From NCBI GenBank assembly GCA_017399905.1, contig JAFQAR010000057.1, positions 1 to 39,071 of the forward strand: DNA of 39,071 nt, read 5' to 3'. Positions 1-39,071 of the stretch are shown here, piece by piece (the stretch's first letter is position 1; each line of letters opens with the position of its first letter). The stretch comes from Bacteroidales bacterium. GTDB lineage: Bacteria; Bacteroidota; Bacteroidia; Bacteroidales; UBA932. The position numbers and the translations under genes were made by a program. The notes below the pieces were generated by a model that saw only the letters and a program-made list of their open reading frames with translations, was not told where the DNA came from and did not search any database.

Positions 1-1337
1 ATGAGGGAGATACCGTCAGTGATGATCTGCTGGATGTAGATCTTTGACGGACATACATACTCGCAGAGTGCGAGGTCTTCCTCGATTACTTCATAGATGC
101 CGAACTTCTCCATCTTGTCGATGTCGTTTGCGAGACATGCCTTGAGGAGGTATACAGGGTAAAGGTCCATAGGAAGAACCTTGCTGTAGACGTCGTTGAC
201 AACGAAAGCACGCGGACCTCCGTGGAGGTTTGTATCCATGTCATACTTCTTGTTTGGAGTAAGCCATGAGAAATAGGTGCGTGATGCGCTGAAGAGGTTT
301 GTCCTGAATGGCTTAGCCCATCCGAGAAGCTCATACTTGTTGCCTTCCTCGAGGATGGTCACCTGGTTGTCGAAGAATCCGAGGTAGCCTTCCTTGCCGA
401 TGTTTGTACCGGTAAGTACGTCTCCGCTGATGAAGCGAAGGTCCTCAGGTGTCTCATAGAACTCCTTGATATCCTTCATCGAAATGCCAGGGTAGCCCTC
501 TACGTATGCAGGGTTTACTGCCTTAGGTCCTGTAACGGCGATCTTTCTTCTCACATCGTACTTGCCTGTGTTGAAGAGCTTTCCGATTGCTGCGAGCATG
601 AGCAGTGAAACTGTCCATACGGTCTCGCCTTTGCGGATAGGGCTGATGTGGTGGATCTGTACTCCTACATTGCCTGCAGGGTGCTTTCCTGAGAATGTGT
701 GCTGGATCACGTTCTCCACCTTGTGGAACGGTGTGCCTGAATAGGTCTCTGAATTGAGGGAGAAATGTACTCCTCCGTCAGTGAGCTTGCCCAGTGCGTT
801 TACAGCGGTCTGGATGTGCTCGATTTCAGCTCCTAAAGCATACTCTGGATTGGCAGCAAGAGGTGCTGTCGAGAATGCTGAAACGAAGATTGCCTTAGGC
901 TTGGTCTCAGGATTTGCGATGATTCCGTAAGGTCTCTGAGTCACGGCTGGCCAGAGGCCTGCCTTCATGATGGCTTCCTTGATCTGCGCTGCAGTCATTT
1001 CCTCCACCTTCTTCACTCCGAAATCAACATACTCCTGTTCTGCATCAGCCTTGATGCGGACCTCAAGCAACTTTCTCTTTTCGCCTCTCACAACCTCTGC
1101 TACTGTTCCGCTTACAGGAGACGTGAAGAGGATGTTCTGAGACATCTTGTCAGCCAAAACAGGTGTACCTGCGAGGACCTTGTCGCCTTCCCTTACCAGA
1201 AGTTTCGGTACGAGACCTCTGAAGTCGGTAGGTTTCACGGCCACAACGTCAGGGACGATCACCTTTTTGGTGTTCTGGGCCGCCACTCCGCTGATCGGAA
1301 GGTCAAGACCCTTTTTCAAATAGATGTTGTTTGACAT
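1..1337 (-). CDS. nqrA: Na+-translocating NADH:quinone reductase subunit A (3' end cut by window)
   Basis: The translation begins MSNNIYLKKGLDLPISG, the typical NqrA start, and continues for 445 codons to the window edge without a stop. NqrA is the cytoplasm-facing, quinone-interacting subunit of the six-subunit sodium pump that couples NADH oxidation to Na+ export. Visible family landmarks are the N-terminal lipoyl-like region (residues about 30-75, with LVREGDKVLAGTPV and ILFTSPVSGTV), the HTFSGKHPAGNVGVQIHHI stretch and the C-terminal ALCEYVCPSKIYIQQII segment. Only a few C-terminal residues should be missing, because family members are usually about 450 residues long. The gene is transcribed away from uvrD; nqrB and the other subunits would be expected beyond base 1. 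Confidence 0.95.
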   Translation of the reverse strand, partial: MSNNIYLKKGLDLPISGVAAQNTKKVIVPDVVAVKPTDFRGLVPKLLVREGDKVLAGTPVLADKMSQNILFTSPVSGTVAEVVRGEKRKLLEVRIKADAEQEYVDFGVKKVEEMTAAQIKEAIMKAGLWPAVTQRPYGIIANPETKPKAIFVSAFSTAPLAANPEYALGAEIEHIQTAVNALGKLTDGGVHFSLNSETYSGTPFHKVENVIQHTFSGKHPAGNVGVQIHHISPIRKGETVWTVSLLMLAAIGKLFNTGKYDVRRKIAVTGPKAVNPAYVEGYPGISMKDIKEFYETPEDLRFISGDVLTGTNIGKEGYLGFFDNQVTILEEGNKYELLGWAKPFRTNLFSASRTYFSWLTPNKKYDMDTNLHGGPRAFVVNDVYSKVLPMDLYPVYLLKACLANDIDKMEKFGIYEVIEEDLALCEYVCPSKIYIQQIITDGISL

Positions 1338-1378
1338 TATATAAACCGTTTTGAGTATAAAAATTCAAAATGCGCCCG

Positions 1379-1409
1379 CGAAGTTAATCATTTTTTCACT
1401 ATTTACGAA
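1379..1409 (-). promoter_or_regulatory. Candidate nqrA promoter, Bacteroides type
   Basis: On the minus strand a TTCG element (1406-1409) is followed after 19 bp by TAACTTCG (1379-1386). Each differs by one base from the Bacteroides -33 (TTTG) and -7 (TAnnTTTG) consensus. The spacing is ideal, and the start codon lies about 40 bases downstream. Confidence 0.45.
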
Positions 1410-1478
1410 GTAAAAGATGTCTTTTTGTCTATTACGGATGTTTTTGCTGAAAGTTCTCTGTATTTAGAATGTTTTGGT

Positions 1479-1486
1479 TAATTTTG
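1479..1486 (+). promoter_or_regulatory. Candidate -7 element of the uvrD promoter
   Basis: TAATTTTG matches the Bacteroides -7 consensus TAnnTTTG exactly and is followed by C, as is common. No clear -33 TTTG is seen 19-21 bp upstream. If it is used, transcription would start only a few bases before the uvrD start codon at 1494, giving a nearly leaderless mRNA. Confidence 0.4.
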
Positions 1487-1493
1487 CAGAGTT

Positions 1494-3950
1494 ATGGAGA
1501 AAACGGACAGTACTATTTTAGAGGGACTGAACAGTGAACAGAGAAACGCTGTCAGTTGTGTGGAAGGACCGGTGCTTATAGTGGCTGGTGCAGGATCGGG
1601 CAAGACAAGAGTTCTTACGAGCAGGATAGCATATATCCTGGAACAGACGGACTGTGATCCGTCGCAGATTCTGGCGCTTACCTTTACGAAGAAGGCGGCG
1701 TCTGAGATGAAGGAGAGGATTGCGCTCATGGTCGGAGAAAGGAAGGCCAGGCGTCTTTATATGGGAACATTCCATTCCGTATTCATCAGATTCCTCAGGG
1801 AATTTTCCGATTCCTTAGGATATCCTCAGACATTTACGATCTACGATACGAGCGATTCCGTCAGTGCGATAAAGACATGCCTTAAGGAACTTAAGCTGGA
1901 TGAGAAGGTCTACAAGCCGAAGGATGTGCTTTCGCGTATATCCATGGCAAAGAACAATCTGGTCACTGCAGATGCGTACAGGAGAAATCCCAATGTCCTG
2001 CAGAACGATGCCTCGGCCAGGAAACCGAGGATATGCGACATCTATCAGCTGTATGCCGCCAAATGCCGGCAGGCGGGAGTCATGGATTTCGATGATATCC
2101 TGTTGAATATGAATATATTGCTGAGGGATAACCCTGCTGCTCTTGAAACGATATCGGGACGGTTCAGATATATCATGGTCGATGAGTATCAGGATACCAA
2201 CTTCGCCCAGTATCTGATCTTGAAGAAGCTCAGCCAGTTCCATAAGAACCTGTGCGTCGTAGGTGATGATTCACAGTCGATATATGCCTTCCGTGGCGCC
2301 AAGATAGAGAATATCCTGAACTTCAAGAGGGATTATCCGGAACATCACATCTTCCGTCTTGAACAGAACTACCGCTCTACGAAGACGATTGTCGATGCCG
2401 CAAACTCGTTGATCGCAAAAAATACGGCGAGAATCCCGAAGGAATGTTATTCCATGGGTGACCAAGGTGAGAAGATACGTCTTATAAAGGCCTATACGGA
2501 AAAGAATGAAGCTGAGCAGATAGCAAGTTCAATAAAGTCTCATATATTTGAAGATCATGCTCAGTATAGTGACTTCGCAATATTATACAGAACCCTCAAT
2601 CAATCTCGAGTTTTTGAACAGGTTCTGCGAGAGAAGAATATTCCATATAAAGTTGTATCCGGCCCTCCGTTTTTGGAGAGAGCTGAAGTTAAGGATGTAC
2701 TTGCCTTTTTTAAGTTATTTACGAATAAACAGGATGATGAAGCATTTAAACGTTCTCTTTTGCTGTTACCAGGGGTTGGAGCGACAACCTTGGACGCAAT
2801 TGTAAATATTGCTAATCAGCTTCAGACGAGCTTGTATGATGCTTTGAATTTACCGGATCTTGATAAGCATGGCTTAAAAGCTGCAACATTGAATAAATTG
2901 ATAAAATTCAGAGATGAAATCAATGAGTTTTCAAAGCGTTCTTTAACGGATGATTGTAACCTGTTTGCTAGAGAAGTTATTGCTAAATATGACTTGTTGT
3001 CTAAATATAAGCTTCAGAATGACGTAGAGAGTATGGGGCGTGCAGGAAATGTCGAAGAACTTGTAAGCTGGGTGGCAAGCGTTTCCGATGAGATTAAACA
3101 TACTTACATTGAAGAACTTATGGCATCTTCTGATATGGAAGATGGAATAGAACTGACATTCGATGATGTTCCTCCTGTCACAATCGGTGATTTCTTGGAA
3201 AGTGCTTCATTGTTGAGTGTTACTGATTCTTCCGATGACAGCAATAAAGTTGTTCTGATGACAGTTCATGCTTCGAAAGGATTGGAATTTCCATATGTTT
3301 ACGTTACGGGAATGGAGGAGAACATCTTCCCTTCCGGTGGATTTTTGGCTTCAGAATCCGAAATCGAAGAGGAAAGACGTCTGTTCTATGTCGCCATGAC
3401 CCGTGCAAAGAAGAATCTGGAATTATCTTTTGCGGTAACTAGATTCCGTAACGGTAAGACAGAGACCAATTCTCCGAGCCGTTTCATCCGTGAAGTGGAC
3501 AGGAAGTACATTGCAAATCCTATTGAAACCGAAGATGAAGAGAGGGATGATGAAAAGCCTTCCGTACCATTCGGTTGGGGACGTCCGGCCGGAAGCCGGA
3601 ACAGATTCGGTGCAGGCGGTTACAGCTATGGCGCATCGGGACCGGTCAAGACAGAAACATCACGTCAGCCGTCGGCTGTCAGACCTGTCAGGCCATCGGC
3701 ATCGTCTCCCGTTCCGGTAAGGCGCGCACAGGTGATCCCAAAGAGGGTTTCCGATGCGGAATTCGAGCCGACACCTGTTCTTCAGCTGAGGGCAGGGCAA
3801 CGGATCGAGCATAATCGTTTCGGTTTTGGAAAGATACTTGAAATTACAGGAGGAGCTCCGGATCTTAAAGCAAAAATCGCTTTTGATGATCATGGCGAAA
3901 AGATTCTTCTTTTAAAATATGCAAAAATTCGCATAGTTAACCTTGCTTAA
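1494..3950 (+). CDS. uvrD: UvrD/PcrA-family superfamily 1 DNA helicase
   Basis: This is an ATP-dependent 3'-5' DNA helicase acting in nucleotide excision and mismatch repair and in clearing replication forks. Visible motifs are Walker A AGAGSGKT (residues 31-38), motif Ia ALTFTKKAASEM (61-72), Walker B VDEYQDTN (229-236), motif III GDDSQSIYAFRGA, motif IV QNYRST, motif V MTVHASKGLEFPYVYVTGMEE and motif VI EERRLFYVAMTRAK. The last 70 or so residues, with FGFGKI and KILLLKYAKIRIV, resemble the Tudor-like C-terminal domain of PcrA/UvrD. The linker before it is low-complexity and rich in Pro, Arg and Ser (about 680-745). At 818 residues it is slightly longer than the usual 720-780. Bases from about 2465 to 3440 are visibly richer in A/T than both ends of the gene. 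A RecB-like or Rep role is less likely from the motif order. Confidence 0.95.
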   Translation: MEKTDSTILEGLNSEQRNAVSCVEGPVLIVAGAGSGKTRVLTSRIAYILEQTDCDPSQILALTFTKKAASEMKERIALMVGERKARRLYMGTFHSVFIRFLREFSDSLGYPQTFTIYDTSDSVSAIKTCLKELKLDEKVYKPKDVLSRISMAKNNLVTADAYRRNPNVLQNDASARKPRICDIYQLYAAKCRQAGVMDFDDILLNMNILLRDNPAALETISGRFRYIMVDEYQDTNFAQYLILKKLSQFHKNLCVVGDDSQSIYAFRGAKIENILNFKRDYPEHHIFRLEQNYRSTKTIVDAANSLIAKNTARIPKECYSMGDQGEKIRLIKAYTEKNEAEQIASSIKSHIFEDHAQYSDFAILYRTLNQSRVFEQVLREKNIPYKVVSGPPFLERAEVKDVLAFFKLFTNKQDDEAFKRSLLLLPGVGATTLDAIVNIANQLQTSLYDALNLPDLDKHGLKAATLNKLIKFRDEINEFSKRSLTDDCNLFAREVIAKYDLLSKYKLQNDVESMGRAGNVEELVSWVASVSDEIKHTYIEELMASSDMEDGIELTFDDVPPVTIGDFLESASLLSVTDSSDDSNKVVLMTVHASKGLEFPYVYVTGMEENIFPSGGFLASESEIEEERRLFYVAMTRAKKNLELSFAVTRFRNGKTETNSPSRFIREVDRKYIANPIETEDEERDDEKPSVPFGWGRPAGSRNRFGAGGYSYGASGPVKTETSRQPSAVRPVRPSASSPVPVRRAQVIPKRVSDAEFEPTPVLQLRAGQRIEHNRFGFGKILEITGGAPDLKAKIAFDDHGEKILLLKYAKIRIVNLA

Positions 3951-3972
3951 TGATTAATTATCCGTATATTTG
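3943..3972 (+). promoter_or_regulatory. Near-consensus Bacteroides promoter at the end of uvrD
   Basis: TTG (3943-3945), exactly 19 bp, then TATATTTG (3965-3972), a full match to TAnnTTTG. The -33 element overlaps the last codons of uvrD. Transcription would start near 3979 and run first through the hairpin at 4011-4041, then towards the lipoprotein gene at 4253. Confidence 0.55.
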
Positions 3973-4010
3973 CAGTGAAGTTTTTCATAGTTTAAGTTTA
4001 GGTTAAGTAG

Positions 4011-4051
4011 CGGGGCGGTCGCAGTGATTGCGATTGTCCCGTGAATTTTTT
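4011..4051 (+). terminator. Strong hairpin with T-run: terminator or leader attenuator
   Basis: Bases 4011-4023 pair with 4029-4041 over 13 consecutive positions, including three G-U pairs, with a 5-base loop (GTGAT). A run of six T follows at 4046-4051, five bases after the stem. It lies about 60 bases after the uvrD stop and about 30 bases after the expected start from the promoter at 3943-3972. It may simply end uvrD, may end a short RNA of about 70 bases, or may act as an attenuator in the leader of the next gene. The rest of the gap (4052-4199) shows only A/T-rich sequence. Confidence 0.6.
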
Positions 4052-4199
4052 ATGTCCGATTCCTGTTTCCGTCCGGCTTTTATTTGGGGTATTTATATCA
4101 AAAAAATCGGATATCTGAATAAGAAAAACAAAAATCAATCATAAGAAAAGTAAAAATCATCTTTTTCTTTTTCTTGTCTTCTGTTTCATATCTCTCTTC

Positions 4200-4207
4200 T
4201 ACATTTG
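4200..4207 (+). promoter_or_regulatory. Candidate -7 element for the lipoprotein pair
   Basis: TACATTTG followed by C fits TAnnTTTG. The best upstream -33 candidate is TTG at 4174-4176, 23 bp away, which is slightly too far. It would give a short leader for the gene at 4253. Confidence 0.35.
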
Positions 4208-4252
4208 CTGCGTCCGCAATGTGGCGGCGATTAAAGAATGAGGAGAAAGAAT

Positions 4253-5350
4253 ATGAAGAATTTTGTGAACGGTATTGCGGTTCTGATCAAGGCGGTCTGC
4301 CTTTTCGCAATGCTTGCTGAATCTACCGCATCGTGCGGACTGCTGGAAGAATCCGGAAATGAAGGGAAGGGGGAGCTGAGGATATCCTTTGCAGACGGGG
4401 AGCCTACAAGAGCGTCAGCTGAGATTCCTGATACGAGTGACTTTCTGATAACTGTTACCGGACCGGAAGGTGATGTCATCTATGACGGGTCATACGGGGC
4501 TTCACCGGAATCCATGATGGTTACGGCAGGAAGCTATACGGTAAATGTCAGGTCATGCGATTTCACAGTGCCGGCCTTTTCAAAACCGCAGTTCGGGGAT
4601 GAACAATGTGTCGTGGTTCCATCCGGAGGAGTTGCGGATGTCAAGCTTACATGCCGTCAGCTGAATTCCGGAGTTCGTCTGAAGATAGACAGGAGTTTTC
4701 TTACCGGCTGTCCGCAAGGATCGCTGTTCCTGAAGGCATCCACCGGAAAGCTTATGTATTCATATACGGAAAAGAGGATAGCTTATTTCAAGCCTGGCAA
4801 TGTTTCGCTTATGCTGAGCGAGTCCGGTACCGACAGGATACTTATGACCAGGACTTTGCAGCCGCAGGAGATATTGACCGTAAGCGTCAGTGCTGCCTCT
4901 ACCCAGTCTCCGGCAGCAAAAGAATCCATAACAGTGGCTGTGGATACGGCCAGAAACTGGACAAATGATTCCTATGTGATAGGGGGATCATCGGGCAAGG
5001 GGAACGGAAGCTCTGACGCACTTACCGTTTCGCAGGCTCTGGCATCTGTAGGAGAGGAAGATGTATGGGTGTGCGGATATGTGGTCGGTGGAGACCTATC
5101 CTCGTCATCGGCATCCTTCACGGCTCCATTCACATCCCGTACCAATATAGTACTCGGCCCTCGCTCGTCCACAACTTCGAGGACATCATGCCTGTCGGTA
5201 CAGCTCCCTTCCGGTGAGATCCGGGACGAGCTGAATCTTGTGGATAATCCCTCCCTGTTGGGAAGAAAGATCTCGTTGAGAGGAGATATCGTGGAGGCCT
5301 ACTACGGTATGCCTGGAATAAAGAACATAACAGAATACGAACTGAACTGA
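4253..5350 (+). CDS. Surface lipoprotein with DUF4493-like and DUF6359-like domains
   Basis: The product is a putative outer-surface lipoprotein. A signal segment (MKNFVNGIAVLIKAVCLFAM) ends in TASC, with Cys28 as the likely lipidated residue. The middle part matches DUF4493 in style: residues from about 45 onwards contain EIPDTSDFLITVTGPEGDV, a GSYTVNV strand, FGDEQCVVVPSGG and a Cys-Arg-Gln-Leu motif. The C-terminal 120 or so residues (ALTVSQALA, VWVCGYVVGG, NIVLGPRSS, GRKISLRGDIVEAY) match the OB-fold-like DUF6359. I chose the ATG at 4253 because AGGAGA sits 7-8 bases upstream; an in-frame ATG at 4238 would add five basic residues. The stop is 7 bases before the next lipoprotein gene, so the two are probably co-transcribed. 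The exact function is unknown; cell-surface binding or adhesion is inference. Confidence 0.75.
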   Translation: MKNFVNGIAVLIKAVCLFAMLAESTASCGLLEESGNEGKGELRISFADGEPTRASAEIPDTSDFLITVTGPEGDVIYDGSYGASPESMMVTAGSYTVNVRSCDFTVPAFSKPQFGDEQCVVVPSGGVADVKLTCRQLNSGVRLKIDRSFLTGCPQGSLFLKASTGKLMYSYTEKRIAYFKPGNVSLMLSESGTDRILMTRTLQPQEILTVSVSAASTQSPAAKESITVAVDTARNWTNDSYVIGGSSGKGNGSSDALTVSQALASVGEEDVWVCGYVVGGDLSSSSASFTAPFTSRTNIVLGPRSSTTSRTSCLSVQLPSGEIRDELNLVDNPSLLGRKISLRGDIVEAYYGMPGIKNITEYELN

Positions 5351-5357
5351 TGTCGTT

Positions 5358-7688
5358 ATGAAACACAGCTTGTCGTGTACATGCGGATGTATCTGCGGCC
5401 TGTTGTCTTTCCTGCTGTCTTCTTGTGAAGATGTGCAGGACGGCAGGGGAGCCGGCGAAGATGACCGTGTGTCAGAAGTAAGATTCGAACTCAAAGATAT
5501 AGGAGGCTGCTCCAAGAGCATATTGCCTACAGATGACAGAAGGCTGGACGAATTGTCGATCTTTGCCTATGCTGACGGATATCTTGAAGCGTCAGGACAT
5601 TTCAAGACATTCTCGGATATGAGCCTGGAGCTTTCCCCGGACAAGGTTTATGATTTCTATGCGGTTGCGAATATGGGTGAGGCCGAACCTCCTGTGTCTG
5701 AGGACGGAATGGCGGATTTCAGGTATGTCTTGCAATCGGTCGGTGACATGTCGGAAGGATTTCCGATGTGCTGGAGTGTTGAAGGTCTTGTGCCGTCGGA
5801 CGGCATCCCCGTGTCCATATCGCTTTCCCGACTTGTCGCGAAAGTGAGGCTGAATGTCAGTTGTGAAGTGGAGGGCCTGTCTGTCGCGTCTGCAAGGCTG
5901 ATGCAGTCTCCGATGTCTGTCTGCCCTTTTGCTGAAGGCGGCAGCAGGGCCGTTGCCGGAATGACGACAGATGGTGACAAGGCTTCGGATGCCGATGTGA
6001 TCATGCTGAATTCCGGTAAAGGCATAAGTCTTTATGTGCTTGAGAATATGCAGGGGACTCTGTTGCCGGGGAATGATGATCCTATGCTTAAGGTGCCGGA
6101 CAACCTTGATGAACGTTCCGGACTCTGTACTTATCTGGAGGTATCATGTGTCTTTGAGGACGGCCACGACAAGGAAGGTACCGTCGTCTACAGAATGTAT
6201 CTGGGTGAAGATAACGTGTCGAATTTCGATGTGGAGAGGAACAGGGTTCTGAATGTCTCTCTTTCGCTGACCTCCGACGGGCTTGCCATAAAGGATTCAT
6301 GGAAGATAGTTCCGGATTATATACAGCATGTGACCTCTCTGGAGCTGGCAGAAGAGGAAATCACTATGAGGATCGGGCGTGAACAGCTTCTGCATGCATA
6401 TGTCTATCCTGCCGACGCATCGGATGATGCTGTCATATGGGAGTCTGATGATGAGTCTGTTGCTGCAGTCGGTGAAGACGGCAAGGTAAGGGGAGTCGGT
6501 GAAGGGTCATGTGTGGTAAGAGCAAGAAGTGCCGACCGTCCGGAGATATCCGGTGAATGTCTGATTCATGTGGAAAACAGGGTTGAGGAACTTTGGTTCC
6601 TTTCTGAGGAAGTGAGTGTTGTCCTTGGCAGTGACGGAGCTCCGAAACAGTCACCGTTCAATGTCGAGGCCCGGTATTCTGACGGTACCATCCGTGATGT
6701 GACCAATATCTGCGGATATTCAAGCGATTCGGTTTCCGCATATGTGGAGACGCCTGGAGTCGTTGTCCATGCTTCCGGAGGAACTGCGGTGATCTCGGCC
6801 GAATGTGATGGCGTCAACGCTTCGATGACGGCGGTGACGGAAGAGTTTGCCGTTGCCGGACTTGAACTGAATGTTCCTCATCTGACCCTCCCGTTGGGAG
6901 ATACGTTCATACTTAAGTTCCGTATGCAGTATAATGACGGTACGGTTTCATCATGGATCCCCTATGGCTTTGCCGGTGTCGGAAATGCATCCGCGGAGGG
7001 TTGGACCTCCGACGACTATGGTGTTGCGGACATAAGTACCTACGGAGTTGTGAGACCGGTCTCTGTCGGATCAGCTGACATATCGATAAGGGTAACCGAT
7101 ACGCGAACCTCCCGCTCTTTCATGAAGAGCCTGACGGTACGGGTGACTGAAGCGTATGTCGTCGGGGTATATGTCTCCGCATCTCCGATGTTCTGCGCGG
7201 AGAACTATTCTCTGGGCCTGGTAGGCGTGTTCTCTGATGGTTCGGAAAGCAATCTTAAAGCAGACAGCTGGACTGTCTCATCGCCTTACGTGACGTTTAC
7301 CGATGGCAGTGCGGGACTCCGGATCACCGATGAATCCATGCTTCAGGAAGGAAAATCCTATGACTTTACCGCTGTTTATGGCAATTGGACTTCGACTGCT
7401 TCAGTAAAGTACGGCAAGTGGGTGCTGGAAGCCGGCATAGGCAAGGACATGACAGACAGTGGCGGCGCATATGAATATCGTATGACGCTTGTCATGTGCG
7501 ACCATTCCAGGAAATACGTGCCTTTCACATACCGCTACTCCTTGAATAAGGTTGACTGGCTCCATGTGCAGCAGGTCACGGATGTCGCGACACTGCAATA
7601 TCATTACCCATATATTGAAGCGACATCGGCGTCTTCATATTATGATTGGGAGGGAAACTTGCGTCAATGGACTGTAAGGAACTACTAG
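5358..7688 (+). CDS. Surface lipoprotein with DUF4906-like domain and bacterial Ig-like (Big_2) domain
   Basis: The protein has 776 residues. The signal peptide is unusual in holding several Cys (SCTCGCICG) before the lipobox LSSC, with Cys23 the likely lipid anchor, followed by acidic residues. Residues about 40-310 resemble DUF4906/Mfa2-like fimbrial-anchor folds: a YDFYAVANMGE strand, a RLVAKVRLNVS strand, the signature VLENMQGTLL and the later TYLEVSCVFEDG. Residues about 328-405 form a clear Big_2 module (VTSLELAEEEITMRIG, then WESDDESVAAVGEDGKVRGVGEGSCVV). Two or three more beta-rich, Ig-like repeats follow, and the C-terminus is aromatic-rich. There is no visible catalytic motif. It follows the DUF4493 lipoprotein by 7 bases. 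It is likely exposed and adhesive or structural, but the ligand is unknown. Confidence 0.75.
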   Translation: MKHSLSCTCGCICGLLSFLLSSCEDVQDGRGAGEDDRVSEVRFELKDIGGCSKSILPTDDRRLDELSIFAYADGYLEASGHFKTFSDMSLELSPDKVYDFYAVANMGEAEPPVSEDGMADFRYVLQSVGDMSEGFPMCWSVEGLVPSDGIPVSISLSRLVAKVRLNVSCEVEGLSVASARLMQSPMSVCPFAEGGSRAVAGMTTDGDKASDADVIMLNSGKGISLYVLENMQGTLLPGNDDPMLKVPDNLDERSGLCTYLEVSCVFEDGHDKEGTVVYRMYLGEDNVSNFDVERNRVLNVSLSLTSDGLAIKDSWKIVPDYIQHVTSLELAEEEITMRIGREQLLHAYVYPADASDDAVIWESDDESVAAVGEDGKVRGVGEGSCVVRARSADRPEISGECLIHVENRVEELWFLSEEVSVVLGSDGAPKQSPFNVEARYSDGTIRDVTNICGYSSDSVSAYVETPGVVVHASGGTAVISAECDGVNASMTAVTEEFAVAGLELNVPHLTLPLGDTFILKFRMQYNDGTVSSWIPYGFAGVGNASAEGWTSDDYGVADISTYGVVRPVSVGSADISIRVTDTRTSRSFMKSLTVRVTEAYVVGVYVSASPMFCAENYSLGLVGVFSDGSESNLKADSWTVSSPYVTFTDGSAGLRITDESMLQEGKSYDFTAVYGNWTSTASVKYGKWVLEAGIGKDMTDSGGAYEYRMTLVMCDHSRKYVPFTYRYSLNKVDWLHVQQVTDVATLQYHYPYIEATSASSYYDWEGNLRQWTVRNY

Positions 7689-7695
7689 AAAAGAT

Positions 7696-7714
7696 AGACA
7701 CGGAAACGTGTTTT
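7696..7714 (+). terminator. Small GAAA-tetraloop hairpin after the lipoprotein pair
   Basis: ACACG (7698-7702) pairs with CGTGT (7707-7711) around a GAAA loop and is followed by three T. It lies 10 bases after the stop codon at 7686-7688. Confidence 0.45.
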
Positions 7715-7733
7715 GGTTAATTCAAGATTATTC

Positions 7734-7768
7734 GGAGAGTGACGGCCGTGAGGTCCTCACTCTTTATT
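7734..7768 (+). terminator. Second terminator-like hairpin before the SusC operon
   Basis: AGAGTGA (7736-7742) pairs perfectly with TCACTCT (7757-7763), extended by two G-T pairs, and runs into TTTATTTAATT. Together with the hairpin at 7696-7714 it separates the lipoprotein pair from the next promoter. Confidence 0.5.
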
Positions 7769-7797
7769 TAATTATTTGTTACATCTGCCCGTGTCGA

Positions 7798-7827
7798 TTG
7801 TAGAGACGTTAAAAAACGTTATCTTTG
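7798..7827 (+). promoter_or_regulatory. Near-consensus promoter of the SusC/SusD operon
   Basis: TTG (7798-7800), exactly 19 bp, then TATCTTTG (7820-7827) followed by C. Transcription should start close to 7831-7834. This leaves almost no leader for an ATG at 7840 but about 30 bases for the ATG at 7861, which supports the later start. No separate operator or ECF-sigma-type site is evident. Confidence 0.7.
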
Positions 7828-7860
7828 CAGGTTTGAAAAATGTTCACTAAAAAATATTTG

Positions 7861-10803
7861 ATGAAAAGCTGTTTAAAATTTTTGTTGACAATCGCTTTGT
7901 CAGTCTTCGCAGGTCTTCCTGTGCTGGCTCAGAGTGAGGTCAAGGTGGTCGGTCTGGTCACATCTGCCGATGACGGACTTCCGATGATCGGCGTCGCAGT
8001 AATGGCGGGACCGGGCAATGGCGTCATCACTTCTCTTGACGGAGAATATGAGATCCATGTGGCTCCCGGCACCGAGCTGACTTTCTCCAGCATAGGTTTT
8101 CTGGACGAGAAGGTGGTTGTCCCCCAGACTGAAACATTTACTTGCAACGTAGTCCTTCAGACTGAAACCATGAAGCTTGACGATGCCGTCGTCATTGCAT
8201 ATGGTGTCAGGAAGAAAGGTACGGTGGCCGGTTCCGTTGCCACTGTCAAGTCGGACAAGCTCGAGAATACTGCATCGGCTGCCTTTGACCAGGCTCTCCA
8301 GGGCCAGGTTGCGGGACTTACCGTCCTCTCGAGTACCGGTGAGCCGAGTGCATCTGCAACCATGACCATCCGAGGAACCAACTCCATCAACTCCGGTACA
8401 GCTCCTCTGTATATCCTTGACGGTGTTGCAATTTCCGCATCAGACTTCAATACCATCAACCCTGCGGATATCGAGAGCATGTCAGTGCTCAAGGATGCAT
8501 CCTCAACTTCGATCTACGGAGCTCGTGCGTCAAACGGTGTGATTGTCATCACTACCAAGCGCGGACGTAATATGGACCGTCCTAACATAAACTACCGCAT
8601 GCAGATGGGTATATCGTCGATGGCTCATGGAAACTGGGACCTCATGAATACTGCGGAAAGGATCCGGTATGAGAAGGAGACAGGAATGAGTGCGGGACAG
8701 AATTACGAACTTCTGTCAAGGACCGATGTCAACTGGATGGATGCCGTCTTCAACGACAGAGCCATGCTTCAGAGTCACGAGGTGTCTGTTTCTGGTGCAA
8801 ACGACAAGACGAATTATTACTTCTCCGGTGGCTACTACAATCAGGATGGTATTGCTCCAGGTTCGCAGTTCGAGCGTTATTCGATGCGTTTCAACTTTGA
8901 ACAGCAGATGTCCGGATGGCTAAAGATGGGTACGAACACGATGTTCAATTTCCAGAATATCCAGCAGGCTGACGAAGGAGACTATACTCTTGTAACCCCG
9001 ATCTCCGCAGCGCGTTTCATGCTTCCTTATTGGAATCCTTTCAAGAAGGACGGGTCGCTTGCCTCCATCAAGGACGGTTCCTGGACCGGACAGGGACAGA
9101 ACCCTCTCGAATGGCTGGAGAACAATCCCGTGACATATAAGAAGTACAAGGTGTTCTCGATGGTTTTCGCTGAGTTCAATATCTACAGGAATCTTGTGTT
9201 CAGGTCGCAGTTCTCAGCAGACTTCTCGCATACTACCGGCTTGAGCAAGTCTTTCCCCAGCTATCCGCCTAATCTTGGTGAAGGAAAGGCTGCGAGAAGT
9301 TCGAGTGACGGACTCAACCTCCAGTGGGGAAATACACTTACATACAGGTTCGACATCGACAATATTCACGATTTCAACTTCCTTCTCGGACACGAGTGGC
9401 AGAATTATCACAGCGAAGGCTTCAGTGTTTCCACCCAGGGCCAGACAAATGATAAGCTGACCGATATCTCGACCGCTACACGTGCTACAGGATGGAGCAG
9501 TACATCAGCTTCCGATTATTCCCGTGTTTCGTTTTTCGGAAGAGGAGAGTATAATTTTGCAGACCGCTACTATGCCGAGGTGTCACTCCGTACTGACGGC
9601 TCGTCACGTTTCGGTCGCAACAACAGGTGGGGACTTTTCGGTGCAGTCGGCTTCATGTGGAACATGAGGAATGAGGACTTCATGGCAGATAAGCGTGAGT
9701 GGTTGACCATGAGCCAGATATCCTTCAGCTCTGGAACTGCAGGTAACTCGGAAATCCCTAATTATGAGCACCTTGCGCTTATCGGAGGTGGCCACGGATA
9801 CGTCGGTGATTCCGGAGTCGCTCCTGTCCAGCCGGGTAATGAAAGCCTGACATGGGAAAGCACATGGACGAGCAACCTCGGTTTCCATTTCGGTTTCTGG
9901 AACAGGCTTAATGTGGATTTCGAACTCTACTGCAAGAGAACGACAGACATGCTCATGGAAGTTCCTAAGTCATATGCCGAGTCTAACGGTTACGGATATG
10001 TCTGGGACAATGTCGGTGCCATGTTGAACATGGGTGCGGAGCTTAACCTCACTGCAACCGTCATTACATACAAGGACTTCAACTGGACAGTAAATGCCAA
10101 TGCCGGCTACAACCACAACAGGATCGTGGAGCTCTACAACGGGGTCAATGAATATGAGACAGCCAATACGAGTACGAAACTTGTTGTCGGACACCCTCTC
10201 GGAGAATTCTACATCAACAGATATGCTGGAGTGAATCCTGCGAACGGTGATGCCCTCTGGTACGACAAGGACGGAAACATAACGAATGAACTTCGCGATG
10301 AGGACAGGGTGCTTGTCGGAAAGTCATATCATGCTCCTTGGCAGGGTGGTTTCGGCACAGCCTTCTCATGGAAAGGACTCAGCCTTAGTGCTCAGTTCGG
10401 ATGGGTTGCAGACAGGTGGATGCTCAACAATGACCGTTATTTCGATGAGTCAAACGGCCGCTTCGCCACTTACAACCAGTCTCGCAGGCTTCTCGACAGA
10501 TGGAAACAGCCTGGTGACATTACCGACATACCTCGTCACGGCATCTTTACAGAATTCGACAGCAGGCTTCTCGAAGATGCTTCCTTCCTTCGTCTGAAGA
10601 ACCTCAATCTTTCATACTCGCTTCCTTCGGACCTGCTGAAGAAGACGGGTTTCATCAGAGGCCTCAGACTATATGTACAGGGACAGAATCTCCTGACTTT
10701 CACTAATTTCTCAGGACTTGATCCGGAAGGCACACGTAATATATATGCTGCCCAGTATCCTATGTCCCGCCAGTATACATTCGGTCTGGATCTGCTGTTC
10801 TAA
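7861..10803 (+). CDS. SusC/RagA-family TonB-dependent outer membrane transporter
   Basis: This is the 22-strand outer membrane channel of a SusCD importer, powered by TonB. Counted from the ATG at 7861 (980 residues), it has a signal peptide ending VLAQ (about residue 24) and a carboxypeptidase-regulatory-like domain (about 27-108, VVGLVTSADDGLPMIGVAV). Next come a TonB-box-like DDAVVIAYGV and the plug with the family signatures YILDGVAIS and SVLKDASSTSIYGARASNG followed by VIVITTKRG. A long barrel ends in YTFGLDLLF. There is no N-terminal STN domain, so signalling through an anti-sigma factor is not expected. An in-frame ATG at 7840 would add seven residues and nearly touches the promoter. 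It is the first gene of the nine-gene operon, and SusD begins 4 bases later. The substrate is not readable from sequence; the neighbouring protease suggests peptides. Confidence 0.96.
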   Translation: MKSCLKFLLTIALSVFAGLPVLAQSEVKVVGLVTSADDGLPMIGVAVMAGPGNGVITSLDGEYEIHVAPGTELTFSSIGFLDEKVVVPQTETFTCNVVLQTETMKLDDAVVIAYGVRKKGTVAGSVATVKSDKLENTASAAFDQALQGQVAGLTVLSSTGEPSASATMTIRGTNSINSGTAPLYILDGVAISASDFNTINPADIESMSVLKDASSTSIYGARASNGVIVITTKRGRNMDRPNINYRMQMGISSMAHGNWDLMNTAERIRYEKETGMSAGQNYELLSRTDVNWMDAVFNDRAMLQSHEVSVSGANDKTNYYFSGGYYNQDGIAPGSQFERYSMRFNFEQQMSGWLKMGTNTMFNFQNIQQADEGDYTLVTPISAARFMLPYWNPFKKDGSLASIKDGSWTGQGQNPLEWLENNPVTYKKYKVFSMVFAEFNIYRNLVFRSQFSADFSHTTGLSKSFPSYPPNLGEGKAARSSSDGLNLQWGNTLTYRFDIDNIHDFNFLLGHEWQNYHSEGFSVSTQGQTNDKLTDISTATRATGWSSTSASDYSRVSFFGRGEYNFADRYYAEVSLRTDGSSRFGRNNRWGLFGAVGFMWNMRNEDFMADKREWLTMSQISFSSGTAGNSEIPNYEHLALIGGGHGYVGDSGVAPVQPGNESLTWESTWTSNLGFHFGFWNRLNVDFELYCKRTTDMLMEVPKSYAESNGYGYVWDNVGAMLNMGAELNLTATVITYKDFNWTVNANAGYNHNRIVELYNGVNEYETANTSTKLVVGHPLGEFYINRYAGVNPANGDALWYDKDGNITNELRDEDRVLVGKSYHAPWQGGFGTAFSWKGLSLSAQFGWVADRWMLNNDRYFDESNGRFATYNQSRRLLDRWKQPGDITDIPRHGIFTEFDSRLLEDASFLRLKNLNLSYSLPSDLLKKTGFIRGLRLYVQGQNLLTFTNFSGLDPEGTRNIYAAQYPMSRQYTFGLDLLF

Positions 10804-10806
10804 TTG

Positions 10807-12327
10807 ATGAATATGATGAAGAAGATATATAATGACATTTTGATAAGGATGGCCGCGATGCTTGCGGTTGTCCTGAGTCTGAATTCCTGCCTTGAGAAGA
10901 ATCCCGGCGATTTCATTCTTGAGGAAGAAGGAATGTTGACTTTGGCTGATGCCGAGCAGACCCTTACCGGAATATATTCCGCATATATGAGCGGCGGTCT
11001 ATATAGCGGATACCTTACCTTGACTCCTGATATCCAGTCTGACCTTGTCTATGCCGTCCAGGGTAATTCCAACGCCTATGGAAACATATGGCAGTGGGAT
11101 ATCCGTTCTACCAGCGCCGAGATAGAGGCTGTCTATGCTTCTCTTTATACGGTCATCGGAAGATGTAACTTCTTTCTTGACCTTGTAGGTGACCTTCGTG
11201 CCGGACTTACGGATGATGCCAGCATCGAGACCTTGGATTTCTATACCGGAGAAGTATATTGTGCAAGAGCCCTTGCATATTCCGAGCTGATCAAATGTTT
11301 CTGCAAGGCCTATGATCCTGCGACTGCCGATTCTGAACTTGGACTCGTCCTGCGCACGAGCTATTTCAGGAAGGAGCCTGTCGTGAGGGCGAGTCTCAAG
11401 GAGTCTTATGAATTAGTGATCTCTGACCTCGAGAAGGCGGAATCCCTGCTTGACGAGAAATACGATTCATTCGACTCTCCTTATTTCACCGATGCATCGG
11501 CAAATGCAATCCGCGCACGTGTAGCCCTTTACATGCAGGATTGGGACAATGCAGTGAAATACTCGACCAGGCTCATTGAATCTGATGCGTTCTCTCTTGC
11601 TACCGCCAGGTCTTATGTGACGACGTCACAGACCTTCCTTGATTACATGTGGACTAATGATACTTCATATGAGCATATATGGAGGATTGGATATACGCAG
11701 ACCTCTTACGGCAATCCACAGGGATCAGTATTCCTGAATTTTACAACTGACTATACATATTATTATCCGGACTACGTTCCTGCTCAGTGGGTTCTGGACC
11801 TCTATCAGAGTGCCGACAGAAGGTATTATGCCTATTTTGCCGAACTCCAGACAGGATATTCCCATCAGCTTTCATGGCCGTTGCTCGTAAAGTATTATGG
11901 TAATGAGACGCTTATAAGCCTGCTCATATACCATGTAAATATGCCGAAGCCTCTTCGTCTTGCCGAGCAGTACCTCATCAGGGCTGAGGCTAATTGCAGG
12001 AAAGGCAACTATCCTGCAGCATCGGCAGACCTTACAGAACTCAGGGAGTCACGTTTCACCACCGGTGGAGCTGTCAGCGTCAATGCCGGCAACTGGCTCG
12101 AAACAATTTCCGAAGAACGTGTCCGCGAGCTCTATATGGAAGGTTTCAGACTTCATGACCTCAAGCGTTGGGGCAAGGGCTTCAAGCGTACTCCTCAGGC
12201 TCATTCGCAGAAGGAAGGAAGTTCGCTTGAGATAGAGGCTGGCAATCCTATGTTCGTGTGGCCGATACCTAAACATGAACTTGAGGCTCCGGGATCGGAT
12301 ATCAAGCCTAATGAAAGCAACAGATAA
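10807..12327 (+). CDS. SusD/RagB-family surface lipoprotein
   Basis: This is the substrate-capturing lid that sits on the SusC barrel. The product has 506 residues and a lipobox LNSC (Cys28) followed by LEKNPGDF. The helical TPR-like core shows the usual landmarks: AEQTLTGIYSAYMSG, VIGRCNFFLDLV, YTGEVYCARALAYSELIKCF with a following YDPATADSELGLVLRTSYF, RLAEQYLIRAEANCRKGNYPAASADLTELR and the C-terminal ERVRELYMEGFRLHDLKRWGKG. I start it at the ATG at 10807; a TTG three bases earlier is in frame but unlikely. It follows the SusC stop by 3 bases, so translation is probably coupled. The pairing with SusC is certain by family; the ligand is not. Confidence 0.95.
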   Translation: MNMMKKIYNDILIRMAAMLAVVLSLNSCLEKNPGDFILEEEGMLTLADAEQTLTGIYSAYMSGGLYSGYLTLTPDIQSDLVYAVQGNSNAYGNIWQWDIRSTSAEIEAVYASLYTVIGRCNFFLDLVGDLRAGLTDDASIETLDFYTGEVYCARALAYSELIKCFCKAYDPATADSELGLVLRTSYFRKEPVVRASLKESYELVISDLEKAESLLDEKYDSFDSPYFTDASANAIRARVALYMQDWDNAVKYSTRLIESDAFSLATARSYVTTSQTFLDYMWTNDTSYEHIWRIGYTQTSYGNPQGSVFLNFTTDYTYYYPDYVPAQWVLDLYQSADRRYYAYFAELQTGYSHQLSWPLLVKYYGNETLISLLIYHVNMPKPLRLAEQYLIRAEANCRKGNYPAASADLTELRESRFTTGGAVSVNAGNWLETISEERVRELYMEGFRLHDLKRWGKGFKRTPQAHSQKEGSSLEIEAGNPMFVWPIPKHELEAPGSDIKPNESNR

Positions 12328-12332
12328 AAGAT

Positions 12333-13244
12333 ATGCGTATGAAGAATATTTTCAGATATATTATACCTGCTGCTCTGACTGCCGTTTCATTTTGCGGCTG
12401 TCACGAGAGATATGTCACATATTCCGATGCTGAATATGTGCTGTTTGCCGATACTCTCAAGACATATCCTGTCCAGCCAGATGTGGAATACTTCGCCATA
12501 CCGGTCGTATCTACCGTAAAAAGGGACTATGACAGGACATTCGGCGTTGAAATAATCGACAAAGGCAACAATGCGATAGAGAACAGGCATTACAGACTGA
12601 AGTCGAACACTATCACCATAAAAGCCGGTGAAACACGCGCGGACGTGCTTGTACATGGATATTATGACAATATCGATGCAAAGGACTCCATAGGTTTCCA
12701 GCTCCGTCTGGTCATGGATGAGAAACTTGTGATGCCGATGTACGGCAATCAGACCAAGGCTGTCCTTATGAAGAGCTGTCCGTTCGATATCAATGATTTC
12801 ACAGGATATTGCGTGCTGACATCGATGTTCCTTTATGACTACAGCATAACAGGCTCATATCAGCGGCTCGTATATACCGAGAAGCATCCTACGGAAAAGA
12901 ATATGATTATCTGCCGTAACTGGCTGAATGACGGATATGACGTTACGATGACATTCCATCCGGAAGATCCGATGATGCCTGTCGTTACTATGGATGATGA
13001 CCAGGTGGCAAGTGACGAAGGATCTTTCTTCGGAACTGTTCATGGTGACGACAAGATTCTTGTTACGGACAGCCCATATTACGATTCGCTGTTCTATCCG
13101 TGCGGAAAATATCTGTACCTGTGGGCTCAGATATATGTGAAGAATCTCGGCGAGGACATCGGAACCGTCGGTCACTTCTATAATATCATGGAATGGATCA
13201 GTGACGAGGAGGCGGACCGTCTCAGAAGAGAAGAAGGAATGTAA
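12333..13244 (+). CDS. Small surface lipoprotein, DUF4843/DUF4984-like
   Basis: The protein has 303 residues with a signal peptide and a lipobox CGC (Cys23 in SFCGCHERYVTY). Residues about 30-150 look like a Calx-beta/DUF4843-style Ig fold (YFAIPVVSTVKRDYDRTFGVEII, then HYRLKSNTITIKAGETRADVLV). The second half, from CPFDINDFTGYCVLTSMF to the acidic C-terminus, resembles the DUF4984 domain often found there. It sits 5 bases after SusD. Small extra lipoproteins encoded behind SusD are known to ride on SusCD complexes; in Bacteroides thetaiotaomicron the peptide-binding BT2261-BT2264 complex has two of them. A similar accessory role is inferred. An alternative ATG two codons later (12339) is possible. 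Confidence 0.75.
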   Translation: MRMKNIFRYIIPAALTAVSFCGCHERYVTYSDAEYVLFADTLKTYPVQPDVEYFAIPVVSTVKRDYDRTFGVEIIDKGNNAIENRHYRLKSNTITIKAGETRADVLVHGYYDNIDAKDSIGFQLRLVMDEKLVMPMYGNQTKAVLMKSCPFDINDFTGYCVLTSMFLYDYSITGSYQRLVYTEKHPTEKNMIICRNWLNDGYDVTMTFHPEDPMMPVVTMDDDQVASDEGSFFGTVHGDDKILVTDSPYYDSLFYPCGKYLYLWAQIYVKNLGEDIGTVGHFYNIMEWISDEEADRLRREEGM

Positions 13245-13267
13245 AACGACTTAACATATAATGGATT

Positions 13268-15667
13268 ATGAAGATATTTGATAACATATTGAAAATGGTG
13301 GCATTGTCATCGCTGCTTTTCGCCATGTCAGCATGTACGAAGCCAGGTCCTGATGATGGTGGCCAGCCTGAAAAGGAAGCTCCTGCTTTCCCGGCATTGA
13401 TTGAGAATTATTCTGTACATCCGGGTGAGGTCCTTAAGATCACTTTCACTCCAAACTACGATTGGGAAGTGTCTGTTCCGTCTGAAATGAGACAATGGTT
13501 CTGGATCAAGGACGGCTCGTTCACCGTTACAAACATCCGTGGCACTGCGTCGGAGACCCCTGTCACCGTAGAGGTATGTGTTACTGATAACGATGAGTTT
13601 GACAAGAACTTCTCATGTGAGGTTACCATGAAGATGGACAGTCAGACTAAGGTTGTAGCGAAATATATGCTTCCTGCAAAGGAAAGGACACTTTCCGTTT
13701 ATGCGGCGGAATGGAATGATGACGGCTCTCTCAAGATAGCAGAAGATGGCGAGTCTTATGTCTATTCAATGGTCGAGACTTCATCGTTCGATCTCAAATG
13801 GTCAGCTGCCGATGCGGATTTCAGGGCTCCGGTCGCTGTGGAAGCGAATTGCGAATGGGAGGTGGAGCTTCCTGAGTGGCTTGCTACCAATGTGCCGGAG
13901 ACTACCTCAGGAGTGGTCGAGCTTGTTTTCACCGGTGTTTCTTTGGAAGATGCATCCGGAAAAGTCGTTTTCAAGGCAGGTGGTGAGGTACTGAAGGAAC
14001 TGGATGTGACAGTGCCTTCTTGCAGTGAGATGAATGTGTACTCTGCGGTCGTGACAGATGGGGAATTCGAATATGGAACCGACGGTGAGTATCTCTGGAC
14101 AGATGATGCTGTAGAGGAAGTTACGTTGGCATGGCTCGGATCCGACTTCAGGATGCCTGTCAAGATTGACTCCAAGTGTGACTGGACTCTCGAGGCTCCT
14201 GTATGGATCACTGCCGAAATCCCTGAGGAGACAGCGGGCCTTATTTCGCTTACACTTATGGGCAATCCTTCGAAATATCCACTTGAGGATACATCCGGCA
14301 AGCTTGTATTCAAGATGGGTGATGACGTGGTGCATGAAATGACTGTCAATATCCCGGGATGCAGGGAAATAATGACTTACTCCGTATCAATGGCACTTAC
14401 TGAACTTGACTTCAATCATGTCGGTCAGATAAAGGCTTCTGCAGGATTCATTGACGGACCGGTAACGGCGACGATTTTCGGTTCTTCCGAATCAGATGTG
14501 TTTGCGGTTGAATACGTTAATGGAAAATACGACCTGAATGCTTCTGACAATCCTGAATGGCTCGACATTACAGTCGGCTCATTCGATTCATCTGACAATG
14601 CAGATGTCCTCCAGAGCAGGGAGGTTACGGTTTCCGTAAAGGAGAACGAAGGTGACGAGCGTAGCGCTCTTCTCTTTTTCATGCCATATAATTTCTGGGG
14701 AAAATTGAGCAATCTTTTCAATGATGAAAAGACCGAAGTCAAGGAAGAGTTCAAGGCATACGCGGTTCCTGTAAGACAGCTGTCCAATGATTCCGAGTAT
14801 ATCACGCCTTCTTCTGCAGACGAAGTCATGGCGGCAGCCGGAGCTGAATTCGGCCCTGCAGCTGATGACAGAAAGACGGAACTGACTTCAGTATTCGGAG
14901 AGACAAAATATGTCTATACGCTTGTATATGACAATATATATGCCCGTGATGAGGCCTTCCTTGCCATGGCAAGACCGTTCACGTCTGTCAAGGTATTCGA
15001 TCAGGATAAGGCTGACCGCTCTTCTGATGAGTCTTTCTGGCTCAAATATACAAACGGTGGAGATACCAATACATTCGGTGTGATAGATATGTATGCCGGT
15101 GAAGACATGACTCTTCCTGAGGAGCCTTCGGTCGGATATGTCGTATTCTATGATTCGCTTGGCAATGTGCTTGCTATCGTGGAATGTATTTCTCCTAAGA
15201 ATGAAGAGCCTGTAGTCACTCCGCCGGAAGAAGGCGGTGAGCAGGATGAGGATGGGGATATGGTAGAGAGTGCGTCATCATTCTTCACTGACCCTTCTGC
15301 AGCTGCAGCAGCCGGTGCGAGCATCGTCAAGGTACTTTCCGGACCGACATATGATTTCTGCAAGGAAGAGATAAGCCAGGGTGCTACTCTTCTCAAGCTC
15401 ACCTTGCCGGAAAATGTCGCAGTAGGTCTGTCTCTGCCGGAAGACTGCGGATATTATCAGATGCCTTATTCATTGAGCAGTTATATAAAGGTCAATGGTG
15501 AAGACTATTCTGAAACTTCAGGAATACTCAATCCTGCCATAACTTCAGCAGAGGTTTCGATGACTTCTCTTCCTGACGGCAACTCTCAGACTCCATATCT
15601 GAGGTTCCATACGAGCATGTCTGAGACCTATCCGTTCCTTATCGTATATCTTTACATCAGTAAATAA
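13268..15667 (+). CDS. Large surface lipoprotein with tandem Ig-like repeats (DUF5003-like)
   Basis: The protein has 799 residues, lipobox MSAC (Cys23), then a Pro/Gly/Asp linker. Residues about 40-140 form a first beta domain (YSVHPGEVLKITFTPNYDWEVSVP). Two clear repeats follow at about 172-251 and 283-364. Each has DFR.PV, then CEW or CDW, a P.W motif, PE-T-G, a short L-rich strand, ASGK or TSGK with VFK, and a final V-P-x-C or I-P-G-C motif. The C-terminal half is less repetitive, with an acidic linker near residues 660-675 and a run of Ala (SAAAAAGA). It resembles the DUF5003 lipoproteins seen in other Bacteroidales SusCD operons, but I cannot confirm this without a profile search. No catalytic motif is visible. 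A substrate-binding or scaffold role on the SusCD complex is inferred. Confidence 0.7.
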   Translation: MKIFDNILKMVALSSLLFAMSACTKPGPDDGGQPEKEAPAFPALIENYSVHPGEVLKITFTPNYDWEVSVPSEMRQWFWIKDGSFTVTNIRGTASETPVTVEVCVTDNDEFDKNFSCEVTMKMDSQTKVVAKYMLPAKERTLSVYAAEWNDDGSLKIAEDGESYVYSMVETSSFDLKWSAADADFRAPVAVEANCEWEVELPEWLATNVPETTSGVVELVFTGVSLEDASGKVVFKAGGEVLKELDVTVPSCSEMNVYSAVVTDGEFEYGTDGEYLWTDDAVEEVTLAWLGSDFRMPVKIDSKCDWTLEAPVWITAEIPEETAGLISLTLMGNPSKYPLEDTSGKLVFKMGDDVVHEMTVNIPGCREIMTYSVSMALTELDFNHVGQIKASAGFIDGPVTATIFGSSESDVFAVEYVNGKYDLNASDNPEWLDITVGSFDSSDNADVLQSREVTVSVKENEGDERSALLFFMPYNFWGKLSNLFNDEKTEVKEEFKAYAVPVRQLSNDSEYITPSSADEVMAAAGAEFGPAADDRKTELTSVFGETKYVYTLVYDNIYARDEAFLAMARPFTSVKVFDQDKADRSSDESFWLKYTNGGDTNTFGVIDMYAGEDMTLPEEPSVGYVVFYDSLGNVLAIVECISPKNEEPVVTPPEEGGEQDEDGDMVESASSFFTDPSAAAAAGASIVKVLSGPTYDFCKEEISQGATLLKLTLPENVAVGLSLPEDCGYYQMPYSLSSYIKVNGEDYSETSGILNPAITSAEVSMTSLPDGNSQTPYLRFHTSMSETYPFLIVYLYISK

Positions 15668-15681
15668 TTGGATCAGCGATT

Positions 15682-18309
15682 ATGAGATTATCGTTTAATA
15701 TATTATTGTCAGCCGCCATCCTTCTGTCTTCTCTGATTTTCGGAAGCTGTTCGAAAGTCGAAGAGCCGGATTATCGTGAGAAGGTGTACGGATATGTGCA
15801 GTTCAAGCTGTACAAGGAGGCTTCTTATGACGGCACTAAGGCTGTTGTGTCTCAGCTGGATTATCTGAAGGATGTCTCTAAGATAAAGGTGACCCTCAGG
15901 TATGACGGCAATGAGATCACCCAGACTCTTGTGATGAACAGCTCCGATGAGGATGCAGCCGAATTCGGACTGAGAAGCGATAAGCTGAAGCTTCTCGCGG
16001 GAGATTACAGCATTTCCACCTTCACATTGTTCGACAAGCAGGATCAGCCTCTGTATGTAAGGACTCCTTCCGAGGAATTCTCGAACTTTACCGTCGTGGC
16101 AGGAGGATTGTATGTGCATGATCTTGTCGCAGCGGCTGTCCAGAGAGGAAAAGTCAGATTTTCCATTGTCAAGGATATGTCTGATCTTTCGGGAAATCCG
16201 AAGACAAAGGCTGTTACGGATGAATATACCTTTGATGAGATTGAATATGCGACAATAACCGTCAAGACGGGAAATACCACTTTGCCGGCATTTGAGATGC
16301 TGCCGATGGACTTCTCGGTTCATTTTACCGATGATGGCGTAGAGGATGGATACATGACGTCTTCTTTGTCATGTGATTCTCTTCTGACTGTCAGGGCGGG
16401 CTCATATGAGGTCGTGTCATATGCTCTTTATGATTCCGGAAAGAAGCTTCTTGAAGCTGACTCCGATGTGAAGAATGTGAAGTTCGTTGTCACGGATAAC
16501 GATGTCACTGATGCGGATGTTCCGGTAGCGCTCAAGGAGAGCGACGAATATATAAAGGATTATTATGCCCTTTATGAAATATGGAAATCTCTCAATGGAG
16601 AGGACTGGTACTATGTCGGTGAAGATTTTCCTCGAGGTGCTAACTGGAATTTCAACAAGGATCCCGATCTTTGGGGAGACCAGCCTGGCGTTTCGCTTCA
16701 TTCAAACGGACGTGTCGCCTTGCTGAATCTCAGTGACTTCGGTTTCCATGGCCACATGTCACCGGCCTTGGGTCAGCTGACAGAACTTGTCGAACTGTAC
16801 CTCGGATCTCACAACGATATGAATCTGGGAGGATATGACCCGGTGGTACAGCCTGGAAAGGGTACTGCTGAAAGGATGTCCAGACATAAGGAATACATGA
16901 AGCTCCTTCATCCTGTGACCCAGATGTCAGAGCCTATCGCCAGAGCATATGCCGAGCATGGCATCACATTCCCTGAGATCGCTATGTACGAGAACTTGGC
17001 TGAAGATCAGATCATAGAAAAGGGTACAGGATCGATGAGGATCAGACCGATGGATATGATATCAGGAAAGATCAACAACGGATTGAAGAGTCTTCCTGCT
17101 CAGATTGGCAATCTTACCAATCTTGAGCAGCTGTTCATCGCAAACAGTGAGATCGAAACTCTCCCTGATGAAATGGCAAATCTCAGGTCATGTACCGATG
17201 TGGAGGTATACAACTGTCCTAAGATGACTCAGTTCCCTATGGTTCTCGCGCGTATGCCGGAGCTTGTGACGTTGAACATTGCGAATAACCTTCAGTGGAG
17301 TCCCGAGGAAGTCCTCAAGGGTTTCAAGGCCATAGCTACAGGCCCGTCAGCCGAGAAGCTACAGCTTCTGTATCTTAACCAGAACAATCTCGAAGTCATT
17401 CCGAAGGAAATCAAGAACATGAAGAAGCTCGGTCTTCTTGATTTTGCATCAAACCGTATCCATACCATTGAGGAAGCATGGGGCAATGACATCAAGCCTG
17501 TACAGCTTTATCTTGACAACAACAGGCTGTCTTCATTCCCGGTAGATGAGAACGGCGTATTCTGTTATATGGAAGATGCTGAAACCTTCTCGGTAAAGAA
17601 CAATGATTTCACAGAGTTCCCGAACATCTTCGATGCAGAATCGATGTTTGCGATAGTTTCCGTGGATTTCTCTTACAATCATATCGCCTCTTTCCCTGAA
17701 GATTTCCGAGGTATATATGTCCAGACCCTTACAATTGCCAATAATCCGGAGTTCACGGCTTATCCGGTCGAGCTTGCAAAGTCGAATTCGAAGATCATGA
17801 ACATAAACTTCAGAGGATGTAACATCAGCGACATACCTGAAGGATCATTCGAATATGAGAATGCGGTGCAGCTGCAGTCTTTCGACTTTTCATATAATGA
17901 CCTTGACGATCTTCCTTGGGAGATGCATGCCGGCAACATGCCTTACCTGTATGGTGTGGAACTTTCATATAACAAGTTCTCAAGCTTCCCGTGGGAACCT
18001 CTCGATTCCCAATACCTTACTGTGTATGCAATACGCGGACAGCGTAATGATGAAGGCGAGAGATGCCTTTCCGAGTGGCCTACAGGACTGTATAACCATA
18101 GAGGACTCAGAGGTTTCTATATAGGTTCGAACAATCTTGGTAAAATTGAGGATACCATTTCTACTCTGATCTATTATCTTGATATCAGTGACAATCCGGA
18201 AATCATTTTCGATGCTTCCGATATCTGTTATGCCCATCAGCAGAATGTGTATTACCTGATTTATGACAAGACTCAGGACATCAGAAATTGTGATTATATG
18301 TTGAATTAG
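15682..18309 (+). CDS. Leucine-rich-repeat surface lipoprotein with two DUF4458-like domains
   Basis: The protein has 875 residues with lipobox FGSC (Cys23). Residues about 33-155 and 156-285 are two copies of a beta domain like DUF4458: each has a strand with GYVQFKLYK or GKVRFSIVK, an LTVRAGSYEV or LKLLAGDYSI turn and a final variable strand. Residue 290 onward gives the bacterial LRR cap (DYYALYEIWKSLNGEDWY, then NW, W and GRVALLNL). A run of leucine-rich repeats extends nearly to the C-terminus, for example LTNLEQLFIANSEIETLP, LQLLYLNQNNLEVIP and VSVDFSYNHIASFP. LRR arcs bind proteins, so this is probably a protein-binding surface receptor. It lies 15 bases after the DUF5003-like gene. 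Confidence 0.85.
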   Translation: MRLSFNILLSAAILLSSLIFGSCSKVEEPDYREKVYGYVQFKLYKEASYDGTKAVVSQLDYLKDVSKIKVTLRYDGNEITQTLVMNSSDEDAAEFGLRSDKLKLLAGDYSISTFTLFDKQDQPLYVRTPSEEFSNFTVVAGGLYVHDLVAAAVQRGKVRFSIVKDMSDLSGNPKTKAVTDEYTFDEIEYATITVKTGNTTLPAFEMLPMDFSVHFTDDGVEDGYMTSSLSCDSLLTVRAGSYEVVSYALYDSGKKLLEADSDVKNVKFVVTDNDVTDADVPVALKESDEYIKDYYALYEIWKSLNGEDWYYVGEDFPRGANWNFNKDPDLWGDQPGVSLHSNGRVALLNLSDFGFHGHMSPALGQLTELVELYLGSHNDMNLGGYDPVVQPGKGTAERMSRHKEYMKLLHPVTQMSEPIARAYAEHGITFPEIAMYENLAEDQIIEKGTGSMRIRPMDMISGKINNGLKSLPAQIGNLTNLEQLFIANSEIETLPDEMANLRSCTDVEVYNCPKMTQFPMVLARMPELVTLNIANNLQWSPEEVLKGFKAIATGPSAEKLQLLYLNQNNLEVIPKEIKNMKKLGLLDFASNRIHTIEEAWGNDIKPVQLYLDNNRLSSFPVDENGVFCYMEDAETFSVKNNDFTEFPNIFDAESMFAIVSVDFSYNHIASFPEDFRGIYVQTLTIANNPEFTAYPVELAKSNSKIMNINFRGCNISDIPEGSFEYENAVQLQSFDFSYNDLDDLPWEMHAGNMPYLYGVELSYNKFSSFPWEPLDSQYLTVYAIRGQRNDEGERCLSEWPTGLYNHRGLRGFYIGSNNLGKIEDTISTLIYYLDISDNPEIIFDASDICYAHQQNVYYLIYDKTQDIRNCDYMLN

Positions 18310-18324
18310 CGGAAAATGCAGGAC

Positions 18325-19950
18325 ATGAACAGATATAAGTTTTTATCAATTATCATGGCTATGGCTGTCTTTGCAGCCTGCGGACCGGAGAATGTTGAAT
18401 TTGATGTTAACACCGGTTTCGGTGACGGAGCGCTTTCCATCGGTCCTGAAGGAGGTTCCCTTCCTGTTGAAGTGACCGCTGGAGGTGACTGGGTGGTTAT
18501 CACGGAAGAGCCCTGGATTTCTGTTTCTCCGGCTAACGGACGAGGCGTCTCAAGATGTGTCGTGAGCATTGACTCGACTCTGACTGTGTCTGAAAGAGTC
18601 GGTGCTGTCCGTATCCAGAGTCTGGATGATGTGGATGAGAAGAAGGACTTCAATATCGTCCAGAAAGGTTTTGATTATCAGATCGTTCTTGACGAAACAT
18701 CAGTTGAAGTCGAAGATTTTGCCGAATACGGGGAAAGATATTTTCAGGTAAAGGTAAAGTCGAATATAGATTTCGATGTAGTGTTGCCGGAGGGTGCCGA
18801 ATCATGGCTTTCATACAGCAAGTCGGCTCCTGATTTCGACAGAGGTGCAAGACCGAGAAGTTCGGTGATACGTTTTGATTGGAGAGTGAATTCCCGTGAC
18901 CATGAGAGGATTGCGGATATTTCCTTCAAGCCGCATGAGCAGGTGACGATGGGAAAGCACGATGGGCTTAAGGTCGTGCAGAAGGCTGCTCTTCCTATAC
19001 CTGTCGGTACTCCGGCAGGCGACTCGCTTGCAATACTTGCTGTAAGCCGTGCATTGGGCTGTTTTACAGAGTTTGACACATCGGAAAGGATGGAACATTG
19101 GAACAATGTGGCGGTATGGAAGAACGGTCCGGATAAGGGACGTGTGAAATATGTCCAGTTCTTCATGTTCAAGACACAGGAGGAGATACCTTTCGAAATA
19201 CAGTATCTGACTGCTGCAGATGAGATCGCCATCTACTCCAATGCGAACCATTTCCTCCGCAATCTCGATACCGGTGAGCATATCGCCAAGCTTACACAGC
19301 TCAAGAGGTTGACGATCGGTGCCTATGGCTTGACTTCGCTCCATCCTGACTTCGTGAATCTCAAGAATCTTGAGTACCTTGATCTCAGTTCGAACTGTTT
19401 CCAGAAAATTCCAGATATCCTCACTCCTGAGAACTTCCCGAACCTTCACTCGCTTATACTTAATGCAAATCAGAGGCATACGATCTATGACCTGAGCAAT
19501 GACAAGAGGGAGAGTATCGGAGGATTTGTAGATGAACCGGGCTTCCCTGTCCGTCTGCTCAAGTGGAGAAATCTTGATACGTTGAGACTTTCCGTAAATT
19601 ACATAGAGGGCGAAATTCCTGATCTCAAGTATGAACCAGGAATAGAGAAGTGGACCGCAGAAGAAGTCAATGCGTGCGATACACTTCCGGAAATCCTCAT
19701 AGGCTTGCCTAAGGTGCTTCCGGATACGGATTTCTTTGCAATCAATTTCAACAGATTGACAGGAGAACTGCCGGATTGGCTTTTATATCATCCTAAACTC
19801 GATTATTGGTTACCTTACTCATTGGTCTTCTCTCAGGAAGGAAAGACCCGTGACGGCCAGAATGCGGGTTTCAGCAATGAACCTGTCAGCCTGGACTACT
19901 ATTACGAGCATTATCAGAACAAGAAGTTGAACCCGAACAATAATAAATAG
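18325..19950 (+). CDS. BACON-domain and leucine-rich-repeat surface lipoprotein
   Basis: The protein has 541 residues from the ATG at 18325; an in-frame ATG at 18316 would add three. The lipobox is FAAC (Cys19). Residues about 37-115 form a BACON-type Ig domain (SIGPEGGSLPVEVTAGGDWVV, W-ISVSP.NG, RVGAVRIQS, F-IVQKG). A second, more divergent copy lies at about 120-221 and ends LKVVQKA. An LRR-cap-like segment (SLAILAVSRAL, then W and GRVKYVQFF) and leucine-rich repeats at about 290-500 follow, such as LTQLKRLTIGAYGLTSLHPDF and LKNLEYLDLSSNCFQKIPD. The tail is Asn/Lys-rich. It shares cap and repeats with its upstream neighbour, so the two may be diverged paralogues with different N-terminal domains. 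Protein binding at the cell surface is inferred. Confidence 0.85.
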   Translation: MNRYKFLSIIMAMAVFAACGPENVEFDVNTGFGDGALSIGPEGGSLPVEVTAGGDWVVITEEPWISVSPANGRGVSRCVVSIDSTLTVSERVGAVRIQSLDDVDEKKDFNIVQKGFDYQIVLDETSVEVEDFAEYGERYFQVKVKSNIDFDVVLPEGAESWLSYSKSAPDFDRGARPRSSVIRFDWRVNSRDHERIADISFKPHEQVTMGKHDGLKVVQKAALPIPVGTPAGDSLAILAVSRALGCFTEFDTSERMEHWNNVAVWKNGPDKGRVKYVQFFMFKTQEEIPFEIQYLTAADEIAIYSNANHFLRNLDTGEHIAKLTQLKRLTIGAYGLTSLHPDFVNLKNLEYLDLSSNCFQKIPDILTPENFPNLHSLILNANQRHTIYDLSNDKRESIGGFVDEPGFPVRLLKWRNLDTLRLSVNYIEGEIPDLKYEPGIEKWTAEEVNACDTLPEILIGLPKVLPDTDFFAINFNRLTGELPDWLLYHPKLDYWLPYSLVFSQEGKTRDGQNAGFSNEPVSLDYYYEHYQNKKLNPNNNK

Positions 19951-19955
19951 TGAAG

Positions 19956-21977
19956 ATGATCAGAAGAAAAGCAATACATATACTGGCTTCAGTCCTTCTT
20001 GCAGGATTTACGGCTTGCTCTGTCGATGGTCCGCAGACAAGTGTGGATACAGATGAGTCCAAGCTGCCTCAGATGTCTCCGGATGTTGTGGAAGGCCAGC
20101 TTCTTGTGCGTTTCGATGCAAGGGTGAGCGAAATCCTCGACAAGGCCGGTCTTACCAAGAGCGGCCCGGCCCGCCCTATGAAACGTTCCGGTGTCATGTC
20201 TGTCGACGAGATACTTTCGCTTGTGGACGGATACCATATCGAGAGAGTGTTTCCTGTGGACGTCAGGTCTGAAGACAAGGCGCGCGAAGAGGGACTTCAC
20301 CTTTGGTATGTCGTGAAATTCGGCAAGGAACATTCCGTGGAGAAGGTGGCTGAGGACCTTTCCAAGCTGGGAGAGGTGAGCCGGGTGGAATACAACCGTA
20401 CCCTCAAGCGTTCCGATGACAAGCCTGTTCCATTGACTATGGACAAGCTGCGCAAGATGACGCCGAAGGCATCGGTAGCCTTCAATGACCCTCTGCTCGG
20501 GGACCAGTGGCATCTTGTGAACGACGGAACTCTCCGGGAGACGAAGTTCCTTCCGGATGCGGATGTTCAGGTGAAGGATGCATGGAAACTCACTACAGGT
20601 GATCCTTCCATTATCGTCGCCGTTCTTGACGAGGGTGTCGATGTGACCCATCCGGACCTCAAGGCAAGCATGTGGGTGAATGAAGGCGAAATATGGGGAT
20701 CGCATGAAGATAATGACGGCAATGGATATGCCGGTGATGTACATGGATACAATTTTGTCGGAAAAAGCGGCCTCATTTCCGTGAGCTCACTTTATGATAC
20801 CGGTCACGGAAGCCATGTCGCCGGCGTGATCGCTGCTGTGAATGACAATGGCGAGGGCATAAGTTCCATCGCCGGCGGTACTGAATCGGCACCTGGAGTA
20901 AGGATAATGTCTTGTCAGATCTTCTCGGGATTGTACGCAGGAACAGTTCTGGAAGAGGTGAGGGCAATCAAATATGCGGCCGATAACGGTGCGGTTATCC
21001 TTCAGTGCAGCTGGGGATACATTTCAGGTGCGGCAAATCCATATGAATGGACTCCGCAGTATTCTACCGATGAAGAGTGGGAGACATATAACGTTCTTGA
21101 AAGAAAGGCCCTGGATTACTTCATCCACAATGCGGGATCTCCTGACGGCGTGATAGACGGAGGCCTTGCAATCTTTGCAGGCGGTAACGAGGCAGCTCCG
21201 GCAGCCAGCTATCCGGGAGCTTATCCGGACTTCATCGCTGTTGCTGCAACGGCCGGCGACTTCACTCCGGCGGTTTACAGCAACTATGGTCCGGGAACTA
21301 CGATTTCTGCTCCTGGCGGAGATCAGGATTACTATTGGGACTATGTGGACGAGGACCATAGGCTCGGAGAAATCGGCTGCATCCTTTCGACTCTTCCTAT
21401 GCATGTCAGCGAAAGCGGTTACGGATATATGGAAGGAACATCAATGGCCTGTCCTCATGTTTCGGGAGTCGCTGCTCTGGGACTTTCATATGCAGCAAAG
21501 CTCAGAAGACATTTCACTGCTGACGAGTTCAAGGCTTTGATATACGAGACAGCACTGCCTATAGATTCTTATATGAAGGGCAATAAGCAGTATAAGAAAT
21601 ATGTTATCGATCTTGAACAGTCATCGCCTATGATGCAGATCAGCCTTGATGCGTTCAAAGGCAAGATGGGAAGCGGACAGATCAATGCATACGGACTTCT
21701 CAAAGCGGTTGAAGGTGCAGGAACAGAGATGACCTTCCCGAACCTGTATGTGGCCGAAGGCGGTCAGGTGAAGGTATCGCCGTCTATGTATATGGACGGA
21801 AAATCCTTTACCGTTTCTGTCAGCGATCCTGAGGTCGCATCTGCTGAGATCAGGGACGGAATGATGATCGTCAAGGGCCTCAAGACAGGTCAGACAGAAG
21901 CATCGGTTACCGGTGCAAGGACAGACAGGTTCGTGATAACCGTCCGCAGCGGGGCAAACGTAAACGGCTGGCTATAG
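19956..21977 (+). CDS. Subtilisin-like (S8) serine protease, surface lipoprotein
   Basis: The protein has 673 residues from the ATG at 19956. A GTG at 19950 overlapping the previous stop would add two residues. The lipobox is FTAC (Cys21). An N-terminal prodomain-like region (about 45-150, VEGQLLVRF and WYVVKFGKEHSVEKVAEDL) precedes the peptidase. The catalytic triad is complete: Asp225 (VAVLDEGVDVTHPDL), His284 (TGHGSHVAGVIAA) and Ser496 (GTSMACPHVSGVAAL). Asn411 (AGGN) is the oxyanion residue. An Asp/Asn-rich loop (EDNDGNGYAGDVHG) probably binds calcium. About 75 C-terminal residues look like a Big_2-style module. It should cleave proteins at the outer face and feed the SusCD importer, although maturation of operon proteins is another possibility. 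Confidence 0.93.
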   Translation: MIRRKAIHILASVLLAGFTACSVDGPQTSVDTDESKLPQMSPDVVEGQLLVRFDARVSEILDKAGLTKSGPARPMKRSGVMSVDEILSLVDGYHIERVFPVDVRSEDKAREEGLHLWYVVKFGKEHSVEKVAEDLSKLGEVSRVEYNRTLKRSDDKPVPLTMDKLRKMTPKASVAFNDPLLGDQWHLVNDGTLRETKFLPDADVQVKDAWKLTTGDPSIIVAVLDEGVDVTHPDLKASMWVNEGEIWGSHEDNDGNGYAGDVHGYNFVGKSGLISVSSLYDTGHGSHVAGVIAAVNDNGEGISSIAGGTESAPGVRIMSCQIFSGLYAGTVLEEVRAIKYAADNGAVILQCSWGYISGAANPYEWTPQYSTDEEWETYNVLERKALDYFIHNAGSPDGVIDGGLAIFAGGNEAAPAASYPGAYPDFIAVAATAGDFTPAVYSNYGPGTTISAPGGDQDYYWDYVDEDHRLGEIGCILSTLPMHVSESGYGYMEGTSMACPHVSGVAALGLSYAAKLRRHFTADEFKALIYETALPIDSYMKGNKQYKKYVIDLEQSSPMMQISLDAFKGKMGSGQINAYGLLKAVEGAGTEMTFPNLYVAEGGQVKVSPSMYMDGKSFTVSVSDPEVASAEIRDGMMIVKGLKTGQTEASVTGARTDRFVITVRSGANVNGWL

Positions 21978-21980
21978 GAT

Positions 21981-22757
21981 ATGGGTTCATTCAGGGTGTA
22001 TGCAGTTCTTCTGCTGACGGCGGTAATGTGCTTTCCGGCTGGAGCTCAGTTGAAGATAGTGCCGAGGGAAAGGCTGGAAAGCGTTGTCTCTCCTCGTCTT
22101 TCGCGGGATTCCTCCTCGCTTCTTTTCGATGTGCGGAGGATTGCTGCAGCCCCGATGAATGAAGATGACCCTCCGTCTGTGTACAGCTATCCGTTCCGGA
22201 ATGTGGGAAAGGACCCGGTAAGGATAAGGCTGATCAGAACCACATGCTCATGCCTTGCCGCCTTTTGCGATGTTTCTGTAATACAGCCAGGAGAAAGGGC
22301 CTCAGTTACGGTAAGATATGATCCGGAAGGACATCCCGGACGTTTCGAGAGGAAGATTTTCGTATATACCCAGGAGGGAAATGAGCCTTGTGCGGTCTTG
22401 AGCCTGAATGTCACTGTGGCTTCCGGGGCCGATCTGTCGGATGAATATCCTGTCCAGATGGGAGGAATAAGACTCCGCAGGAACAGCCTGAGTTTCCGGA
22501 AAGGGGTGAAGGCTGTGGAAAAGATCAGGTTCATCAATACAGGGGACTCTTCCCTTGTCATAGATTGTGAAGAATTCTTTCTTCCGGCCTGCATAGGTTT
22601 CGAATCGAGGCCGGCCAGGGTGGAGGCTGGAGAAGAAGGTGAGCTGGTAATATCTTATGATCCGGCTTCCGATCAGGGAAGAAACAACGTGAAACTTATG
22701 CTGAAAGGGCTGGGAGTCCCTCCAGGCCAGGCTACGCTGAATATCAGAATAGAATAA
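21981..22757 (+). CDS. Periplasmic DUF1573-domain protein
   Basis: The protein has 258 residues. The signal peptide ends CFPAGAQ and has no lipobox, so it is probably secreted to the periplasm by signal peptidase I. Two DUF1573-like (ASPM/SPD2-type Ig) domains are visible. The first has YPFRNVGKDPVRIRLIRTTCSCLAA, then VIQPGERASVTVRYDPEGHPGRFERKIFVYT. The second has IRFINTGDSSLVIDC and VEAGEEGELVISYDPASDQGRNNVKLML. The family is widespread in Bacteroidetes and its role is not established. The gene starts 3 bases after the protease stop, within the operon. Confidence 0.85.
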   Translation: MGSFRVYAVLLLTAVMCFPAGAQLKIVPRERLESVVSPRLSRDSSSLLFDVRRIAAAPMNEDDPPSVYSYPFRNVGKDPVRIRLIRTTCSCLAAFCDVSVIQPGERASVTVRYDPEGHPGRFERKIFVYTQEGNEPCAVLSLNVTVASGADLSDEYPVQMGGIRLRRNSLSFRKGVKAVEKIRFINTGDSSLVIDCEEFFLPACIGFESRPARVEAGEEGELVISYDPASDQGRNNVKLMLKGLGVPPGQATLNIRIE

Positions 22758-22772
22758 AAAGTATCATATATT

Positions 22773-23237
22773 ATGAAAAGAATAAGAACAATAATCGTTG
22801 CAATGCTTGTTGCCATATCCTTGTCTTCAGTATCCTGCAGGAAACCGGGTGAGGATGTCGTTTACCTTGAAGTCAATGCAAACAACATTTCAGGCAAATG
22901 GGAACTTGTGGAATGGAGCGGTACGTCATTCAACGACGGAACGTACATATTCCTTGACATTGTACGAAATGACAGGACCTTTACCATGTATCAGAATGTT
23001 GACAGCTTCGTGGATATGCCTCATGTGGTTACAGGGTCGTACTACCTTGAGAACGATCCTATGCTCGGTGCTGTCATCCGTGGCAATTATGACCATGATG
23101 CAGGTGACTGGTCGCATCGCTATATCATCAGCGGGCTAACAGAGACAAGCATGACATGGACTGCAAAGGATGATGATACCTTTGTACAGAAATTCCAGCG
23201 TGTGGAAACGATTCCCGTGGCTCCTGACCAGGAATAG
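22773..23237 (+). CDS. Small lipocalin-like lipoprotein
   Basis: The protein has 154 residues with lipobox VSC (Cys22 in LSSVSCRKPG). The body has the order of strands seen in Bacteroidetes lipocalin-like proteins: NISGKWELVEWSG, GTYIFLDIVRNDRTFTMYQ, VTGSYYLE, RYIISGLTETSMTWTAKDD. The family typically forms a small beta barrel of unknown ligand. It is the last gene of the operon, 15 bases after DUF1573. Its stop codon lies inside a palindrome that also holds the stop of the convergent LytTR gene. Confidence 0.7.
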   Translation: MKRIRTIIVAMLVAISLSSVSCRKPGEDVVYLEVNANNISGKWELVEWSGTSFNDGTYIFLDIVRNDRTFTMYQNVDSFVDMPHVVTGSYYLENDPMLGAVIRGNYDHDAGDWSHRYIISGLTETSMTWTAKDDDTFVQKFQRVETIPVAPDQE

Positions 23238-23250
23238 GAGCCTATTCCTG
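23229..23250. terminator. Perfect palindrome shared by two convergent genes
   Basis: CAGGAATAGG (23229-23238) and CCTATTCCTG (23241-23250) are perfect inverted copies separated by two bases. The TAG of the lipocalin-like gene (23235-23237) and the stop of the LytTR gene (23242-23244 on the minus strand) both lie in it. It has no T-run, so termination would not be purely intrinsic. Confidence 0.5.
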
Positions 23251-24135
23251 CATGGGTTCCAGAAGAGGGGACTGTTCCGTGAAATGGCTTAATACGATGT
23301 CCGTATAAGTCTTGGTTACGGATATAGGAGGTATGGCTTCATTGTCAAGGTCAAGGACATAGCCTTCGCTTTCCTTTCTCAACATGCTGACCTTCTGGAG
23401 ATTCACTACATATTTTCGGTGACATCTTACCAATGCGCTGCCCTTGAAGCTTTCTTCTACAGTCTTCAAGCGGCAGCGTAACATGTATTGCTTCAGCTCT
23501 CCCTTGCTGTCAGTGTACCATACCTTGATGTAGTTGTCGTCGGACTCTATGTAGTAAAGGTTGTCCGGATTGAGCGAGAGCTTCAGTGTGCCGCTGTTGT
23601 CGAACAATGTTATCTTCTGCATCTGAGCTTCAGGTCTGAGAGGCTCGTCAGTGACTACGTTCTCGTAGTTCATCAGCCTTATCGTATTGTTCTTGTCGAT
23701 GATGGCGAAATACATTCCGGCTATGAGATACGGGACGCCTATGGCTATGGTGCCGTACAGGAGGGAACGTCCGAAGATCTGAAGCGTGCTTTCGTCTTTC
23801 GGTGCCGTGATATCGATGGTCAGCCATGTATAGAACGCGCATAAGGCAATGATTTCCATAATGCACCATAAAGTATAGCCGAGGTAGGTCATCTCGAACA
23901 TGTTTCTGGTCTTGTACATCAACATTCTGCTGCATATCAGTATGAAGATGGCGATGGCCGCATATACGATGGTCAGAAGGAACATCACTGAATCTCCAAG
24001 ACCGAACCAGGCTGTGTCTGAGAATGGAATATATATGTTCAGGAATACCAGGGCGAAGAGGACAGAGAATGTCACTGTTCCGATAAGCTGGTATTTGCCC
24101 AGAAGATATCTGGGCAGTTTTTCGTTAAAAATCAT
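23242..24135 (-). CDS. Membrane-bound LytTR-family transcriptional regulator
   Basis: The protein has 297 residues. Four hydrophobic helices (about 16-36, 48-70, 84-106 and 124-146) are followed by a linker and a LytTR DNA-binding domain (about 185-285: NLYYIESDDNYIKVWY, LKTVEESF, LVRCHRKYVVNL, ISVTKTYTDIV). I start it at the ATG at 24135, because a good promoter lies at 24160-24191; the longer frame reaching 24303 would read through that promoter. Such LytTR proteins lack a receiver domain and may sense membrane or ligand state directly, which is inference. It converges on the SusCD operon, sharing the palindrome at 23229-23250, and could regulate it or simply be a neighbour. Confidence 0.88.
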   Translation of the reverse strand: MIFNEKLPRYLLGKYQLIGTVTFSVLFALVFLNIYIPFSDTAWFGLGDSVMFLLTIVYAAIAIFILICSRMLMYKTRNMFEMTYLGYTLWCIMEIIALCAFYTWLTIDITAPKDESTLQIFGRSLLYGTIAIGVPYLIAGMYFAIIDKNNTIRLMNYENVVTDEPLRPEAQMQKITLFDNSGTLKLSLNPDNLYYIESDDNYIKVWYTDSKGELKQYMLRCRLKTVEESFKGSALVRCHRKYVVNLQKVSMLRKESEGYVLDLDNEAIPPISVTKTYTDIVLSHFTEQSPLLEPMQE

Positions 24136-24159
24136 CGTCTGTTCTGGTTTTAGTATCTG

Positions 24160-24191
24160 CAAATTTAGAAATTTTTGCCCCAAATAACAAA
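24160..24191 (-). promoter_or_regulatory. Promoter of the LytTR regulator gene
   Basis: On the minus strand TTTG (24188-24191) is followed after 20 bp by TAAATTTG (24160-24167), matching both Bacteroides elements. The start codon is 24 bases downstream, which decides the start at 24135. Confidence 0.65.
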
Positions 24192-24281
24192 AAATCACCA
24201 CGGCCCATCTGTCTTCCGTTACGTTCCGCCAACTTTTTGCGGACCTTGCCACATTAATTTCAAGGCTCTCCTGATGCTTTA

Positions 24282-24289
24282 TAATTTTG
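24282..24289 (+). promoter_or_regulatory. Candidate -7 element of the fabH operon
   Basis: TAATTTTG followed by C matches TAnnTTTG. The -33 region is weak (ATTT about 21 bp upstream). fabH begins 25 bases downstream. Confidence 0.45.
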
Positions 24290-24314
24290 CTGCCGGACAA
24301 CAAAATCGAATAAG

Positions 24315-25262
24315 ATGAAAATTTCAGGAACAGGAAGCGTGCTTCCTAAAAAAGTGGTGACGAACGAAATGCTTTCCCGCTTTCTGGACACAAGTGACGA
24401 ATGGATCACAACCAGGACCGGAGTAAGGACACGTCATGTGATTTCTGATGAAAAGCTGGATGAAATGGCTGTGGAGGCCGCTCAAAAGGCTTTGGATGAT
24501 GCCGGAATGAATCCGGAAGACCTTGACTTCATTATATGTTCCAATGTGGTCAATGAATACGTTACTCCACAGCTCAGCTGTATAATCCAGGGAGGAATAG
24601 GGGCTGCCTGCCCATGCATTGACATCAATTGTGCCTGTGCCGGTTTCATATATGCCCTTGAGATTGCAGAATCCTTCTATAAAGCCGGTAAAGTGAAGAA
24701 TGTTCTCGTCGTATGTGCGGAAGAACCTACCAGAATGACTGACTGGACGGACAGAAGGACATGTGTCCTTTTCGGAGACGGTGCGGCTGCTGTCGTGCTT
24801 ACACCGGGAGACAACATAAGGAGCATCAAGCTTTCTGCTTCGAGTTCCACTGACAAGCTCTGGCAGTACAGGATACTGCAGCCCACCCCTTATATTACCA
24901 AAGAAGAACAAGACGTCCCTCTTCAGATGAAGGGACAGGATGTTTTCAAGTTTGCGGTCAAGGCTGCCGGCAGAGACATCTCAAGGACATTGAAGGATGC
25001 CGGGATCAGTCCTGACGACGTAGACCATTATCTTCTTCATCAGGCAAATATAAGGATCGTAAATGCAATACGGGATTATATGGAACAGCCTGAGTCAAAG
25101 TTCCATTCAAATATAGAGGATCATGGAAATTCCTCAAGTTCCTCATGCCCGATCCTTCTGGATGAGTGCAACAGGAAAGGCCTTTTCAAGAAAGGGGATA
25201 TGGTGGCGATGAGTGCTTTTGGTGCCGGCTTTGTTTCAGGTGCTGTCCTCTTTGAGTGGTAA
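24315..25262 (+). CDS. fabH: 3-oxoacyl-ACP synthase III
   Basis: FabH starts fatty acid synthesis by condensing acetyl-CoA (or a branched acyl-CoA) with malonyl-ACP. The protein has 315 residues, typical for the family. The catalytic triad is visible: Cys108 in NCACAGF, His242 in LLHQANIRI and Asn272 in DHGNSSSSS. The first residues ISGTGSVLPKKVVTNEML, with a following DEWITTRTGV, are typical. It is the first gene of a cluster with fabK, fabF and fabZ. The fabK start lies 56 bases after the stop. Confidence 0.96.
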   Translation: MKISGTGSVLPKKVVTNEMLSRFLDTSDEWITTRTGVRTRHVISDEKLDEMAVEAAQKALDDAGMNPEDLDFIICSNVVNEYVTPQLSCIIQGGIGAACPCIDINCACAGFIYALEIAESFYKAGKVKNVLVVCAEEPTRMTDWTDRRTCVLFGDGAAAVVLTPGDNIRSIKLSASSSTDKLWQYRILQPTPYITKEEQDVPLQMKGQDVFKFAVKAAGRDISRTLKDAGISPDDVDHYLLHQANIRIVNAIRDYMEQPESKFHSNIEDHGNSSSSSCPILLDECNRKGLFKKGDMVAMSAFGAGFVSGAVLFEW

Positions 25263-25303
25263 AGCGGGATATTATCAGGAAAATTTTTAAATTTGTAAGT
25301 TTT

Positions 25304-25310
25304 AAGGAGG
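25304..25310 (+). promoter_or_regulatory. Perfect Shine-Dalgarno sequence that sets the fabK start
   Basis: AAGGAGG ends 8 bases before the ATG at 25319. Most genes in this window lack such a site, as is usual in Bacteroidetes. It argues against the longer GTG-initiated frame that overlaps the end of fabH. Confidence 0.65.
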
Positions 25311-25318
25311 TAATTGTT

Positions 25319-26266
25319 ATGATAAAGAGCAGAATATGCGATATGCTCGGAATAAAATATCCGGTATTTCAGGGTGGAATGGCATGGGTGGCTGATGCTT
25401 CACTTGCAGCTGCGGTTTCCAATGCTGGCGGACTTGGACTCATATCTTCGATAAATGCAGGAACCGAAGCGGTCAGGAATGAGATCAGGAAATGCAGGGA
25501 AATGACAGACAAGCCTTTCGGTGTGAACATAATGCTTCAGGCTCCGAATGTTTCGGAGATAGCAGACATGGTGGTTGAGGAAGGTGTCAGGATCCTGACG
25601 ACAGGTGCGGGTTCTCCATCTCAGTATATGGCTGAATGGAAGGCAGCTGGCATAATCGTGATACCGGTCGTTGCATCAGTGGCATTGGCTCTCAAGATGC
25701 AGGCGGCAGGAGTTGATGCTGTCGTGGCTGAAGGTGCCGAGTCCGGCGGACATGTGGGTGAACTCCATACTATGCCGTTGATCCCGCAGGTCGTGGATGC
25801 GCTTGACATCCCGGTCATCGCCGCAGGTGGAATCTGTGACGGCAGGGGTGCTGCAGCGGCTTTCATGCTTGGTGCTGATGCCATTCAGGTCGGAACGCGT
25901 TTCCTTTCTGCAGAAGAATGTAATGTGCATCCGGATTACAAGGAAAAGATACTGAAGGCGACAGACATCTCTACCATAGTGACCGGCAAGTCCTTCGGAC
26001 ATCCTGTACGGTCGCTCAAGACCCCGTTCTCGAAGACTTTCGCAAAGATGGAGTCCGATCCTTCTGTGGCCCAGCAGGATATTCTTGCCTTCGGAGCCGG
26101 CGCTTTGCGCAAAGCTGTCCAGGAGGGAGACAGGAACGGAAGCTACATGGCCGGAGAGTGTGCAGGAATGGTGAGAAGGATAGAGCCGGCAAAAGCTATT
26201 GTGGAAGACCTTATCCATGGCGCGGAAGCTGTCATGAAGGAGGTCTCTGCAAGAATGATAGGATAA
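25319..26266 (+). CDS. fabK: Enoyl-ACP reductase II, FMN-dependent
   Basis: FabK reduces trans-2-enoyl-ACP in the last step of each elongation cycle, using FMN and NAD(P)H. It is unrelated to FabI and known for triclosan resistance. The protein has 315 residues from the ATG at 25319. The TIM-barrel signatures are visible: YPVFQGGMAWV, SNAGGLGLISS, the catalytic-site ESGGHVGE with His145, and the FMN phosphate-binding IAAGGICDGRGAAAAFMLGA, then QVGTRFL. Upstream bases could be read in frame from 25256, but the Shine-Dalgarno and family length favour 25319. A nitronate monooxygenase-like relative is the main alternative; the fab context argues for FabK. Confidence 0.92.
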   Translation: MIKSRICDMLGIKYPVFQGGMAWVADASLAAAVSNAGGLGLISSINAGTEAVRNEIRKCREMTDKPFGVNIMLQAPNVSEIADMVVEEGVRILTTGAGSPSQYMAEWKAAGIIVIPVVASVALALKMQAAGVDAVVAEGAESGGHVGELHTMPLIPQVVDALDIPVIAAGGICDGRGAAAAFMLGADAIQVGTRFLSAEECNVHPDYKEKILKATDISTIVTGKSFGHPVRSLKTPFSKTFAKMESDPSVAQQDILAFGAGALRKAVQEGDRNGSYMAGECAGMVRRIEPAKAIVEDLIHGAEAVMKEVSARMIG

Positions 26267-26288
26267 CTTTAATTTTTATTGATCATAT

Positions 26289-27539
26289 ATGAACAGACGA
26301 GTAGTTGTGACAGGCACCGGTGTCATCACCCCTGTCGGAAATGATGTGCAGACTTTCTGGAAGAACCTTCTTGAAGGATATTGCGGCATCGATTTCATCA
26401 CTTCTATCCCTACTGATGACCTTCCTGTGAAGATTGCAGGAGAAGTGAAGGATTTCAATCCTGCGGATTACGGAATAGAAACTCCGTTCGCAAGGAAGCA
26501 GGATAAGTTTACTATATATGCTGTCGCTGCCGCATGGCAGGCTGTCACCCAGGCCGGCCTGGTCTCCGGTGAAGACGGAAATATCGACCCTTTCCGTTAC
26601 GGAGTTTATGTCGGTTCCGGTATCGGAGGATTCAGTACGCAGGTGCGTGAGACGGAAAAGATCCTGAACGAAGGAGCAAAATGGGTTTCTCCTCTCTTTA
26701 TTCCGACGATGATTGCGAACATCGCGGCTGGAAATATCGCTATCCGCAACAATGCATGCGGACCTTGTCTTCCTGTCGTTACCGCATGCGCGACATCAAC
26801 CCATGCGATTGGCGAAGCCTACCGTGCCATAAAGCATGGTTATGCAGATGCCATAATAGCCGGAGGTTCCGAAGCTGCCGTGATTCCGCTTGCCATAGCT
26901 GGATTTGCCAATGCCAAGGCCTTGTCAAGGGCTGAGGATCCCAAGTATGCCTCACTTCCTTTCAACAAGAACAGAGGCGGTTTCGTCCTGTCGGAAGGAG
27001 CTGCAATGCTTGTGCTTGAAGAGTATGAGCATGCGGTTGCCCGTGGAGCTGAAATCATTGCCGAAATATGCGGATACGGCAACACATGTGATGCCCATCA
27101 CGTCACTGCGCCACGTCCTGACGGCGTCACTCAGGCTGCTGCGATAAGGCAGGCTCTTGACGAGGCCGGATATACATCGGAGGACGTGCTGTATATAAAT
27201 GCCCACGGTACAGGTACCGCGCTTAATGATACAAGCGAGACACAGGCTTTCAAGAATGCTCTTGGTGAGGATGCATACAAGGCACATGTGAGTTCGACCA
27301 AAGGTTCGATGGGACATCTTCTCGGTGCGGCAGGTGCGGCCGAAGCCGTAGTTTCCGTGCTTGCTCTCAAGCATGGTGTCGTTCCTCCGACGATCAATCT
27401 TGACGAGGTCGATCCGGAATGTGACCTTGACTATACTCCTGTCAAGCCTGTGGAAGCTCCGCTGACCGTCGCCATCTCCGATTCTCTCGGATTCGGCGGA
27501 CACAACGGCTGTCTTGCTTTCAGGAAATACAACGGATGA
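26289..27539 (+). CDS. fabF: 3-oxoacyl-ACP synthase II
   Basis: FabF performs the condensation step of chain elongation with malonyl-ACP. The protein has 416 residues, normal for the family. The active site is complete: Cys167 in VVTACATSTHAIG, His306 in NAHGTGT and His343 in GSMGHLLGAAGA. The start RRVVVTGTGVITPVGND and the end DSLGFGGHNGCLAFRKY are typical. It follows fabK by 22 bases and precedes fabZ. A FabB assignment is less likely given the NAHGTGT-to-end sequence, but the two are close. Confidence 0.95.
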   Translation: MNRRVVVTGTGVITPVGNDVQTFWKNLLEGYCGIDFITSIPTDDLPVKIAGEVKDFNPADYGIETPFARKQDKFTIYAVAAAWQAVTQAGLVSGEDGNIDPFRYGVYVGSGIGGFSTQVRETEKILNEGAKWVSPLFIPTMIANIAAGNIAIRNNACGPCLPVVTACATSTHAIGEAYRAIKHGYADAIIAGGSEAAVIPLAIAGFANAKALSRAEDPKYASLPFNKNRGGFVLSEGAAMLVLEEYEHAVARGAEIIAEICGYGNTCDAHHVTAPRPDGVTQAAAIRQALDEAGYTSEDVLYINAHGTGTALNDTSETQAFKNALGEDAYKAHVSSTKGSMGHLLGAAGAAEAVVSVLALKHGVVPPTINLDEVDPECDLDYTPVKPVEAPLTVAISDSLGFGGHNGCLAFRKYNG

Positions 27540-27587
27540 TTTTCAGACCCGACTTGACCAGCGTACTTTAACTGATTATTGATTTAT

Positions 27588-27998
27588 ATGGACAGAGACG
27601 AATTGAAAAGATATCTTCCCCATAGGGAACCTATGCTCCTTGTGGATGAGATCGACATAGATGATTCAGGAGTAGCACATGCAAGATATACCATCAGGGA
27701 GGACGAGTTCTTCTGCAGGGGACATTTTCCGGGAAATCCTATCGTGCCGGGAGTCATCCAGTGCGAGATAATGGCTCAGAGCTGCGCCATTCTTGTCAAG
27801 GATGATATAGTGGGAAAGACTACCCTTTACAGCGGAATAGACAATGTCCGCTTCAAGCATCCGGTTCATCCCGGTGACCTGTGTGAGGTGACGGCCCACC
27901 TCAAGGCGAAGAGAGGCAATCTCTTCTTCTGCGAGGCCGTACTCAAGGTTGCAGGGCAGCTTTGCTGCAAAGGAGACCTTTCCTTCGCCTTGGTATAA
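27588..27998 (+). CDS. fabZ: 3-hydroxyacyl-ACP dehydratase, FabZ-like hotdog fold
   Basis: FabZ removes water from 3-hydroxyacyl-ACP before the reduction by FabK. The product has 136 residues from the ATG at 27588; an in-frame TTG at 27579 is an unlikely start. The catalytic pair is His46 in CRGHFPGNPIVPGV and Glu60 in QCEIMAQS. The N-terminal YLPHREPMLLVDEI is typical. It is the last gene of the fab cluster, 48 bases after fabF, and faces the convergent DUF4293 gene. Confidence 0.9.
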   Translation: MDRDELKRYLPHREPMLLVDEIDIDDSGVAHARYTIREDEFFCRGHFPGNPIVPGVIQCEIMAQSCAILVKDDIVGKTTLYSGIDNVRFKHPVHPGDLCEVTAHLKAKRGNLFFCEAVLKVAGQLCCKGDLSFALV

Positions 27999-28030
27999 GG
28001 ACGACTTCTTCCTTAAGGATAAGATTGAGG

Positions 28031-28058
28031 CTTGCTTGAGTCTGACCGGCTCGGCAAG
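28031..28058. terminator. Weak hairpin between convergent fabZ and DUF4293 genes
   Basis: CTTGCTTGAG (28031-28040) can pair with CTCGGCAAG (28050-28058) with one bulge and one G-T pair. No T-run follows, so it is a weak terminator candidate only. Confidence 0.3.
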
Positions 28059-28084
28059 TCTCTTTCAGTATCCGTCGGGTACTG

Positions 28085-28516
28085 TCACTTTCTGTTTTTC
28101 CTGCTTTTCCTTACCCCTTTGACCGCCTGGATTGTCATTTCGTCGACCATGGACTTCTTCGCTGCGGCGAAGTCCAGGAATGACGCTATGAGAGGGAACA
28201 GGGCAGTGAAGGAGAATGACATGTCGTTGCGGTTTACAATGATGTCCACTGCGAGCCATATCTGGAATCCCAAGGCGAGAAGGGCAGCTATCGTGCTTAC
28301 CCTTGCCTGAAGGAAGAACGTCCTGTAGCTTGCCACCGCCGCGATATGTGAAGTTATCAGCATTATCAGCAATGTCAGATACGGCAGCTTTTCGCTATAT
28401 CGTATCGTTACTTCAGTTCCTTCCGGTCCGGCTATGGTCGCGAAGGTGCAGAAGAACATGGAGAAGATGATTGCGGTAGATATGCCGAGAAATAATGTCT
28501 GAATTCTTTGCCACAT
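28085..28516 (-). CDS. DUF4293 family membrane protein
   Basis: The protein has 143 residues. It starts MWQRIQTLFLG, as DUF4293 members do, and shows about four hydrophobic helices (near 7-25, 45-65, 70-92 and 100-115), ending in a basic tail KGVRKSRKNRK. The family is found in Bacteroidetes; its function is unknown. It is a single gene with its own candidate promoter, converging on fabZ. Confidence 0.85.
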   Translation of the reverse strand: MWQRIQTLFLGISTAIIFSMFFCTFATIAGPEGTEVTIRYSEKLPYLTLLIMLITSHIAAVASYRTFFLQARVSTIAALLALGFQIWLAVDIIVNRNDMSFSFTALFPLIASFLDFAAAKKSMVDEMTIQAVKGVRKSRKNRK

Positions 28517-28541
28517 GGTATGATATTTTAATGCATCAGTA

Positions 28542-28549
28542 CAAAAGTA
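28542..28549 (-). promoter_or_regulatory. Candidate -7 element for the DUF4293 gene
   Basis: On the minus strand TACTTTTG matches TAnnTTTG and lies 25 bases before the start codon. No good -33 element is seen. Confidence 0.4.
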
Positions 28550-28570
28550 GGAATTTTCGCAGGAAAAAAC

Positions 28571-28578
28571 TATATTTG
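28571..28578 (+). promoter_or_regulatory. Candidate -7 element for the nucleoside phosphorylase gene
   Basis: TATATTTG is a full match to TAnnTTTG. The -33 region is weak. It would give a leader of about 75 bases before the ATG at 28659. Confidence 0.4.
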
Positions 28579-28658
28579 AAGAACTTTACATTCATGCAGC
28601 CCCTTCAAAGAAGAGAACAGAATCGGAAACATTATAATAACGGATAATATCAGAGAAT

Positions 28659-29528
28659 ATGAGAATAGCGGAATCAGAACTTATCATCAATGGTGACGGA
28701 TCGGTCTTCCATCTGCACCTTCGTCCGGAAGAACTTGCCGACAACGTGATTCTTGTGGGAGATCCCGGAAGAGTCGATATGATTGCGGAATACCTCGAGG
28801 AAAAGGAGTTCAGGCATGCTTCGCGAGAGTTTGTGTCCGTGACCGGAAAGTACAAGGGCGTAAGGATGACAATCCTTTCCACCGGAATCGGTACCGACAA
28901 TATCGACGTGGTAATGAACGAACTGGATGCCCTTGCGAACATCGATTTCGAAACGCGGGAGGTCAAGCCTGTTCATCGTACCCTCAATATACTCCGTATC
29001 GGAACTTCCGGCGCCATCCAGCCTGAGATTCCTCTCGGTGCCTTTGTCTTCTCGCATATTTCAGTAGGATGCGACGGACTCATGAACTGGTATGCAGACA
29101 GGGACAAGATTTCCTTGCTCGATATAGAAGAAGCCTTCAAGGCCCATACGGGCTGGGACAGACATCTTCCTGACCCTTATTTCGTCAAGGCAGGCAAGGA
29201 TATGTCCGACAGGTTCAGGGACTGTACCTTCCCTGGCATGACTATCGCCGCATCAGGATTCTATGGCCCTCAGGGCCGTGTCCTCCGTATGCCTCTGGCC
29301 ATGCCTGACATGCTTGACACTTTCGAGAGTTTCCGTTTCGGAGACCTTAAGGTTACGAATTTCGAGATGGAAGGTTCGGCAATAGCCGGTATTGCGGCTC
29401 ATCTTGGCCATAATGCCGGTACCGTATGCTGCATCATAGCGCATCGCCATCACAAGGCCTCAAATCCTGACTACAAGGCCCAGGTAAGAAAACTTGTCGA
29501 ACTCTGCCTCGACAAAATGGCGGAATAA
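28659..29528 (+). CDS. Nucleoside phosphorylase, uridine phosphorylase-like
   Basis: The enzyme splits a nucleoside with phosphate into base and ribose 1-phosphate for salvage. The protein has 289 residues. Landmarks of the NP-I family are VGDPGRVD near residue 33 (phosphate binding), LSTGIGTDNIDVVMNEL, the LRIGTSGAIQPEIPLGAFV stretch and TNFEMEGSAIAGIAAHLGH (ribose-binding Glu-Met-Glu). The C-terminal CCIIAHRHH is less usual than in Udp. Family members include uridine and purine nucleoside phosphorylases; the base specificity is not certain. It is a single gene that ends in a strong hairpin. Confidence 0.85.
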   Translation: MRIAESELIINGDGSVFHLHLRPEELADNVILVGDPGRVDMIAEYLEEKEFRHASREFVSVTGKYKGVRMTILSTGIGTDNIDVVMNELDALANIDFETREVKPVHRTLNILRIGTSGAIQPEIPLGAFVFSHISVGCDGLMNWYADRDKISLLDIEEAFKAHTGWDRHLPDPYFVKAGKDMSDRFRDCTFPGMTIAASGFYGPQGRVLRMPLAMPDMLDTFESFRFGDLKVTNFEMEGSAIAGIAAHLGHNAGTVCCIIAHRHHKASNPDYKAQVRKLVELCLDKMAE

Positions 29529-29532
29529 AGGA

Positions 29533-29570
29533 ACAGAAAATGCAGGTCGATACCGACCTGCATTTTCTGT
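29533..29570. terminator. Bidirectional terminator with 17-bp perfect stem
   Basis: Bases 29533-29549 are a perfect inverted copy of 29554-29570 around a 4-base loop. The outer part of the stem is A-rich on the left and T-rich on the right, so it can act on both strands. Its right edge touches the stop codon of the minus-strand hydrolase gene. Confidence 0.8.
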
Positions 29571-30520
29571 TAGTTTCCGTACAGCTCCTTTCTGGATTGA
29601 GGACCTGAACCTTTCCATACGTCAGGGTCGGATATCCATGCCTCGATTATGCGCATCTTCTTCTGCATGACGTTGGACTCGAGGAACTTCTTCTGGATGT
29701 CCAATGTCGAATACATGGATCCGGCAATCTCATGACCATAGTCGATGAAGTGGAACATGTTGTAGCTGTATCCGAACTTCTTGAACCTCTCTACGAGTTT
29801 TCCGCCTCCGAAAAACCCGAGATTGAAAAGCTTGATCTGATTGTATGGGACAAGCTTGTCAGATGTTCCGTGCAGCATGAGGGTCGGACATGGGGCAGTA
29901 GCGTAGTCCACCTTGCCTTCTCTTGAAAGAATCGCTCCGGAGAAAGACATGACTCCCGCATAGTTGAACCCTTCCGGAAGGACCGAGGCCCATGATGTCC
30001 TGTTGGCGATTTCATACTCGGCCTGCATCACGGATATGGCTCCGGCTGATGAGCCGCTTATCACGATGTTGGATGGGTCCACGTCAAGCTGGTCTGCATT
30101 TTCAATTATGAAGTTGGTGGCGCTGAAAAGGTCTTCCACAGCCATGTGTATGGCCTTGTCAAGCACGTTTACCTGTGCTACTCCGACTTTCGTCGAACCT
30201 TTGAGACCGAGTCTGTAGTCTATCGAGATCACCCTGTATCCGTTCTCAGTCATCATGCGGAACCATGAATGGTAGCTCTTGTCATCTCTCGTTCCCTGAA
30301 TGAACCCTCCTCCGAACATGAATATTACGGCAGGCTTTTCAATTCCCATGAATGTTGTTTCGCTGCCTTCCGCCGGGTTATAGACGTCCATGAACAGTTC
30401 GCATGTGTCCCTTTTTTCATACATATAGGTTCCGTCAGGAGTGATTGTGCTCTCCTGAGCTGCTGCTGATGCTGCTGCTGACAATGCGGCTGCGGCAATG
30501 ATGCATTTCAATATCTTCAT
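29570..30520 (-). CDS. Secreted alpha/beta hydrolase (carboxylesterase-like)
   Basis: The protein has 316 residues from the ATG at 30520, with an Ala-rich signal peptide ending AAAQ. An ATG at 30541 would overlap the preceding gene by 20 bases and spoil the signal. The fold is readable: oxyanion motif FMFGGGF (about 67-73), nucleophile Ser158 in GSSAG, acid Asp221 in HGTSDKLVPY and His263 in DYGHEI. It resembles the carboxylesterase/BD-FAE group, which cleave small esters or acetyl groups on polymers. The substrate is unknown. It starts 1 base after the stop of the AI-2E-family permease gene, so they are co-transcribed. Confidence 0.85.
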   Translation of the reverse strand: MKILKCIIAAAALSAAASAAAQESTITPDGTYMYEKRDTCELFMDVYNPAEGSETTFMGIEKPAVIFMFGGGFIQGTRDDKSYHSWFRMMTENGYRVISIDYRLGLKGSTKVGVAQVNVLDKAIHMAVEDLFSATNFIIENADQLDVDPSNIVISGSSAGAISVMQAEYEIANRTSWASVLPEGFNYAGVMSFSGAILSREGKVDYATAPCPTLMLHGTSDKLVPYNQIKLFNLGFFGGGKLVERFKKFGYSYNMFHFIDYGHEIAGSMYSTLDIQKKFLESNVMQKKMRIIEAWISDPDVWKGSGPQSRKELYGN

Positions 30521-30521
30521 C

Positions 30522-31691
30522 TTAATTTTCGTTTTTATCATCTGTTATCAGCTTTTCAGACGGGATGAGCCTCCGTATGGCCTTTATGTGTCTGAAGAAG
30601 CGGAATGCTATCACTCGTACGACAGTATAGCAAGGTATGGCTACGATCATGGCCAGCGGACCTCCGAGATGGCCGACTATGAGAAGCACTATGAATATTT
30701 CGAGAGGCTTTGCCTTTATGCTTGTAGAATAGATTACCGGCTGATAAAGGAAATTGTCTATCAGCTGGGTGAAGCAGAATATGGCGATGAGGATGCCTGT
30801 GAATACCCAGAAGCTGACATCCAGTCCTATAGGTGTGGCGCTGCTGTATCTGATTATGAGTCCGAGAACGGTTCCGAGGGCTCCTCCGAGGAGTGGACCG
30901 ACATAAGGGATTATGTTCAGGATGCCTGTAAGGAAGGCTATGCCGATCGCAGCATTGAAGCCCAGACGGGCTATGAGCAGGAGTCCGACGAAATTGATAA
31001 GGGCTACGCCCATGACTTCAATGAAGACACCGATGAAATATCTGGACAGAAGATATCCGATGTCGGAAATTGCCTTTACTGTAGTTTTCTCATGCTTGTC
31101 CGGAACAAGCGCGGTGACGATGTTTGTGAACGTGTCGTCATCCTTAATGAAGAAGAAGCTGATGAACACAACGGAGAACAGTCCTATTCCAAGGTCTGTG
31201 ACGAATGATGCCGCCGATCCTATGACTGAAGAGAACATGGAGGCATTGAAAAGATTCTTCACCTCGTTGATGACTGCAACCTCAAGCCTGAAACCCTCAC
31301 CGACCTGCGGGAAGGCCTGCCTGAGAAAGGCGTTGAGTTCCGCCAGTGGAGCTGCCAGGCTCTTGACCGCATTCTCTATGTTGGCTACGGAAACATCCTT
31401 TATTATGTTGGTTACGATAGGGATTATCAGCGTAATGATCGCCAGTAGCACGCCAAGTACGAGAATCAGCGTCAGTGCAGCAAGAAGCCAGTCAGGAGCT
31501 TTCCTGCCCTTGATCCTTATCTTCTGCAGGTTGACCATTATCGGTTTGGCTATCAGAGATACGACCACGGCGACAAGAATATATACCAATACGCTTCTGA
31601 AATACCAGCATATGGCTCCGATGAGGGCGATGCCGGCTGCCAGAAGTATATATTTGGCCAGCTTGTCTACATATCTTTCATTCTGTTCCAT
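30522..31691 (-). CDS. AI-2E family transporter (membrane permease)
   Basis: The protein has 389 residues. It has the AI-2E/PerM layout: two N-terminal helices (about 13-50), a helix pair around 70-95, a long soluble middle region (about 95-150) and four to five helices to the end, including the GILNIIPYVGPLLGGALGTVLG signature and VIYSTSIKAKPLEIFIVLLIVGHLGGPLAMIVAIP. The family contains the proposed AI-2 exporter TqsA and Na+/H+ antiporters, so substrate assignment is uncertain. It sits between the phosphatase and hydrolase genes in one transcription direction. Confidence 0.88.
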   Translation of the reverse strand: MEQNERYVDKLAKYILLAAGIALIGAICWYFRSVLVYILVAVVVSLIAKPIMVNLQKIRIKGRKAPDWLLAALTLILVLGVLLAIITLIIPIVTNIIKDVSVANIENAVKSLAAPLAELNAFLRQAFPQVGEGFRLEVAVINEVKNLFNASMFSSVIGSAASFVTDLGIGLFSVVFISFFFIKDDDTFTNIVTALVPDKHEKTTVKAISDIGYLLSRYFIGVFIEVMGVALINFVGLLLIARLGFNAAIGIAFLTGILNIIPYVGPLLGGALGTVLGLIIRYSSATPIGLDVSFWVFTGILIAIFCFTQLIDNFLYQPVIYSTSIKAKPLEIFIVLLIVGHLGGPLAMIVAIPCYTVVRVIAFRFFRHIKAIRRLIPSEKLITDDKNEN

Positions 31692-31734
31692 ATGTAATTT
31701 CTTCTCTGTTTCCTGTCAAAGTTAGGCTTTTATT

Positions 31735-32397
31735 TCATTTTTCTGCCATTATGGCCCTTGAAATTTCTTCAGGTGTATCTGCGATCAGCCAAGGAGAATA
31801 AGCTTCAAGCTCTTCCCTCGACCGGAAGCCCCATGTAACTCCTGCCGTCTTCACTCCCGCGTTATGCCCTGTCATCATGTCCACATCGGAGTCTCCGCAG
31901 TAAAGAACCTCGTCCAAGGTTGTCCCTGGCACGGCTTTCAATGCCTCATGGACGATGGCAGGATCGGGCTTGATGGGGAATCCGTCCTTCTGTCCGAGGA
32001 TACATCGGAATCCGTATTTCCCGAAAAACAGGTCAGCAAGCTTTTCCGTTCCTTCCTGATATTTGTTTGAGGCAATTGCAAATGACACGCCCTGGCCGGC
32101 AAGCCTGTCGAGCATGTCATATATTCCTTCGTATGGACGCGTCCTGTCACATATGTGACTGTTGTAATACGGTACGAAGAATCCATGCATCTTCCGGACC
32201 ATGTCATCGTTCCTGAGACCTTCGGGGAGCGCACCGCGGAAGAGGTTGAATATGCCTCTCCCTATCAGCATGTTGTACTCTTCAAGCCGTCTTTCCGGGC
32301 AACCGCACATTTTCAGTGCATGGTTGCATGCTCCTGCGATATCTTCCATCGTATCCAGCAGCGTACCGTCAAGGTCAAAAATCACAAATTTTATCAT
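31735..32397 (-). CDS. HAD-superfamily phosphatase, phosphoglycolate phosphatase-like
   Basis: The protein has 220 residues from the ATG at 32397. Motif I DLDGTLLD (Asp8 and Asp10) is right at the start. Motif II is in FAIASNK, motif III is the conserved Lys in PIKPDP and motif IV is YCGDSDVDMMTG. The cap is helical (subclass IA), as in Gph/PGMB enzymes. The frame extends upstream to 32499, but those residues do not look coding. Phosphoglycolate is the usual substrate of such proteins; other sugar phosphates are possible. No clear promoter was seen upstream on this strand. Confidence 0.88.
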   Translation of the reverse strand: MIKFVIFDLDGTLLDTMEDIAGACNHALKMCGCPERRLEEYNMLIGRGIFNLFRGALPEGLRNDDMVRKMHGFFVPYYNSHICDRTRPYEGIYDMLDRLAGQGVSFAIASNKYQEGTEKLADLFFGKYGFRCILGQKDGFPIKPDPAIVHEALKAVPGTTLDEVLYCGDSDVDMMTGHNAGVKTAGVTWGFRSREELEAYSPWLIADTPEEISRAIMAEK

Positions 32398-32437
32398 ATT
32401 TTTCTTGCTTGTGCTGTACTTTGGCACAATGGCCGTG

Positions 32438-32445
32438 TAATTTTG
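32438..32445 (+). promoter_or_regulatory. Candidate -7 element for a small ORF
   Basis: TAATTTTG followed by C matches TAnnTTTG. The -33 is weak. It sits 28 bases before the ATG at 32474, on the strand opposite to both flanking genes. Confidence 0.4.
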
Positions 32446-32473
32446 CAGTGAAATCAGGAAATGACACTTAAAA

Positions 32474-32605
32474 ATGAAGAATATGAATACAGACATCACC
32501 CTCTCAAGCCTCAGCGCAATGTTCTCTTCAGACGATTCTTACAGAAACCTCGTCGAAATGATAAACGAAATGGAGCTTGAGCTCATGGATGTAAGCCTCT
32601 GCTAA
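32474..32605 (+). CDS. Candidate small protein of 43 residues
   Basis: An ATG-started frame runs 43 codons on the plus strand between two minus-strand genes. The product starts MKNMNTDITLSSLSAMFSSD and is acidic, with a probable amphipathic C-terminal helix (NLVEMINEMELELMDVSLC). The codons CTC, AGC, GAA and CTT fit the genome. A consensus -7 element lies 28 bases upstream. Its stop (32603-32605) overlaps the clpC stop (32602-32604) on the other strand. An overlapping frame from 32461 (39 codons, many Arg) looks less protein-like. No homologue is recognised; it could also be spurious. Confidence 0.45.
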   Translation: MKNMNTDITLSSLSAMFSSDDSYRNLVEMINEMELELMDVSLC

Positions 32606-34926
32606 GCATCCTTCCAGTCCACGGCTATTCCGCTCTTGTCCTTGGTCAGGCTTACGCGCAGCTTGCCGCCGCTTCTGCCGCCTCCGAGCATCCTGTCTGT
32701 TATGATACGTTCCGACACAGGATTCTCGAGATATGTCTGGATAGCCCTTTTCAGAGGTCTTGCCCCGTAGCTCGGGTCATATCCGGCATCAGCCACGAAT
32801 CTCTTCGCTGATGCGGTCACGACCAGCTCGAATCCGGCCTCGCTCACTCTCGACTTGAGGCCCTTGAGCTCTATGTCGATGATCTTTTCGATGTCCTCTT
32901 TCGTGAGGGCGTTGAAATACACCTGCTCGTCGACCCTGTTGATGAATTCAGGAGGGAATGACTTTCTGACGGCTTTTTCCATTACGGCCTTGCGGTTGCC
33001 GCGCACATTGCGGCCGGCTGTGCTGAAGCCTACACCGTTGCCGTATTCCTCAAGTTCGCGGCTTCCTACGTTCGAGGTCATTATCACTATCGTGTTGCGG
33101 AAGTTCACGGTCCTTCCGTTGCTGTCGGTCAGTCGTCCTTCATCCATGACCTGAAGAAGAAGGTTGAAGACATCAGGATGTGCCTTCTCTATCTCGTCCA
33201 GCAGCACCACGCAATACGGCTTGCGCCTCACCCTTTCGCTGAGTTGTCCGCCTTCCTCGAATCCTACGTATCCCGGAGGCGCTCCGATGAGTCTGGATAC
33301 ATTGAATTTCTCCATGTATTCGCTCATGTCGAGCCTTATCATATTCTCTTCTGAATCAAAGAGATACTCGGCTATGGACTTTGCCAGCTGTGTCTTTCCC
33401 ACGCCTGTCGGTCCGAAGAACAGGAATGTTCCTATCGGCTTTCCCGGATCCTTGATTCCTGCGCGGTTCCTCTGTATTGCCCTGACGACCTTTTCAATCG
33501 CCTCACTCTGGCCGATTATCCTTTTCTGCAGCACTTCGTTCATCTTCATTAGCCTGCTGCTTTCGTTCTCGGCGACCCTTCCTGACGGTATTCCCGTCAT
33601 CTTCGATATGATGACGGCCACATCCTCGGCTGTGACGGTGCCGTTCTTCTTCGGATTCTTGAGCCGTACCATGGAACCGGCCTCATCCATCGCGTCAATC
33701 GCTTTGTCGGGCAGACAGCGGTCTGTGATGTAGCGCTCCGACATACGGACACATGCCTCTATGGCCTCACGTGTGTATGTCACGTTGTGATGGATCTCAT
33801 AGTTGGTCTTGAGCTTTTCCAGGATGGATATGGAATGTTGGATGTCGGTGTGCTCGACCATGATCTTCTGGAATCTCCTGTCGAGAGCTCCGTCCTTTTC
33901 GACTATCTTTCTGAATTCATCCATGGTGGTGGCTCCGATGCACTGGATATCGCCCCTGGCGAGGGCAGGCTTGAGCATGTTGGCGGCGTCGAGGCTGCCT
34001 GATGCTCCTCCCGCACCCACGATGGTGTGGAACTCGTCGATGAACAGGATCACGTCAGGCCTTGAAGCCACTTCGTTTATGATCGATTTAAGCCTTTTTT
34101 CGAAGTCTCCGCGATATTTCGTTCCTGCGACTATGGAGCCAAGGTCAAGTGAGATAAGCTTCTTGTCTGCCAGTACCGGCGGAATGTCTCCGTTTACTAT
34201 CTTTATCGCGATGCCCTCCACAATTGCGGATTTTCCGACACCGGGGTCACCTACGAGCATAGGATTGTTCTTGCGTCTGCGTCCGAGTATCTGGATGACC
34301 CTCTGGATCTCGTCATCCCTTCCCACGAGAGGGTCGAGCTTGCCTTCCCTTGCTGCCTGGGTGATGTCATATCCGAACTCTTCCAGCGGGGAAGTCTTCG
34401 CCTCCTCTTCTTCCCTGACCTGCCTTATCCTGATCTGAGGAGCTTCTTCCTCATCTTGCGCTCCGTCTTCTTCCTGTCCTCTGTCCAGCATCGAGTTCCT
34501 GTCCATGTATCTGTAGATCATGCCGTAATCTACGCCCATGTCGTTCATGTATGTGCATCCGTATGATCCTCCGGCACGCATCAGGGCCAGAAGGAGGTGG
34601 GGAGAGGATGCCTGCCTGCTCTTGAGCTTTGTGGCTTCCAGTATTGTGAAGCTCAGCACATTCTGTGTTCCGCGTGAGAAAGTGACCTTGTCAATGTCGG
34701 AATACGGGATGTGTTCGTTGGTGAATATCCGGCTGTCTATGAACTGCTTGAGCTCTTCGTTGTTTATTCCTGTCCCGGTCAGGGCATCTGCTGCGGAGTT
34801 CTCCCTGTGACGCAGTATGCCGAGGAAAAGATGGTCCGGCGCAATGCCGTAGCTGCCCGTCCTCATGGCTTCTTCGCGTGAGTAGTTTATTATCGAATTC
34901 AGTTCGTCAGATATGCTGATTTCCAT
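32602..34926 (-). CDS. clpC: ATP-dependent Clp protease ATP-binding subunit, ClpC type without M domain
   Basis: The protein has 774 residues from the ATG at 34926. It is a two-ring-domain AAA+ unfoldase that delivers substrates to ClpP. Order: two Clp-N repeats (about 1-140), an acidic linker, D1 with Walker A GDPGVGKS (226-233) and Walker B ILFIDEF (293-299), and D2 with Walker A GPTGVGKT (505-512), Walker B VVLLDEI (573-579) and the VGF loop (632-634) that docks on ClpP. D2 is most like Bacteroidetes ClpC. The coiled-coil middle domain that ClpC has between AGS.VRL and VT..DVA is absent: residues 417-430 join directly. ClpA also lacks it, but the sequence is ClpC-like. It diverges from gyrA, and a frame extension to 34977 crosses the promoter. 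Confidence 0.92.
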   Translation of the reverse strand: MEISISDELNSIINYSREEAMRTGSYGIAPDHLFLGILRHRENSAADALTGTGINNEELKQFIDSRIFTNEHIPYSDIDKVTFSRGTQNVLSFTILEATKLKSRQASSPHLLLALMRAGGSYGCTYMNDMGVDYGMIYRYMDRNSMLDRGQEEDGAQDEEEAPQIRIRQVREEEEAKTSPLEEFGYDITQAAREGKLDPLVGRDDEIQRVIQILGRRRKNNPMLVGDPGVGKSAIVEGIAIKIVNGDIPPVLADKKLISLDLGSIVAGTKYRGDFEKRLKSIINEVASRPDVILFIDEFHTIVGAGGASGSLDAANMLKPALARGDIQCIGATTMDEFRKIVEKDGALDRRFQKIMVEHTDIQHSISILEKLKTNYEIHHNVTYTREAIEACVRMSERYITDRCLPDKAIDAMDEAGSMVRLKNPKKNGTVTAEDVAVIISKMTGIPSGRVAENESSRLMKMNEVLQKRIIGQSEAIEKVVRAIQRNRAGIKDPGKPIGTFLFFGPTGVGKTQLAKSIAEYLFDSEENMIRLDMSEYMEKFNVSRLIGAPPGYVGFEEGGQLSERVRRKPYCVVLLDEIEKAHPDVFNLLLQVMDEGRLTDSNGRTVNFRNTIVIMTSNVGSRELEEYGNGVGFSTAGRNVRGNRKAVMEKAVRKSFPPEFINRVDEQVYFNALTKEDIEKIIDIELKGLKSRVSEAGFELVVTASAKRFVADAGYDPSYGARPLKRAIQTYLENPVSERIITDRMLGGGRSGGKLRVSLTKDKSGIAVDWKDA

Positions 34927-34974
34927 ATACCGTTCTGTTTTATTTCTATGTGGAATAAATTCATCTTGATTGCA

Positions 34975-34982
34975 CAAATTTA
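34975..34982 (-). promoter_or_regulatory. Candidate -7 element of the clpC promoter
   Basis: On the minus strand TAAATTTG matches TAnnTTTG and lies about 49 bases before the clpC start codon. It shows that the start lies at 34926 and not at 34977. Its -33 region overlaps the opposing gyrA -7 element. Confidence 0.45.
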
Positions 34983-34994
34983 CTAAAAAAATTG

Positions 34995-35002
34995 TAACTT
35001 TG
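34995..35002 (+). promoter_or_regulatory. Candidate -7 element of the gyrA promoter
   Basis: TAACTTTG followed by C fits TAnnTTTG. A TTG lies 22 bp upstream, just beyond the ideal spacing. gyrA starts 42 bases downstream. Confidence 0.5.
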
Positions 35003-35044
35003 CGGGGATATGCTTAAAACTGTAAAAAGATAAGAAAACATCAT

Positions 35045-37534
35045 ATGGAAAATGAGGTAAAGACAGGTAGGATAGAGCAGGTGAACATCGACCAGCAGAT
35101 GAGAAGCGCGTACATCGACTATTCGATGTCGGTCATAGTGTCCCGTGCTCTTCCTGATGTGAGGGATGGTTTCAAGCCGGTGCACAGAAGGGTGCTTTTC
35201 GGAATGGACGGACTTGGACTCAGGCATACAAGCCAGACCAAGAAGTCTGCACGTATCGTCGGAGAAGTTCTCGGTAAGTTCCATCCGCATGGAGACTCGA
35301 GCGTATACGATGCGATGGCACGTATGGCCCAGGACTGGAGCCTTAGATATCCGCTTGTGTTCGGACAGGGTAACTTCGGTTCTATGGATGGTGACCCGGT
35401 AGCTGCAATGCGTTATACCGAGGCCAAGCTCTCCAAGCTTTCTGACGAGGTTCTTGCAGATCTTGAAAAGGATACGGTAGATTTCCAGAACAACTTCGAC
35501 GATTCGCTTCAGGAGCCGACCGTGCTCCCGACAAAGGTTCCGCTTCTGCTTCTGAACGGTTCTTCAGGTATCGCTGTAGGTATGGCGACCAATATGGCAC
35601 CGCACAACCTCACCGAGTGCTGCGACGCCATCTGCGCATATGTCGACAATCCCGACATAACCGTCGAGGAGCTGATGCAGTATGTCAAGGGACCGGATTT
35701 CCCTACAGGAGGAATCATCCAGGGACGTCAGGGCATCAAGGATGCATTCGAGACAGGACGTGGTCGTATCGTGATCCGTTCCAAGACAGAGATCGAGGTG
35801 AGTGATTCAGGCAGGGAGACGATAGTCGTGACCGAGATTCCTTATATGGTCAACAAGCGTGAGATGATCGAGAAGATCGCCGAGCTTGTGGAGACCAAGA
35901 AGATCGACGGAATCGCATATATCAACGATGAGACTACGATGAAGGGCGTGCGCATCGTTATCCGCCTCAAGAAGGATGCGAATGCGAATGTGGTGCTCAA
36001 CATGCTCTACAAGTACTCGCCGCTTCAGTCAAGCTTCTCTGTGAACAACGTTGCTCTCGTGAACGGACGTCCGCGTACGCTGAACCTCAAGGACCTTATC
36101 AAGTATTTCGTAAGACACAGGCATGATGTCATCGTAAGAAGGACCAGATTCGACCTTGAGAAGGCTCAGAAGAGGGCGCATATCCTCGAGGGACTCCTTA
36201 AGGCTCTTGATGTCATCGACCAGATAATCAACATCATACGCGCTTCGAAGAGCGTTGAGGACGCCAAGAACGAACTCATGGCTACATTCGGATTCACCGA
36301 TGTACAGGCGACGGCGATCGTGGAGATGCGTCTTCGTCAGCTCACAGGACTCGAGAGGGAGAAGCTCCAGAGCGAGTATGACGAGCTCATGAAGTTCATC
36401 AGATACTGCCAGGATGTCCTTGCGGACGAGAAGCTCCAGATGGGTATCATCAAGGACGAGACCCTTGAGATGAAGGAGAAGTACGGTGATGCGAGGAGGA
36501 CTGAAATTGCACTTTCTGCAGAGGAATTCAATCCGGAGGACTTCTATGCCGACGAGGATGTGGTGATCACGATATCGCATCTCGGCTACATCAAGAGGAC
36601 CTCGCTTACCGAGTATCGTCTCCAGAACAGGGGAGGAGTAGGCATGAAGGGCAGCGCGACACGTGAGGAGGATTTCATAGAGCACATCTATGTGGCCAAC
36701 ATGCACAGCACAATGCTTCTCTTCACTCAGAACGGACGTTGCTACTGGCTCAAGGTGTACGAGATTCCTGAGGGATCACGCGCTTCCAAGGGCCGTGCTA
36801 TCCAGAATGTCATCAACATCGAGCCTGATGACAAGATCAAGACATATCTCAATGTGAAGAACCTCAAGGATGAGGACTATGTAAACAACAATTACATCGT
36901 TCTCGGTACCAAGAGAGGTATAATCAAGAAGACTTCGCTGGAAGCTTATTCAAGACCTCGCGCAAACGGAGTTATTGCAATCACTGTCCGTGAAGGTGAT
37001 GAGCTGCTGGACGCGATACTCACAAACGGCAATTGCGAGATACTTCTTGCAGGACGTAACGGCCGTTGCTGCCGTTTCGATGAGGCTGATGCGAGAGCCC
37101 TTGGAAGAACGGCTTCAGGAGTCCGTGGCATAAATATTGATGAAGATGACGAGGTAATAGGTATGATGGCATATGATCCGACTGCAGAAGATGCATCGGC
37201 TCACAGCCTTCTTGTAGTCAGTGAGCATGGATACGGAAAGCGCTCGGACTTCGACGAATATCGCAAGACCAACAGAGGTGGCAAAGGTGTAAAGACATTG
37301 AACATTACTGAAAAGACAGGCGTGCTTGTCGCCATGAAGAATGTTACCGATGAAAATGACCTCATGATCATCAATCGTTCGGGAATCACTATCAGGATGG
37401 CGGTTTCAGACATAAAGGTGGCCGGAAGGGCAACTCAGGGTGTACGTCTTATCAATATCAAGGATGGCGACTCCATTGCTGCAATTTCAGCTGTCAACAA
37501 GAGTGAAGACGAACAGACACCGAATGAAGAATAA
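35045..37534 (+). CDS. gyrA: DNA gyrase subunit A
   Basis: GyrA is the DNA-cleaving subunit of gyrase, which adds negative supercoils. The protein has 829 residues, normal for Bacteroidetes. The catalytic Tyr124 lies in [11 protein letters not shown]. The quinolone-determining region reads [15 protein letters not shown]: the residues matching E. coli Ser83 and Asp87 are Ser85 and Asp89, the usual susceptible forms. The C-terminal beta-pinwheel begins near residue 500, and its GyrA box is QNRGGVG, a form seen in this phylum. The C-terminus is acidic ([12 protein letters not shown]). ParC is the main alternative, but the GyrA box and length support GyrA. A TPR gene follows after 24 bases. Confidence 0.96.
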
Positions 37535-37558
37535 CAAATAACTTAATACCAAAACATT

Positions 37559-38881
37559 ATGAAAAGAATTTTGATCGCATTGGCAGTTCTCCTTTCAGTA
37601 CAGGTGGCTGATGCACAGACTAAGACTCCGGAAGTTGCAAAGAAGGCTGTCGAGGCAGCTGATGCAGCGGCTCAGAATCCTAAGAAGGCAGTGAAGGTCG
37701 CTACATGGCTCAAGCTCGCAACTTCTTATATGGATGCTTACAATGCTCCGGCAGGAAACGCTTGGGTTGGTGCCACAAAGCAGGAACTCGCACTCCTCAT
37801 GGCAGGACAGAAGCCGTTATCAGTCGAGAGTGTGGTTATCGAGGGCCAGCCTTTCCAGAAGGAGATTTATGCTGACAAGGAGTTCTACTTCAATGAGGCA
37901 GGACAGCTTCTCATCATCAATGTTACAAAGCCTGTAGTCGAGGACGCTCTTGCAAAGGCTGTTGAGGCTTACAAGAAGGCGTATGAGGTTGACGTCAAGA
38001 AGTCAAAGGTAAAGGATATCAATACCGGTCTTCAGACAATCGCTCAGAAGTATCTTGACGAGGGTATGAACAGCTATACTTTCGGAAACCTTGCAGAGGC
38101 AAGCCAGCTCTTCGAGAAGGCTGCTGAGGCATCTGCTACAGCTCCTCTTTCAAAGGTGGATACTACAGCTCTTTACAATGCAGGTTTCACTGCATGGGCG
38201 GTAAAGGACTATGAGAGAGCAAAGACTTTCTTCGAGAAGTGCCTTGAGAACAAGTACTATTATGAGGGTGGCGAGGTATATGCAAAGCTTGCTGACGTAT
38301 ACAAGAACCTCGGTGATTCTGCAAAGGCAGTAGAGACTCTCGAGACAGGTTTCTCTGCGTTCCCACAGAGCCAGAGCATCCTCATCGGACTCATCAACTA
38401 CTATATCGAGAGCGGCGAGAACGCTGACCGTCTCTTCGTCCTCATCGACGAGGCCAAGAAGAACGAGCCTAACAATGCATCTCTCTACTACGTTGAGGGT
38501 AATATCCACAAGCAGCTCGGAAATGTTGAGAAGGCTGTGGAATCTTACTATGAGTGCGCAAAGATCAACCCTGAGTATGAGTTCGGTTACATCGGAGCAG
38601 GTATCCTCTTTTATGAGCGCGCAGTCGAGCTTTCTGACAAGGCTTCAAACGAGTTCGATGACAAGAAGTATGAGGCTCTCGTAGCACAGGTTGAGGAGGC
38701 TCTCCTCAACGCTCTCGAGCCATTCGAGAAGGCATATTCAGTGTCAAAGGATCCTTCTCTCAAGGTAAGCATCGCTGAGTACCTCAAGAATATCTACTAT
38801 CGTTTCAGCTCTAAGGGTGCCCAGTATGAGGAAGGCTATAACAAGTACAACGAAATCGTACGTACAGGAAACGCAATCTAA
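37559..38881 (+). CDS. Exported tetratricopeptide-repeat protein
   Basis: The protein has 440 residues with a signal peptide MKRILIALAVLLSVQVADAQ. Residues about 155-400 hold TPR-like helical pairs, for example DEGMNSYTFGNLAEASQLFEKAAEA, ALYNAGFTAWAVKDYERAKTFFEKCL, YAKLADVYKNLGDSAKAVETLETGF and YYVEGNIHKQLGNVEKAVESYYECAKINP. The N-terminal part is Ala/Lys-rich and helical. TPR folds bind proteins; the partner is unknown. It lies directly behind gyrA, a common order in Bacteroidetes, and is followed by a strong terminator. Confidence 0.85.
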   Translation: MKRILIALAVLLSVQVADAQTKTPEVAKKAVEAADAAAQNPKKAVKVATWLKLATSYMDAYNAPAGNAWVGATKQELALLMAGQKPLSVESVVIEGQPFQKEIYADKEFYFNEAGQLLIINVTKPVVEDALAKAVEAYKKAYEVDVKKSKVKDINTGLQTIAQKYLDEGMNSYTFGNLAEASQLFEKAAEASATAPLSKVDTTALYNAGFTAWAVKDYERAKTFFEKCLENKYYYEGGEVYAKLADVYKNLGDSAKAVETLETGFSAFPQSQSILIGLINYYIESGENADRLFVLIDEAKKNEPNNASLYYVEGNIHKQLGNVEKAVESYYECAKINPEYEFGYIGAGILFYERAVELSDKASNEFDDKKYEALVAQVEEALLNALEPFEKAYSVSKDPSLKVSIAEYLKNIYYRFSSKGAQYEEGYNKYNEIVRTGNAI

Positions 38882-38903
38882 TCGCTTCCTTGCATATATG
38901 AAC

Positions 38904-38937
38904 GAAGAAGAGCAGGTCACGCCTGCTCTTCTTTTTT
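38904..38937 (+). terminator. Strong intrinsic terminator of gyrA-TPR
   Basis: GAAGAGCAGG (38907-38916) pairs with CCTGCTCTTC (38922-38931) around TCACG, extended by two A-T pairs and one G-T pair into a run of six T (38932-38937). Confidence 0.9.
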
Positions 38938-38939
38938 AT

Positions 38940-39071
38940 GTACGCCCAGCATGGGCATGTTCTAACGGGTGAAAGTCCCTAATGCGCCCTAATGGCGGGA
39001 AGCATATAGCCAAGGGCAAGGGTGTCCATCGTGAGGTGGAATCTGAAGGAAGCCGGCGGCAAAAGCCTGGC
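38940..39071 (+). mobile_element. 5' end of a group II intron (ribozyme domain I), truncated by window
   Basis: From about 38940 the sequence carries typical domain I signatures of bacterial group II introns: the 5' stretch TACGCCCAGCATGGGC, the ACGGGTGAAAGTCCCT motif, the CAAGGGTGTCC segment and the GAATCTGAAGGAAGCCGGCGG stretch (39038-39059). The boundary near GTACG at 38940 is approximate, because the usual start is GUGYG. The rest of the ribozyme and any reverse transcriptase/maturase gene lie beyond the window. It begins directly behind the T-run of the TPR terminator. Confidence 0.85.

Follow-up and report, generated by a model that had tools for sequence, protein, structure and literature searches.

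Nine tightly packed open reading frames on the same strand (7840–23237), found in a 39,071-nucleotide stretch of DNA from a gut bacterium (hereafter the window), are best read, as far as sequence allows, as encoding a peptide-type outer-membrane utilisome that would serve in protein foraging (probability about 0.6). This reading, which the original prediction had put forward, is favoured because the transporter SusC is closest to RagA, the S8 protease keeps its triad in all 44 orthologs compared, and no glycan-enzyme family is found among the nine proteins. The protease itself is not universal at related loci, which qualifies that part of the proposal. Besides the operon as a whole, the genes of the S8 protease and of a small barrel-like partner protein form a pair that recurs at other loci, perhaps the most interesting novelty of the analysis.

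Organization of the operon

The features, all on the + strand, are as follows.

7798–7827, +, Bacteroidetes-type promoter with TTG (7798) and TATCTTTG (7820–7827) boxes, seen in the sequence; the pattern recurs at related SusC starts
7840–10803, +, SusC/RagA TonB-dependent transporter, 987 aa, no STN domain matched (TIGR04056, 787 bits; Plug, CarbopepD_reg_2; RagA, 564 bits)
10804–12327, +, SusD/RagB lipoprotein lid, start maybe at an ATG slightly further in (PF07980, PF14322)
12333–13244, +, DUF4984 lipoprotein of two domains, a candidate DUF1735-type (SusE-position) auxiliary lipoprotein
13268–15667, +, BACON lipoprotein built of serial Ig-like domains; evolves faster than any other gene of the operon
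15682–18309, +, LRR1, lipoprotein with DUF4458, LRR_10 and leucine-rich repeats (PF14660, PF18805, LRR models)
18316–19950, +, LRR2, leucine-rich repeat lipoprotein (LRR match; BACON match weak, sub-threshold)
19950–21977, +, S8 subtilase lipoprotein with S8_N pro-region and complete triad (PF00082, 137 bits; PF16361, 117 bits)
20016–20018, +, S8 lipobox Cys23, seen in the sequence; lipobox pattern in 42/44 orthologs
21966–21974, +, C-terminal Gly-Trp-Leu of S8; GW[LM] end in 43/44 orthologs
21981–22757, +, DUF1573 protein, signal-peptide-like N-terminus without lipobox (PF07610)
22773–23237, +, Lipocalin_4-like small lipoprotein, proposed partner of S8 (PF13648, 23.0 bits, cut-off 22.4)

The gene order is thus SusC–SusD–DUF4984–BACON–LRR1–LRR2–S8–DUF1573–lipocalin, with successive gaps of 0, 5, 23, 14, 6, −1, 3 and 15 bases. 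Pfam and NCBIfam matches (SusC; SusD; DUF4984; BACON; DUF4458, LRR_10 and LRR; LRR; Peptidase_S8 and Peptidase_S8_N; DUF1573; Lipocalin_4) bear out the predicted inventory, except for DUF5003, which had been assigned to the operon; gene 4 shows no match to it with the threshold relaxed to E ≤ 1, and BACON is the sole match over cut-off there. Seven of the nine proteins carry a lipobox in most orthologs.

The tight packing and the single promoter of the original prediction both hold. Of 64 related loci, 43 have a TTG-N17..21-TAnnTTTG pattern close to the start of SusC, as compared with 1.25 expected from shuffling of single bases only, and a scan for terminators 3′ of the operon found none (0.7 expected). 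The best explanation of this layout is that the nine genes would form one transcription unit. No regulator hinting at an inducer lies within the operon. As had also been claimed, glycoside hydrolase, lyase and sulfatase families are absent from the nine genes at E ≤ 0.001 (Pfam/NCBIfam), and at this threshold the operon does not qualify as a PUL in the sense of SusCD linked to a carbohydrate-active enzyme.

Conservation of the gene set

The window and loci L023–L112 gave 91 loci; after removal of four duplicates (L023–L026), 24 of the remaining 87 were dropped for lying near a contig end. The 63 full-length loci comprise 56 found by LRR1 similarity (among the best 80 of 217) and seven, the window included, found by DUF4984. 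All nine genes occur in the same order in 57 of them, as counted in a profile pass on stop-to-stop fragments; a first pass on single open reading frames had given 44 strict cases plus 3. With the nine in order in 57/63 and flanking genes that differ between loci (judged by eye, from ORF length only), the cassette is conserved beyond chance. In addition, DUF4984 and LRR_10, searched separately, give matches over cut-off in an identical set of 7 among the 393 genomes of the order, that of the window included.

Unlinking of S8 from SusCD in related genomes had been named as evidence against foraging. Linkage is retained at 60 of the 63 full loci; at three of the seven DUF4984 loci, belonging to two other families, a third LRR lipoprotein replaces S8, DUF1573 and the lipocalin-like protein. 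The core therefore consists of SusC, SusD, DUF4984, BACON, LRR1 and LRR2, and it can exist without the protease.

The nine-gene set is not peculiar to the window's genome and has named counterparts in Bacteroides thetaiotaomicron. LRR1 matches the solved structure 4ecn, which we take to be BT_0210, with 494 bits (best stretch 497–872). In the accessible part of one gene table, BT0207-08 are named SusD and DUF4984, and BT0211-13 BACON-domain protein, S8 peptidase and DUF1573 (PMC10434189); by these names, the order by locus number matches that of the window. A literature search turned up no functional study of BT0206–BT0213.

The SusCD transporter

SusC scores 787 bits against TIGR04056 (cut-off 368), and the adjacent SusD exceeds the cut-offs of PF07980 and PF14322, so that the two genes encode a SusCD transporter. 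Among the 11 solved sequences matched by SusC, RagA of Porphyromonas gingivalis comes first (564 bits) and the next follows at 357. Two control SusC proteins of the same genome behave differently (2/2): an S8-linked one prefers 8aa4 (336 bits) to RagA (316), and the other 8ypu (338) to RagA (218). Similarity of SusC predicts cargo poorly in general, and the comparison comprises two controls only. SusD does not share this affinity, being weakly similar to all solved SusD proteins, with RagB (53 bits) behind 3kez (67), 8ypt (65) and three others. Within the operon, conservation is highest for SusC, SusD and S8.

To our knowledge, RagAB is a two-gene transporter without linked lipoprotein and S8 genes of the window's kind. 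BT2261–BT2264, which the original prediction had cited beside RagAB as a known peptide importer, combines SusCD with two extra lipoproteins and has peptide ligands; we know of no S8 or LRR genes in it. The operon shares with it SusCD and added lipoproteins, but BT_2264 reaches only 106 bits against the window SusC, and RagA is the closest solved SusC. A peptide-sized cavity is mentioned for BT2261–BT2264, and RagAB is described as taking up peptides made by surface proteases (PMC11817032, in part). In the B. thetaiotaomicron utilisomes for levan and for dextran, a surface binding protein and an enzyme sit on a SusCD core (PMC11817032, in part; see also PMC7618045, in part). Relative to these, the candidate complex encoded by the operon would have a subtilase in place of the glycoside hydrolase and LRR and Ig-type lipoproteins in place of the glycan-binding protein.

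The predicted surface lipoproteins

Searches of solved structures with single sequences of the DUF4984 and BACON lipoproteins gave nothing under E 0.01, and profile searches returned chance-level rows only. Fold search with the 799-residue BACON lipoprotein retrieved mostly generic Ig-string rows and barely covered its C-terminal part. On the strength of the fold search and of the accessible part of PMC11216935, both proteins are reminiscent of auxiliary proteins or spacers of the Ig type; capture of substrate by LRR/BACON lipoproteins therefore stays a proposal. A test of the LRR proteins as hypervariable receptors gave no signal in either direction. Mean conservation of exposed as compared with other positions was 0.735 against 0.678 in LRR1 (P 0.10) and 0.706 against 0.688 in LRR2 (P 0.89), so that exposed residues show neither extra variation nor a significant excess of conservation.

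The S8 protease and its lipocalin-like neighbour

The protease is an S8 subtilase by its Asp-His-Ser triad and both its domains, Peptidase_S8 and S8_N. Counted from the GTG at 19950, D227, H286 and S498 and the oxyanion N413 recur in 44/44 orthologs, which upholds the complete triad of the original prediction; the lipobox that it named is visible in the sequence. The S8_N pro-region follows this lipobox in the chain, for which reason surface tethering of the mature enzyme is a candidate only. No type IX secretion (T9SS) C-terminal sorting domain is matched in the window S8 (Pfam/NCBIfam), which ends in GWL. One paralog (L012) gives a sub-cut-off match to Por_Secre_tail. In the window's own genome, 4 of 6 S8 loci adjoin SusCD. 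The lipobox pattern is found in 40/44 orthologs of the lipocalin-like protein and in only 9/44 of DUF1573, where few acidic residues follow it.

At other loci, a lipocalin-like gene lies directly downstream of 63 of 70 S8 genes ending in GW[LMIV] and of 0 of 30 other S8 genes; in the nine-gene operon it is one gene further away, DUF1573 lying between. The survey drew 20 places from S8_N matches and 60 from matches to the survey query. Since most of the chosen rows align to the last residue of the query, the share of GWL is inflated, and the informative part is the neighbour contrast. The count excludes S8 frames that score below 200 bits or lack a stop codon, and among the 70 is one of only 446 aa; the non-S8 set held 2046 six-frame frames, many of them not genes, with duplicate loci included.

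From this contrast we infer that S8 and the lipocalin-like protein form one functional pair, in which the latter would be a partner, a tether or a self-protection inhibitor. Alternatively, and with a probability somewhat above one in three, the small protein is unrelated to S8 function and the genes adjoin through shared descent only. The S8 tree has a single origin of the GWL end and only 7 changes of the neighbour state, so that the 63 of 70 are not phylogenetically independent; moreover, the remaining 7 lack a lipocalin-like neighbour. Lipocalin_4 as a generally protease-linked family was considered and rejected: 5 of the 8 matches listed, from 7 genomes, adjoin S8, and three do not (C19 in the window's own genome and one each in G078 and G258). 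That search was not exhaustive, since the window's own gene is not among the matches listed. Against shared descent alone, however, the pair persists at different SusCD loci while the proteases have diverged (42–68% identity to the survey query; 43–45% between the window S8 and its closest paralogs in the same genome), and genome G182 keeps S8 and the lipocalin-like gene at another SusCD, whereas its LRR operon lacks both.

In such a functional pair, the conserved GWL end would be a likely handle on S8. The GW[LM] end of S8 in the operons and the contrast in lipocalin-like neighbours at other loci are new in this analysis; for the tail we claim no priority over the literature. KLIKK proteases of Tannerella forsythia are T9SS cargo, and some of their potempins are up-and-down barrels. 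Gene 9 resembles the potempins in that its product is a small lipoprotein and its neighbour a single protease gene, as judged from gene arrangement alone, although a potempin gene precedes the protease that its product inhibits (PMC7296668, in part) and the lipocalin-like gene is downstream. More speculatively, and less likely than not, GWL could be an address tag whose Trp-Leu is held by the lipocalin-like barrel. The two proteins would then be a portable, self-guarded proteolytic head that Bacteroidales combine with different SusCD, the tag replacing the type IX sorting tail of sister proteases, and the nine-gene operon would be the version in which two LRR receptors accompany a RagA-like channel, a complete peptide utilisome.

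Proposed function and alternatives

For protein foraging, the two LRR and the Ig-type lipoproteins (DUF4984, BACON) would be arranged around SusCD at the cell surface, where they would bind a protein for the lipoprotein subtilase to cleave. The oligopeptides would then enter through SusCD, driven by TonB; DUF1573 has a probable role in the periplasm. Several observations point the other way: the three of seven DUF4984 loci without S8, the SusD without affinity to RagB, the missing hint of an inducer, and the presence of S8_N proteins in 64 of 393 genomes, many more than hold the operon. In addition, relatives of DUF1735 and BACON are known mostly from glycan loci in the sources at hand, and a BT_0212 mutant of B. 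thetaiotaomicron kept cleavage of the one protein tested (PMC6282197, in part).

Glycan import is the cargo of most characterised SusCD, and the folds of DUF4984 and BACON resemble auxiliary proteins of glycan loci. The operon might accordingly scavenge glycoproteins or glycans, S8 simply stripping the protein part and sugar-cutting enzymes being encoded elsewhere in the genome. We consider this unlikely, given the lack of carbohydrate-active Pfam families in the nine genes, the flanks that differ, by eye, between loci and the RagA-like SusC. Less probable still is a role in adhesion, in which the LRR lipoproteins would bind host, matrix or bacterial proteins, S8 would trim and SusCD would be secondary. 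The two LRR lipoproteins would suit such a role, as would the DUF4493 and DUF4906 genes 5′ of the operon, whose relatives precede SusC in some related loci; these genes are, however, inconstant and sited before the promoter, whereas SusC and SusD are among the most conserved and present in 63/63 full loci. Capture of a cofactor or metal such as haem or iron, freed from its protein by S8 for TonB-dependent import, is very improbable, for the B. thetaiotaomicron genes BT0207-08 and BT0211-13, listed as changed with iron supply, are lower under iron depletion, with a second column of 0.084–0.57 that, taken as adjusted P values, falls short of significance (PMC10434189, in part), and this iron link was set aside as weak.

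Protein foraging bears on a question raised in the RagAB literature, namely whether the transporter has peptidases and binding proteins docked onto it, much as glycan utilisomes carry enzymes (PMC11817032, in part); the operon offers a one-locus candidate for such an assembly. Its apparent counterpart lies in the genetically tractable B. thetaiotaomicron, for which the BT_0212 mutant exists (PMC6282197, in part), and the short C-terminal tail of S8 is easy to delete and test.

Organization and conservation of the operon

The original prediction of a nine-gene operon with a single promoter was borne out, since nine open reading frames (ORFs) lie on the forward strand and the promoter pattern recurs close to the SusC start at 43 of 64 related loci, as against 1.25 expected from base shuffles. 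Domain searches identified, in gene order, SusC, SusD, DUF4984, BACON, DUF4458/LRR_10/LRR (LRR1), LRR (LRR2), S8_N plus S8, DUF1573 and Lipocalin_4. DUF4984 and LRR_10 are each present in one copy in the window's genome (81% complete, 2.3 Mb).

Features of the operon and its surroundings
4238–7688, + strand: two genes, DUF4493/DUF6359 and DUF4906/Big_2, just upstream of the promoter
7798 (TTG) and 7820–7827 (TATCTTTG): promoter, motif match
7840–23237, + strand: nine-ORF operon; gaps of 0, 5, 23, 14, 6, −1, 3 and 15 bases
23242–24303, − strand: LytTR DNA-binding domain protein, convergent, ending 4 bases past the operon

The promoter motif is of the Bacteroidetes type and the domains of the two upstream genes are fimbrillin-type families; a relative of one or the other also precedes SusC at some related loci. 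The LytTR gene adjoins the operon at six other non-duplicate loci (L034, L044, L053, L060, L064 and L070), and since the ORF lengths beyond it mostly resemble those of the window, this probably reflects chromosomal synteny.

The locus is real and conserved. A profile scan of public genomes with the LRR1 alignment yielded 217 relatives, in records titled Bacteroidales bacterium, Alistipes, Tidjanibacter or Rikenellaceae; the best 80 of the 217 were retained and combined with seven loci (window included) from a separate DUF4984 search, giving 87 non-duplicate loci, 63 of which extend far enough on both sides. The neighbourhood comparison proposed with the prediction found all nine genes in the window's order at 57 of these 63. 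Gene 4, the BACON lipoprotein, is absent from one (L108), the lipocalin-like gene precedes DUF1573 in two (L097, L112), and S8, DUF1573 and the lipocalin-like gene are all missing from three (L030, L031, L032). Flanks, judged by eye, vary between loci, except among some close relatives. In the order sample of 393 genomes, the same seven pass the cut-off for DUF4984 and for LRR_10, the latter with one additional sub-cut-off match; the probability of identical sets arising by chance is 3.7e-15, although kinship means that the draws are not independent. RGIG-labelled records account for 43 of the best 80 of 217 loci (L033–L112); all name cecum, colon or rectum and none rumen (0/43, counted by eye, with no denominator for the collection).

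Proposed function and the protease part

Protein foraging, as originally predicted, is the best explanation of this conserved operon, with a probability of roughly 60%; the absence of S8 from L030, L031 and L032 counts against it. These loci, from two other families, retain a six-gene core (SusC-SusD-DUF4984-BACON-like-LRR1-LRR2) followed by a third LRR lipoprotein. Among their genomes, G182 carries at another locus an S8 of 48% identity with a lipocalin-like gene following it; the SusCD that precedes this S8 is a different one and comes with a DUF4302 protein and a putative metallopeptidase. G121 has a more distant S8 only, and G078 gave no S8 match anywhere in the genome. Accordingly, the protease-lipocalin pair looks like a unit attachable to different transporters.

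The operon is a variant of SusCD/utilisome systems and is new as a variant; searches of open-licence PubMed Central papers turned up none on its function. BT0207-08 and BT0211-13 of Bacteroides thetaiotaomicron bear the same names in the same order as the operon genes (PMC10434189), and BT_0212 is one of several candidate proteases, mutation of which left cleavage of one test protein unabolished (PMC6282197). A study of the RagAB peptide importer raises the question of whether peptidases and binding proteins attach to it, utilisome-like (PMC11817032), and lipoprotein inhibitors are encoded adjacent to the KLIKK proteases of Tannerella forsythia (PMC7296668).

The S8 tail and its lipocalin-like neighbour

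The part of the locus most worth testing is the S8 tail together with its lipocalin-like partner. In the 44 strict operons, S8 ends in GWL (41) or GWM (2), together 43/44, the remaining one ending in GWLR. Outside the operon, ORFs from 27 loci and from 60 further loci picked from an S8 search were kept if they had a stop codon and scored at least 200 bits. Of the resulting 100, 70 (66 loci) end in GW[LMIV] and 30 (20 loci, several with tandem copies) do not. A lipocalin-like gene, called by a profile built from the operon's own gene, lies directly downstream of 63/70 of the former versus 0/30 of the latter, and SusC or SusD lies upstream of 51/70 versus 6/30, some being cut off by contig ends. 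No GW[LMIV] end occurred among 2046 non-S8 six-frame ORFs of at least 200 aa. K-R, K-L or K-K terminates 21 of the 30 others, as it does T9SS cargo.

On a midpoint-rooted S8 tree of 143 tips, built without the last eight residues, the GWL tail has a single origin (113/143 tips, support 0.95) and the lipocalin-neighbour state changes 7 times, so the survey counts reflect long retention rather than repeated origin. The 7/70 GW[LMIV] proteases with no recognisable lipocalin-like neighbour argue against absolute dependence.

An S8 paralog in the window's own genome (L012, 14938–17532) has a sub-cut-off type IX sorting-tail match and adjoins another SusCD; one genome perhaps uses two export routes for S8 proteases. 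At 12 of the 30 non-GWL genes (L012, L114, L118–L126, L133) the next gene encodes 302–344 aa and is unrecognised by the operon profiles. L127 and L129, from two genomes of one family (f113), carry tandem arrays of at least five S8 genes.

Evolutionary rates

Mean pairwise identity across the 44 strict loci was 0.71 for SusC, 0.62 for SusD, 0.58 for S8, 0.57 for DUF4984, 0.55 for LRR1, 0.52 for LRR2, 0.45 for the lipocalin-like protein, 0.33 for DUF1573 and 0.28 for the BACON lipoprotein; the fastest-changing component is this Ig-type lipoprotein rather than the LRR proteins. Assuming clean assemblies, three metagenome-assembled genomes each hold two divergent operon copies (L039/L041, L043/L045, L040/L064). 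In both pairs allowing a comparison of gene 4, no other gene diverges as much, and in L039/L041, the sole pair with comparable SusC, SusC is 90% identical and gene 4 47%.
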